From Polytrichum commune (Eukaryota > Streptophyta > Polytrichopsida > Polytrichales > Polytrichaceae): DNA of 64,000 bases. A program made the position numbers and the translations under genes. This document shows, piece by piece, positions 1 to 64,000 of the stretch. The stretch is from NCBI GenBank assembly GCA_950295325.1, contig OX485804.1:6324001-6388000 (forward strand). The letters run 5' to 3'. Numbering within the stretch: the stretch's first letter is position 1; each line of letters begins with the position of its first letter. The notes below the pieces were generated by a model, which saw nothing but the letters and a program-made list of their open reading frames with translations, made no database searches and was not told where the DNA came from.

Positions 1-118
1 GACCATTATGATTGGAGGTTGCACTCAACACGTCATGCTAAGGATGCAATGGATGTTTTTCATAACATGTGCAAAGGAGGTGTCCAATTAAATGAGGTTA
101 CTTCACTCAAGCATCATG

Positions 119-707
119 AAGGTTAAACCGTCAATAAAACATGTAATTAACTTGGAAGTCAAAAACATTTCAAAAGTCTCATTAGCACCGAAGTTGTGTT
201 TATTGTGACTTATCATTGAAAGGGGTTTTGTCATTCTAAAATGGAACTAATTTTAGTGTTTATGTTTTAGTGTGTTTAATTTAGTTAATACTTTCTACTT
301 TCAATGTGTATGAATATTTTTATCAATGTGTGAAATCTAAACCTAAACCTTGAATCCTAATGTGAAGGACAACACACATGAAGGACAAAACTGAGTCCTG
401 AAGGATAATCGCAGTGAAGGACAAGAGTGATGAAGGACAATCGCAGTGCATGACAAGACTGAGTCATGAAGGACAATTGCAGTCCTGAAGGACAATGTGT
501 ATGAATACTTGCGGAAATAGAAGACATTAACTAGATTATTATAGAATAAACATACTAAAAATAGAGGCATTAATTTTAGTTTCATTTTAGAATGACAATG
601 TCCTTTTCAATGATAAGTTTTAATAGATATTGCCTCAATGTTAATGAGGCTTTTGTAATGTTTTTGACTTCCAAGTTAATTACATGTTTTATTGTCAGTT
701 TCACCTT
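119..707. repeat. Long imperfect inverted repeat with about 310-bp loop
   Basis: Bases 119-257 pair with 572-707 in inverted orientation. Both arms share the stretch around TTTTTGACTTCCAAGTTAAT (655-680 on plus, minus-strand equivalent at about 146-172) and the segment around TTTTAGAATGAC. The arms are roughly 80-85% identical by eye. The loop holds the GAAGGACAA minisatellite. This is the structure of a foldback/MITE-type element, and its transcript would form a long hairpin. I found no clear target-site duplication. Confidence 0.7.
358..500. repeat. GAAGGACAA minisatellite
   Basis: About ten degenerate copies of a 9-14 bp unit containing GAAGGACAA, with CGCAGT or GAGTCAT spacers. A second small cluster of the same unit lies at 833-895. 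The first cluster forms the loop of the inverted repeat. The short reading frames across it are repeat artefacts. Confidence 0.75.
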
Positions 708-2400
708 GAAAAGGAAATCCTAATCAATTACTTATTTATTCAATGGAAGTGAACATATATATTGGATTTTGGACCTTGAAGATGAAGTGCACTCAATATG
801 GGTTATATGGAGAAACGGCCTTCAATCCTACTGAAGGACAATAGGCATGAAGGACAAATTTGAGTCTTGAAGGACAATCGTAGTGAAGGACAATACCATG
901 GTATTGAAGAAATTTTGCTAAAAGACAATTGCTATTTTATTGAAGTGGCCGACATCAAGGAAGAGGTGTCGGGCAACGTTGCCCGAACCGTGTGGGTAGG
1001 GATGCGAAAAGTTTCGGGGGGCATATTCGGTGGTGGGCCCCACCAGCGTCTGTCACGCCGGACAAAGCTTGTTGGGGTCTCTTTAATGTCTGCCTCTCGG
1101 ATGCCATTCCCAAAACCTAGAAAACCCTCCACAAATAAGGCAGCTGACTTTTGGTTGAGGACTTATCGCCAAGACTATTTCAACATTTGTGCATAACTTA
1201 CTTTCACAACGCTTCCCTTACTTTCTCGGTCATGTGCGTCCTGGTAGATTTTAGCCAAAACCGGTCGAGACCCAGGTGTTCCAAATTTAACTGTTTATAA
1301 GGTGAATGTGCCTTATTCGGTTACTTCTCCTAGTGGGCCACCTGTATTTGTGTGGTATGCGGTTAGGTGTGGACTTAAGAGTGGATACCAAAAAGACATG
1401 TGTTTGAAAGTGATTGGACTATGTGCTCAAGTTTCTAAAATTATTCTAGAGTCAATAGTCACCACAATTGGGGGCTTAGGTGGTTGTTCTAAGGTTTTAG
1501 TTATTTTGACTTTGAAAAATCGTACCCTCAACATGAGAGATTGGTATAATCCATAGATTGTTACCATAATCTCATATCGCATTCGCGTATCTAGGAAAAA
1601 TCCTAACTTTTGGAATCCAAATTGAGAATCGTGGCAAACAACAAATACTAACCATTGAACCCCTAACTTCTCAAGGAGCCCATTTCTGGTTGATAAATGA
1701 TTTCTTCCCTATATTAAGTCCGTCCAACTCATTCATCCACAATCCAAATAACTATAAACACCAAGCCAACATGGATATGTACGCATAGACACATGAGCCG
1801 TGCAATTTACAGATGATTAGAATGTGTAAAAATATGTCAAAGTGGGAAGTGGTCATGTTTTTATTGTGTTGGGAGCTCATGTGAGGGTGTTGACTCCATC
1901 AATAGTTGTCACATCAATGCAATATTTTGCATGAACAACAAAGATGTTTATTTTGATAAAATTGAAATGTTTTTTGATGTCCATGTAAAAATGGTCTTTA
2001 GGGTCACATCAATCATTCAAGTCATCATCTGGACACTTGCAAACGATACAACATGACATTTTCTTGTGCATCACTTCCTTGTTGTAATCTAAAAATTTCA
2101 AGGATTATTTGTGCCCATTTCCCCTCTCGTTATAGCTCATCTGCCATGTTTCAAGTTCCTACAGACAAAATTGATTTTAATCTCAAAACTAATCCATGTA
2201 AATTCATCAACCAACATTGAACGAAATGCACTCAGAACAACCCTTTCATAAGATTGGGAGGTGGAGGGTTAAGACACATTACCTTATGTTGATATCTTTT
2301 TGATTTCCTTTCATTAATTCAACATTTATTGCAAGAATTCCTCTAAACTGTTCCGCTATTTACCTGAACTGGTGAACTTGAACCTGCTAGTTCCCGCCCG
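708..2400. other. Intergenic; dispersed repeat fragments only
   Basis: No gene supported. A perfect 16-bp palindrome (CGGGCAACGTTGCCCG) lies at 970-985 in a GC-rich patch. Bases 1,290-1,460 resemble 29,167-29,310 (shared GGTTACTTCTC, GTGGTATG, GGTTAGGTGTGG and AAAAAGACATGTG-like blocks), so this is a dispersed repeat. The rest is AT-rich and featureless to me. Confidence 0.5.
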
Positions 2401-3400
2401 CTGGCCCATCTGTAACTAGGGGTTGAATGTCTCCGACTTCTACCCGCAGTAAAATCCCATTTCCCTCTTCATCGCTGCACCATTTTCGATGCCGCAGGTG
2501 CACAGTGGCGGGCAGGGATTCTGCAAGGCGCAGCATACCAGGCTTTCAACCTCACGCCGACTTGAAGATACCATATTTCCACTTGCATTTTGTCGGTTTC
2601 CTTTCTTCTCTTGAGTTTCTGAGAAGGAGCAGCGCCATAGCGTGTTCCTCGCGGAGTTTCTGAGAGAGAGGGCAACGCCATGGCCAGCTGCACACACGCT
2701 CAGACAACTCTCCACCCACCATTACAGGCGCCTGCTTCTTCTCGGAGAATGTCCCTCTGCTACACGAGCGCCAAGTAGTGTCGTTCGCTTGGTTTCTCAG
2801 TGGAAGAAACTGCATGAAGGGAGTTCAGTTCGAGTGCTTGCACTAGCGGAGGTTTTATCGAAAGCTCTATCATGCGTTATTACCCTAGAACGGATGCCAA
2901 AGACGAGGTGGAGGGCGTGTGATTGGATCAGCAGCTAACGAACTTGGTAGTTGTTTGTGGGCCTGATTGCGGAGTGCTGACGACGTCTGCCGTGCCGATT
3001 CTGCAGCAGCTTTGGAGTGCAAAGGGGTGAGGATGAAGTGCAGGGTTAAACCCCTTTCCCGTCGTCTTTTGTCTCGTCTCTTTCGTGTGCACTACTTTCG
3101 TTCACTCACAGTATAACTAGATCCATGTTTCTTCTGTTTCAGGGAAAGGGAGCAACCGATACTGCTGGCCCCTCTGCATCGACGGAAAGGTGAGCCCCTG
3201 GTGAAGGTCGGGCTTTAGGAAATTGCATTCCACTTCTTCTTGTTCGTTGTGTTATTGCTCGGCATGTTGGGAAGTGCGGAGGAGTGATTGGGTGGATTGG
3301 CAATCGTGCTCGTGGTCTCCGTGTGAGTGTCCTGAGGGGATGCACTCACGTGGAGGTGATTGGTGGTATGCGCTGTGTGTGTTGGAGTCGTTAGCTACAT
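2400..3400. other. GC-rich block of unknown nature, perhaps old gene 5' region
   Basis: GC content is clearly above that of the neighbours. Several short overlapping frames exist on both strands (for example plus 2,642-2,938 and minus 2,552-2,815) but none has a recognisable domain. A pyrimidine-rich acceptor-like TTCTTCTGTTTCAG ends at 3,142 and a donor-like AAG/GTGAGC lies at about 3,189, so a small untranslated or decayed exon is possible. I cannot assign a function. Confidence 0.3.
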
Positions 3401-4430
3401 GAGGTCAGGTAGATGGGTCTTCCATTGTCACTTTTCCCGATCACCCCACTTCCCCGAGCCTATGAAACGCGTGATCGGTACAAGAACCTGGTTAGCAATT
3501 CCAAATCGGGGCCTCGAACGATGTCCTCACAGGTTTTGGAGCTCATGTGGGTGAGTTACTCATTGATAACCAAGGCAAGATTCTTGTGCTTTTTAATTGG
3601 TCTCGTGGGTCCCCCACTTATGTGGACTACTGTAGTGAGCCTGGAATAGAGTTATTTGTAAAGTATAGCAAAAGCTCCCATGGAATTAGTCCCAAGCTGT
3701 GAGTTTCTAAGGATCAATACAAAAGTCACCAAGTTTTCTTAATGCTTAGATTGTCATACACATAGAGTGGTGTCGGGTTATTAGAAACCGGCTTTCTAGA
3801 TTCGATGTCCTACTAGGATGGGTGGGTCCAATTGGTCTTGCATTGGTTGTTGCATGATTTAGGACAACGGGTCCCATGTGCATACCTTAGTTTAGATCCC
3901 AAGATTCTCTCAAAGTTTGGGAAGAGGAAACATGTCATCTCAAAAATTTCTCGCAACTTTGAAAATAGGCTCCGATACAGGACGACCGCATGCTCGTAAT
4001 AAGAAGTTTTCTCAACAAGGATCAAACCCAAGGTTTAGTCTCTCTTTGAGAGACTTTATGGATAAATCCAACGTCTACCATGTTTTGAGGACGTAGTCCA
4101 ATGCAAGTTCTTAAGAAACGGGTGCCATTTTAGTATCCATTGCATGCCTAAGCATACGCCACACAAGTGTAGGTGACCAATCAAGTTATAGGTAAGGTAG
4201 AAGGGTCTTCATGGGTGAGGTAACCTAATTAACCCATTTTTATGAGCGTATGAGGTCAGTAGGAGATGGTTAGCATATCTAGGTTGAGGTATGGGTTTGT
4301 AGATATTTTCCTCATAATTTTGGAGCTCATATGAATATCTTATTGGCCAATAACAAAGTCAAGGTTCCCATACTCATTGAGTAGTCATATAGGCCCCGCA
4401 ATTATGTTGACTATTGAGCTTAGAATGTTG
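3400..4430. repeat. Degenerate direct duplication (about 250 bp, 780 bp apart)
   Basis: 3,400-3,650 and 4,180-4,430 share order and sequence: a GGTCTTC segment, TTTTGGAGCTCAT, a TTATTGG/TTGATAACCAA segment, GGCCCCGCA/GGTCCCCCA and TTATGTTGACTA/TTATGTGGACTA. Identity is low, so this is an old tandem duplication or two copies of a repeat. No coding sequence is supported between 3,400 and 5,430. Confidence 0.45.
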
Positions 4431-4901
4431 ACCATAATTTGAGCACGTAGTGTGATCTCTTTTAAACAAGTGTCTTTTTGGTTTCCATTTTAGGTGCACG
4501 AGCAACCATACACCACAAAAATATAGGTAACTGATTAAGTCAAGTGACAGAATTGGGCTTGTTCACTTTTGTTGTTTGAGCTCTGTCAAGGTTGTATATT
4601 GTACCTTACCGAGGGAAATGGGTCCTAAAGAGATGCCAAACATCTTTTGACGAAACAGATTGAGCCAATATGGCATTTCATAGTAGTATGGTGCAAGTTG
4701 GGTCACAGGAATGCACGGTTTTTTAATAATACCTTGGCTCTTCAGCATTCGAATTAGTACATTTGATTTAGTACACGATGGGATTGGTGTATTTGATCTG
4801 TATTTGATCTCTGACACAATGTGGATTGTGTAGCATCACGATCAATGTAGAGATTATAGTGGATGCAAGATCTTGGATCTTGGAGTCTTGCATGATATGA
4901 G

Positions 4902-4929
<28 letters not shown>
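4902..4929. repeat. (TA)n microsatellite
   Basis: Fourteen uninterrupted TA dinucleotides in AT-rich intergenic DNA about 500 bp upstream of the NLR start. Confidence 0.95.
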
Positions 4930-4934
<5 letters not shown>

Positions 4935-5434
4935 GATGGACGGTGTGAACAACTTCTTGGGTTCTTTCAACTTCAAACCTTAAATTTAGTTGATGTTTGA
5001 AATAATTGCTCGAATTGGATTGGATAGCACTTGAGGTTTCATGAAGCACGTGAGAAAGTGTTGGATTAGAATGTGCTACTATGCTCAAGTGTGTGATGGA
5101 GACGCGTTGCTCAAGTTGAACACATTGTTCTTTTTATTCCTTTCAAATTCTTAGTAAGATTCATGTGGCATGTCGGTAGTAGAAATGATTAGTTAGGTTA
5201 TTGGATCTTTGAGGTGTAGATTTGGACCAAATTTGAATATTATCAGTTTCATTCCTAGAGTTTGTTGTGTTTGTATGTCATTATAGAAATATGCAAATTC
5301 AATGTCCTTATCATGGTAAATATATTTTGGTGGTGCTCAAATCTCAAGTCCCATCAACACTATATTGTAATAAACATATTGGTACTATTATTGGAATTGA
5401 CAACCAACTTGGGTAATATTTGTTTGCATGTCAG

Positions 5435-8400
5435 ATGGCAAATCCAGATGTTGTGAATGCAACGCTAGGTGCTGCATTTGGTGTCGCTTTTGGAGGCGTT
5501 TGGACCTTGCTTGCAAAGGTGATTGATGGATTGAAGTTTGTTCACCATTGCCATAAACAATGCACATCTTTAAGAGAATATTTGGAGAAGATCAAACCTA
5601 TGTTGTCACAAATATCCAATCAATGTCAATCAGAGGAAGCATTGAAAAATTGGTTGGATGCATTTCAAAAGTGTGTTGAAGATGCCAATGAGATTTTGGA
5701 AAATTGTAGAGATAACTCCAATTGGGAGCGGATCCGTGAAGTGACATATGGGGTTCGAATATCAAAGCTAAAAGATGAAATCAAGGAAAATGTGAATATA
5801 TCACCCATGGCACTTTTGACACACGAGAGTATTAGCAAATCCAACATGGGCACTAGTGTGATGATGCAAGAGGTTTCCCAAGACATTCTTGGAATGGAGG
5901 ATCTCTTCGAAAAAGTGAAATCGAAAATCATTGAAGGGGAAAATGTGAATCAAAGTGGTAGATGCGTTGCCATCCAAGGCATGGGTGGATGTGGGAAAAC
6001 CTTGGTTGCACAAATGGTGAACAACGATGAAGATATCCAAGGATTTTTTGGGAAAAACTCCATCTTTTGGATCACGGTTGGACGTGATGCATCCGTTTCC
6101 GCCCTTTACGTACGGTTGAGGGAGCATCTACATGTTCAAACAAATTGCGAAACACCTCTTGAAGACCAACGCACACATTTGATGAATGTGTTTTCAAGTC
6201 GGAGAGTTTTGTTAATATTGGATGACGTGTGGGATAATGTGCACGAGTATAGAAAGATGGTAGAATGGTTGAACATCGCAAAAGGATTGGGGAGTGTGAC
6301 ACTGGTCACTACAAGAGATTCGTCGATCGCATGCTGCGTTAATGCAAGTGTTTATCCTCTTTCATTACTTTCTGAGGAGCACAGTTGGATGTTGTTTTGT
6401 ATGCATGCATTTGGTACCAATGGGCTTCCATCAAACCAAGAATTGATGAAATTGGCTAAAGATGTGTGCAATGAATGCAAAGGCTTGCCGTTGGCTTTGA
6501 AAGTCATTGGGGCGGCAATGAAGAGTAAGGATGATATTGCAGAATGGAGATCAACATTGCAAGATCTACGGAAGTCCAGTGTTGACAAAAACGTGCAGCA
6601 ACAACTTTTCAATCGCCTCCGAATCAGCTATGACCAATTGGACAAACCCACAAAAATATGTTTCTTATATTTTGCAGCCTATCCTGAAGATTCGGAAATA
6701 CAACGAAAGGAATTATTTGATATGTGGATTACCGAAGATTTCTTTGGGGAGGACCTTGATGCGGAGGATGCTTTGGATAAAGCGCGCTCTACTTTGAATG
6801 AGCTCAGGAGGCGATCATTAGTTGATAATTGCAAGAATGATTGGGGTGAGGAGTGTGTCAAAATGCATGACATTCTACGTGATCTTGCAATGAATATGAC
6901 AAAAGAAGGTGAGGAGGTTGTAAGCGAGAACTTGTTCAAGCCTGGAATGAGAAATTTGAAGCAATTTCCAACTGCTTGGTTAGGGAAACCATTGAAGGTG
7001 AAGAGGATGTCATTACTTGGCCAAAATATCAATAAATTTCCCAACAACTTCATAGCTCCAGAGTTGGCAATATGCATGATTGGTGATTCTTCATCCCTTC
7101 CATTGTCACACTCATGCGTACAAGAATGTGTCATAGAAGAGGGCTTCTTTGAAAATATGGCCAACATTAAATACATGCGACTAAATTTAAAAGGAACTTT
7201 GAAAAAGGTACCTTCGACCATTGGGACGCTAAGGTTACTTCAACACCTCGATCTGAGTGGGTGTAAGGCGTTGAAAGAGCTTCCGGAGAGCATCGGACGA
7301 TTGGGGTCCCTTCAACACCTCAATATGAGCCGGTGTTGGGCATTGGAAGAGCTTCCAGAGAGCATCGGAGGATTGGGGTCCCTTGAACACGTCGAATTGA
7401 GTGGGTGTAAGGCGTTGGAAGAGCTTCCGGAGAGCATCGGAGGATTGGGGTCCCTTGAACACCTCGTTCTAAGCGATTGTAGCGCGTTGAAAGAGCTTCC
7501 GGAGAGCATCGGAGGATTGGGGTCCCTTCAACACCTCAATCTGAGCTATTGTATGGTGTTGAAGGAACTTCCGGACAACATCGGAGGATTGGGGTCCCTG
7601 CAACACCTCGATCTGAGCCATTGTAGAGTGTTGAAAGAGCTTCCGGAGAGCATCGGAGGATTGGGGTCCCTTCAACACCTCCATCTGAGCTATTGTATGG
7701 CGTTGAAAGAGCTTCCGGAGAGCATCGGAAGATTGGGGTCACTTCAACGGCTCTATCTGAGCCATTGTAGGGCGTTGAAAGAGCTTCCGGAGAGCATCGA
7801 AGGATTGGGGTCCCTTCAACACCTCAATATGAGCTATTGTGAGGCGTTGGAAGAGCTTCCGGAGAGCATCGGAGGATTGGGGTCCCTTCAACACCTCGAT
7901 CTGAGCTATTGTGTGGCGATGAAAGAGTTTCCGGATAGCATCAAAGGATGGAGGTCCCTTCAACACCTCGATTTGAGCTATTGTGTGGCGTTGAAAGAGC
8001 TTCCGGAGAGCATCGAAGGATTGGGGTCCTTTCAACACCTCAATCTGAGCTTTTGTATGGCGTTGAAAGAGCTTCTGGACAACATCGGAGGATTGGGGTC
8101 CCTGGAACACCTCGATCTGAGGCATTGTAGGGCGTTGAAAGAGCTTCCGGAGAGCATCGGAGGATTGGGGTCCCTTCAACACCTCAATCTGAGCTATTGT
8201 ATGGTCTTGAAAGAGCTTCCGGAGAGCATCGAAGGATTGGGGTCCCTTCAACACCTCGATCTGAGCTTTTGTGGGGCATTGAAAGACCTTCCGAAGAGCA
8301 TCGAAGGATTGGGGTCCCTTCAACACCTCGATCTAAGCTGTTGTGAGGCGTTGAAAGAGCTTCCGGAGAGCATCGGAGGATTTGGGTCCCTTCAACACCT

Positions 8401-8689
8401 CGATCTAAGCTATTGTGGGGCATTGAAAGAGCTTCCGGAGAGCATCGGAGGATTGGGGTCCCTTCAACACCTCGATCTAAGCAAGTGTGGGGCGTTGAAA
8501 GAGCTTCCAGAGAGCATCGGAGGATTGGGGTCCCTTGAACGGCTCTATCTTGATTCATGTGTGGCACTCACTCAACTTCCGGATGCCATGGGAGCATTGG
8601 GGTCCCTTGCATTGCTTGATATAAAGAATTGTCAGGCATTGAAAGAATTTCCATGCTTCACAAACAGTTCCCGACTTCAAATTTTATGA
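5435..8689 (+). CDS. NLR immune receptor (helical N-terminus, NB-ARC, 20 LRRs)
   Basis: Predicts 1,084 residues, without introns in the coding region. Residues 1-130 are helical, with a small-residue hydrophobic start (GAAFGVAFGG, 12-21) reminiscent of RPW8-like/CCR domains rather than classical EDVID coiled coils. NB-ARC follows: P-loop GMGGCGKT at 182-189, kinase-2 LLILDDVW at 259-266, an RNBS-B-like TLVTTRD around 289-295, GLPLA at 350-354 and MHD at 477-479. From about residue 598 to 1,072 there are 20 leucine-rich repeats of exactly 24 residues with the core LxxLPESIGxLGSLxxLxLSxC. Key ATPase residues are intact, so the protein should be a functional nucleotide switch for intracellular pathogen sensing (family knowledge). 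An in-frame TTG lies 15 bases upstream, but the ATG at 5,435 is preferred. It directly follows TTTGCATGTCAG, a good 3' splice site, so a 5'UTR intron is likely. The RPW8-like assignment is tentative. Confidence 0.92.
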   Translation: MANPDVVNATLGAAFGVAFGGVWTLLAKVIDGLKFVHHCHKQCTSLREYLEKIKPMLSQISNQCQSEEALKNWLDAFQKCVEDANEILENCRDNSNWERIREVTYGVRISKLKDEIKENVNISPMALLTHESISKSNMGTSVMMQEVSQDILGMEDLFEKVKSKIIEGENVNQSGRCVAIQGMGGCGKTLVAQMVNNDEDIQGFFGKNSIFWITVGRDASVSALYVRLREHLHVQTNCETPLEDQRTHLMNVFSSRRVLLILDDVWDNVHEYRKMVEWLNIAKGLGSVTLVTTRDSSIACCVNASVYPLSLLSEEHSWMLFCMHAFGTNGLPSNQELMKLAKDVCNECKGLPLALKVIGAAMKSKDDIAEWRSTLQDLRKSSVDKNVQQQLFNRLRISYDQLDKPTKICFLYFAAYPEDSEIQRKELFDMWITEDFFGEDLDAEDALDKARSTLNELRRRSLVDNCKNDWGEECVKMHDILRDLAMNMTKEGEEVVSENLFKPGMRNLKQFPTAWLGKPLKVKRMSLLGQNINKFPNNFIAPELAICMIGDSSSLPLSHSCVQECVIEEGFFENMANIKYMRLNLKGTLKKVPSTIGTLRLLQHLDLSGCKALKELPESIGRLGSLQHLNMSRCWALEELPESIGGLGSLEHVELSGCKALEELPESIGGLGSLEHLVLSDCSALKELPESIGGLGSLQHLNLSYCMVLKELPDNIGGLGSLQHLDLSHCRVLKELPESIGGLGSLQHLHLSYCMALKELPESIGRLGSLQRLYLSHCRALKELPESIEGLGSLQHLNMSYCEALEELPESIGGLGSLQHLDLSYCVAMKEFPDSIKGWRSLQHLDLSYCVALKELPESIEGLGSFQHLNLSFCMALKELLDNIGGLGSLEHLDLRHCRALKELPESIGGLGSLQHLNLSYCMVLKELPESIEGLGSLQHLDLSFCGALKDLPKSIEGLGSLQHLDLSCCEALKELPESIGGFGSLQHLDLSYCGALKELPESIGGLGSLQHLDLSKCGALKELPESIGGLGSLERLYLDSCVALTQLPDAMGALGSLALLDIKNCQALKEFPCFTNSSRLQIL
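7230..8655 (+). repeat. 72-bp tandem repeat encoding the LRR array
   Basis: Twenty head-to-tail 72-bp units inside the NLR, several nearly identical at the DNA level (shared GAGCTTCCGGAGAGCATCGG). Variation is concentrated in the few codons after LSxC and in the N/D/H codon before LS. Long minus-strand reading frames here (for example 7,739-8,326) are by-products of the period. Such an array is prone to unequal exchange and gene conversion. Confidence 0.95.
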
Positions 8690-9016
8690 TAATTTAATAT
8701 ATTCTCAAGTTTAGTTCATGCATTCAACTAGTTAATCGTCAAGAAAATGAACTTTGCATGCCACGTACGAAAGTTAACGTGAACTAAAAAAAAAATTCTT
8801 TTTGGAGGTATCAACATACATAGCATGCATAGGAGAGAGGTCTTTGTTTGTTTTAGACATTTAAATTTTTGTGAGAATAGACTGAAGGTATGTGTACAAA
8901 AAGGGGCCCTATGGTTTAGAAAAAAAATGACAATAATTGTATTAGTTTTATCCAATTCACATTTTCACCTGTTGTTGACATATATTGATAGACTTCAATG
9001 AGTACCATCTCCCGAT
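8690..9016. other. 3' flank of the NLR
   Basis: AT-rich sequence after the NLR stop, presumably 3'UTR and terminator. No gene or repeat recognised. Confidence 0.4.
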
Positions 9017-9684
9017 TTGTTAGGATTTGTATTTGAATTCTAGATGCTTACACACCGGATGCTTTTGGAGCACTTGTGGGCTCCCTCCAGTTTTGCTCTT
9101 TAGATTGTGTACTAGTTATTGTGCTTTTGTACTTGTTTGTTTGATGTAATCATTCACTTACATGCTATGGATGGAAAAAATGTAGAACGATTTTCTCATT
9201 GCAAAGTGAAAGTGGATTTTATTTGATATATCCAATTCATGCTTTGTATATATTTAGGGTAGGAATTCATGACACTAAAGTGAAAAGCTTAGTATGGATG
9301 CGTGAGTCTATTTTCTACTATGCCATTGATATTGTAACGTGTATTATTTATTTATTATTTATTTACTATTTACAACCTCTAGTTCAACTAAACTCCTTTA
9401 CTAGAAGACTAGAGGTGCCACCCTAGGTGCTCTAGCATTTCTAAAATTAAAGGGAGTCACTACTAGTTGAGACTATGGTCTTACCCTAGATTATCACGAC
9501 CATGAGTTAAGTGTACTTAGAGCTATTCTAAAGGCATGGAGGGAGAGCTAGTTAAGATATCTGGAACTCCTAGTTGAAGAGAGCCTCAACTCATAGTAGT
9601 ATCTAGTATATAAGCTCTAAGGTTGGGTGGAACATGCCTCTTGAATCTCATTATTGTGAGATATGTTACATTGGTATCAGAGCT
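9017..9684 (+). mobile_element. Copia-type LTR end plus tRNA-Met primer-binding site
   Basis: At 9,672-9,684 TGGTATCAGAGCT matches the plant initiator methionine tRNA primer-binding site. It directly follows GTTACA, a TG...CA-type LTR 3' end at about 9,670, so the DNA to the left is a 5' LTR. The left edge is a guess: TGTTAGGATT near 9,017 would give an LTR of about 650 bp. No gag or pol follows. Internal sequence is lost after about 200-250 bp, where thaumatin pseudogene sequence begins. The primer site is secure; the left limit is not. Confidence 0.65.
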
Positions 9685-9959
9685 CTTGAACCTCCTTCAT
9701 TTTTGGGTGTTGCTATTATTCTGCTGTGCATTTTGTTATGTTGAGATTTGGGGAAATGGGGAGCAAAATTTGGAGAATGATGTAATTTTATTATTCTGTA
9801 TTCTGAGCCGCATACGCGTACGCAAGCAAATGTGTGTCGAATATCTCATTTCCCTTGTCTCGTGAATCTATGCATGCGCCGAATCTGTGCATGATGACTC
9901 ATCTCGGAACATATCGAAAATTGAAGTCGAACGCGCAGAAACGGCTGACATCTGCAGAT

Positions 9960-10240
9960 CGGCACGACCAGTGACCAGCAGATGATTACTGGTTCGGCTG
10001 TGGAGTAGGCGTTGGGGCAAGAGCTTGCAAATTGCAAAGTCTCATAAGTGGCAACAATGCTTGGGGGGCCATTGGTGTTGTTGCAACCTTCTCCTAGAGA
10101 CTAGTGAGGGTGTTGGGCAACTGGTAGAAGCTAGTAAGGTCATTGATGGAGCAACTGATGGTGGTACAAGTGATTCCAACCGGGTTTGTATTGTTAGAGA
10201 TTGAGGTCAAACTAATCTCCATGTCAAGGTTGTATGCATT
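9960..10240 (-). pseudogene. Thaumatin-like protein exon 3, pseudogene fragment
   Basis: On the minus strand this aligns with exon 3 of the intact thaumatin-like gene (52,955-53,266). It begins NAYNLDMEISLTS, against NAYNLGMEISVTS in the intact gene, and retains the SCPNAYS motif near the end. It is dead: an in-frame TAG follows LPNTLTSL, the frame then shifts before the GCNN-equivalent segment, and the acceptor AG just before the exon has become AA. It is truncated before the final cysteines. Together with the dead exon 2 at 24,663-24,938 it probably formed one gene that the CACTA element has split. Confidence 0.85.
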
Positions 10241-10462
10241 TTGCAAAGATCCCAACTCTATAATTTAAACTATTATTGCACTTGACCACAAACACTTGCC
10301 CATTAAAATGCTTTGGAATGTGAAATTTGTATACACTAACTAGCTAAGATCCCTCCACATGTAGTGTAGGTATTCACTAGGCACCACACCAAATGACAAG
10401 AGTTAGAGCTCTTGTATTGTGCGCCCAAAGTCAACGGCCTTTCAAGTGTTCTTTGGAGCCTT

Positions 10463-11630
10463 CACTAGTAGAATTTCGTCTATCAATGACTACTAGTATA
10501 ACTCAAAAACCAGTCGTAGAGGACTACAATGACTACGAATCTTTTAGTTATTATGGACAAGTTGTAACGGACATTTAGTTGTTTAGGACATGACTAGGAT
10601 GCCACATCATCTTCATCCATATATGACATTCATGACGAGGACTGGCCATGTGGCTCCGACGTGGCGGCGATGCGGTGACTAGGATTCCATGTCATCATAT
10701 ACGTGGCAGGGTTCTGTTTGACTTGGCATCCACATCATACCCCTTTTAGTCATACGTGTACAAATGGGAATATGCCACATCACCCATGGTATGGACTATA
10801 AATGTAATTTGAACTTTATTTTTCTGCCACATGTCAGAATATGGGACGTACACGTCATTAACCTGTACTATACATAGAATGACACGTGTTAAATTTCCCA
10901 GTCATTGTTTAGTACTAACTATCAGCATATTCGGGTTTGAGCATACGCGTGGCGTTCATGCCGTTAATAGCGTTGCCACGTCATCTTTATGATTTGTCCA
11001 TGAGCCACGTCATAATGTCGCCACGTATAATCAAGCGATTTTCTCGTTTCCATGTTGACTGCATTAGAGTCATAGATTAGTCATTCATTACATAATTTCA
11101 TGTGACGTGTCTAATAAGTATTTGTTGCCTCGAAATCAGTTACCACGCTCGGGGAAAGTATGACTATATTGGACTGTTAATAGTTATTTAATAGTCTTGT
11201 AGTTTATGAGTGCTTGAAACGTGTCCAATATGTATTATGACATGGCAATTAAACGACTCAACTCATCTCATTTGCTACTTAGAGGAGTAAGGCTTTCTGG
11301 GTCACTCTCAGTCATTAATCTGGCTTTCTAGTCATAAATCACTCGTTCCTTAAATATTTTTGGGTCATCACTGGTTCACATCCACATGTATGTTAATAAC
11401 ACGTAATTCCATACATACAATAACTGAGTGAATCAATACATACTATAAACGCCACTTGCCTCATCCAAATGCCTTATACATGTCCACTTACACATTGCAA
11501 TATACTTGCACATAGCAACATTTTTGCAGTATCATTTGCCAATGCTACCTCCTTCGCAGTATCAAGATAGGGGAGCACTAACCTACTCTGCATCCATAAC
11601 TCTATACATATGAACTATGTCCAAATAGTC
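10463..11630. repeat. Left subterminal region of the CACTA element
   Basis: Non-coding and dense in related short motifs in both orientations: AATGACTAC near the end, TTTAGTTGTTTAGGACA at about 10,572, and many CCACGTCAT or CATGTCAT variants through 11,100. The matching right region spans about 22,900-24,143 with GACACGTCAT and GTTGTTTAGGACA. Such subterminal arrays bind TNPA in En/Spm (family knowledge). Confidence 0.6.
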
Positions 11631-14600
11631 CTAGGCCTTCAAATGCTTATGACACCATAACACGCTGCCACCTATTGCATCTTTTACAAAAAACTGATCC
11701 CCTTCCGCATGTGGATGCATGAGAGGGGCATCACCTACTTGAACATGTGTAACATCAACCTTGTAGTAAAATTCTGGAATAGGTTTGAAATGAAATTTAT
11801 CAATCTCCCATACTCCACTAATTGCTCCAGATGCCACTATCTGGTGTGGTCTCTTGAAATTCAACATTTTCACAACCTGTCCTATACTCAACTGCCCCAA
11901 CCCAACATCCACAACATCTACCAACTGTTATATATATTGAACAAAAAGGTGCATCCAAAAGCACCACCGCTCAACTACCAACATGTGTACCAACTTGGAA
12001 ATTGTGTAACATATCCACATGCCAAGTTGACAACCTATAAACAAATCACATAATAACTAAAGACTAACCTGGTGCACATTGGGCCCTTCATTCTGTGCCT
12101 TTTCCTTTGTCTTCACCGTCCTTCTTTGAAGCTCCTTCTGCACACAAACCCAAAGTGCAATAATTAGTCAATTTTATGTGAGTGGTGGTGAGGGGACATT
12201 GCACAATGTGAACCAGTAGCTCACAAATCCCCTCACCTGCCAACTTAGAATTGCATGACACATGGATGTTTGAAACTTTCATCTTCGAGCTCCGGGTTGT
12301 TCTCCCAACCGCATGTACATTTCCACAATGATCCCCAGCTCCCTGTTTGTTATCAGATAACACACTACGAAATTGGTGACCATCAAGACTACCCAATAGT
12401 TGTTCAAGAAGAGGCCACAACTGCTTTGTCAAGTAATTGTTATCATCAGCAAGGGTTGTCATGTTCTCCACATAGAATGCAGGCGGGATAATGATGTTCG
12501 CAACCGGATTGCACTCCACCAAAGCTTCCATGTGGTCAATGATCAAAGTATTCCCCTCATTCCACTCTGGCCATTGCCCCCACACTTTGGACAAGGGTTT
12601 TTTCCATTTTGACACCCCAATGTTCTCAACAACTTCTTCACATTCCTTTGCTGCCCAACAGAACAATGGTTTGTGGGTATCCAAGTTTGTAAACTTTCGC
12701 ATGATCACGGCCAGTACATCATCCATGTTTGCACTACTCTTGATGCCCCAAAATGCAACTCTGAAGTTTTTAAAGCACTTGTCTATGAACTCTAAAAGAC
12801 ATGGCCTAAACACAATCCGTCGTGTCTTTGACCTCCTAGTCATTCGGATAGAGGTGTTAGGATTAGGCTCTGACAACAGACTGCAATCTAAAAGCGTGCC
12901 ATGGACATTAAAAATCACTAATTTGGGAGGAAAGTGGGTACCAATCCTCTCGATGTCGCTGCTCACCTGGTCACTTGGATGAACCTCTTCACTGGCACTA
13001 GCACCTACTCTGGTAGGAGAATTGTGCTTTTTTTTCTTCCTTGCTTTTCTAGGAGTAAGTCTTTTCCCTGGTGAGACATTCCCACTTGTCCGCTTTCTAC
13101 CATCTGCATTCCCCAAACCTCCACTCCCACCATCCTCACTCACTGATTTTGCACCCCCCTCACCTGCACTCGCCACTACCTTGCACCCACTTCCTACATC
13201 CTTTCCACAAAAAATTCCCCCTTCCAACCCTAAACCTGCTTGGGAAGGAGTGGACTCTCCAACTGGTGCAGCCCCACCTCCTAAACTACTACCTTCAATA
13301 AGTCCACCTCCGGGACTACCATGGCCCTCTATGACACCTCCCTTACTAACATGGCTCTTGCTACCACCCTCTACACTTACACCCGCCCCCATCACACCCT
13401 CCCCAGTCACGTTAGCCACATCAATGGCATCTTCGATACTTACCACCTTGTGGCCATTCTTGCCAGGGGTGTCACCCTCACTACCTGCCCCCGAATACAA
13501 CATAGGATCTAAACTAGGCATATAAGAGTTAGTGTTTTGAGCTGTAGGGGTTGTGGGCTCAAATACCGTCCCTTGGTTACCTAGTTTGTCCATCATAATG
13601 GAGACCATAGATGTCAGGTTAGTGAGGACCAGGGTGTTTTGGTGTAGAGCCTGCTGGTTTGTCTGGGAAGTGTGCAAAACCTCGGATAGATGTTCCTTAA
13701 ATTCTGCGTGCATACTTTCTAATGCACTTATCCGTGCTGCCATCCTTCCAGAGACAGCTTGCTGTTCACATAATAAACATGGTTTTTTATTAGTATGGCA
13801 GAGAATATGCGATGTACAAACTAAAGCACAAATCAAAAATCCATAACACATGATCAGCTGGTTCTTCTCACAAATACAATTGGCTACAATGGAACTAAAA
13901 AATGATTACAATATAACTGTAATCTATCTGAACCCTCAACAGATAAATTACTGAAATATAATTTTAATACGACTACAATATAACTGGACAATGACTCTAA
14001 TAAATCTGCAATTGTATTACTACATAACTATACCATGATTACAACCTGATGTCAAATAATTATTATATACCATGGATCAGACTACATTTTTAAAAAAAAA
14101 CTTACTGATGTACAAGCTCCAGTCTGCTCGGACTCCTGATAATCCTCTGCAATCTCAGTAATCCCTGGGCTCCTTTGCCTTTTTTTCCGCTGTCAAAGCA
14201 AGGCATCTTAGTCAATTACTATAAATATGAAATAAAATAAAATAAACTGCATTTACAAGCTATGGAGTTTAGTACGGACTTACCAATTGTGCTTCTTTTC
14301 CAGCCTTTCCAGCCCTTCCAACATTCGATGTGTTCCTCACATTTTTCCTTGCTTTAGCCATCATCTGGGCCTTTTGCTCTGTCTCAGGGTTCGTCCAATA
14401 CTCACATAACCGTGCCCATTGATCAGGTTCAATAAAAACAGGGCATTCTTTTTTCCCGGACATGTACCAACCTTTCATTTTAGACCTCTCTGTTTTCATC
14501 TGTCTTTTCACAGCATTTTTGAAGCCCAAGTCTGATAGATTATGTTCCACGTACTCAAACTCATTGTCTATGGCGGACCTAAGCTTCTCTACAGAGCTAG

Positions 14601-17600
14601 GATGCTGCAACTTCCACTTTAATATGCTAACATCCAATATCCTAGGAACCAAGCTGCGGAGCGCCTCATCAAACGCATTTTTACCCTCGCACCCGGCATC
14701 TATGCCACCACCCACTTTCACTCTCAATGTGTGTGGTTTTTGCCCTCCTGATCGCCTCAATTCCACTTTAGTTTCTACCTCCTTCCTAGCAACTCTCCTT
14801 AAGGCTCTTGCTTCACTCTCTGGCCGTGCCTTACTGATGTTTTGGGTGCCCTGTGCCATAGGTGGTGGCTGAGGAATCCACGGGCCTGGGTATTGTTGTC
14901 CCATCATCCACGGCATATGTTGTCCCATCAGCCAAGGGCCTTGTTGCCCCATCACAACAGGAGGAGGATCCATGACTTGCCCCATTGCTCTAGATGGTCG
15001 TTGCATGTGTTGCTGCATCAGTCCAGGTTGCATCCATGGAGGTTGCATCCATGGCCATTGAGGCTGGGTGCACGTTGGCGTCGAGGTGTTCACTTGGTGT
15101 ACTCCAACCTAGACCCATCACACCAATATCAATTAGTAAGCTAAAATATACAAACCCAGCCTTGAGGTAATCTGCCAATTAAATGGGCAGAAAGATTACA
15201 ACTTACTTTTTTGGCAGGTGACCTGATTATTTGTCTTCCTCGAGTCTTCTTTGTTGCACTGGAGCCAGCCAAATCGTCCATGCCCTCATGGACTGACTCG
15301 TTGTCCTCATCAGTTTCTGCATTAGTACAAAATATACAGAGGATTAAGGCCACACCAGGGCACTCGCCATGGCACATCAACCACACTTAACATTGGAAAA
15401 CAAGAATATTAAATCAAAGCACTAACTCTAACTTCCCAAATTTGATTATACAAACCACCCACATTTGTGTTTAAGGTATCTCCTAGAAATTAATCCAACA
15501 AATTCCAGACCGCAAAGTAAGTGTTGATGTACCATTATGTGTCGCTAGAAGTCGTGTTGAAGAGAGAAGAAAAACATAGGGAAGCTTGTGCGTAACGAAT
15601 CAAGCATAAGTGTGTTTTCAGCCATGTCAATATTACCTGTGACTAACCTATGACTAAACTCTGAGTGACTATCCAATGACTAACTTTTGAGAAACCTATG
15701 TCTAACCCATGTCTAACCAATGACTAACCAATGACTAACCAACGACCAACCAATGGCCAACCAATTACTAACCATTGACTACCCATACCCACCTATTTGT
15801 TAGCCAGTTAACCCCTTGGTTAGGCAGTTCTTAAGTCCCAAATATTTTGTGGCAAACTCTCTTGTTGGGTATGACATGAAGCTTATTGAATTCTTAGCAG
15901 TTTGTTAAGCCCCATACAAAGCATGGCAAAAACATCCACATAAATGTCAGGTACTGTGCACATTGCCTCTCCAAGATTTCATAAACTACTTCTCTCTATC
16001 TAAACTGTTTGTCTGCACAAACTCCTAAACCCCACCCACACAGCAAAACAAATTCTACAATTTATCACAAAGCTAAAAATTATAGCCACTTTGCATGAAA
16101 CCCAAAGCAAACATCCAGACGTGTACAATGGTTAACTTCCACATATGCCTACCTCCCTAGCATTTCGCCTCCATCAGCAAGTTCTTACCTGCATTTTGAC
16201 ACCTAGACTTAACCCTAAACACATACCAAATTTCAAAAATCCCCTCACCCCTCACCCATCACCTTGCACCCAAATCCACTTACATGCATCTCAACCCTTT
16301 TTATGACCCTAAACAAGCAAGTTCACACATTAGTCATATTCCACATCGAAGGCTTTTTAGGAATTAAAAAAACCAGCAAGCATGAAGACTAATTCAATCT
16401 CGGATTACTGTACAGTGGCTAACTTCCACATATGGCTAACTAGAGGAGGAGACTGTACATTTGCACCTTGGCGATGTGTTTGTAGCCTTAGTTTTTTAAA
16501 GCAGAACCAAGAACATCACGCTTGCATCACTTCCATTTCAAGAGATAGACACATAGAAAGTAAATTTGCAAGGCCCCAATCTTCTACTACAAAGCACGTA
16601 GACCCCCCAATCAGCAACCCTGCAAAAGTGCATACACTCAAGGGGAGCATCCTAAAACCAGCAAGGACACACTTCACTCACTCCCCATTCCCACCCTTGC
16701 AAGAAACCCTCAACTTGAAAACCATAGATCCATTCCACTTCAACATCCTAAACCCACAATTACCCTACACCAACAACAGTGCATACCCTCAACCCCCCTA
16801 ACCCCAATCCAGCAACATCACTTTTGAATCTCTCCCCTCATCACCCTTATCACTTACAATGAAACCCTCAAGTTCACTCTATAGTCAAGCACACTCCAAG
16901 CACAACACTGCTACACTAAGATCCATTCGGATTCAACATCCAAACCCCACAATTACCCTAAACCAGCAAGTGTGCATACCCTCAACCCCCCTAACCCCAA
17001 GCCAACAACATCACTGGCGAATCTCTCCCACAATCACCCTAATCACTTACAATGAAACCCTCAAGTTCACTCTACAGTCAAGCACACTCCAAGCACAACA
17101 CTACAAAACTAAGATCCATTCGGATTCAACATCCAAACCCCACAATTACCCTAAACCAGCAAGTGTGCATACCCTCAACCCCCCTAACCCCAAACCAGCA
17201 AGATCACTTTTGAATCTCTCCCCTCATCACCCTTATCACTTACAATGAAACCCTGAACTTCATTCTACAAAGAGTCTATTTCAATGCATCCATAAACCCA
17301 CAATTACCCTAAAACACTTACACCATTCACTAGAACACAAGCACACCAATTGTTTGGGGTTAGATGACTTACCTGGAATGTAGTCTTCCTCTGTCTTAGT
17401 CTCAGCTGATTCCTCCTCTGCTGCCATGTCGTTGTAGGCATGCACTGGAGAGTTCTTCACCACACCTATCCTTGCGCTTCGACGACTTGGAATGGGTTTA
17501 GGGTTTGGTGCTTCAACTAGGCGTGGACGAGGGTTTCGGGCACTTTGCAGCTCGCGCCTGGCAAGGACCAAGAATTTCCAACAACCCACTTGTTAACAAT

Positions 17601-18303
17601 GCGGCCAGGACATGCACACACTATCCCTCTAAACCATGCATCTACTAGATAAGAAAGAGATAGGGGAGAAACAACGTCGAGACGAACTGGGCGCTCCCGA
17701 AAGTGATAGGGTTCGAAAAGGTCGTGGGTTTCTGGACGCTCCCGCAAAAGAAGGGGAGAGACGAAATCTCCACCGCCCAGGTAGGATCTTGGAGTAGGTG
17801 GCATGCCAACATGGCCAGCCACGTCTTCACACTTAGGTGTGTGCGTTGGCACCATCCATGGAGATGGCCCGTAAAAACGACACAACTATGTCTTAGTCGA
17901 CCCATGCAAGTCCAGGAGGTGTCAACATGAAAGCAAGTTGAGGAGGAGTCACTTGGATTTTGGCCGACACTAGGCAAGAATGGACATAGCATATTGTTGC
18001 GAGTAAACGACACAAACCTGCACTCGTTGCTCATCAACTGGGTATGACATTGGAGCTCACATATAGTTATTGGATGACTTACAATGCTCTTGCTGCCTCC
18101 TCCACTGGCCTGAACATCGCCTGTATTTCGGCGACACATTTGTCGCGCGCCATCTCATACTCTCCCTTCACTAGGCCGGTAGCAACTTCTACATTCAAGG
18201 TATGTAAGCTCTCCACATTTGTTGCAGCACTATTTAAAGCAGGTTTTATAGGCGACCGCACAGAGTCGATGCTGTAGTCACATCCCTTTTCTCTACCTGC
18301 CAT
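11631..18303 (-). CDS. TNPA-like CACTA protein carrying an HAD/FCP1-like domain (8 exons)
   Basis: Proposed exons on minus: 18303-18083, 17557-17373, 15316-15207, 15108-14284, 14189-14106, 13761-12214, 12137-12069, 11924-11631. They join without frame breaks into about 1,111 residues. Exon 4 has a Pro/Gln/Met-rich start and then the plant Ptta/En/Spm transposase domain (PF03004-like: PDQWARLCEYWTNPE, then KARKNVRNTSNVGRAGK). A coiled coil starting QAVSGRMAARI opens exon 6. The last exon (VVKMLNFKRPHQIVASGAIS...) matches the usual C-terminus of these proteins. Unusually, exon 6 also holds a low-complexity stretch and an FCP1/HAD-like domain starting LVIFNVHGTLLDC. Its catalytic DxD has become NxH and the later acidic pair is DH, so it is probably inactive. 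The family binds subterminal DNA and helps transposition. The exon 6 donor (CTG/GTTCAC) is the weakest junction, and the long second intron holds tandem repeats. Confidence 0.78.
15640..15790. repeat. Short tandem repeats of AATGACTAACC type
   Basis: About a dozen degenerate 10-11 bp units (ATGACTAACCA, ATGTCTAACCC and similar) inside the second intron of the TNPA-like gene. They resemble the AATGACTA subterminal motif, so they may be internal binding sites. Confidence 0.6.
16722..17260. repeat. About 193-bp tandem repeat in a TNPA intron
   Basis: Nearly three copies of a C-rich unit containing AAGATCCATTCGGATTCAAC, CCACAATTACCCTAAACCAG and ACCCTCAACCCCCCTAACCCC. Copies two and three are almost identical; the first is diverged. 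Open frames on plus (16,382-16,801 and 16,859-17,248) are repeat artefacts. Confidence 0.8.
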
Positions 18304-19034
18304 TTCCTCAGTACACTCAAATTCCCTAGTAAACTACAAAGGTCTCAAACCCACACAACTTCCCTTCTCTGATACCTTGGACCTCTATTGCTTGAACATC
18401 TCTCCTCATGTATCTGACATAGCATTTGGCATTCCCAGTAGATTAAAAAAAGAGTTTAAACAACTACAGCTGTGGTCATAGCACCCAATTGTCACCCATA
18501 CTTACACACCAAGGTAATGCCCTACTCCACTGCCGTATTGATATGTATGTATCAGTGCTGGCTACCATGTATGTAACCGGAGTTGGTATTGCACTGTTGT
18601 AGGTATAGGGTTAAAGATAAACCCGGCAACCCAAAACCCTAGCCCTAACCCCGTACGACTACAGAATCACTTTATTATTGTCCACGTCATGTAAACAATG
18701 ACTAAACACCAACTCTAATTAAGGTCAACAATGAGTTGTTAACAACTATAATATTACTCTAACAAATCGTTTGTCAAAGCGACAATACACCCCTAGAAAT
18801 GACTAATAAACAACTATATACTCTGCAATGATAAATGCGTACACCTTTGCCAAACAGCGCATCGTAGAAACTTTTGGAACAGTCTGTAGTCGTATATAAA
18901 TCCATTTATACTTCAGTTAGGCAGGTAGCCATATGGGTCATAGTTAATTTGGTCAACTGCACACACTATACAGCATGCAAAACTATTTAGGTGTGTAATT
19001 GCTAATAGAAATAATCTATATGATTGCAGTTGGC

Positions 19035-22000
19035 ATGGAGGAGAGGAGACTCCCCATTAGCGATAAGAGGAGGCAACAATTGCGAGATGATAGGCTTTGG
19101 AAAAGAGAGCAACAAAGGGCTGTATTCTACAATTTGAGGAGAATTCACTGTCCATGCGGCAAGTGTAAAGGCCGTGTTCAGTGCTCATTGGAAAAAGTCA
19201 AGGACCACCTAATCCAACATGGGAGGGAACCCTTATATAGAATATGGAGAGGGCCAGGTGACAGAGACTCGTCCGATGAGGAGTGGGAACAAGAATTCAA
19301 GACACCTCATAGAACATTTGAAAATGCAAAAATGGATGCAGGATTTGAAGTGCGTTCAATGGTGGAAGATGCATTTCAAGAAATAGACGAGCAACAACAC
19401 CCATTGGAAGAAACAATACAGGAAATTGTCATGGATGCATTCAATGTAGTGGATGGCCTACAAGAGGATGCAAATGATGATTCGGATGATGAAGAACCTA
19501 TGGGGGATTTGGGCATTGAGGAAGACAATTATGATGCCCCACATGATTTAGAGGATGCAATCCAAGAATTGTATGGTGGAGCAAAGTCATCCGTATTGGC
19601 CGCCACAATTTTGATCATGACCCTTTGTACTATTCATGGGGTGAGCAACAAGTTCGCCGATCAACTATTTGCTCTTTTCCGCCTACACCTTCTTCCTGGT
19701 GAGAACCGACTACCTAAGAATTACCATGCCGCAAAGTCAATGATTAGAAAATTGGGCTTAAATTACCACACCATCCACGCATGTATAGGAGGGTGTGTGT
19801 TGTTTAGAGGGCCTTATGAAAAAGCTGTCCGTTGTCCTAAGTGCAACAAAGCATGGTACAAAGACGAGGCCACCCAAAAACGACCTTGGAAAGTACTTAG
19901 ACATTTTCCATTGATTCCTAGATTAAAATGTATGTTTCGAACACCGGCAATATCCGAGCTTATGGTATGGCATTCAAAAAATAGAAGCACAGACGGTATG
20001 GTAAGACATCCATGTGACTCCAAGGCATGGAACCATGTGCATGAAAATGTTGATCCTATATTTGGCCAAGAACCTCGAAATGTGCATATGGGACTTGTTA
20101 CAGATGGTGTGAATCCCTTCAAGCTTCAACGCTCCACATGGTCTACTTGGCCAGTGATGTTGCTTAATTACAACATCCCTCCGTGGTTGACAACCAAGAA
20201 ATTTTTTGTCATGTTAGTATTGCTTATACCCGGAAAACAGTCCGTTACTTCTCAGTTTTTTGACGTGTATTTGGCACCATTAGTAGAAGAATTGCAACAG
20301 TTATGGAAAGGGGTGTTAGCATATGATGTCATGAAAGAGGTAGGGAGTCGAACTTTCAAATTAAGAGCAATGTTATTATGGACAATACACGATTTTCCAG
20401 GGTATGGGACAGTAGCAGGCGTCGCACACCAAGGGTATGTTGCGTGCCCAGTGTGTGGACCAGATTTTAGGGGTGAACATTCTCTTGAGCTTGGGAAACA
20501 AACATATACGGATACACGAAGATGGTTTCCACATGATGACCCATGGAGATTGCCAAGAATGAAAGATCATTTTAACGGCCGCATGGAAGAACGAGGACCT
20601 CCCAAAGTTGTCACGGGATACGAGCAAGCAGAGCGGGGAGTTCAATACCAAGACTGGCTAGGAAATAGGAACAAGGATGGTAGTGATGGAGATCCCTCAA
20701 AAATTCATGGAGTGAAGAGACGAAGCATGCTACATGATTTGCCGTATTGGAAGGTAAATACTTTTACATTCTCATTTCCAAATTCGGGGACAGTATACCA
20801 TGGTAGTTATTTGATGCAGGAAAAATAGCACTTTAATGTCAAGCCTCAAATCGTAGTACATGTGCATTTGATTTTTGCCCCTTATTTTCATGGTTTAGGC
20901 TTCTAAACGTTTGTTATACTGTTTTTGAGTCAGGACCTTCTTATTCGATACACATTGGACGTTATGCATTGTGAACAAAATCTATCGAAAAACATATTGA
21001 AGACAATTACAGGGCATAAGGATACAGTGAAAGTAAGACGTGATCTTCAACGGCGGGGAATTAGGAAACACCTTTGGCTAACTAGCAATCCCAAAAAACA
21101 AGGGAAAATGTTAAAACCTATAGCGCCATATGTGTTTACTACCGAAGAGTTCGATATATTTGCTAGCACTATTGAATCTTTGAAAACACCTTCAGGCCAC
21201 ATAGCCAACATATCTCAATACATACGGAAGAAGAATTTTGAGGGACTAAAGTCACATGATTACCATGTACTTATGCAACAAATATTGCCGTTAGGATTAA
21301 GAGGTTTATTACAACCCGGCCCAAGAATGGCAGTGATGAGGATTTCCAAGGTATTTCGTAGAATATGTAACAAAGTGTGGAATCCAAGTGATTTTGAGGG
21401 ACTTCGTGTTGACGTTGCGCGGAGTATGGCACTCTTAGAGATGCATTTCCCTCCCTCTTTTTTTGATATAATGACTCACTTGGTGTATCACCTAGTGGAG
21501 GAATTGGATTTGTGTGGACCTGTATCTACAAGGTGGATGTACCCTATTGAAAGGTACATGAAAACCTTAAAGCACTATGTCCGCAATATGGCAAGACCCG
21601 AGGCTTCTATGGCGGAGGGGTATGTGAAGGATGAGTGTCTTGGTTTCATTACAGAGTACTTGCAACGGTTTGAGGTTGTCGACCGACGAGTTTGGGATGC
21701 CGATGAAGAATACGGAGATGCTGAGGAGGTTCTTGAGGGGGCGGGAGCAGGTTATGTCATGAGTCCTCCTTTGAGAGAACTTGCTCATCAATATGTTTTG
21801 ACAAACATATCTCTTTTGGAACCTTGGCATCGGTGAGTATCTACAATATAGTCACTCTGTAGTTATATGTTATAGTTATATATTAGTGGATAGTAGTTGT
21901 CTATGACTATATATTCATAACCATACAAGTAGATGCTCAATGACTGTTATATGACTAGGATATGACACCTTAATGATAAACATGTGATTCATATACTAAT

Positions 22001-22694
22001 ATAAGTATGTTGTGTCAGGCAGTGGAGGGAAGAACATGATGCAAATCCCGGCATCCCACCATTTGATGTTTGGGTTAGAAGAGCAGTGCACAACCATCCT
22101 CATGATTCCTCCAATAGTGACGACATGGACAAAATTTTGTTGTGTAGCAGGCCATCCCAAAAAGCCACACGGTATACGAGGATGCGCGCATTTGGAAACC
22201 ATTTTCGAGTGCAAGATTCACAATCCGCATTGTTGCAAACATACGATAGTGGGATTGCCTCAATATTTGAAATGCCAGCTGTTGATTCAGAATCTAAGGT
22301 GTCATTAAATTATGTGGGAGTGCTTCAAGATATATTGAAGTTGGATTATGGTCCATTGCGGACTCCAATAATTCTTTTTCGATGCGAGTGGTTGAAAAGA
22401 GAAGACAATCGTGGAAATCCAACTTATGTGCAGGATGATGCAGGGTTTATGGTGGTGAACTTTCAGCACAAACTACCCAAGATGTCGGAGCCATTTATTT
22501 TTCCAAGTCAAGCTACACAGGTTTTTTTCTCCGATGATGTTAAAAAACCAGGTTGGAAGGTAGTTTTGCGAAAGGAGGCACGGTCAAGAAGAGAAGAACA
22601 AGACACATTAGATGTTTTTATTTCGACACGTTTAGAAGTTGATGGCATGAGTCCTCCTGAGCGTGTGCCTCCCCCCCCATTACAGTCTCTCTAG
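19035..22694 (+). CDS. TNPD/TNP2 CACTA transposase (3 exons)
   Basis: Exons 19035-20753, 20934-21832 and 22019-22694 join in frame to about 1,097 residues. Junctions are K/gtaaat...gtcag/D (phase 0) and CG/gtgagt...gtcag/G. Domain order is typical: an N-terminal transposase-associated zinc-binding module (CPCGKC at 39-44, then HLIQHG), an acidic linker, the Transposase_21 catalytic region (CIGGCVLFRG, RCPKCNKAWY, LVTDGVNPFKL, the latter matching the family's DG-NPF motif, and TIHDFPGYG), then a DUF4218-like exon 2 (LDVMHCEQNLSKNIL, YPIERYMKTLK) and a DUF4216-like exon 3 (LNYVGVLQDILKLDYG). It should cut and join CACTA ends. The first in-frame codons from 18,999 start at TTG; the ATG at 19,035 is preferred and follows an acceptor-like ATGATTGCAG. 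I see no stop or frameshift. Confidence 0.9.
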
Positions 22695-24143
22695 TAGGGG
22701 CAATCGAATTATCAGACAAGGATAATATGTTGGCAATAGCAAAGTTTAAAGATTGACAAAAAATTAGATAGGCTGCAGTTTCTGTATTGTTTTTCTCATA
22801 TGGATGAGTATTACCCATAAACCCAAATATGGGAGCAAACTCATGTAAAGGGGACTATAATGTTCAAATGTAAGTTGTGAGCGAAAGGTCACCATAGGTG
22901 TGAGTAGGCTTAGATTTGAAACCCCTGCAAATGGACTTACAGTTTTCAATAGCCGTATATGACTACACAATGAGTCAAGTCCGTCCAGACAATTACTTTA
23001 TTGCAACTACAATGACCATAAACCCTATCATTGCTTACGTGGCAGGACACACCCAATTGAAGAAGCACTCATTAATGACTAACTCTGAAATTTATGTAGG
23101 ATAGCATATTAGTATGCCACTGTTATAATGTCCAATATGCTGACGTGGCAAGTTTTAGGGTTTATTAAACACCTCCTTTCATAAAAGAAAAAGAAATCTC
23201 CTGACAGATGTTGTATGGACATTTATAAATGAGCTACCAAGAGTACAGAATCTACCAATATAAATCTTCACATCCAAATGTAAACCACTGTAGATTGTGC
23301 CACTATAGTCTCCATGAAATACAATAAGAGATACTCACTTTAAACATCTAAACCCTAAATTTGTGCCGTACTTGGTTTGTAAACCCTTAACCCTAATCAA
23401 TGATGGGAACCATAAATTAGGGAGTGTATATGTGAATTTCTAATAGCACGTTCACAACCTTAGTTTAGCATGCTGCATAAGGTACATGCGATTTGGATGT
23501 ATTTTAAATTGCATAGTAGGAAGGCCCAAACACATAATAAAAGAATTGTACAGAAGTTATCATACTAAATGATGACTTGTCGCAGTGTGTTCCAAATTAG
23601 ATGCCCCATATAAAAGAATAACAAGAAAATGTATGCTCGACGACTAATATAGGGTATAGGGAATAGGGGGTCTATGCCACATCAATTACCTTAAAACTTC
23701 AAAAGTCGTTGAGGTAGTCATACTAGTCATTTTTATGACACGTCATTACTACCGACAGTGTTGAGAAATATCCCTAAAACTTCATTTTCACGTCATTTAA
23801 TATGCACAAATGCCCCGCCATATACATTCTATTAAAGAGTCATATTGAAGACGTCATAGTGAAATGACAATAAAATAATGACTTAAACAACCCCACGTCA
23901 TCATCCTCTATCCACGTCATCCAAGAGTGGATGAAGTGGATGATATACTGTGCACAGAAAATATGGATGATGTGAGGTCTTCAATAGAGCTCATCGATGA
24001 GAATTTTAAATGACTGCAAAATGACAAACGAGTTGGACACGTCATGACTTGTAAGTTAGGTAGGTGCAGTAGTCATTTAGATAGTTGTTTAGGACAATGA
24101 GTCATTGATACCATGGTTGGAATGGACAAGGTTTCTTCTAGTG
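22695..24143. repeat. Right end of the CACTA element
   Basis: About 1.4 kb of non-coding sequence after the TNPD stop. The distal half (23,650-24,143) holds repeated CACGTCAT, GACGTCATAG, GACACGTCAT and ATGACTA motifs, and the TTCTTCTAGTG terminus closes the element. The small frames here are not convincing genes. Confidence 0.6.
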
Positions 24144-24662
24144 CTTGTCATGAATTCTTCTTAGTTTAGAATTCCCCTTTGATATCTCACTTTGAGCATG
24201 GCCATTCTGCACTTATTGAGTGCTTGAAGATTGGTGAAGCAACTCTCAACAATTTGAGATTTGAAAGAAGGATTGTGAAGTTTCAAACTCATGGAACCTA
24301 CAAGTTTAAGCTCCCAACTCGAGCTCTAGTGCAAAGGGACCTAGCTTTTGGTTATATCTTTGTTCAAAGTGATAGAGACAACAACATTAAAAGAGGTAGT
24401 CTGCTAGTTACAATGCGTGTATGATTTAGTGTGGCCCACACTATTCATCATCAACAAACATAAATGGTCTTGCAATCAATGGGTGACATAGGACACTTGC
24501 TATATCAGAACAAGTCATGCAAGCCACTCTAATTATCAACATGGCACATCAATTTAAATACCACACGAATTCATATAGATAGATAGACAAATAGATAGAT
24601 AGATAATGTAGCCACGGCAGTTAGACACATGACCATAATTTGCACATGATTGATAATCTTAC
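24144..24662. other. Old thaumatin-locus intergenic sequence
   Basis: Begins with the CACTA target duplication CTT. An 81-codon plus frame (24,179-24,424) has no recognisable domain. 24,490-24,560 resembles 54,445-54,515, part of intron 1 of the intact thaumatin gene, but lies on the other side of exon 2, so the locus is rearranged. A TAGA tetranucleotide run lies at about 24,576-24,606. Confidence 0.4.
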
Positions 24663-24938
24663 CACATTGCTAATGTCATAGGAATCATGGCCTTCGGCAT
24701 TGGTGGTGCTTTCAACCAAATTTGCATGTGGCTTGGCACTGTTCCCGATTGTAGTGTTTGCTCCCTAGTTGGTTGGGAATTCCTAGATGGCACCTCCAGT
24801 CCAAGTAGAGCCCACGTCAAGGGAGTACGAGCCTCCACTAGCACTCAAAGTGTAGCAACCTACGATAGTAGTGTTATTTGCCTTGCACGTATTTAAGTCC
24901 TTGGTGCACAAATCAACAATGTCAATAACAATAGTTGC
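24663..24938 (-). pseudogene. Thaumatin-like protein exon 2, pseudogene
   Basis: Aligns almost without gaps to exon 2 of the intact gene (53,942-54,216). GGSYSLDVGSTW and, at the end, DSYDISNV followed by the GTAAG donor are preserved. Two in-frame TAG codons lie between them (after the segment equivalent to TAGVI and six codons later), so it cannot be translated through. The upstream acceptor has CTATGCA instead of GTGCAG. It probably belongs to the same dead gene as the exon 3 fragment at 9,960-10,240. Confidence 0.88.
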
Positions 24939-25559
24939 ATAGATAATTCAACTAGCTTCAGTACTATCTCTCCAAAACACAACACCTTTACAAGAATGAG
25001 ATGATTAGTGCTCTCTCTATTCACATACATGCAGTGTTGACTATATAAGATATTGCTAACATATCTTGAATTCGTTGGTCACGAGCATGATGAGTATAGA
25101 CTATAACAAATGGTCCTCACAACATGGTAAGCATCACATGTGTTGTGTTGCTATGGATTGTAGCAAAGTTCTTCATGTACAGTATCTAGCACGTAATCAA
25201 CGCTGCTACAAGTACTTTTGGCCCATAGGAAGAGAGCATGAACAAACTATTTTGTGATGATTTTAGAATGGTTTGAGGAAAAAAATTGGTTGCTCAAAAC
25301 ATGTCCATTTACAAGAACGTGGACTGTGAACCCCCCGACCCAAAGACGATGTCCTTGTGCTTTTTGCCTGTACTTACCAATGTGTAGTAGTGGCAGATCG
25401 GATGGATCATCATCATTTTTAAGCTTCCGAACTAAGTTTAACACATGAAGCGCTTCAATAAATTATTATGGGTAGAAGTGCTAACCAGGAACAGAGGTGA
25501 TGATCAACAACGCCAGGTGATCAAACAAACTTAGGGCACCAGCACTTCTCTCATGAAGA
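24939..25559. other. Former intron 1/promoter side of the dead thaumatin copy
   Basis: I cannot find the signal-peptide exon here. The sequence has small frames (25,066-25,257, 25,254-25,448) without recognisable content. Homology to the intact locus resumes at about 25,560. Confidence 0.35.
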
Positions 25560-25945
25560 CATGCCATTGCTTGAGCTTAGCGCCAAAGCTCAAGCTAGCG
25601 ATTACTCAACTTCAGAAGCTACTGTAACAAGTTCACAAACTTCCAGCTCAAGATGTTCTGCGGATTGATTTGAGTGGCAAGTAATTATAAGAATGAGAAG
25701 TGCATCGTTTATGATATTTAGTGCCACGTACACTATTTGCGAAGGGCCTAAACTAGATGCTTAGAGGTCTCAAAGTGTCACGTCCTCTAATTGCCAATTT
25801 GATATTATTTGTCAACATAAGTAATTATTTAAAGTGAACTTTTATTTATGTTATGATATTTAGCGTAGCACATTAAGATACTTGAGATGATAATTTTGCG
25901 TTTCGTATGTAAGGGCAAGATATTATTGAGCATACTAATGGCAAG

Positions 25946-26417
25946 CCCGGGTACGCAACTCCTGTATTATATGGTCCTAATTATAATCACTTATAATGTG
26001 TTTTAGTCCAATATTGAGTGATACAATTTGTTTCAATGCAGGAAACCCTTGTAGCCCTTCTAACAAGGAATCCAAAAATGTAATTATATATAGGAAATGA
26101 ATATATTTTGAAGCATATAATTGTATTAAAAACCTAATTATATGATTTTTTAATACATGTACCATAGGTCAAACTACCCAACTTTTTGGACTTTTTAATA
26201 AAATTTTAACATTGTGAATGAATTATAATTTTAATGGGAGGCTTAATAAATATGCAACCCAACTTTTTTTTCATCTCATTTTATTTAATTTGGTCTTCAC
26301 CCAACTTTTTGATCATTTTAATTTGATGTAATTTGATATAATTTTTACAAAAGCCGTCCTTTAAGCCGTTTTTAATACGATGCCCCCTGCGTATAATATG
26401 GGAGTTGCGTACCCGGG
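25946..26417. mobile_element. 472-bp MITE with 8-bp target duplication
   Basis: Terminal inverted repeats begin CCCGGGTACGCAACTCC at both ends (17 bp perfect, similarity continuing about 12 bp). The direct repeat ATGGCAAG flanks it at 25,938-25,945 and 26,418-26,425. The empty site in copy B (near 55,910-55,922) has a single ATGGGAAG. An 8-bp duplication fits a hAT-like mechanism, but the termini are not a canonical hAT sequence. No coding capacity. Confidence 0.9.
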
Positions 26418-26999
26418 ATGGCAAGTGTCATGTGTTTATAGTTTAGTATATAAGAGGAAGATATTCTTGAGCGTACTAAGGCCAAGTGTCATTTGTGTAC
26501 ACTTTTAGTCAACTTATAGATCATCTTGCAACACAAGCATACACCTCATAACACCTTTGAACATACTCATTCCAAGATATTAGTAAGCGCATTTGAATGC
26601 CAAGTGTCATGAGGTGACACTAATGATGAAGTTGTTGATCATTATCGTAACATAGCATATGCCTCAAAATAGGGTAAGTGACACTATTACACAAGTGACA
26701 CTAATTACCATAAATGAAATACCATAAACGGTGTAGTCGTATGCTTGTGCATGCATCAAGTGTGAAAATGAGCAACATGAAGGAAGTGTAGAGAATTTAT
26801 AGTAGCTGCAATTGACAGTTATCTGTACTACATACAATGACATGAGATGACATAATCTAAAGTTTAAATGACGTCAATACACTTGTTTAAATAGGTATAT
26901 TACAGTATTGATGTTGTCTTTACAGACACTGGCACACATCAGCCAAATTTGGGGGATGGTCAGAGGCTGGAAATTGTGCAGACACGAAGATTTTAAGTA

Positions 27000-27717
27000 A
27001 GGTAGAGGGTGCTTAAACCAACACTTTAAGCTATTGCACATACATATGGCTTTGTGGTTGATATGAAAAATATATATTCATATTAGCCTTTGGGCTATAC
27101 ATAGGTATCAAGAAAGAAAAAATATTTTTAATCTCAATTGACTTTTTGATGAATATTCAAAGTCAAAACTACTAGCTTCTTTAAACCAATTCATAGGCTT
27201 CGTGTATGGCAACCTTGCATATGATGAGGACCCCCACCTTCATTGTCTAGAACCAACACAACATACTTGGATACTAGACCCAAACTACATCAAAGCTCAA
27301 GTAGTAATTGTACACAAAGCCACACGGCTACCTTCATGATCCCTCCCGGTTCTCTTGCAAAATCATCACCTTGCATCCCCAGATCTGACCCCCTTGCATC
27401 CCGGGAAATGGCCCTTTTGTGCTTTGTGGGCCTACCTTCTTGGCGTTGTGAATAGAATGGCTAGAATAGGCATTGACAAGCCACCCTAATCCCACCTTGA
27501 ACCAACCCGAGATAGAGTGGAGCCCATTACCTACCCCACATGAAGGTCCTGGAGGCCGCTATGAGGTGGCATCACTAATGGCACCTAAAATTGTCACTCC
27601 GTGGGCCTAGACACTCTACACCGCTGGGCACGGTTCAAGGTTGTAGAGTGTTGACAATGGGAAGGCGTTTATAGGTGTTGGTTTTGGATGGGGTGTTGGT
27701 TTTAGCACCCTCTACCT
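27000..27717. mobile_element. 718-bp TA-flanked inverted-repeat element
   Basis: Ends are AGGTAGAGGGTGC with inverted copies at both sides, similarity extending about 12 bp further (TAAACCAACAC). It is flanked by TA (26,998-26,999 and 27,718-27,719). Copy B (57,365-57,371) shows the empty site AAGTACATAGG with one TA. TA duplication suggests a Tc1/mariner-type or related non-autonomous element. The short plus frame 27,243-27,455 is not recognisable. Confidence 0.85.
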
Positions 27718-27796
27718 TACATAGGGATGGCAACGCTGAAAGGTGAAATTCTCATTGAATCGTCACTGTAATGTGCTTCCTTGTTCATCTTTTTAG

Positions 27797-28069
27797 ATGC
27801 CGGAATATAACTCTTACTTAGGATCTGAATGGTCTCAACCAATAAAAGACTGCCATGTGGCAAAAGCGCAAGAATATTTGATTATTGAACGTCGAAGGAG
27901 GAAGCACTCTAGGGTAGTATGTTTGTGGAAATCTGCAGAGTCTAGACATGCAACATTGACATATGTGTGCAGATGTCAGCTTACCTTGCAAAGGGTAGCC
28001 AGACTTAACAACCTGTGGCCGATGCAGACTGTCTGGAATCTCACTTTGTTTGACAACACTTTGACATAG
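27797..28069 (+). CDS. Conserved 90-codon frame of unknown function, copy A
   Basis: Starts MPEYNSYLGSEW; the identical frame with few changes recurs at 57,444-57,716. Internal basic patch RRRRKHSR. The last 20 residues differ between copies because of a small indel. I do not recognise the family. It may be only a frame preserved by recent duplication, with no evidence of expression, and the minus-strand frame at 27,818-28,108 is equally open. Confidence 0.2.
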   Translation: MPEYNSYLGSEWSQPIKDCHVAKAQEYLIIERRRRKHSRVVCLWKSAESRHATLTYVCRCQLTLQRVARLNNLWPMQTVWNLTLFDNTLT

Positions 28070-28748
28070 AGGTTCAAATGGGATTGAGGCATCTATAACT
28101 GATAACATTTGAGGGTTTGCATTTGTTTAGGAGGAGTAATAGCCAAGGATGGTTCTTCTTGCAAAGAGCAACAAATTCTAAGGAGATTGCAATTTTTTTT
28201 TAAACAAATTCATGTATATGGAAATTGTTACAAATTTGTGAAGCGGTAGAGTTTAGGGGACACATAGTTAATTTATAGGTTAACTCATAACCGCACATCA
28301 AAATGTTAATTATTGATTGCAACAATTGTCAAAAACTCTTATGAGGGTAATCAATCACAAGTTGCCACCACCACATAAACCTTAACTCTATTTGCTTAGA
28401 AGATATAGATCTCATGCATGTTGTTATTACAAGTACCCTAGTGAGTGGTTAAATGGACCTAGTTGACTATGGATGTCTCAACCGTAGCTTGTGACCAAGT
28501 GAGTCATGGCGAACCACCTGAAAACTAGTATCACAGTCTCCTGATGTATTGTAGATATCATGCCATGTCATATTAGTTGACTATTGCAATCAAAATATTT
28601 TAGGCATAAACATTTACAATATTACAAACAAACAATTGTAGATATCATTTTTTTATTTTATGGAATGCATTAGCATGATGCTTGGGGGTGGGTGGACTCT
28701 TCATACCCCATACAAATTAAGGTGAGTATAGAAAGGGATATTTTTGGG

Positions 28749-29001
28749 CTTGGGGTTCGTGATGTCTATGTAAACTCATGCATTGTGGATGAAGGGGCTC
28801 TAGTAAAAAAAAGTCCCCTACATGGTTGAGGGCTGATGCATCCCAACTAGATTCCACTACATAAATTTGGGGTCTCTAATGTTATTTTTGGAGTTAAAAC
28901 ATCTAGAAATTAGCCATTTACTAGCTATAATGTAATTCACTACGGTTATCCTCCACAATGGAAGAGTTTACATGGACACCACGAATCCCTTGTGGTATCA
29001 T
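28749..29001. repeat. Small inverted-repeat element, copy 1
   Basis: The left end has GGTTCGTGATGTCTATGTAA and the right end its inverse (TTACATGGACACCACGAATC), separated by about 200 bp. A second copy lies at about 30,399-30,660 and a third at 58,430-58,680 (the duplicate of this one). A MITE family with about 35-bp ends is likely; the target duplication is not clear. Confidence 0.6.
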
Positions 29002-29159
29002 TGAAGGCATTAGCATACACATCATATATGAAGGAGAGAGATAATTTTAATATTTATTAATATTTTTTTGAGGACAAGATAGATGTAATAAAGGAGGCCC
29101 CAACATTTAGAGAAAAAAAATGACAATACTTGTGTTAATTTCATCCAATATAAAATTTC

Positions 29160-29420
29160 ACCCATTACAAGGTAGATGTGCCTAATTTGGTTACTTCTCT
29201 CAAATTGACACCCATATTTGAGTGGTATGTGGTTAGGTGTGGCTCCAAGAATAAAATTGACCAAAAAGACTCATGTGCAAATGAGATTGGACTACATGCT
29301 CAAAATATGATAACCATTATGAGCTCAATTGAATCAACATGATTGGGGGGGATCTATATGGCTGCTTAAAGAACATGAGATTCTTCACTTTGATATTGAA
29401 TGAGAATGCTCCTATGAGCT
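29160..29420. repeat. Dispersed repeat related to 1,290-1,460
   Basis: Shares AAGGTAGATGTGCCTAATTTGGTTACTTCTC-type order with the copy near the left end of the window. The homology to duplication copy B ends where this begins. Confidence 0.5.
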
Positions 29421-30398
29421 CCTCAAAGTATGAGGAAAGTGGTTATGGCATTGATTTGGATTTGCTTACCATCTCACACTAATCAAGTGTTTCATATCCC
29501 AAGAGATTCAAGTGGGCTAGTTGGAAAATGTAAATATTTAAGACACAACTACTTTAGTCCAATCTCATCGTAACATATGTTATTATGTTGTTCAAATCCC
29601 TTGTGCGTTCTTGGTGTCTTGTTAATAAATTCCAAGCACTATGAGGAGCTTTCATAACATTATGAATTCAACTGTTATTGGCCATAATTCCTTTCTAATA
29701 ATATTAGTGACAATGCTTCACTTGAGTTTATTAGGCGGAATATAATGGTAAGAGAGAATAAGCATGATATAGTTCCAAATATCTGACTATCTGACTTATT
29801 CCCGGTTCCACCCGGCCTATAGTCATAGTTTGACAATGTTGCGTTGTCATATACTACTAATAACCACTTGAAAGAGAAAGAGATGTCCAATTAAGACTTG
29901 AGCCACCACATCATCAACATAAGGTGGCACAATACAACAACATTTCTCAATTGTGAAAACACAGTTATAGTCAGTACACTAAATATGATATCTAGTGTCT
30001 CCAATTTTGATTGTCTTGCTCAATACTAATTGTAATCCGCCGTGTAGTGTCACCAACACTTAATGTTAACCCAACATTATTTGTCATTCCTTGTAAATTT
30101 TTTGGCGGGATTATAGATTTACAATTTTGCAACTACTTGTCACTTACCAAGTGATTTTTCATCCAAATTCCAATCATCCATGACAATATTTCATCACAAG
30201 TTGCTAACAAGAGAAAAGGTAGGGCTTTTGGCGAATGGATGAACTCATCCATCATCTATGCTAATATTTGTTCACTTGTTCATAAGAAGCGTCATCCCAA
30301 ATTTTACCATAGTGACACAAAATACCCTTCGAAACTATGTGTCATATTTAGTGTAGTATTCTACTGGTACATCGGCTCTCCACTGCTGAATTTTGAGG
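29421..30398. other. Intergenic, nothing recognised
   Basis: AT-rich, with only short frames. A GATATCTAGTGT motif near 29,990 recurs near 45,915 in the foldback repeat of the large element. Confidence 0.4.
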
Positions 30399-30660
30399 GC
30401 TTGGGATTCGTGACATCTACATTAAGCTCATCCACTGTGGATGAAGGGGCCCCAGTGAAAAAAATTAAAATAAAATGTCTTACAATATTGAGAGCCGACT
30501 TATTTTAATTCGATTGCACTAAACTAATTCTGGTCTTTGACTCTATTCCCGGAGTCGATGTATCTAAAACTAGTTAATCACATGTTACATTATAATTCAC
30601 TGCATTTTCTCCTTCAGAATGGATAAGTTTTCGCAGACACCACGAATTCCTAAGCCAATA
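30399..30660. repeat. Small inverted-repeat element, copy 2
   Basis: GGATTCGTGACATCTACATT at the left is inverted at the right as CAGACACCACGAATTCC, with GTGGATGAAGGGG shared with copy 1. It is more diverged than the 28,749 and 58,430 copies. Confidence 0.55.
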
Positions 30661-32369
30661 TTGAGGACAGTCATACCTGGTGGTGCAGTCAAAGGAACGA
30701 TTTTGAGAAATTTGAAAGCCTTGGATAAGTCATGATCGTGTTTTTGGGGAAAATTGCGACGCTTGGCATTGACAAATATGTGCAGATGGATGTGCCCAAG
30801 AACCATTTCAAAACTCACTGTTTATGAATCCCAAACATGGCCGATTGTCATGCAAATATATACGTGTACCTGACTTGGGTTTCTAGAGTCTCTTGAGGTG
30901 CCGACAGATTGACCAAGACCATACCCAATTTGGCCAATATTGGATCCAGTTTATCATGAAAGTTGTACTGTGGAAACAATGGAAACGATTGTTGAATAAG
31001 TTGGCAATTGCAATCTCAGTATTAAATTAATGTCATTTTGATTTAGGTGTTGAAGTACTGTAATGTTAGGGCATGAATTTGGGGGTATTCAGGGAGTAAA
31101 CATTGATCATGTTGAGGTCATCAATCAACACTAAAGATTCAGTGTGGGTATAGTCCTGTTCTGACCGTACTTTAGTCATTCTATAATTTGCTGTTCTCTG
31201 TACCAGCTCGTTCGTGTGTCTGTAGGATTGATCCACCGGAGAGTCACTCTGAACTCTGTAATATCATGCTTCCAGCAACCGAAGTGCATGTGATATGAAG
31301 GAGTTTTTTAGTGTGGCATGTGACATAATAGAGCAACACAAAGTTAATGTTGGAATAATGACAACGTGTTGCGTGCAAGTGTGTGGTTTGAATTTTTTGG
31401 TGGTTTTTTCAATGTCAAAATACGTGATATATGGGACGGACATGTGATAACAAGGAGTGAGATTTAAACTTAGAACATCCGTTCCCTAGGTTTTGGGATA
31501 TAAGAGAAGGAGTGACATTATTAAGGTTCATAGTAGAGAGTTTAAAGTGTATTTCAAGGATATTTGTGAGGTGTTATCATGTGGTTGTCTTTGTTTGACA
31601 ATCCTACCTTTTCTCTTTTTGTATCCAATTCTCGACAAAGCACATTCCTTGTCATATTTACATTTAGCTTTAATGACCCACAATCTCTACACTTGATAAT
31701 CTACGGAACCGACAAACGTTCTTATCGTGCAACCTTTTGAACCTTGAAGCACATGCTTTCATGATTGACAAAGTGGCGTATTCAATCAAAACCATATAAA
31801 TCCAACTAGAAGAAGATTCCAATGCATGTTACATATTTCACCTTCACCTTTTATTGTACTACTTTGGTACTACCTTTCATTTTAGTTCAAACATAGATGT
31901 GTACTATAGGCATCAATGCCGAGTGGTCAAGAGTAAACAACCCTCTCAACATTAGTTGAAAGACCCAAACTCCAATTTCCATCATCCTATCCCTATCACT
32001 CCATGGGAAGTACAAAGTAAGTTGCATCATGTAAATTTCTTGTGACCACGAGTTGATGTTCTTGGAACTGTGGGGATTTTGTTTCCCTATACTTGCTGTC
32101 TTGGGTGTAGTAAATACTTCACCCTAATAATTTATTGCCCATTCGTCTCGAAGTCACATGTGACCTTGATCTAGGTGTTAGGTTGGTTTGAAATAGTGAT
32201 CCTTGGGCTCTGCATAGTAATCACTGATTTCATCCTCCCAATTGGTGGCTGTTGTGGAGTTTTACCTGAACGTAGATGGGTGTCTTGTGCAATTCTCACC
32301 CTCGTTTTCTGGTTGTGGTGAGGCTAATTAATTAGAGCAACTGTGCGTTATCAATAGTAATACAGAAGT
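30661..32369. other. Intergenic, nothing supported
   Basis: Small frames on both strands (for example minus 30,597-30,818 and plus 31,493-31,696) show no family I know. No repeat or RNA gene is supported. Confidence 0.4.
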
Positions 32370-32990
32370 ATGTTGCCGGGTCCTTTGACCAAGCCTGTTA
32401 CATTGTGGACTAAATTAGTTTGCTCACATATATATGAGACTTTGTCCATGGAAGAAGAGACTTTGTGGCGAATCGAGGGCAGCTTCAAATTTCTTACCCG
32501 AGTCCTGACAGGGATGGAGTTTCAGGTGCAATGCAAGGTTGCCACATGGCAGTCGTCCAGAAGAATGAAGACATCATGAAAGTAACCAAAGCACGTTAAA
32601 ACATGGGAAGTGAGTGCTGTGAAGACTTGTGGCAACTGCACTTTAAGAAGCGACTGAAACTTGCAACAACTAACAACGTACACAGTGCTTTTGTTGCACC
32701 ACTATTGTGTGAGTCTGCATGGGTTGACTCTTTCAAACCAGTCCAACCTGTGTCCGGGAAGAACTGGCGGTTAGTTACAGAGGAACCGGTTGAGTTTGAA
32801 AGATAACCTGTTGAAGTTGGAGACTTCAGGAGAAAAACCAGATCAATTAAGAGGAATCTATGGAATATACCTCAAATGAATAAAGCAAAGTCGGAAGATG
32901 TCAACATGTAACCAATTGGATTTAGAATCATTCGGATCTTGACCGACTATGCCCAAAAACTTCCTGGGCACTAACTCAAACTCTCCATTG
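32370..32990 (+). pseudogene. Decayed coding-like or transposon fragment of unknown family
   Basis: Two short plus frames (32,370-32,579 starting MLPGPLTKPV and 32,603-32,806 starting MGSECCEDLW) have a protein-like composition but no recognisable domain. The distal part (about 32,750-32,975) is homologous, in inverted orientation, to the 226-bp insertion at 57,125-57,350, so at least that part belongs to a mobile-element family. Confidence 0.35.
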
Positions 32991-34270
32991 CATCTCCAGT
33001 CTCACTCTTGAGAGGCTTTCTAAGTCTGGTACTCCGCGTCATAAGGATCATGAAATGGTGTGGCATTGCATGTCAGATAATTGTTAGCCAACGGTTAAGA
33101 TAGCTCTTACAAAATATGCCAAACATTCACATTGAAATTTTCACATTTTCCCCACATCTGTAGGATACACTTATTACTTTGTATCCCAACACCTAGCGCT
33201 TGGGGGGGGGGGGGGAGGGGGTGTGGGTTTGCACCTTACAGGGTCAATGTTACAGATTTATTGGTGTCAATTTACTAATGTTAATGAAGGCAAGTATTAT
33301 AAAATTAATGTGGGTCACATTGAATTACAATCCATATTAATTAGAGAAAACAATGTATTTTTAGGAGATTAAGTTTGGTACACATGAACCAACTATATTT
33401 CGTAGTAGTTGGGAATTATGTTTTCAAGTTTCAACTTAGATCTCTTACGAAACCAACCCTTAACAACAAACATTTATAAAACTCTTCAAAAGCTAAGATC
33501 TTCTTGTGGGCACGACTTTTCTCTAATGCATATTGAACCTAGTATAATAGAATTTAGAAGTATATCATAGTTTGCTACAAAGGAATGTGATATCAAGCAA
33601 AGGTAGCTATCAACTAATGTATAGTTTTTACCACTTTCATCAATGGTACTTGATTTTGTGAATACATTGAATAATTTTTTGGCCCTATACTGAAGTGATT
33701 TTGGAAGTTGTCTATGAAATATATAATGTCAGCATTGTGGTGTATAGAACCATTAGCCATCATATGTCATATATGTATTGTGCGCCAATACCCTATAGTT
33801 GTGCTAATGGTAAATTATTTTTGTTTATCATTCAGGGGACAAGGTGACTAATCTAATAACGAAATTGATGTGGACTTACTAGATTAACTAACTAGTTGAG
33901 TAGTCTACTAGGCTAATTGGTTTGCTAGCGTGGAGCGTTTGTTTTGGTTAAATATTTATCCAGTATGGGACAAGAATAAACCCTCATTAGATTAGATGAA
34001 TGTAATATTCACATACATAGCGGATGTGAGTTTGTTACAAATAAAATGATAAATATAACCCTCATAAGTGTTTATGGGGCCTAAGCCTATATCAATGCCT
34101 AAGGGTGATGGAATGGATGTGGTTGAGTACAAGAGTATAGACCACCAATTCCTACAACATGCACATATATCAATGCCCAAGGTTGGAAAAAACCTGCAAT
34201 CCAAGATGAATACAATATTTTTAGAATCAACAATCCATGTTCAAGCAACATACTTTCTCCTTGAAGCATG
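32991..34270. other. Intergenic AT-rich stretch
   Basis: No gene. A G-rich run of about 25 bases lies near 33,199-33,225. Otherwise featureless to me. Confidence 0.4.
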
Positions 34271-34275
34271 AAGTT

Positions 34276-34615
34276 GGTTAAACCAAAATCTTGATAATTT
34301 TGTAGTCTCAACATCAAAACAATTTTTGGGCATATTTCTAGTACTGTGAAAAATGTTCTAGAGGCACTACAAGCATCATTTGAACACCACTTGTAAAAAT
34401 TTAAATAAGGTTGGGACCAAATTTGAATTGCCCAAAATCTTGATATTCATGGTCTTGGCATCAACAAAACAAATTTCCATTTTTGTGAACATATTTTGTA
34501 AACCCTTGGAAACCTTGCAACTTGCAAGTGTGATACTAAGGTCCTTTGAAACCAACCTAAAATGCAATTTTTTTGGTATTTTTAGTCTCGACACCGCCAC
34601 AACAACTTTTCATTT
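34276..34615. repeat. Degenerate tandem repeat, left flank of the large element
   Basis: At least three diverged units share AAAATCTTGATA, a TAGTCTC/GGTCTTGG-ACATCAAAACAA segment and a CATTTT segment. The same family continues right of the element (52,315-52,640). Joining the two flanks with a single ATTT restores the repeat register, which marks this as the pre-existing target. Confidence 0.7.
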
Positions 34616-34643
34616 AACACTATATTCGTTAAATTGAGACTTT
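34616..34643 (+). repeat. Left terminal inverted repeat of the large element
   Basis: 28 bp, reading AACACTATATTCGTTAAATT then GAGACTTT. It is exactly inverted at 52,287-52,314. A second GAGAC follows 14 bases further in. Confidence 0.9.
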
Positions 34644-34739
34644 TTGGGCATTTTGAGACATTCATAGAAATAAGAACAAGGATAAATGGAACACATATTG
34701 GTGAAAGTTGTAAGATGCAAACACTTTGAAGCGGGTGTT

Positions 34740-35010
34740 TAGACCAAGAACCCCATTAATAACTCATATTTGTGATGGTTTAGGGTGGGCAATCGAAACC
34801 TTAGACCAAATTGAAGGGGACATCTTAAAACATTCATATTAATGCACACAAAATATGAGAGCTTGTATGAATATGGTTTAGGTAGGGCAATCCAAACCAT
34901 AGATCTTATTGAAGGGAAAATCTTAAAACATTCATATTAATGCACACAATAAGGCACTCCAAACCTTAGACCATATTGAAGGCAAAATCATGTGACACTT
35001 ATATTATTGC
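34740..35010. repeat. Left subterminal direct repeats of about 110 bp
   Basis: Three partial copies of a unit with GGGCAATC-AAACC, TAGA-C-ATTGAAGG and CTTAAAACATTCATATTAAT then GCACACAA lie just inside the left end, as is common for transposase binding regions. Confidence 0.65.
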
Positions 35011-35129
35011 AAAAAAAACATACAAAGTATGGCACGTAAAATGCATAGCATGCTAACACCACACATCCATTGGATAGTGCGACCCAAAATGTTCTTGCCT
35101 ATGGCCCACAACCCTACGCCTACTATGGA

Positions 35130-35937
35130 CTATCTAGCCTCGGAGACTACCTCTTTTTCTTTTGCTTCATTTTCTTTTGCTTTTTTTTCTTTTGCCTCTT
35201 TTTCTTTTGCTGCGGCTTCTTTTGCTCGCATTGCTTCAACATTCCTGAAAATCTCCGCCCCGCGACTATAGCCATTCTTGGGGTGACCGCCATCAAAAAC
35301 ACATTTTGGATTCCGTCGGCCGCCCGAATTATACGACGAAGAATTCGAATACGATGAAGTGGACTGTCTTGCATTTCTGGTCATGGAGTAGAAACGCTCC
35401 AACTCGACGGACGCACTAGCCCGCATAGGTTTACGGGTGGGAGCAACCTGCAACGCGTCAATGCAAGAACACATGTGTTAGTTTAGGGAGGAAGACCCAA
35501 ACGTGTCACACGTTCAATTTTTAAGTGCGGGATGATTGTAATGCGCGGTTAACCATGTTTTGGGGGGGGGGGGGGGGGTTCACCTTGTCACCGGGGGCGT
35601 TCCCGTCGGAGTTGGCGAGGAGGGGCAAGGCGTCCCGCAAAGGGATAGGAAGGGTGCCACTCTTCGTGGGCCGAGCGTCCATCCGCAGCCGCCGTTGAGG
35701 TGTAATACTGCCGCCGGGCCGAGAGGGGGACGTCCGGACGCATTTGCGATTTATGCCCTTGAGCGGCGACGGGGACGGAGATGGCCGGAAGATTTGCTTG
35801 GGTGGGGGGCTATCGACGACGCCGGCGTCGATAGGCTCCTTGGAGTAGTCGATGGTGGACGCGGCATCGTAGACGGTCTCGTAGAAGAAGCTCCCCAACT
35901 CTGACTCGCTGACGATGTCAATCGAGGGCTCCAAACG
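35130..35937 (-). CDS. Two further exons, probable 3' part of the ParB/MTase/HAD gene or a separate small gene
   Basis: Exon 35937-35584 (118 codons, starts RLEPSIDIVSESELG after TTTTGCTCCAG) and exon 35447-35130 (105 codons plus stop, starts VAPTRKPMRAS after GCGTTGCAG) are both flanked by good splice sites and are phase 0, like every junction of the upstream gene. The second exon ends in a charged coil (AKEKEAKEKKAKENEAKEKE). However, the upstream HAD exon ends at its own stop (36,103). Joining would need an alternative donor such as CCC/GTAAAC about 100 bp before that stop. No known domain. A run of about 18 G bases spans the donor side at about 35,561-35,578. Confidence 0.5.
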
Positions 35938-36037
35938 CTGGAGCAAAAAAGGAAACGAAACAAAACCCAAGGGAGGAGGGTTTGATAGAGCGCGTGAAAA
36001 TCAAGATACATATGAAGCATATATTACACAAAATGAA

Positions 36038-36090
36038 CGGGCGCGCGCGCACACACACACACACACACATACATACATACACATACAAAC
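36038..36090. repeat. (GC)n(AC)n(ATAC)n microsatellite
   Basis: Alternating purine-pyrimidine run GCGCGCGC followed by ACACAC and ACATACATAC, between the HAD exon and the next exon. Such runs can adopt Z-DNA, but no function is shown. Confidence 0.85.
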
Positions 36091-36102
36091 ACACGTAGTG
36101 TC

Positions 36103-39100
36103 TCAAATGAGCTTGTTAAATTTCGCGTGAGATAACAACTCTCTGTACAAATGGTCTCGTGGATCCAAGTATCTCTCGCCTATCGGATTGTTCCTAACAA
36201 AATTGTTTACGGGCAGTCCGCTTTCGCAGAGCGCCTGGAGGTATTTACCAAGGTCTAACAAAAATCGGTCCCGGACCTTCTCGACCGTCCACGTAGGGCA
36301 AACTATGAGGTTGGCCGTCGGGTTCAACATGTTCTTTGCGGCGCTGTCGTCCACCATGAGCGTGTTCTCGCGGGTGGGCCGGACGTCGTAGGGGACGCCT
36401 ATCAATGACGGACGCTGGTCCCAAAAAATGGGCTTCAAGACCTTGAGGTATTGGGGGGAAGCGGGGTTGTTTGGTTTTTTGACGACTTTGCCGTCCGGTG
36501 TGTACAATATTCTATAGGCTTCCTGTGCTAGGACCATGCAGGGGGGCTCGATGCCCTTGAAGATGAACTCCACGACGGCATTGGTGTTCTCGGCCGTCAT
36601 GGAGCTCCACACGACCACCCACCATCGCTGTTGGGCCATCTGGAGGAAGGTCCGAAGCCACGGGCGGAGGTGAACTAGCTTGCTCTTTATGAATGTGGGC
36701 GGCCCGTCGTAATTAGCATCCTCGGGCTTGCAAAAGGGCACCGTGGGGGTCCTAGGGCAATGAACGCATTGGACGAGGACCCCGTTCAGGTCTAACACCA
36801 GGAATCGTTTCTTCGGCCGCGGGGGCGCCGCCGCGCTGCCCTCTCCACTCCTTGGAGAAGAGCGTCGGGGAGCCGCTACGCTATGCTCCGAGCCCTGCGG
36901 ATACGATCGAGAGAAAACGGTGGGCGACTTATGTCATGCTATGTCCAAACGAAGCATTTAAAGAAACGAGTGTTCTCGGTGCAAACACAAAACCATTTGA
37001 TTCATTTTGGAGGGGGTGCAACAAGGGACACAAGAGAGGCAAGAGCATACAACATACATCCAAACACAGGATACAAGTATATAGGAGTAAAAAATGGTGA
37101 TTATATTGTATACAATGCTCTATGTACATCTTGATTGGGGGGGAGCCGCGTTGAACGATGCGTTCAAACTAGCCTACTTCTACATCTAGCAAAAATTAAA
37201 GAGACGGGCCGCCGTGATGAAGACTTCGTCGCAAGCCGGGGGTATGTGGACGAATGAATGGTCGGGGGGATGTGGCGAAGGGCGCGAGTGCCGGGGGGCG
37301 CGAGTGCCGGGGGGCGCGACGTGTGCGTGAGTTTAGGGTAGCTAGGGGACACGACCAAGGCAAGAAGACAAAGACCCAGGGAGTTTGGGTCGACCGACCC
37401 AAACTGAGTGGGGTCAGTGCATTACCTCGCCTTGGTCGCGCCTTGACGACGTGGATGCCGTCACCGCGTGCGCTGCCCCACCTCTGTCACCGCCGCCTCC
37501 GACGACGACTTCAGCCTCAACCTGCTCATGCAAAGGCTGACTGTCAGGCCTTTGTCCCAACCCAACCTCCGCATGCGCATCATGCATTGGTTCATCGACT
37601 GGGTTAGGAGTAGAGGTATCACCAGGCCCTTGCGGGCCTTCAACATCTAACATGGGCTCGTCCACCGGGGTCTGATCGGGGACGGGGTTTGGGTCGGCCG
37701 ACCCAAACCCTGTTGCTTGGCGAGCGTCGCTCTGGGAAGCTGCAACGTCGGCACTGTTTGGGTCGGCCGACCCAAACATGTGGGGGTCGTCCCGCTGGTG
37801 GTGTGGGGGCAAGAGGATGGGAGGCCGGAGCGGCGGGGGTCCCAACGGGCTGGAAGCTCCGGGGACGCGCCAAAGGTTGGGGTCGTCCACCTGCTGGACG
37901 GGCGCGTAAGGGCGGGCGTGAGGCTGCAGCAAATGCGCGAAGCTGAAGGACTGCTGCGTAGCCGGCCGCGGGCGGATATCCTGTGGAGGGAAGCCTGCTG
38001 GCAAGTGAGGGAATGAACTCGGGGGAGCCATCACCAATCCCTGCGCCAGCATGCCCTGGATCACTTGCGTGATCAGGTCCGCTTGGGACGGAGGTGGGGC
38101 CATCGCCCTTTGCCGCTCCTGCTCCAACAGGAGAGCCCTCAACTCCGCGACTTCGTTGCGGACCGAGGGCTCCTCGGCGGCGGCCTTCTGCAATCGGATG
38201 CGTTGCTCCTCGTCCCGGAGCATCTTCGCGTTGGCCTCCTCCACGGTGAGGACCTCGGGTTTCACCCTCACCATCCCGGCGAACGCTGTGGGGGAGGCAG
38301 GATCCGACCTCAGCCTCTTTGCGAGCTCCATGTCGTCCTCGTCCTCGGAGCTTATGGCGATCGTCTCTTCCACCGCATAGTCGCTATATAATTTCTTCCC
38401 CTTCAGCATTCGCCGCTCCCTGAAGGTGGCCGTCGCGTCCCTCGAATACATGTCCTTCGCGTCGGCCACCGTGAGGACGGGCACTAGCTTGCTTTGCGGC
38501 GTGGCAGCCCGCATGGCCTTCTTCCGCTGAGGGGCCTCGGATTCTTGAGTGAATCCTGTTGCCCCTTCCTCCACCTCTCCTTCCACTTTCTCCTCCTCCT
38601 CCTCCTCCTCCTCCTCTTCCTCCTCCGCAACCTCGCCACCTGCCTCCACGGACGGATTGCCCGGATGCAATCCGGTGAGGGGTTCTGGCATTTGAACGGG
38701 GGCCTGCATGACGAATTCGCCTGGGTTGATTCGCCTGGCCATATCCAACGGGTTCTCGCCCCCCTCGACGATCTCTTCGACGTAGGATCCGGGAATCCAG
38801 TCGAGGATGTCCATTCTCTTCGCCAGAGCCTTCTGGGTCCTGTAGAATTGAACATCGGTATCCTCCACATAGGAGTAGATGTTCAACCCAGACATCTGCA
38901 CAATCCAAATCAATAATATTAGGATCACAAATGAAGAATAAGCAAAAATAACACCCAAAACAAAACAAGAATACTTAGTTTGGGTCGAGCGACCCAAACT
39001 GTGCCTGCTCTAGTTTGGGTCGAACGACCCAAACTGTGCCTGCCCCTAGTTTGGGTCGAGCGACCCAAACCAAGCATGCCCTAGTTTGGGTCGAGCAACC

Positions 39101-42100
39101 CAAACCAAGCATGCCCATAGTTTGGGTCGCTCGACCCAAACCAGGCATATAGATCGACGAGGTTAGTTTCTTACCATTGCTGCAAAAATCGGTTTGGAGC
39201 CCCCGAAGACGTTGAAGATGAAGTCCCCCCTCTTCGTGAGGGTCCTCATCATCCGCAGGTAAAAATCCATCCGCAGCTCATCCGCGGGGTAGTTGGCGTA
39301 CTTCGCCTCGTCGTACAAGCTCCTGCTGGTGCCCAACCCTTCTGGGACTTGGAAAAGCTTTTCCATCCGGGCTATAGGATGGTTTGGCACCTTCAGCAGC
39401 TCAGCTTTGTACACGAAGTACAAGCACAGCACACAGACTATCTTCGTCTTCTTGTCTTTCAATGAGCTGTACGCCCCCTCCGCCGGTGCAGCAACGTAAT
39501 GAGATTTTGAGACGGCGTACTCTGGTTGCAATTTACGCACGATCTCGTACACCTGCTCCGCCCTCCTGTCCTCGACAATCCACAACCAGACGTCGACCTC
39601 CCTGAATTTGGGGCTGGCGTAGTCCACAAACTTGGTGAAGAACGGCTCGTAAAACGGGGTGCTCATTGTCCCCTCGAATGAGGCTCCAGGAATGTTCCTG
39701 AAGTCTATCATTCCGAAGGGGAAGCGGTCCCCAGCTGCAGTCCTGATCGCCATCCTGGACTCAGAGCCCGGCCAACCTTGGATCTTTAGAGGTTCGAGGG
39801 AGACCAAGTTGAAGTGAGCTTCGCCCTCGAACCTGACGATCTTCTTCTCCTTTATAAAGTTGGAGAAGGCACGCGCGGAGTGTTCGGGAAGCGCCCGGTT
39901 CCTCCCCCCCTTCACGAACTTGGACCTGAGGAAGTCGTCTCCCGCCTCCCTCATGAGTGCCGCCATGGACGCACTGGTGAACTTGTACTCGGCTTTGAAT
40001 GCCCTCCAGTGCGCCTCGTCAACCTCTCCGTCCACGATGAGCTTCTTCTCGGGCACCAGCTTGTGCAGATCTTGGACAATGGTCGTCTTCTTCTTCCTGT
40101 TCTCCGTCCATTCCTTCAAGGTGTAGCATGAAGGGACGAAGATCTTTGGCTTCGTGAAGACGATCTTTGGGTGAACCCAGCATCTCTTCGCCGTCGGCTC
40201 CACGTGGAGGATGTGGGACGCCGCCTTTCCCACCTCTGTCTCTGAGAGACCTTGAAGAGCTCTAAAGAACTCCCTCACTAGTGGCTTCATTTGCTTGAAG
40301 CGCGCAGTCTGGTTATACAGAATACCGGTGTCGGGATCGATGAGGTCTCCCGTCTCGTGTTTTTCGAAGACAGTCTTCCATTTTGTCCACACGGAGTCAG
40401 ACGCTGTGATCAAGTAGATTTCTCCTCTTAGCTCGTTATATTTTTTTTGCTTGTGGCTAGCATTGTCAATAGAGGAGAATTTATTGATCATCTGGTATTT
40501 GAAGTCCTGAACATGAAGTCAAGAACATATGTTAGAGAACACATCATGAAAAAAATGGAACAGCAGTTTAAGACATGCCAATAGTTTGGGTCGATCGACC
40601 CAAACTTTAAATCTGATGAAGACTATAAGACATGCCAATAGTTTGGGTCGATCGACCCAAACTTTAAATCTGATGAAGACTATAAAACATGCCAATAGTT
40701 TGGGTCGATCGACCCAAACTTTAAATCTGATGAAGACTATAAGACATGCCAATAGTTTGGGTCGATCGACCCAAACTTTAAATCTGATGAAGACTATAAG
40801 ACATGCCAATAGTTTGGGTCGATCGACCCAAACTTTAAATCTGATGAAGACTATAAAACATGCCAATAGTTTGGGTCGATCGACCCAAACTTTAAATCTG
40901 ATGAATCCAAGAGTTTGGGTCGATCGACCCAAACTACAAAACTTGGGAAGAAAATAAAACAATACAAGAGTTTGGGTCGATCGACCCAAACTTACTCACC
41001 TCCCATTTTGGGTTCTTGTCTTTTGCATTCTCCCTTTCCTTGGGCGGCCTGCCGTAGAACTCCCACACATCCCTCGAGGCCATTATATTCCTAATCCAGG
41101 ATGCCTGATACGCCCTCTTTTTATTCCCCATGTTGAAAAACCTGGAGATGTCACTGAGGACGGTCTCGTTGTCCGACCAAACCACCAGTGCCTTCCATAC
41201 CTTCAGCTTCTCCTTCTGGTTGTTGGGGTCGTCCCATTCAGTCATCAGCTGGATTTTTTTGGAGGCCTCTACACTGTGCTGGCCGTCAATCAGCCAGAAA
41301 TCTCCTTTAGAAATCGCCGGCCACATATCAGCCGTAGGCATTCTTTTTAGCCCCTGGGGCATCACGACAATTGTCTGCCTGTCGTCCTTGAACTGCCCTC
41401 CCAAGATTTGAGCGACCATCCAGTCGACATAGGCATCCTCCTTGGCTCGGACACACTTTTCAGGTGGCGCAAGGTGGCATTGTGCAATGTTCACCTCGAA
41501 CTTGAAGTCCCTGCCCATGAAGAAGCAATGGAGGCATTTCGTCTCAAAATTGTCGTTGATTTTTTGAATTTCCCCAGCATCAACCTCTTGGCCAGGCTTG
41601 GGCATCTGCAACTCTGGCGAAACTGGCTCGGTGGTCATGACTGATGACTCTCTTGCCCTTTTCGACGGGGTCGTCTGCCGGCTTCCGGACGGGGTCGTCA
41701 GCCGGCTTCCTGAAGGAGTTGGCGTCTCGCTGTCAGCCGGAGTCGAGGTAGTGCTCGGTCTTCTAGAATCTGCCGGAACCGCCAGCGGAATCCTCACAGA
41801 TTGGGGTCTGGAGGAACCTGCTCCTTCTTCTGTCTTGGCCTTCCGCCTGACAGGTTGTTGCGTTTTTGGTTTGCTTTGCAACGCTTTATTCAAAACCGTG
41901 ATCGCTTGTTTCAGTTTTGTGAACCTGCTAGCGACCTTGGTGTTCGATACAGTGCCATCTATGAAGATGGTCTCCGGTTTTATTATCTCCGGGTCAACGC
42001 ACGTCTCCTTGGCATATAGGGGGTCGAAAGCCTCGGAGAATTGGTGCATGAACATATGCACGTTCTGCACTGCGGAGTTCTCTAGAATAACGTCAACGTG

Positions 42101-42349
42101 CTCCCCGAGAGCTTGGACGGAAGCAACCTCCCATCCCGTCAGCGTTGCCCAGGTGTGTTGCTCGTGGGTCCCCACTTTCACCACGAACAAGAGCTTGTAC
42201 TGGGAGGCTTTCACAACCTGAACGGACCACGCAAAAACAATCCCATCCTTTGGGACGTATGAGTCGTCCTGTGGAGTTTCGTACTCCTCCCAAAGGTAGT
42301 CTGGGGCGAGCATGAACCACCTCTCTCCAGGTCTCTTTTTAGTGGCCAT
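36103..42349 (-). CDS. ParB/DGQHR-like + DNA methyltransferase-like + HAD (FCP1-like) fusion protein
   Basis: Exons 42349-41000, 40506-39175, 38895-37426 and 36894-36103, all phase 0, predict about 1,647 residues. Residues 295-445 resemble ParB/DGQHR domains (WLIDGQHSVEASKKI, DGQHS at 355-359, then ISRFFNMGNKK). Residues 690-930 have the layout of beta-class N6/N4 amino-methyltransferases: FGMIDFRNIPG where DPPY is expected (DFRN at 718-721), then RTLTKRGDFIFNVFGGSKP (FGGS at 884-887) and, across an intron, SYVEDTDVQFYRTQ. The catalytic and SAM motifs deviate (DFRN for DPPY, NVFGGSKP for DPFxGSGT), so enzymatic activity is doubtful. Next come a long linker with a poly-Glu run, then an HAD/FCP1-like domain (LVLDLNGVLV at about 1,417-1,426; motif IV MVDDSAAKN). 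The first Asp is kept and the second is Asn, a common plant variant. The ATG directly follows TTACAG. Introns 1 and 2 are packed with the 20-bp palindrome. GC is higher than in the flanks. Confidence 0.72.
37384..37776. repeat. Three palindromic 20-mers (centres AC, GC, GC)
   Basis: TTTGGGTCG-AC-CGACCCAAA at 37,384-37,403 in an intron, and two with centre GC at 37,688-37,707 and 37,757-37,776 inside exon 3 of the fusion gene. In the exon they encode the repeated GFGSADPN-type peptide. Presence in coding DNA suggests the site spreads or is tolerated independently of context. Confidence 0.9.
38979..39140. repeat. Palindrome cluster in intron 2 (five copies)
   Basis: Five 20-mers spaced about 35 bp apart, with centres AG, AA, AG, AG (one with an arm mismatch) and CT. 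Spacer sequences (GTGCCTGCC, CAAGCATGCC) differ from those of other clusters. Confidence 0.92.
40585..40990. repeat. Palindrome cluster in intron 1 (eight copies, centre AT)
   Basis: Eight perfect TTTGGGTCGATCGACCCAAA sites. The first six are 57-bp tandem units with spacer TTAAATCTGATGAAGACTAT. Every centre is AT, so each is a full perfect palindrome. Frames on both strands here are repeat artefacts. Confidence 0.95.
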
Positions 42350-42376
42350 CTGTAAGTCCAGAAACAAAATTGTTAG

Positions 42377-42481
42377 TTTAGGTCGATCGACCCAAAGTTT
42401 TTCAACTTGGATTGAACATCAGTGCGAATTGAAGGGTGCTCTACTGGCCATCATGAAGAGGTTTGGGTCGACCGACCCAAA
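42377..42481. repeat. Two palindromes in the 5' leader of the fusion gene
   Basis: 42,377-42,396 has one arm mismatch (centre AT); 42,462-42,481 is intact with centre AC. They lie 28-130 bp upstream of the ATG on the minus strand. Confidence 0.88.
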
Positions 42482-42741
42482 CCCAAGCCTCGAATAGCCT
42501 AATCTTATAAGAATTATTGGTAGAGTTCGGGTCTTAAGAATATGAATATATTGAATATTGTGTAGTGGTCAAATTATCCAACATGAGAGCAATTTTCGGT
42601 GACCTTCTAGAGCCGCGCTGGACGTATGTGGACATGCCAGCAAATATCAGACGATTTCAAATTATAGCCATTTGAATATAATTTCTTGTTGATGGTGGGA
42701 AGGATGTTTATCTTGGGATATTGGATTTGTAGGTTGCAGAG

Positions 42742-43017
42742 TTTGGGTCGAGCGACCCAAACCAGCTGCAGAGTTTGGGTCGCTCGACCCAAACCAGCTG
42801 CATAGTTTCGGTCGAGCGACCCAAACCAGCTGCATAGTTTGGGTTGAGCGACCCAAACCAGCTGCAGAGTTTGGGTCGAGCGACCCAAACCGCCTGCAGG
42901 TTTTGGGTCGTTCGAACCCAACCAGCTGCAGAGTTTGGGTCGAGCGACCCAAACCGCCTGCAGGTTTTGGGTCGTTCGAACCCAACCAGCTGCAGAGTTT
43001 GGGTCGGTCGACCCAAA
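42742..43017. promoter_or_regulatory. Palindrome cluster upstream of the fusion gene (nine copies)
   Basis: Nine sites about 32-33 bp apart with spacer CCAGCTGCAGAG. Centres are mainly AG, with CT, TT and GT, and some arms are mutated (TTTCGGTCG, GTTCGAACCC). The position, 0.4-0.7 kb upstream of the minus-strand start, suggests a regulatory or protein-binding array. This is inference from position only. Confidence 0.6.
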
Positions 43018-43279
43018 CTAGCTGCCCAGTTAATTCTTTATGGGTTTGGGGTTTTATATAGAGGTTTCGGGCGTCTACCGAAACCGTAGTGTTTCCATAT
43101 TCACCCATAATGTTTTACGCTGCATATACAATGCTTATACATTGTATATGCATGAAGACCCTAAAGGCTAAGAAGCAGGTTATGTTGAATGAGATAAGTT
43201 ACCTTGATGCAAGCTCTACCAATCTGATGTTGTTTTGCGAATAGGTTTTGCGAATCTGATTCTTAGAATCTGATTACAC

Positions 43280-43900
43280 CTGAACACTCAGATATCACTA
43301 ACACTCACTAGAATTCCACTCACTAGATTTCACAAACAACTCACACACACTTCAAAACAACAAAAGCACTCTGAAATCACTACAACGGCGCACTTTAAAA
43401 CAAAAACACACTCCTAACCAACAAACACACTCTGAAATCACTCAATGCTCGTATTTTTAAACAAAACAACACTCCTAAACAACAAACACACTATGAAATC
43501 ACTCAATGCGGATACTTTTACACAAAAACACTACCCTACTACAATCACTCCTAAACCCTTACAAGAAGAAGAGAGAATGAGAGACGGCGAGAAGAATGAG
43601 AGAAGAGAGAAGGAGAGTATGAGAGAATGAGAGAATGAGTGTAAGTCGAAAGGCGCCGCTTGCAGTCCTAACCAACAAACACACTCTGAAATCACTCAAT
43701 GCTTGTATTTTTAAACAAAACAACACTCCTAATCAACATACACACCCTGAAATCACTCAATGCGCATATTTCTACACAAAAACACTTCCCCAACCCCTAA
43801 ACACACTCTACAATCACTCCTAAACCCTTACAAGAAAAAAAGAGAATGAGAGAAGAGGGTTACAAGAATCAGAGAGGTGGAAAGGAATGAGAGAGAGAAT
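43280..43900. repeat. Degenerate CTGAAATCACTCAATGC tandem repeats
   Basis: About five copies of an approximately 60-bp unit: ACACACTCTGAAATCACTCA, ATGC, TATTTTTAAACAAAACA and ACACTCCTAA. Purine-rich GAGAGAATGAGAGA stretches follow at 43,569-43,636 and 43,839-43,900. Non-coding. Confidence 0.75.
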
Positions 43901-44064
43901 GTGGGAAGCGGCGTTAGGCGGAGGCGCCGCTTCACGACAAGGTGAGAAATGAGGGAGAGAAAGGAGGGAGCTTGGCGCGGAGGGAGTTAAATAGACAAAG
44001 CGAAGGGTCGCCATGGGACCCAATCTGGGCCATGGGAGCGCCCCGAGCCCATCTACGGCTCACA

Positions 44065-44222
44065 AGCCTCGCGGGCAGCCACCCTGCCATGTGTCAACAC
44101 CTTATTGGTGATGGTGGCTACCCGAGGCTTCTGGGGTGCACACTTGGCGCCTAGCGGCCACCCGGCCTCCTGCCCGCCAAAGCCCGGCCCCGGCCTTCTA
44201 AGCCGCTATCTATAGCGGCTTA
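44065..44222. other. GC-rich hairpins, including a 24-bp palindrome
   Basis: AAGCCTCGCGGGCAGCCACC at about 44,065 pairs with the inverse at 44,115-44,133. At 44,199-44,222 lies TAAGCCGCTAT-CT-ATAGCGGCTTA, 11-bp perfect arms around two bases. This is the same geometry as the 20-mers but a different sequence. Confidence 0.8.
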
Positions 44223-44744
44223 GCCCAAAAATCGAAAAGCAACATAGCCTAAGGTATTGCACATAATTAACACCATCACCAACTCTGATTTTAATGGTGT
44301 TCAATTCAATGGTCCCGCGTTGGAATTGCTTACATCATAGAATGAATCCATTATTTGTTTTAGTATTTGAATAATGTAGTCATATGGAGTAAGATGAGAG
44401 CGATACAAAGTCTAAGAGGAGTATTTCATAAGTATATTGCAATTCTCAATGCAATTGCACGGTGCAACAATTAAAATATGGTGACAATTTACATGGTCAA
44501 GGGTTTAGTGCTCTCTATTGTAATTTCTATAACCCAAGTTCGTAGAAGATAAGGCTCTAGCATACAATGGATATTACCCACCCAAGTAGCATTAAATTCA
44601 ACATTTATATCAGTACATAGAAGTTGACATTTGAAGTACATGGGAGATACACAAAGATTACAAATTTATCTACTGCAACCCCATGGAGTTCAACATCATA
44701 TGAAGCCATTTAAGCATTAAGCTTGATGTTCGATGATCCCTCCA

Positions 44745-44777
44745 ACCTAAACCCTAAACCCTAAACCCTAAACCCTA
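44745..44777. repeat. Interstitial plant telomere-type repeat (CCCTAAA)n
   Basis: Four to five perfect CCTAAAC heptamers in tandem, the reverse of TTTAGGG. Inside the large element, between the palindrome cluster and the foldback. It may mark an old repair event or act as telo-boxes. Confidence 0.95.
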
Positions 44778-45548
44778 CACACCGCAAGCCTTAAATGAAT
44801 GGCACATAAGGTTAAATGACAGGGCCTTAGTGCTTGTAGTTTCCAATACAAATGTATATTGTCTTGACAACATCCTAATCATATGTGCTCACGATCATGT
44901 CAACCAATATTAAGTTATAACAATGTCTGTCTAAAAAAAAGAGTATAATAACTTGATTATAGTATATATGATCTTCATACTAGATTTCAAATGGACTTCA
45001 TGATAGTTTCAAACATCCTTGAAAGAGTGAACTAAAAAGTCCTATTCGTGATGGAATTCCCATTAATGCCTTTCACATAGGTTATCCATTGCCACACTTG
45101 TATGTTGGACAATGGATCAACGTTGTGTGCACACATTACAAACGTCACATGTTCTTTTAAAGCTTTTCTCATTTTATTGTTGCAAATTGAAAGTTGGCCA
45201 ATTTATTCAAATTTTTCATGAGATCAATTCCTTGTTTTCAATGTATAAGTCCTCATGTGAAAGTCTTCATAATGACATAAACTGTAATTATTGTATTTGG
45301 TGGCTTTGGCTATATGAAGTTTCATAATGTTCCCACATATATTGTCAAGATATTATTTGAAATAAACCATAATATTTGAGTCCAAGTAGAGTAATATCCT
45401 GGAAGTACATAATTTAATTTGTATGCAATGCATCAATGTGAAGTTGTGGAGGATGGGTTCTCAAAATCACTTATCAAATATCATTTTCTTCCCAATGGTG
45501 CATGTCATAGGCACATAAAATGAGACAGTCTACCCCCATCAACAATAA

Positions 45549-46145
45549 TTTTAATTTTTTTGACAAATATTGTTATAGGATATTGGAAGATATATTGGAG
45601 ATCTTTCTTTATCATTTTTTTTTCATATCCTTACTAACACTATATTCAAACATGTAACTTCAACATATTACCATAGATAATATTGAGTGTTTGAGTTTAC
45701 ATTTGATGTTACTTACTTTCATAGTGGTATTAGTATTGAGTAGATGCGTTCGTATTTATTGTATCAAACTCTAAATATGTTATTTATTGTAGGGACACTA
45801 CAACACTACATTTTTTGTCAAACATTTTTTTAAACAAATAAAGTTAACTACATTTTTTTGACAGGTCAAATCACAAATAACTTAAGTTACAAAACCCAAC
45901 TACACAAAATATGATATCTAGTGTTTGATACCCTATATACAAGCGCATGCACTAAATATCAATAACCATATGAAAGTCAGTGACATAAAATGTAAACTCT
46001 CACAATAAGTATCATCTATGGTAATATGTAGAATTTACATGTTTGCAATTAGTGTTAGGAAGGATGTGAAAAGAAAAAATTTACGTGAAAGTAGAAGGTA
46101 AGCGACACATTTATGTGTAACAATAATTGTCAAAGATTTAAAAAT
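45549..46145. repeat. Foldback repeat with about 250-bp arms
   Basis: 45,549-45,800 is inverted at 45,890-46,145 with about 75-80% identity. Shared blocks include TATTACCATAGAT, TTGACA at the outer end and CATATCCTTACTAACACTA versus CACATCCTTCCTAACACTA. Likely a MITE nested inside the large element. Target duplication not determined. Confidence 0.75.
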
Positions 46146-47138
46146 TAATGTTGAGCATAGTAGAGTGGTAACAACACTAAATATAATGAAACACACACCC
46201 CATATTTTGTGTAGTTATTTCATCACGGAATTAGCAATGTCATTTGATGGTTGGCGCCACGAAGAGCCACGAAGGCCACACATTAGTAAACTTGAAGTGA
46301 ACTTCAAGATGGATTCAAATATCATTAATAGATTGAACTAAAACGCCACATTGGTAGTTAGTATCCCTTTAACAACGTCCACATACGTTCCTCATTGCCA
46401 CACTTGCATGCGAGATAATAGAGCAATGTTCTAGGGTTTAGGGTTTATGGGAGACAAATAAATAATTTTATTCATCACGACAATGGCCTCAAGCCTTGGA
46501 AACCCTTTCATAATTGCAGCCTCCAAATGGCCCAAACCCCACCTAAATAGGTTTACACTTGAAAGCATTGAATGGAGTTAAAATATTGGTTAAAATATAC
46601 CGTCATGACACTTGAAAAAATTAATGTGGCCGCCACCCTTCCTCCCAACGGCGTATGTCATATCCACAAAAGACAAAAAAAAGAAGATTAAATATCATAG
46701 ACTAAGTCATATGACGGCTGGGGTATCAGAGGGGCATTGATAGATGCGCATTTTCCACTATAAACAAAAAACGGGGAATTATGTTAGGAGGTTTTGAAAT
46801 AATCAAAATATGAGAACAAGGCGGGAAAGGCATCCAATGAGGAAGTCCGAGAAACGGAGGTGGATAGTATAAAGGGACGCACCCCCCAAAATTCAGTCCT
46901 TTTTTGCTCTTCTCCCACTTTTGAATTCGTGGAGAGAACTCTTAGTCGGAGCTATACTTCAAGGTTCGTGCATGCTTCCGTTCATTAGCACTTATCCACA
47001 GCATGCAAGTTCATGAGCACCTATCCACAGCATGGAAGCCCACCGTGAACTTTGCAATGAGCTCAAAATCAACACATTTCGGATTATCCGCCGCATTATC
47101 CGCCGGATTTTGAGGGTTTTAGGGTGACTCTTATCAGG
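46146..47138. other. Non-coding spacer within the large element
   Basis: No gene recognised. Small GC-rich patch from about 46,790 and a duplicated CACTTATCCACAGCATG/CACCTATCCACAGCATG at 46,990-47,035. It leads into the 79-bp array. Confidence 0.4.
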
Positions 47139-48504
47139 TTTGGGTCGGTCGACCCAAACCCCTCCGCTAGTGTGGGCGGGTTTCAGCCTGACCCTGATCA
47201 TCTGAGGAGTCCATCTTGCCCCTCAAGGTTTGGGTCGGTCGACCCAAACCTTTACTCTCATGAGGCAGTTACTAGGGTGGACACGGAGTCCATCCTGCCC
47301 CTCAATGTTTGGGTCGGTCGACCCAAACCCACCCTCACATGGGGCAAGTACTAGGGTGCGCATGGAGCCCATGCTGCCCCTCAATGTTTGGGTCGGTCGA
47401 CCCAAACCTATCCCCTCGTGAGGCAGGATCTAGAGTGGACAAGGAGCCCATCCTGGCCCTCAAGGTTTGGGTCGGTCGACCCAAACCTATCCCCTCGTGA
47501 GGCAGGGTCTAGAGTGGACAAGGAGCCCATCCTGGCCCTCAAGGTTTGGGTCGGTCGACCCAAACCTATACCCTCATGAGGCAGGTACTAGGGTGGACAC
47601 GGAGTCCATCTTGCCCCTCAAGGTTTGGGTCGGTCGACCCAAACCCACCCTCACATGGGGCAGGTACTAGGGTGCACACTGAGCCCATCCTGCCCCTCAA
47701 TGTTTGGGTCGGTCGACCCAAACCTATACTCTCATGAGGCAGGTACTAGGATGGACACGGAGTCCATCCTGCCCCTCAAGGTTTGGGTCGGTCGACCCAA
47801 ACCTATACCCTCATGAGGCAGGTACTAGGGTGGACACGGAGTCCATCCTACCCCTGAAGGTTTGGGTCGGTCGACCCAAACCCACCTTCACATGAGGCAG
47901 GTACTAGGGTGCACACGGAGCCCATCCTGTCCCTGAAGGTTTGGGTCAGTCGACCCAAACCCACCTTCACATGAGGCAGGTACTAGGGTGCACACGGAGC
48001 CCATCCTGCCCCTGAAGGTTTGGGTCGGTCGACCCAAACCCACCTTCACATGAGGCAGGTACTAGGGTGCACACGGAGCCCATCCTGCCCCTGAAGGTTT
48101 GGGTCGGTCGACCCAAACCCACCTTCACATGAGGCAGGTACTAGGGTGCACACGGAGCCCATCCTGCCCCTGAAGGTTTGGGTCGGTCGACCCAAACCCA
48201 CCCCCACGTGAGGCAGGTACTAGGGTGGACTTTGAGCCCTTCCTGCCCTATAAGGTTTGGGTCGGTCGATCCAAACCTTATCCCACAGTGGGCATGTACT
48301 AGGTTTGACCCATCCCAGTGCCCTTACATAATTTGGGACGGTCTACCCAATCCATCCCCGCTGTGTGGGTGCTCTCTGTGATGAGCCTGAACCCATCTTG
48401 CGAAAACGTTTGGGTCGCTCGACCCAATTTATCCCCACTGTTTGGATGGAATCTGGATGACCATGATCCCATCGTGCCACAAGGTTTGGGTAGGTCGACC
48501 CAAC
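47139..48504. repeat. 79-bp tandem array carrying the palindromic 20-mer (centre GT)
   Basis: About fifteen units of 79 bp, each with TTTGGGTCG-GT-CGACCCAAA followed by a CTCATGAGGCAGGTACTAGG segment and CCATCCTGCCCCTCAAG, then three more-diverged units. Almost all centres are GT; one site has an arm change (47,940, CAGTCG) and the last four decay. It ends about 200 bp before the DUF7869-like gene. The repeated 60-codon frames are artefacts. Confidence 0.96.
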
Positions 48505-48697
48505 CCCAGACCCACCGTGTGGATGGGCTCTAAATGATAGTGTGTCCACTGGCCAACCCAAACCTTTACAGAGCCAATGGCATAGCAGTCATACGAACAT
48601 GTATGAACACTGAGTATTTGCAATATTTTTTATATAAGATGGTTTTTGTATTATTCGATTGGAACCTACAATTTTTGTGGTTTCTTGATAAGGTTCA

Positions 48698-51600
48698 ATG
48701 TTCATGTGTGTAGGCAGAATGAATGGGTTTAGTGAAAGAGGGGATTGGTCATCTGAAGATATGGCCACTTCGCCATCTGCATCTGAGGATGAGATAGACA
48801 TTGTCGGGGAGGATACTTTGGCTGACAGTGCAGATGAAGATCATTTGGATATACCTTCGCCTTCCGTACCGCAATGTCCCATTGCTGAATGTACGGGACT
48901 CTCAAGGGCTTCATGGGTGAATTTGGAGGTGGTACTTCTTAATGACAGTGGAGTTGCTGTGGCAGAGGGGATTTGTCGCAACACCCATCCACAAGATTGC
49001 ATTGATGAAAACCCGCTTGGCACCGAGGACGTTGGGGTTGTCATATTGGAGTCGTTCGTTCATTCCGAGGTGGATCCCACTCATAGGTTCTCCCTCCGGA
49101 GGTGGCCATTGAGGAATGTCACGATTGATGGAGTTAGTTTGTATGAACATGAGCAACGACACTTGCAAATCGAAAAAGAGCAGCAATCAAACATGCGGCC
49201 ACGCAAGGGTCAAAGAAAGTACGATACATTGGCACGTCCTGCTCCGTCTGCAACTGATTGTAAACGTCAAAGGTTGCTCGGGGAGGAGTCCATTAGAGAA
49301 GTTGCCACAAAGGATTGTTGTGTGCATCGTTGTTGCCAATTGTTTCCCCGGGATAAATTGAAGGCCATCCGCGAAGAAATGTGGCTTGGTGATTTCCGTC
49401 TAAGATCCACCAAAAAACTTGATGTGCATAGGGCGATACATGTGAATGGGGCGGGTCGCAAGGTCATCACCATTGAGAGCATAGACGTGTGTTGCAAGGC
49501 ATGGTACACCATTCATGGTGTGTCGAAAGCGGACTTTTATAGACAAGCTGCTTATGCCAAGGAAGGCCGCTGGTCCCGTCACCATGGGAACGTGGGTTTA
49601 AAGAAACCTAGGGAAACAACAAGGCAAGCAACGGCCACTCTAGCAACCATCATTGTCCCGCTTGCCGATGCAATGCCGCACAAAACACGCACACTCACAA
49701 CTGGTGAAAAGGTTGTGGAGAAAGTTCTTCCCACAGGCACAAAATGGAAAGACATATTGTTGGATGTAAATGCAGTTGGCGAGAAGATTGGGTTGGAGCC
49801 AATTTCATCGTCAAAATTGAGTGCAATCAAGAAAGCAAACTTCAGCGAATACATTACAAAAAGACGAGGGGACAAATTTGCAAGGTGCTCTAATTGCGAG
49901 AAGTTGAAGCGCCTTCGGGATGCACACACGATGGGTACCGAGTCGTTTGCGGTGCATCAATTGAACTATTTCAAGCACGTAAACATGCAAGAGGCACACC
50001 GTAATGATTACTACACAAATAGAGCTTTGTCCATCTCCAGGCCCTTGGAAGTTCTTACGGTCATCCATGACAAAATGGACCATGCCAAGACAGCCTCCCT
50101 ATGTTTTGCAAAACGAATCAAGGCCACGGATGGATTTTTTAAGTTGCATGTATCGGTTACAGGTGATCTTCGAAACAATGTTATGACATACCCTAAATAT
50201 TGTTGTATTTTATTCCGTGATGTACTTGAGAACATTGATTCATTCAAAACGATTTAGACATACATAGGTACTAATGACTTTGGGTTGGCATTGTAGGAAT
50301 GATTGCACATGGACACGGTGATGTCAAGTTTGCCCATTATGCTCTTGATTTGTATCCAGCAAATTCAAACCACACGATAGGGTCATTTGCAAGGCTTTTG
50401 CGTGATTTAGAGAAACCGCCAGCCTATTCTTCAGGATTGTTATTTGAAAACACGGGTTCAACACCTTTATATGAAGCAGTGATGGATGGAAAAGATGTAT
50501 GCTTGCATTCGTTGCCCGAACCACCCAGTGAACCGGTGATAGCCAAGAAGTTGCCCCCCACTTTGCGTGTCCAATTGGACAATTGTGCCAAGGACAATAA
50601 AAGTAGATATGTATTTGCATATTGGTCGTTGTTGGTTGCGAAAGGCATTTTCAAGGAGGTTTTTGTGTCCTTCCTATTGGTAGGCCACACGCACGACGAT
50701 ATTGATGCATCATTTGGACGGTGGAGCATGAAGTTGCGGGAGGAGGATTTTCCTACAATCCCGTTATTGATGAAGTCGTACATGGATTTGGAGAACGTTC
50801 CCGTCATCCCCCATATGATTGAGGAGGTGCCAGACTTCAAGGCATTTATAGAACCTTATATTCGAAGTGGAGCTCATCGATTGATTGGCCATACGAAGGC
50901 ACAACAATTCCGGTTCTACATGCGTGACGATGGTGTCCCGGCCATGCAATACAAGTTGTTGTGCACGACACAAGACTAGAGCCCGCCAGAGGGTCTCCTT
51001 GTGTGGTGCGTGGATGCGGATGGGAAGACCATGTTACCGGATGGAGAGCCTAGGCCTTGCAAGCCAATAGCCATGAAGAATTTGGAGGATATTTTGAAAG
51101 GTATATCAGGCTTCATTCAATATTGGGAGAGTTTGAAGATAGCGGATGTTGGCGGATCATGTTGGCATCGTTATGGGAGTTGGATACATTATTGGACACG
51201 TGTTCGTGCGGCCTTGGCAGATCTCCACCAAGATAGCCCTCATACTTTGAGGCACGGATTTTGGCCACAAACTCGTATCGATGTACAAGCTTCGGAGGCT
51301 AGTCTTTTGAGTAATGGAGAGGTTCGCGAGGAGTTTGATATGGACGACCATTACGTTGGGCCTGCTAGTAGTCGTCCGCCACCATCTTTCCGCATTGCAG
51401 TGGATTGTCATGAAGGTTATATGCTCATTTTGCGTCCTGGAGATGAGACATATGCAAAGCCAGTGTGGGTGGCAAGAGCTTTGTCCAATCAAAATTTTGT
51501 ATCTTCCAGCCCTCATTTTCGACAAATACAAGTGGAGTACTACCGACCGACAGCACGGAATGAAGATGTTGTTCGGCATTATACAGGCTGGGATACAAAC

Positions 51601-51783
51601 CAACACTTTCGGTGGAAGGTGGATTCTGAGCACGGTCCATCTTGGGTAGATACAGATTCCATATTCATAGCATGGAAACCACGGAAAAATCATAGTGGAT
51701 CAGTGTCCATCCCTCAAAAGTACATAACTTTTGCAAAAGACAACCTTGCTCGGATCGGAGAAGAAGCAACCCACGTTGAATGA
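48698..51783 (+). pseudogene. DUF7869-like transposase candidate with a premature stop
   Basis: Exons 48698-50162 and 50297-51783 (donor ACAG/GTGATC, acceptor TTGTAG) join to give the FFKLHVSVTGMIAHGHGD segment. The frame is open for 715 residues to a TAG at 50,977-50,979, then open in the same frame for another 267 residues to 51,783, so a single nonsense change splits an otherwise intact protein of about 983 positions. Residues 160-330 are basic with Cys/His pairs (CCVHRCC; CSNCEKLKRLRD around 400). The core has LDNCAKDNKSRY (Asp at about 583) and GHTHDDIDASF (about 618-628), which I know from a eukaryotic family I believe is named DUF7869. The Asp/His spacing is compatible with an RNase-H-like nuclease, hence transposase candidate by inference. 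Translation could start at 48,698 or 48,719. The 79-bp palindrome array lies directly upstream. Confidence 0.75.
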
Positions 51784-52286
51784 GAAGTTGGTAGGATTGT
51801 GTTAGCATGATTATAGTGTAAACTGTGATTCGACGAATATATATTACTCATATGTGTGCTCCTCAAACTTGGGGCAAAGTTTGGGTAGAACTTGCGAATG
51901 CTATATTGTTTGGGGTTGGATGAATATCCATTTACTATATTTCAATACAATTGTGAAGTTCATTTTTTTATTAAGTTTGGGACTAAATTTTCCATTGAAG
52001 AAAAATGCATTTATTGCATGCACTTTGTATGTTGCAATGTCTATATTTTATTGACCATGCTATTAATAGAAATCATTTTATATGTTTTTTGGGTGAAACT
52101 AGTTTGGAGTGCTCTACCCAAAGTGTTTTTGTTGATGAAGTTGGTGTTGAGTGCTCTACCATATGTGCTTATGTCCACACATAATAGATTTGGGATATTA
52201 GAACATATAATATATTTGAGATTGTTCGCAATATAGTTTCGGAACACGGAATGTTGTTTGATCCATATATTAATTTGAGACTAGAG
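51784..52286. other. 3' flank and right subterminal region of the large element
   Basis: AT-rich, non-coding. It has a duplicated GAGTGCTCTACC(C/A) motif at about 52,106 and 52,149. The bases just inside the right TIR form GAGACTAGAGAAAGTCTC, a small hairpin. Confidence 0.5.
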
Positions 52287-52314
52287 AAAGTCTCAATTTA
52301 ACGAATATAGTGTT
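52287..52314 (-). repeat. Right terminal inverted repeat of the large element
   Basis: Exact inverse of 34,616-34,643, ending ...ATATAGTGTT, followed by the ATTT target duplication. Confidence 0.9.
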
Positions 52315-52640
52315 ATTTCTTGGCAACTTCCAAAAACCTGGGGAGGAGTTGGGCTCACTTGGAGACCACTTGAAAAAACTTGAAATCTAGTTTTAACAAA
52401 CTTGTTTTGTAGACTTGTAGTCTTGGGACCGAGACAACAAAATCCCATTTTTCAAACACCTTTTGGAAACCTTGGAACGCGTTGTCGGTGTCATTTGTAG
52501 ACCACTTGAAGCAAATAAACTTATGTAACTTTAACCAACTTCACCAACTTCACAATGCCCAAAATCTTGACATTGAAATTTGAAACATCTGTAGCTACAT
52601 GAGAAACCAAAGATTAAGCCATGTAAAAAAATATGCAAAT
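52315..52640. repeat. Degenerate tandem repeat, right flank of the large element
   Basis: Same family as 34,276-34,615: a GTCTTGGGACC-GAGACAACAAAATCCCATTTTTC unit and CCCAAAATCTTGACATTG at about 52,558. It forms the other half of the insertion site. Confidence 0.65.
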
Positions 52641-52954
52641 AAAATTGAAATTTGTAGCCAACAAATTAAAAGATCATCTCATATATAAACTATATTTTAA
52701 TAAGCTTATCAAGTATGGTAACTCAACTTAGTTTAATGTTCAGTACTCAAACCCTCCTTGCGGTTGTGTGGTGGCACTTTGGACACCTCAAAGAAGTTGC
52801 CCATGCATCTCTCTATTTTGGATCCCTATAGTCTTGAACTTCTTTAGACAATAAAACAAACTGTTCCATTTGAAACAAAACCAACAACGAAACACTTGCA
52901 ACAACCCAATGATAAGAGAAGTCACAACATATATTTATCTAGCCTTTGCTTGAT

Positions 52955-55145
52955 TCAAGGGCAGAATGTGACTTGGTAATTGCTGGTCGTGGGGCACCCA
53001 TACACATGGTTGGCGTTGTCGGTGGAGTAAGAATACGCGTCGGGGCACGCAGAGGCAAATTTCTCGGTGCCGGAAGTTGCAACAGTTCCTGTGCCGTCAG
53101 TGTTGTAGCAACCGTCTCCCGGGGCACCGGTGAGCGTGTTGGGTGACGTGCAGAAGGAGTTGAGGTCGCTGATGGAGCAGGTGGGGTTAGTGCATGTGGT
53201 TCCGCTTGGGTTCACACCGCCGGCAATCGATGTCACACTGATCTCCATGCCGAGGTTGTATGCATTCTGTAGAATTTGCGCAATTGAAACTTCCAAATGA
53301 TTAGCTTTTCCACGGGAGGGTCACATAATCTGCACTAAACCATCCAAGTTACCAGAACATGCATGTTTCTAGCCTAGTGTGTATATATGTGTATCCAGCA
53401 CAGATTACTTCGTAGTTCACTTAGGTATATCTTCAAGTTGTGATGAATTGTATATGTATAACCAATTGACTGTTCACCCATCTACAAGCCCGGCTGATTC
53501 TACAAGCGATGACGAGGTTGTTTGCATTCTGCAGTGTTCGTGGAAAGTCTATTTGGTTGGCCTTCCTGGGGACGACACAATTAGAACTCAATCATAGTTA
53601 GGATTACACAGAATTTGGAACTCACACATCCAGCCCAGATGGACATATGATGAATATCTCTCACGATCGTGAATTGTCCAAAGCCTACAATAGAGAAGAG
53701 AATGGGCAACAAGCTCCAGTAACATCAACCGCAACCCGGTGTTATGATGGGAATGCTCTCGGCGTGGATAGATAATGCATTTCCATCATTTCCACGTGTA
53801 TCGGCCTCCTGGGAGGATGTGACTCGAGTACAATTAATGAGGAATAAAGAGATCTCTCAATCAAAACAGCAGAAAGAAACCATCACTCATGCCGGTTGTT
53901 CGACACGTCAACATTATAATATACATGTTTGGACATCTTACCACGTTGCTGATGTCATAGGAATCCTCGTTACCAGAGTTGATGGTGAACTCCGCGAGAT
54001 TTGCCTGAGGCTTGGCATTGTTCCCGGTTGTGGTTCCAGATCCCTCTTTGGCTGGGTACGCCCAGATTACACCTGCGGTCCAAGTAGAGCCCACATCAAG
54101 GGAATACGAGCCTCCGTTGGCACTCAGATTGTCGAAGCACGCCAATGCGCTATTGTTATCCGTCTTGCACGCATTCAAGTTCTCGGAGCACGAATTCACA
54201 ATGTTGATCGTAGCAGCTGCACAATATTATACACAAGGCAAGCGATATCTTGAATTAATAGGTACCTTAAGGCTAGTGTTAATCAATTTATCAATTGTGC
54301 AACATCTTCACGTCTACCATGCCAGTGACTCATGTGAAGGATGATCATCAAGACTTGTTCGATATATGCTTCTGATATCGAGGATTTCCATTGGATCATA
54401 TATGATGCAAAAACTACCATTAACTTTTGACATCAAATCATGGGACACTCTCTGCTATAAAAGAATATATGGAGGCCACTCTACATAACAGAACACATCA
54501 ATTTTAACGCCACAATAAGTCAATTAGACAATGTCATACACGTGTAAGTCAAAACCAATACAACATCGCAGTCTAATTAATCTCAAATGACTCAAATCCA
54601 GTGTTAGACCCATAACCATTTGGTGCATAAGGTGGAAATCTGGTATTGGGGAAGACGACGCCTTCTACTTAGCATGACCCTCTCCTTCCCTCAATCTAAT
54701 TTGTGGACCTGCATGATCGAAGTGTCTAGAGAAGAGGGCTCCAAAATGGGTATGTACAGTAATCCCTCTCGACCCTTCCGGACCTCGAAGATTAATTAGT
54801 CGATAACCATTTGACACACGAAATGGCGTTCCGGCACTGGGAAATAGGATTAACTTCCCCATAATGCAACCTCGCCCTCCCCCATATATCTTCAACCTCG
54901 ATCATCGATCTCCAAAGTTAGAGGGCCTAGATCTGGTTGTGGTCCAGACATTATCCAAAGGGGAGGACGCCAAAGCAGTTATGTCCATTAACCCCGCTCA
55001 AGCCTCCCCTAACGTGTAACCAAGGGCTTCCAAAATTGGGTAGAAGTAACAAACCATGAATAGAGGCAGCCATCACCAACGCCATAACAGCACCCGCTTG
55101 CAAGCGCAGGAGGGCAGCGGCTCTCTCAGAACGTGCCATCGCCAT
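52955..55145 (-). CDS. Secreted small thaumatin-like protein (3 exons)
   Basis: Exons 55145-55055, 54216-53942 and 53266-52955 join in frame to 225 residues. Exon 1 encodes an N-terminal signal peptide (MAMARSERAAALLRLQAG, then hydrophobic AVMALVMAASIHA), with likely cleavage before ATINIVNSC. The mature part of about 195 residues has many cysteines and thaumatin-family hallmarks: TINIVNSC start, VGSTWTAGVIWA, NLAEFTIN, DSYDISNVNAYNLGM and CPDAYSY...VYGCPTTSNYQVTFCP end. These proteins (PR-5 family) are secreted and often antifungal or stress-induced; this is a small-type member. Splice sites are canonical. An upstream in-frame TTG at 55,190 is not needed. Two dead exons of a paralogue lie at 9,960 and 24,663. 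A TATA box lies 138 bp upstream. Confidence 0.9.
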
Positions 55146-55282
55146 CTTCAAGCTTTGAAAGAGCACTAGATTGAACCGAGTGATTTGCAAACTCCTCTTG
55201 ATATCAGAGTCGCGTGGTAAACTTATGAATGCACAAATGATCTACTTGAAATGGTTGTGCAGAACGTACAGGATGTGAGGAC

Positions 55283-55290
55283 TATTTATA
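55283..55290 (-). promoter_or_regulatory. TATA box of the thaumatin-like gene
   Basis: TATAAATA on the minus strand, about 138 bp upstream of the ATG, in a good position for a short 5'UTR. Confidence 0.65.
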
Positions 55291-56227
55291 CTTCTAGCAG
55301 CTGCAAGGCCCCAACTTAGAGATAACGTCACCAAACTTGTGAATCACCAAAGTTACTTCTCAAGAGTAAGCTACCGTAGTAGTCTACTGGTACAGCAGCA
55401 GCTATACACAACCCGTGGCTGAATCTCGAGAACAATTCTACTGTATTCAACTATTCTCTACCAGATCAGACAAAAGAATGACTGGGATGTAGACAAACTT
55501 AGAAGCTTTGGAGAGAAGTCAAAATCTCTTTGGGAAATTTGCAGACACATGTCGCCAAGCTCAAGCTAGCGATTACTCAACTTCAGAAGCTACTGTAACA
55601 AGTTCACAAGATTCCAGCTCAAGATGTTCTGCGGATTGATTCTAGTGGCAAGTAATTATAGGGATGAGAGGTACACCGTGTATGATATTTAGTGTCACGT
55701 ACTATATTTGCGAAGGGCCTAAACTAGATGCTTAGAGGTCTCAAAGTGTCATGTCCTTTAATTGCCAATTTGATATTATTTGTCAACATAAGTAATTTTT
55801 TGAAGTGAATTTTTTTATTTATGTTATGATATTTAGCGTAGCACATTAAGATACTTAAGATGATGATTTTGTGTTTAGTATGTAAGGGCAAGATATTATT
55901 GAGCATAGTAATGGGAAGTGTCATGTGTTTACAATTTAGTATTCAAGAGGAAGATATTTTTTAGTGTACTAATGCCAAGTGTCTTTGTGTACACTTTTAA
56001 TCAACTTGTAGACCACCTTGTAACACACACATACACCTCATAACATCATTGAACATTCTCATCCCAAGATATTAGTAAGCACATTTGAATGCCAAGTGTC
56101 ATGAGGTGACACTAATGGTGAAGTTGTTGATCATTATCATAACCTAGCATATGCCTCAAAATAAGGTAAGTGACACTGTTACACAAGTGACACTAAATAC
56201 CATAAACGATATCCCATAGATGGTGTA

Positions 56228-56869
56228 CAGTAATCTCCCGCTTAAGTACGCACTTTAAACTTGAGCCGTTGGTGCGCACTTAGTTGGTAGGTGCGTACTT
56301 TACTTATATTTCTTTTTAAACCCTCTGATTCGATGAATTACAACGGGTAACAAATGAAACTTGAGGCAACCCGCTTGACCGAAGCCCAACGATGTGAAAT
56401 CATTACAAAGTTGAGCAAACCAAACGCGCCAAGCAAGTAGGCACTTGGACATGAGTACGTAGTCACTGAAAGCACCATCTGGAAAGTTAGGGACAATCAA
56501 GAGAACATACTACAACGAAATCCAACCTATCGAGACATTTGTTGAATCTGAAAGTGCTACCGACTTCAAAGGCTTTGAAGCTGTACACAACAATGTCCTC
56601 GACATTGACAATCAATTCCTTTGCTCTAATGTTCAAATGAAAGCTAAACAAATGTATGATGAACTGCGACGATCATTTGAGACGGTTCAGTGAAACATTA
56701 ACAAACTAACATTGAATTTCAACTATAAAAAATTCATGCATTCATGGCAAATAACTATGCGTGACATGTTCAAACAAAAAATGTATGAACCCTATTTTTT
56801 GTCAACAAAATTGCACACTTAACTAGGATGCGTACTTAAACGGGTGCGTACTTAAGTGGGAGATTACTG
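56228..56869. mobile_element. 642-bp TA-flanked element with CAGTAATCTCCC ends (pogo-like)
   Basis: Terminal inverted repeats begin CAGTAATCTCCC and continue CTTAAGTACGCAC-like on both sides (about 26 bp with one or two mismatches). TA duplications at 56,226-56,227 and 56,870-56,871. Copy A shows the empty GGTGTAGTCGTATG. CAGT termini with TA duplication fit pogo/Tigger-type mariner elements. The interior between about 56,520 and 56,700 looks like remnant transposase coding sequence (FKGFEAVHNNV, KQMYDELRRSFE when read on plus), so this may be an internally deleted derivative. Confidence 0.85.
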
Positions 56870-57124
56870 TAGTCGTATGCTTGTGCATGTAGCAAGTGTG
56901 AAAATGAGCAACATGAATATTTATAGTAGCTGCAATTGACAGTTGTCTGTACTACGTACAGTGAGTCAGTGACATGAGATGACATCCTCAAAAGTTAAAC
57001 TGACGTCAATACACTTATTTAAATAGGTATATTACAGTATGTTATGTTGTCTTTACAGACACTGGCACACATCAGCCAAATTTGGGGGATCGTCAGAGGC
57101 TGGAAATTGTGCAGACACGAAGAT

Positions 57125-57350
57125 CAGTGATCGGGGAGATCTTTGGGCATAATCTGCTGAGATCCTAATGTTTGCAAGTCCAACTGGTTACATGTTGACA
57201 GCCGCCGGTTTTCTTTTATTAAATTAGGGTACATTCTATAAATTCCTCTAAAATGATCGGTAATTTTCCTGCAGTCTTGAACTTAAACCGGTTATTTCTC
57301 AAACTCAACTGAATCATCTGTAACTAACTGCCGGCTCTCCTCGATCATTG
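57125..57350. mobile_element. 226-bp insertion with 8-bp target duplication
   Basis: Ends CAGTGATCGGGGA and (inverted) CAATGATCGAGGA, flanked by ACGAAGAT at 57,117-57,124 and 57,351-57,358. Copy A has one ACGAAGAT (26,985-26,992). A hAT-like short element. Its sequence matches about 32,750-32,975 in inverted orientation. Confidence 0.85.
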
Positions 57351-57443
57351 ACGAAGATTTTAAGTACATAGGGATGGCAACGCTGAAAGGTGAAATTCTC
57401 ATTGAATCATCACTGTAATGTGCTTCCTTGTTCATCTTTTTAG

Positions 57444-57716
57444 ATGCTGGAATATAACTTCTACTTAGGATCTGAATGGTCTCAAGCAATAAAAGACTGC
57501 CATGTGGCAAAAGCGCAAGAATATTTGATTATTGAACGTCGAAGGAGGAAGCACTCTAGGGTAGTATGTTTATGGAAATCTGCAGAGTCTAGACATGCAA
57601 CATTGACATATGTGTGCAGATGTCAGCTTACCTTGCAAAGAGTAGCCAGACTTAACTTAACAACCTGTGGCCGATGCAGACTGTCTGGAATCTCACTTTG
57701 TTTGACAACACTTTGA
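57444..57716 (+). CDS. Conserved 90-codon frame of unknown function, copy B
   Basis: Same frame as 27,797-28,069, starting MLEYNFYLGSEW. The C-terminal 20 residues are shifted by a small insertion (TTAAC duplicated), which argues against strong coding constraint. No recognisable domain. Confidence 0.2.
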   Translation: MLEYNFYLGSEWSQAIKDCHVAKAQEYLIIERRRRKHSRVVCLWKSAESRHATLTYVCRCQLTLQRVARLNLTTCGRCRLSGISLCLTTL

Positions 57717-58429
57717 CATAGAGGTTCAAAAGGGGTTGAGGCATCTATAACTGATAACATAAGAGGGTTTGCATTTGTTTAGGAGGAGTAATAGTCAAGG
57801 ATGGTTCTTCTTGCAAAGAGCAACAAATTCTAAGGAGATTGCAAATTTTATTTATTTTTAAATTCATGTATATGGAAATTGTTACAAATTTTTGAAGCGG
57901 TAAAGTCTAGGGGAACACACAGTTAATTTATAGGTTAACCCATAACCGCTCATCAAAATGTTAATTATTGATTACAACAATTGTCAAAAACTCTTATGAG
58001 GGTAATCAATCACAAGCTGCTGCCACCACCACATAAACCTTAACTCTATTTGCTTAGAAGATATAGATCTCATCCATGTTGGTATTACAAATACCCTAGT
58101 GAGTGGTTAAATGGACCTAGTTGACTATGGATGGCTCAACCGTAGCTTGTGACCAAGTGAGTCATGGCAAACCACCTGAAAACTAGTATCATAGTCGCCA
58201 TATGTATTGTAGATGTCATGCCATGTCATATTAGTTGACTATTGCAATCAAAATATTTTAGGCATAAAAATTTATAATATCACAAACAAACAATTGTAGA
58301 TATCATTCTATTTTTTTATATGGAATGCATTAGCATGATGCTTGTGGGTGGGTGGGTGGGGGGGGGGGGTGCGTTGGACTCTTCATACCCCATACAAATT
58401 AATGTGAGTATAGAAAGGGATATTTTTGG

Positions 58430-58680
58430 GCTTGGGGTTCGTGACGTCCATGTAAACTCATGCATTGTGGATGAAGGGGCTCTAGTAAAAAAAGTCCCCA
58501 ACATGGTTGAGGGCTAATTCATTCCAACTAGATTCCACTATATAAATTTGGGGTCTCTAATGTTATTTCCGGAGTTAAAACATCTAGAAATTAGCCATTT
58601 ACCAGCTATAATGTAATTCACTACGGTTATCCTCCACAATGGAAGAGTTTACATAGACGTCACGAATCCCTTGCGGTATC
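58430..58680. repeat. Small inverted-repeat element, copy 3
   Basis: Duplicate of the 28,749-29,001 element. A G-rich run (GGGTGGGTGGGTGG then 11 G) lies just before it at 58,349-58,370. Confidence 0.6.
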
Positions 58681-58850
58681 ATTGAAGGCATTAGCATACA
58701 TAGTATATATAAAGGAGAGAGATTATTTTTTAATTCTTTTTAATTCTTTTGAGGACAAGATAAATGTAATAAAGGAGGCCCCAAAATTTAGAGAAAAAAA
58801 TGACAATACATGTGTTAATTTCATCCAATATAAAATTTCACCCATTACTA

Positions 58851-59289
58851 TCATTTGATTTTCATTCGCCTTGGAATATTGATTACAATATAAAGGATAT
58901 ATCTTACAAAATGATGTGATGGCGATGAAAGAAAACGAATTGATAGATGTGCTCAAAGTTTTTCTGTCTACAACTTTCTATTGTATGAACTTAAATGCTT
59001 CAAACAAGGTCTATAATTTATAAATTGTTATGCATCTTTGATTCGAGCGGAAACCTCCTGTGGGGATAAAATGACAGTGTAACGTATGTGGGTGTTCTTT
59101 GGTTAATTTTCATGTCCTCCGGACTTTACTTAATCATGTTTAGATTCAAATAACAATACTTTTGTTGCATTAGCTAATTTAGGATGAAACGTCATCAAAA
59201 ATTGGGTTGAAAATTGGACCTTCCATGACTTATTAGTTATGTTTATCGGATGTGCATGTTTGTTGATTTCTTAACTAAATATAAGAAGC
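58851..59289. other. Intergenic between duplication and retrotransposon
   Basis: AT-rich; no feature recognised. Confidence 0.4.
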
Positions 59290-61268
59290 CCTCCCAATAG
59301 TGTTCACTATTGAATGTGAGAAGGGTAGAGATCCGGATCCCGACAAGATCACGGTGATTGATGAGTTGCCTACTCCCACGAATGCGAAGGGTATAGCCAA
59401 ATTGTTAGGACATGTGGGGTGGTATAGGGAGTTGATTCCTAATTTTTCTAAGATAGCAGTTCCCATAACTTTGTTGCTTAAGAAGGATTGTAGGTTTGAG
59501 TGGACAGAGGCTTGCCAAAGGGCATTCGAGGAATTGAGAGATAAATTGAGCATCTATCCGGTGTTGGTGCCACCGGATTGGGGAAAAATCTTTCCATGTT
59601 TTTTGTGATGCTAGCTCAGTAGCTGTAGGAAGTGCATTATGTCAGGCGGCGGGAAAGAAGGAAAATGATCAACCTGTAGCGTATGCGAGTCGATAATTGA
59701 CACCGGCCGAAAGAAATTATTCTACCACAGAGAGGGAATGTTTGGCCATGATCTTGTCGGTCAAGAAATTTCGCCATTATCTTATGTGTAATTCAGTAGT
59801 TGTCTTTGTCGATCACATGACGATCAAGTTCTTAGTCAATAAGGCGGAGCTGAGTGGTAGGTTAGCTAGATGGGTGCTACTTTTGGAAGAGTTCGACTAT
59901 ACGGTTGAATATAAACCGGGACGTATGCACCTCCATGCCGATCATTTGTCAAGATTGTCTGAGGAGGCGGGCGACAGTTTGAGGGACGACAACATTTTCT
60001 TAGTCACGGCCACGACGGATTGGTACTCGGGCATCGTGGAGTTTCTCACGATTCAACAATTGACTGGAGATAGGACAAAGGAGGAGAGGAGAAAGATTAG
60101 AGTGAATAGTCGACATTACACAGTCATAGGACATAGACTATTTAGGAGGGGAATGGATGGGATCTTACGATGATGTGTGTCGGAGGTCGAGGTCCCCTCA
60201 ATATTATCATTTTGCTATAATAGTGCATGTGGTGGGCATTTCTCCAGATTGCTTACGGAACAAAAAATGCTTAGAGCATGTTACTTTTGGCCAGACTTGT
60301 TCAAGGATGCTAAAAAATATGTTAGAAAGTGTGATGCTTGTCAAAGGTATGCGAGGAATGACCTCCGCATAAAAATGCTTCTTCACATATCCTTACCTTT
60401 AGTTCCCTTTGAGAAATAGGGAATTGATTATGTTGGTGAGGTTCACCCCCATTCCTCTAAAGATATGGCTTACATTGTAGTTGTCACCGAGTACTTGACT
60501 AAGTGGGCGGAAGCAAAGACAGTGAAGACGAATACGGCCGCCCATGCCACCACATTCATGTATGAGAACATTATCTCAAGATTCAGGTGTCCTAAGATTC
60601 TGGTCAGCGATCGAGGCATCCACTTCTTGAATGAGATGTTTTAAGACTTGAGAGCTAGATTTAAGATTGACCATAGGAAAACAACACCCTATCATCCGCA
60701 AACCAATGGTCAAACGAAGCGTATTAACGGGACCTTGGTAAGCATTCTTCGCAAGACAATATTAGATTCAAAGAGGGATTGGGACATCAAATTAACAACG
60801 ACATTATGGGCATATCGCACGACCTTCAAAATGACGACACAGACAACATCATTCTCCTTGGTGTATGGGATAGAGGCTACACTACCTATTGAATTTGAGG
60901 TCGAGTCTTTACAAGTTGCGGTGCAGTCACGTCTCACAGATAGCCAGTCGTTAAAGAATCGATTGACAACCTTAGAGGAGCTGGATGAACGAAGAAGGAG
61001 GGCGGCTCAACATATCGAGGTCATTCAACGCCGAAGGAAAATCACCTTCGACAAACGACACAAGAAGAGAGCACTGAGACCAAGTATGATGGTGATGATT
61101 CAGGACGCTAGGAAGCTTGACTTCCCGGGTAAGTTCGATGTATGTTGGATGGGACCTTACTTTGTTCGAAAGGTGTTCTCCAACAATTCCATGCAATTGG
61201 AGACGTTAAACGGCGAGAGCTTCCCGATGCGTACGGCTGGTAGTCGATGCAAGGAATACATGGCATGA
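59290..61268 (+). pseudogene. Ty3/gypsy retrotransposon pol, 5'-truncated and broken
   Basis: Order: end of reverse transcriptase (KITVIDELPTPTNAKGIAKLLG, 59,300-59,608), RNase H (ERNYSTTERECLAMILSVKK ... GRMHLHADHLSRL, 59,697-59,970), integrase zinc module (GGHFSRLLTEQ ... CDACQRYARND, about 60,200-60,365) and integrase core (YHPQTNGQTKRINGTL at about 60,690), ending at 61,268. The core has lost canonical context to stops. Damage: a frameshift near 59,610 and in-frame stops at 59,694, 60,171, 60,417 and 60,642. Gag, protease and most of the reverse transcriptase are missing. The RNase H-integrase order identifies Ty3/gypsy. Confidence 0.93.
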
Positions 61269-63879
61269 GGTGACACTTACCCTCGAGCAAAAGATTCGGG
61301 ATCCATCCCCCGATGGTCGCCAATTATGTGAGCCCAAAGCTATGTGCCCACATGGGTTTAAGCTCAGGGATCATTAAAAAGTGGACCTTGAATGGTTAGT
61401 ACGATATTAAAAACATAAACAGTGGGGGGCTTAGAGTCTTAGTTAGTATTAGGCTTTAAATTTGAAACGGTTGTTTTATCCGTAATAAGTAGCTAGAGTG
61501 AGTAGGAGTTGGTTAGTAAGTTAATAAGGCTTGGGTTAAACTTGAAAAAAATAGGTTTATATTGGCTGGAAAAAAATACGAGGGTGCTCGTTTAAGGGTA
61601 GGAGCCACTGTCGAACCTAGAATTATCCGGGAGCCGAGACCAGTAGGCAGTTAGCCTCTGCGGCTCTTCCCCTGCTCTCTCTCTCGTTTTGGTTTTTATT
61701 CGGAGAATGTGTGTGCCGGGGGCGGGGAGCTGAGCTCCTGTGGTGGAGGACATGTAATGTTGGGAAGGACAGGGTTGCGGCGTTGCTGGGCAGCCAATGG
61801 CAGGAGTCGTTATTGCTGAGTCAAGTTCGACACATTGGAAGATACAAACTCAGGTGAAGGGTGGGAGGCCAGGAATCTTGAGGCTGACCAGAGAAAGTTG
61901 ATGGATCATGAAGGGCTGGAGATGGAGATTATAGATCCCGACTGTTTGAAGGTGGGAGATGGTTTGGGGAATTAAGGGCTGCGGTATATGAGGCGTGAAG
62001 GGAAGTTAAAAAGGGCAGCAGCAAGGGACAGAGGAAGGGTTCGATCCGTTCATGAAGCAAGTGGCTAGGAAGGGAGAACCTCAAAATTCCTACTCACATT
62101 CTGAAATTATTGACTGAGAATCAAGGTATGGCTGTCTGAAGATTGAAGGGTGCGGTTCAGTGACCAATGTGGGTAGTAAACGATCTAATTGCATGTCGTA
62201 GCACGGTGGTGACGTATTCATTAAATTAACCTGATAAACGCGTAAAACGTCACAGCCGCGCTAAGTTCATTCCCACGAAGAACCTGCGGTCGTTCACAGC
62301 ACAGAGGGAGGAAATCTTTCACTAACACACACACAAAAAACACCAGAAACTAAGATAACACAAATCGGATTAAGAAATCCGGGATATTACGGAAAGTATG
62401 GCACGGATATTTCCGCCTTTCCGGTAGTGGACCGAGGTAGGGAACACAACACAAAATATGGACAAGCTTCCACCTTAGAGTAGTAACCACAATAGACTCA
62501 GCGTCCCGAATCCATAGTATAACAACTATATACACCCCATTCTAAGATTCCTTATTACGGGTCATGACTTCCGTGATAAGGTTTCCGCGATAGAGGTAGT
62601 GGATCTGACCTGTATTTCCACTATCCGCTAGATTTTTGACCGTGTTCCAAGGACAATAATTCTAGTGTTTTAGGCTAGAATGCTCAGAGAGACTTGGTAG
62701 TTGTTCATCAGGATTTCACCCTTTGGGTTGATTTCTTAGGGTTATCTCCCTATCTCCACTTCCTCCTTCTAACTACTACTCCCTTATACTAGTGTTAGGA
62801 TAAGGGCAGCCCTCCCTCGAGAAGGTGTCCCACTCAAGTATCCGACGCGTGCCACCCCCTTTGACAAGGGGAAAGATGGAGGAAGTTTTGGGTCTACAAA
62901 ACCAGCTTGACCCGGTTTCCGTGATGGCACAGTTTCCACTATACCACACGCGGAAACCGAATCCTCCCTCGAGAAAGGTGGAAACACAACATCTTTGCTC
63001 CTATCCTCACAATGGGTAGCTTGTGTTGTTCCACAAGTCACACAGGATAGGACCTAAGGTCTGTTGGTTTCCGTGACGGCGGGGCTAACATAGGGATGGG
63101 GCTACCACGCCTACCATCCGCGGTGGGAACCAAGCGCCAGTTGCGGCAGGTGCATCAGTGTTCTAGACCAGTCCATTACTGCTGATCGGTGTGATCTACC
63201 TCCAGGTCACGGCAAGCGGAAGGCGTAAACCAGAACTCTCCCCCTACTATTGGACATGTTTATCCACTGCTGTTCATTGTCGGTTCCTAGTTGGACGGAG
63301 TAAGTGGGAAAGAACCTACCGTGTGTGTGGAACTTCCCTTGTCCAACAACCCCACGGTGGGGTTCTTTCCCCTTGCTTGGCCAATCCTTTCCTCATTTCC
63401 GCGCTTAAGATTCCTCCGCCCATCACCTGCTCACACATGGGCGTTTTAACCACACGCACCTCGGGGTGTTACCGTCCCCCTGTCCTATCACGGAAGACTA
63501 ACCTAACCAACTTACACAATAATAGGAAATGGCGGAAAACTCGGAAACCTCAAGTAGGGGAAGGAGGGACCACTTGCATTACACATGGACTTAAGACTTA
63601 ACTCAAACCGAAGGTGGAGTAAAGCATAAGGTCTGAATTGAACAAAAAAACGCTTGCATTGCAAAATGATGAGAGAAACACCGAAGTGTTCTCCCTTTAA
63701 AACCAAACTAACACCCACATGCCATGGTTCCCGTGCTGGAAATCGCGGGCCATGTGGCAGTCCTGACAATCCACCTCATGGGGAGGTCAAAACCCAAACA
63801 AAGAAAATGACGAGACGGACAACCCGGGGCCACCTAACTACTTGCCCAAAACAATCCAAAATGGAATCCTAACTAAAAT
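61269..63879. other. Unassigned sequence, possibly 3' retrotransposon region or LTR
   Basis: Follows the pol stop. GC content rises to the right. I could not define LTR ends: a purine run near 61,420 (AGTGGGGGG) is only a weak polypurine-tract candidate, and no second LTR or primer site is visible. The motif TTTCCGTGATGGC/TTTCCGTGACGGC recurs at 62,918 and 63,069. Frames here have no recognisable domain. Confidence 0.35.
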
Positions 63880-64000
63880 CTACTCCTTATCCTTCCGCTT
63901 CTTCAACTTGGCTTCCTTCTTATTTTTCTTCCGCCTTTCGCTGCGGTCCGTTGCCAAAAATGAAGCACGTGGTGGCGCCACTTGCACCTCGTGAGTATTC
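63880..64000 (-). CDS. C-terminal end of a Lys-rich protein, cut by window edge
   Basis: A minus-strand frame open from the window end to a TAG at 63,880-63,882, about 39 residues ending in a highly basic tail (ERRKKNKKEAKLKKRKDKE). It could be a retrotransposon gag end or a host protein. The family cannot be named from this piece. Confidence 0.3.
   Translation of the reverse strand, partial: NTHEVQVAPPRASFLATDRSERRKKNKKEAKLKKRKDKE

What the first reader, a model, noticed from the sequence alone, without database searches (positions are those of the whole stretch)
34616..52314. 17.7-kb TIR-bounded element with a novel gene combination
Perfect 28-bp inverted ends, a 4-bp ATTT duplication, and flanks that are two halves of one older repeat unit define an insertion. 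Inside are a DUF7869-like gene, a ParB/MTase-like/HAD fusion gene and dozens of identical palindromes. I know of no described plant DNA transposon with this content.
Basis: partly seen in the sequence, partly recalled or inferred. Interest (0 to 1): 0.94.

Follow-up and report, generated by a model that had tools for sequence, protein, structure and literature searches.

The report
Giant plant transposons with private palindromes
A plant genome carries a very large, high-copy jumping gene whose related families each hold their own exactly repeated palindrome beside a matching pair of genes, which looks like a private self-recognition code that may help the element escape being silenced.

Summary
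Window 34616-52314 is a 17.7-kb transposon with perfect 28-bp TIRs, an ATTT duplication and an unoccupied paralogous site. The exact TIR occurs 330+342 times; 22 of 23 end pairs read have perfect 4-bp duplications. A DUF7869 gene and a divergent four-exon gene ending in a HAD/NIF domain recur together; no library supports 'ParB' or 'MTase'. The transposon class is probably Sola.

The surprise is outside the window. GTTTGGGTCG-NN-CGACCCAAAC occurs 9231 times exactly. A second DUF7869 family (25 kb, 5 of 5 four-bp duplications) has the same gene pair and exon order but another palindrome, CCCACGGGTG-NN-CACCCGTGGG, at matching places. A sub-lineage changed both arms: 644 old-type, 177 new-type and 32 mixed sites, about 299 mixed expected if arms were independent. 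Best reading: an element-encoded dimeric DNA-binding protein, probably the HAD fusion protein, recognises its own family's sites, working like Arabidopsis VANC anti-silencing. Binding and anti-silencing are inferred.

The parts
34612..34615 (.). 4-bp target site duplication ATTT, left copy
   Evidence: single ATTT at the empty site
34616..34643 (+). left TIR, 28 bp
   Evidence: exact 28-mer 330 forward + 342 reverse in the genome, 0 in the reversed control
35130..35474 (-). small coiled-coil-like ORF (by eye) downstream of the HAD exon; separate gene or alternative last exon, unresolved
   Evidence: ORF
35521..35970 (-). ORF downstream of the HAD exon; lies in a 2.2-kb block 89% identical in copy 9
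36103..36894 (-). fusion gene exon D, HAD/NIF (CTD-phosphatase-like) domain
   Evidence: PF03031 E=1.7e-14; TIGR02245 and TIGR02251 below their cut-offs; splice model
37426..38895 (-). fusion gene exon C, acidic/low-complexity, two palindromes inside coding DNA
   Evidence: 95 scored relatives of 1229 candidates
37383..37404 (.). palindrome in intron C
37687..37777 (.). two palindromes in exon C coding DNA (37687-37708 and 37756-37777)
38978..39141 (.). five palindromes in 35/36-bp tandem units in intron B
40584..40991 (.). eight palindromes, mostly 57-bp tandem units, in intron A
42376..43018 (.). palindromes in 32-bp tandem units 5' of exon A, plus two single sites; 8 with at most 1 mismatch
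47138..48505 (.). palindromes, mostly in 79-bp tandem units, upstream of the transposase gene; 15 with at most 1 mismatch
48698..50257 (+). transposase gene, first exon region (exact splice ends not fixed)
50299..51783 (+). transposase gene, second exon with DUF7869; interrupted in this copy by an in-frame stop at 50977-50979; many other copies show an open 502-aa frame
52287..52314 (-). right TIR, 28 bp
52315..52318 (.). target site duplication ATTT, right copy

Best explanation
A giant cut-and-paste DNA transposon, probably Sola-like. The DUF7869 protein is the transposase that cuts at the TIRs and makes 4-bp duplications. The second, divergently oriented gene makes a roughly 1650-aa protein that ends in a HAD/NIF phosphatase-like domain. 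An element-encoded protein, most likely this one, binds as a symmetric dimer to the 10-NN-10 palindromes spread through both 5' regions, the introns and one exon, and so recognises its own family. Tethered there, probably with its CTD-phosphatase-like tail, it keeps the element's genes active against host silencing, working like VANC in Arabidopsis VANDAL elements. Shown: transposition, co-occurrence of the parts, conservation of the arms, family-specific palindromes, coupled change of both arms, purifying selection on coding exons. Inferred: which protein binds, dimer binding, anti-silencing, the role of the HAD tail.
For: TSDs: 22 of 23 family-1 pairs, 5 of 5 family-2 copies. Co-occurrence: 36 of 95 exon B hits have a listed DUF7869 hit on the right side, orientation and distance; random placement mean 0.24, maximum 3 in 500 trials; 15 of 15 exon B loci held 2-15 exact palindromes. 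In three segments I chose, arms are 193/200 identical between the window copy and copy 9, against centre 14/20 and background 704/1177. Family 2 has the same gene, exon order and palindrome positions but another palindrome, and no family-1 palindrome in the 9.3 kb read. Sub-lineage 2c changed both arms: 177 exact, 644 of the 2a type, 32 mixed, 298.7 expected if arms were independent. Palindromes persist in exon C coding DNA while the peptide changes (FGSxDPN in the window and L109, HGCSPVG in L082, HGRSPVG in L108). Exon B omega 0.05-0.19 within families. VANC parallels: family-specific motifs as tandem repeats in introns and upstream of the transposase gene (PMC5735166, passages).
Against: No DNA-binding fold was recognised in exons A-C. 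No expression, methylation or binding data. The HAD motif reads D-x-N-G instead of the canonical (recalled) D-x-D. VANC motifs are short and arrayed in one orientation (passages), not palindromes. Three diverged family-1 fusion lineages keep one palindrome. In 2c the switch is not complete: one site just downstream of DUF7869 is mixed in at least 5 listed copies. Coupled change partly reflects shared descent. Family 2 also has sites near its ends, which a transposase-binding role would predict. Family 3 showed no HAD domain in the 8 kb read and its palindrome is weak.
Confidence: 0.48

Rival explanations
1. The palindromes are operators for plain transcriptional autoregulation by an element-encoded factor, with no effect on silencing.
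For: 15 of 39 palindromes (at most 1 mismatch) lie upstream of the transposase and 8 upstream of the fusion gene.
Against: 16 of 39 lie in introns or coding DNA of the fusion gene, and the number is large for promoter control alone.
Confidence: 0.2
2. The palindromes are transposase-binding sites needed for transposition, like the subterminal repeats of En/Spm (recalled).
For: The two well-supported DUF7869 families (and, weakly, family 3) come with their own palindromes. Family 2 has a one-mismatch core about 0.2 kb from its transposase-side end (L018 3191) and a two-mismatch site about 0.6 kb from the other end (L082 8485).
Against: In the window no palindrome (at most 1 mismatch) lies within 2.7 kb of the left or 4.0 kb of the right end, and most sites are central.
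Confidence: 0.15
3. A ParB/parS-like system: the protein loads on palindromes and spreads over the element as a clamp.
For: GQ(H) motif in exon A: DGQH or NGQH in 5 of 6 aligned rows, NGQY in L107; clustered palindromes.
Against: No ParB domain hit at E up to 10 in Pfam for 6 sequences, nor in PDB sequences.
Confidence: 0.07
4. The palindromes are tandem-repeat by-products or bind a host factor that the element exploits.
For: Many sit in tandem arrays, and array centres are partly homogenised.
Against: Unrelated units (32, 35, 57, 79 bp) share the palindrome; single sites in exon C and introns carry the same arms; families differ at dispersed matching sites.
Confidence: 0.1

Closest known systems
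Sola superfamily (Sola1 of the moss Physcomitrella)
   Same: 4-bp TSDs, TIRs, DDD transposase, some elements over 15 kb, reported in moss (PMC10741241 and PMC9033089, passages)
   Different: No Sola sequence was available to compare; I saw no mention of a HAD fusion gene or family-specific palindromes in the passages read. The defining paper (Bao 2009) is not held
VANDAL transposons with VANC anti-silencing proteins
   Same: A transposon-borne protein with family-specific motifs in tandem repeats, in introns and upstream of the transposase gene (PMC5735166, passages); some VANC genes carry an extra captured domain, Ulp1 (PMC13317346, passage)
   Different: MULE elements in Arabidopsis; no recognised relation of the proteins; short directional motifs, not 22-bp palindromes. 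Binding and hypomethylation are reported there and only inferred here
DNA transposons carrying TET/JBP dioxygenases in fungi (KDZ, hAT7, IS3EU and others)
   Same: DNA transposons with an extra gene that may act on epigenetic marks (PMC12730594, passages)
   Different: No TET/JBP domain was hit here; the TSD lengths in the passages are 2, 3, 6, 7 or 8 bp
ParB/parS partition systems
   Same: Clustered palindromic sites, weak GQ(H) motif
   Different: No detectable ParB domain

Membership tests
Sola DNA transposons | 4-bp target site duplications | tested here: met
   22 of 23 family-1 pairs, 5 of 5 family-2 copies (read by eye from the flanks printed)
Sola DNA transposons | terminal inverted repeats | tested here: met
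   28 bp perfect in the window; family 2 about 25 bp, imperfect
Sola DNA transposons | DDD transposase | tested here: inconclusive
   Three acidic positions conserved by eye across three DUF7869 lineages (one row differs at the second, several rows do not cover the first); no fold prediction
Sola DNA transposons | sequence homology to known Sola transposases | not testable with these tools
   No Repbase sequences; Bao 2009 not held
VANDAL/VANC | VANC-type protein on a MULE element | tested here: not met
   Transposase exons match only DUF7869 above its cut-off; exons A-C have no Pfam hit at E up to 5
VANDAL/VANC | family-specific motif arrays in non-coding parts of the element | tested here: met
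   not strictly non-coding, since exon C also holds sites
VANDAL/VANC | motif binding and loss of DNA methylation | not testable with these tools
   Only a weak proxy: CpG observed/expected 0.76 in the element (0.61-0.85 in its parts) against 0.35-0.67 in left-flank stretches and 0.69 in the right flank
ParB | ParB N-terminal domain | tested here: not met
   No ParB hit at E up to 10 for 6 exon A sequences; the only Pfam hit was Rhomboid_N, E=0.32
DNA methyltransferase | methyltransferase domain in exon B | tested here: not met
   No Pfam hit at E up to 5, no NCBIfam hit at E up to 10
HAD/NIF phosphatase | NIF domain above the curated cut-off | tested here: met
   54.3 bits against cut-off 21.8; family 2 43.4 bits
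HAD/NIF phosphatase | catalytic D-x-D (recalled motif) | tested here: not met
   Window reads DLNG, family 2 DVNG: second aspartate absent
virus-derived element | relatives among viral contigs or phages | tested here: not met
   No confirmed relative of exon A, exon B (single queries, close relatives only) or of a transposase alignment in IMG/VR, nor of exon A in phages

The most novel reading that the evidence does not exclude
A group of giant transposon families has independently evolved a private, readable DNA address: each lineage's own protein recognises that lineage's 22-bp palindrome, and protein and dozens of dispersed sites switch together when a lineage changes address. If the protein counters silencing, this is a second, non-homologous invention of transposon-encoded sequence-specific anti-silencing, in another superfamily and probably in bryophytes.
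Probability: 0.35. Interest if true: 0.93.

Novelty: new variant of a known kind. Interest (0 to 1): 0.82.

Why it matters
How transposons tell self from non-self, and how they evade silencing, is known in molecular detail in few cases, Arabidopsis VANC being the clear plant example that I met. Here related families differ in a readable 22-bp site, including one matched base change per arm, so recognition specificity and its coevolution could be tested directly with a few purified proteins and short DNAs.

Tried and rejected
Viral origin: exon A, exon B and a transposase alignment gave no confirmed relatives in IMG/VR; exon A gave none in phages.

ParB and MTase labels: no ParB or methyltransferase hit. 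The best E-values were to other things: PDB ACPI-S 0.003 and CCPI-S 0.0057, a cytochrome trimer construct 0.0031 without a stretch passing on its own, PHROG 15511 of unknown function 0.0072 over a low-complexity stretch, PHROG 3356 'transposase' 0.086 for family-2 exon B. I considered a profile comparison with phage P1 ParB (neighbouring region fetched) and did not run it.

Subterminal transposase sites: kept as a rival. It fits the window poorly, but family 2 does have sites near both ends.

Family 3 (lineage L009-L016): a gene with a DGQH motif head to head with the transposase and a third palindrome GGGTGAGGCA-NN-TGCCTCACCC: 26 hits at up to 4 mismatches in L101, 3 exact; 23 exact genome-wide. 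Its centre is nearly constant, it sits in arrays, no HAD domain was found in the two L101 frames scanned, and its ends were not found. Weak support only.

Co-occurrence limits: of 24 tabulated TIR pairs, 2 contain both a listed exon B and a listed DUF7869 hit, 11 contain one of them and 11 neither; the lists hold only the 95 and 150 best-scored of 1229 and 1490 candidates.

Not answered: the spacer-length test of the family-1 palindrome (any spacer 0-8). TSDs were read in 23 pairs; except for the window they come from the first 100 of 672 TIR places (the only ones listed), further visible pairs were not fetched, and the one failure (L069/L070, 36.9 kb apart) may be a mispairing.
Full report
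OBSERVATION. The window is C2:6324001-6388000 of an unnamed 407.8-Mb genome in 64 contigs. It is a plant: an NB-ARC/LRR/RPW8 gene lies at 5420-8689. That it is a moss is my inference only. The two 28-bp ends at 34616-34643 and 52287-52314 are perfect inverted copies flanked by ATTT. The joined flanks match C2:6395243-6395442 over query positions 55-252 at 93%, with a single ATTT: the unoccupied paralogue of the target.

A HIGH-COPY FAMILY. The exact 28-mer occurs 330 times forward and 342 times reverse, 0 in the reversed control; the first 100 places are listed. 24 pairs that I tabulated from that list are 14.4-18.5 kb long. Of 23 pairs whose ends were read (17 of 14-18.5 kb including the window, one of 4.8 kb, five of 29-42 kb), 22 have a perfect 4-bp duplication, with no fixed target sequence; the exception is a 36.9-kb pair. 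Chance of one 4-bp match is about 0.004.

GENES. Right half, plus strand: a gene in two exon regions with DUF7869 (E=2.5e-41). DUF7869 has 1490 candidate places in the genome, 150 scored, all 150 above the cut-off; 0 of 14 control genomes have it. Comparing by eye, 10 of 11 places lie 1.34-1.35 kb inside an exact TIR and one lies 2.3 kb inside. The window copy has an in-frame stop at 50977-50979; many other copies show an open 502-aa frame. Left half, minus strand: four exons joined by GT-AG introns, all in phase 0, coding about 1650 aa (a model, no transcript). Exon D is NIF/HAD (E=1.7e-14). Exons A, B and C have no ParB or methyltransferase hit in Pfam, NCBIfam, PHROGs or PDB sequences (the best unrelated E-values, 0.003 and above, are given under Tried and rejected). 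Exon B has 1229 candidate places, 95 scored; 36 of these 95 have a listed DUF7869 hit in the right place and orientation, against 0.24 on average for random placement. Of the 24 tabulated pairs, 2 contain both listed genes, 11 one and 11 neither; both gene lists are truncated, so these are lower bounds. All 15 exon B loci fetched hold 2-15 exact palindromes.

SELECTION. Between the window copy and copy 9 (L079+L080), the transposase pieces give omega 0.10-0.30 and exon D 0.18; exon A has pS 0.786 (saturated) with pN 0.119. Exon B omega is 0.049 (lineages 1a-1c, dS 1.67), 0.194 (2a-2b) and 0.13 (2a-2c, dS 1.87). The genes have been kept as proteins, though copy 9 itself has one stop each in exon B and exon C. 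The ends and transposase are 89-93% identical and the fusion exons A-C region 73-75%: copies are mosaics.

PALINDROMES, FAMILY 1. GTTTGGGTCG-NN-CGACCCAAAC occurs 9231 times exactly, 0 in the reversed control. In the window 39 sites have at most one mismatch: 15 upstream of the transposase, 8 upstream of exon A, 8 in intron A, 5 in intron B, 1 in intron C, 2 in exon C; the nearest is 2.8 kb from the left and 4.0 kb from the right end. They sit in unrelated tandem units of 32, 35/36, 57 and 79 bp and as single sites. In three segments that I chose and aligned to copy 9, arms are 193/200 identical, centres 14/20, background 704/1177; the alignment is anchored by the palindromes, which biases the arms upward. 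Lineage 1c (L109) has the same palindrome.

PALINDROMES, FAMILY 2. A second DUF7869 lineage (51% identical to the window over the stretch compared) has a related TIR, ATGGGGATATTAACTAAAATGAGAC. Of 21 loci that match L022, 19 are at least 98.9% identical over nearly the whole 3.4 kb; L017 and L019 match in part at 89-98%. Five of five copies read have 4-bp duplications (ATCC, TTGT, AACC, TACC, CACA); the copy at C1:48452758-48477718 is 25 kb. It carries a homologous fusion gene with the same four exons (exon A 22% and exon B 29% identical; HAD E=3.8e-11). Its palindrome is CCCACGGGTG-NN-CACCCGTGGG, in the 5' region, intron A, intron B, exon C, intron C and downstream, with no family-1 palindrome in the 9.3 kb read. 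Genome-wide 644 exact, 0 control. Unlike family 1, it also has near-sites close to both ends (L018 3191, one mismatch, about 0.2 kb; L082 8485, two mismatches, about 0.6 kb).

A COUPLED SWITCH. Sub-lineage 2b (about 84% in exon B) keeps that palindrome (10 of 10 hits in L107). Sub-lineage 2c (66-69%) has CCCACGGGCG-NN-CGCCCGTGGG: all 5 hits in L108; in L110 13 of 22 hits are exact, two are mixed and the rest have other mismatches (identities). Genome-wide 177 exact and 32 mixed (18+14), against 298.7 expected if arms were independent. Caveats: copies share descent, so sites are not independent; a CG to TG/CA change can also come from deamination of methylated cytosine, which would make mixed sites first; and at least 5 of the 32 mixed sites are one inherited site about 0.15 kb downstream of DUF7869 in 2c copies (positions compared by eye), so the switch is not complete. 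In exon C the palindrome persists in coding DNA while the peptide changes between families.

FAMILY 3. An older DUF7869 lineage has a gene with a DGQH motif head to head with the transposase and a third palindrome, GGGTGAGGCA-NN-TGCCTCACCC, in a roughly 60-bp array, 23 exact genome-wide. No HAD domain was found in the two frames of L101 scanned and its ends were not found. I count it as weak support.

MECHANISM. Shown: a 4-bp-TSD TIR transposon at high copy number, two conserved genes, and palindromes that are kept within and different between families at matching positions, with coupled change of the arms. Inferred: a symmetric dimer binds them; the binder is the element's fusion protein; binding serves self-recognition and relief from silencing. 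The closest working analogue is VANC: motifs private to a family, accumulated as tandem repeats in introns and upstream of the transposase gene, evolving together with the protein (PMC5735166, passages; PMC10398659, abstract). CpG depletion is milder in the element (0.76 overall, fusion gene 0.85, middle 0.61) than in the left flank (0.50 overall; stretches 0.35, 0.42, 0.60, 0.67) but similar to the right flank (0.69); young age would explain this as well, so it is at best a hint.

KNOWN KINDS. Sola elements have a DDD transposase, 4-bp TSDs, TIRs of 11-1124 bp, sizes of 2-9 kb with some over 15 kb, and occur in the moss Physcomitrella (PMC10741241, passages; PMC9033089, table passage). Sola2 families described there have AT-rich 4-bp TSDs (PMC3627910, passages). 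I could not compare with Sola sequences, so I say 'probably Sola'. Searches for DUF7869 (0 papers), giant moss DNA transposons (9 of 9 listed), anti-silencing in moss (10 of 329 listed) and palindromic sites in plant DNA transposons (12 of 44 listed) showed nothing, judged by titles and abstract starts, that describes this system. The library is open-licence PMC only.

Rechecking showed the near-end sites of family 2, the inherited mixed site of 2c and the missing HAD domain in family 3. I lowered the main reading from 0.50 to 0.48 and raised the transposase-site rival from 0.13 to 0.15.

Noticed in passing
window 12088-15093 and 18999-22694: Another NIF/HAD-domain gene (E=8.6e-10) lies a few kb from a CACTA-type tnp2 transposase gene (Transposase_21 E=3.2e-62, DUF4218), outside this element. 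HAD domains may have been taken up by more than one DNA transposon in this genome.
   Followed up: partly
window 34616-52314 against L079+L080 and L109: Exons A and B of the fusion gene are near synonymous saturation between copies (pS 0.67-0.79, pN 0.08-0.12) while transposase and HAD exon are only lightly diverged. Either cassette exchange or selection for nucleotide divergence, for example escape from small RNAs.
   Followed up: partly
window 36103-36894: The HAD motif reads DLNG (DVNG in family 2): the second catalytic aspartate (recalled) is absent, so the domain may bind rather than cut phosphates.
   Followed up: no
window 45615-46077: Inverted repeat, two 178-nt arms 80% complementary, 107 nt apart, inside the element: MITE-like or hairpin-forming.
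   Followed up: no
window 35130-35474 and L082 8074-8457: Small charged, coiled-coil-like ORFs (by eye) sit downstream of the HAD exon in both families; possibly a third conserved gene.
   Followed up: no
window 24644-29168 and 53923-58848: A degenerate repeat pair (pieces up to 92.8% identical) lies on either side of the element.
   Followed up: no
window 5420-8689: NLR resistance-like gene whose LRR part is an array of about eighteen 72-bp repeats, 87% matching.
   Followed up: no
L017 119-1339, L081 9106: Decayed family-2 palindromes in a broken copy, and one palindrome lacking the 2-bp centre: natural variants for binding tests.
   Followed up: no
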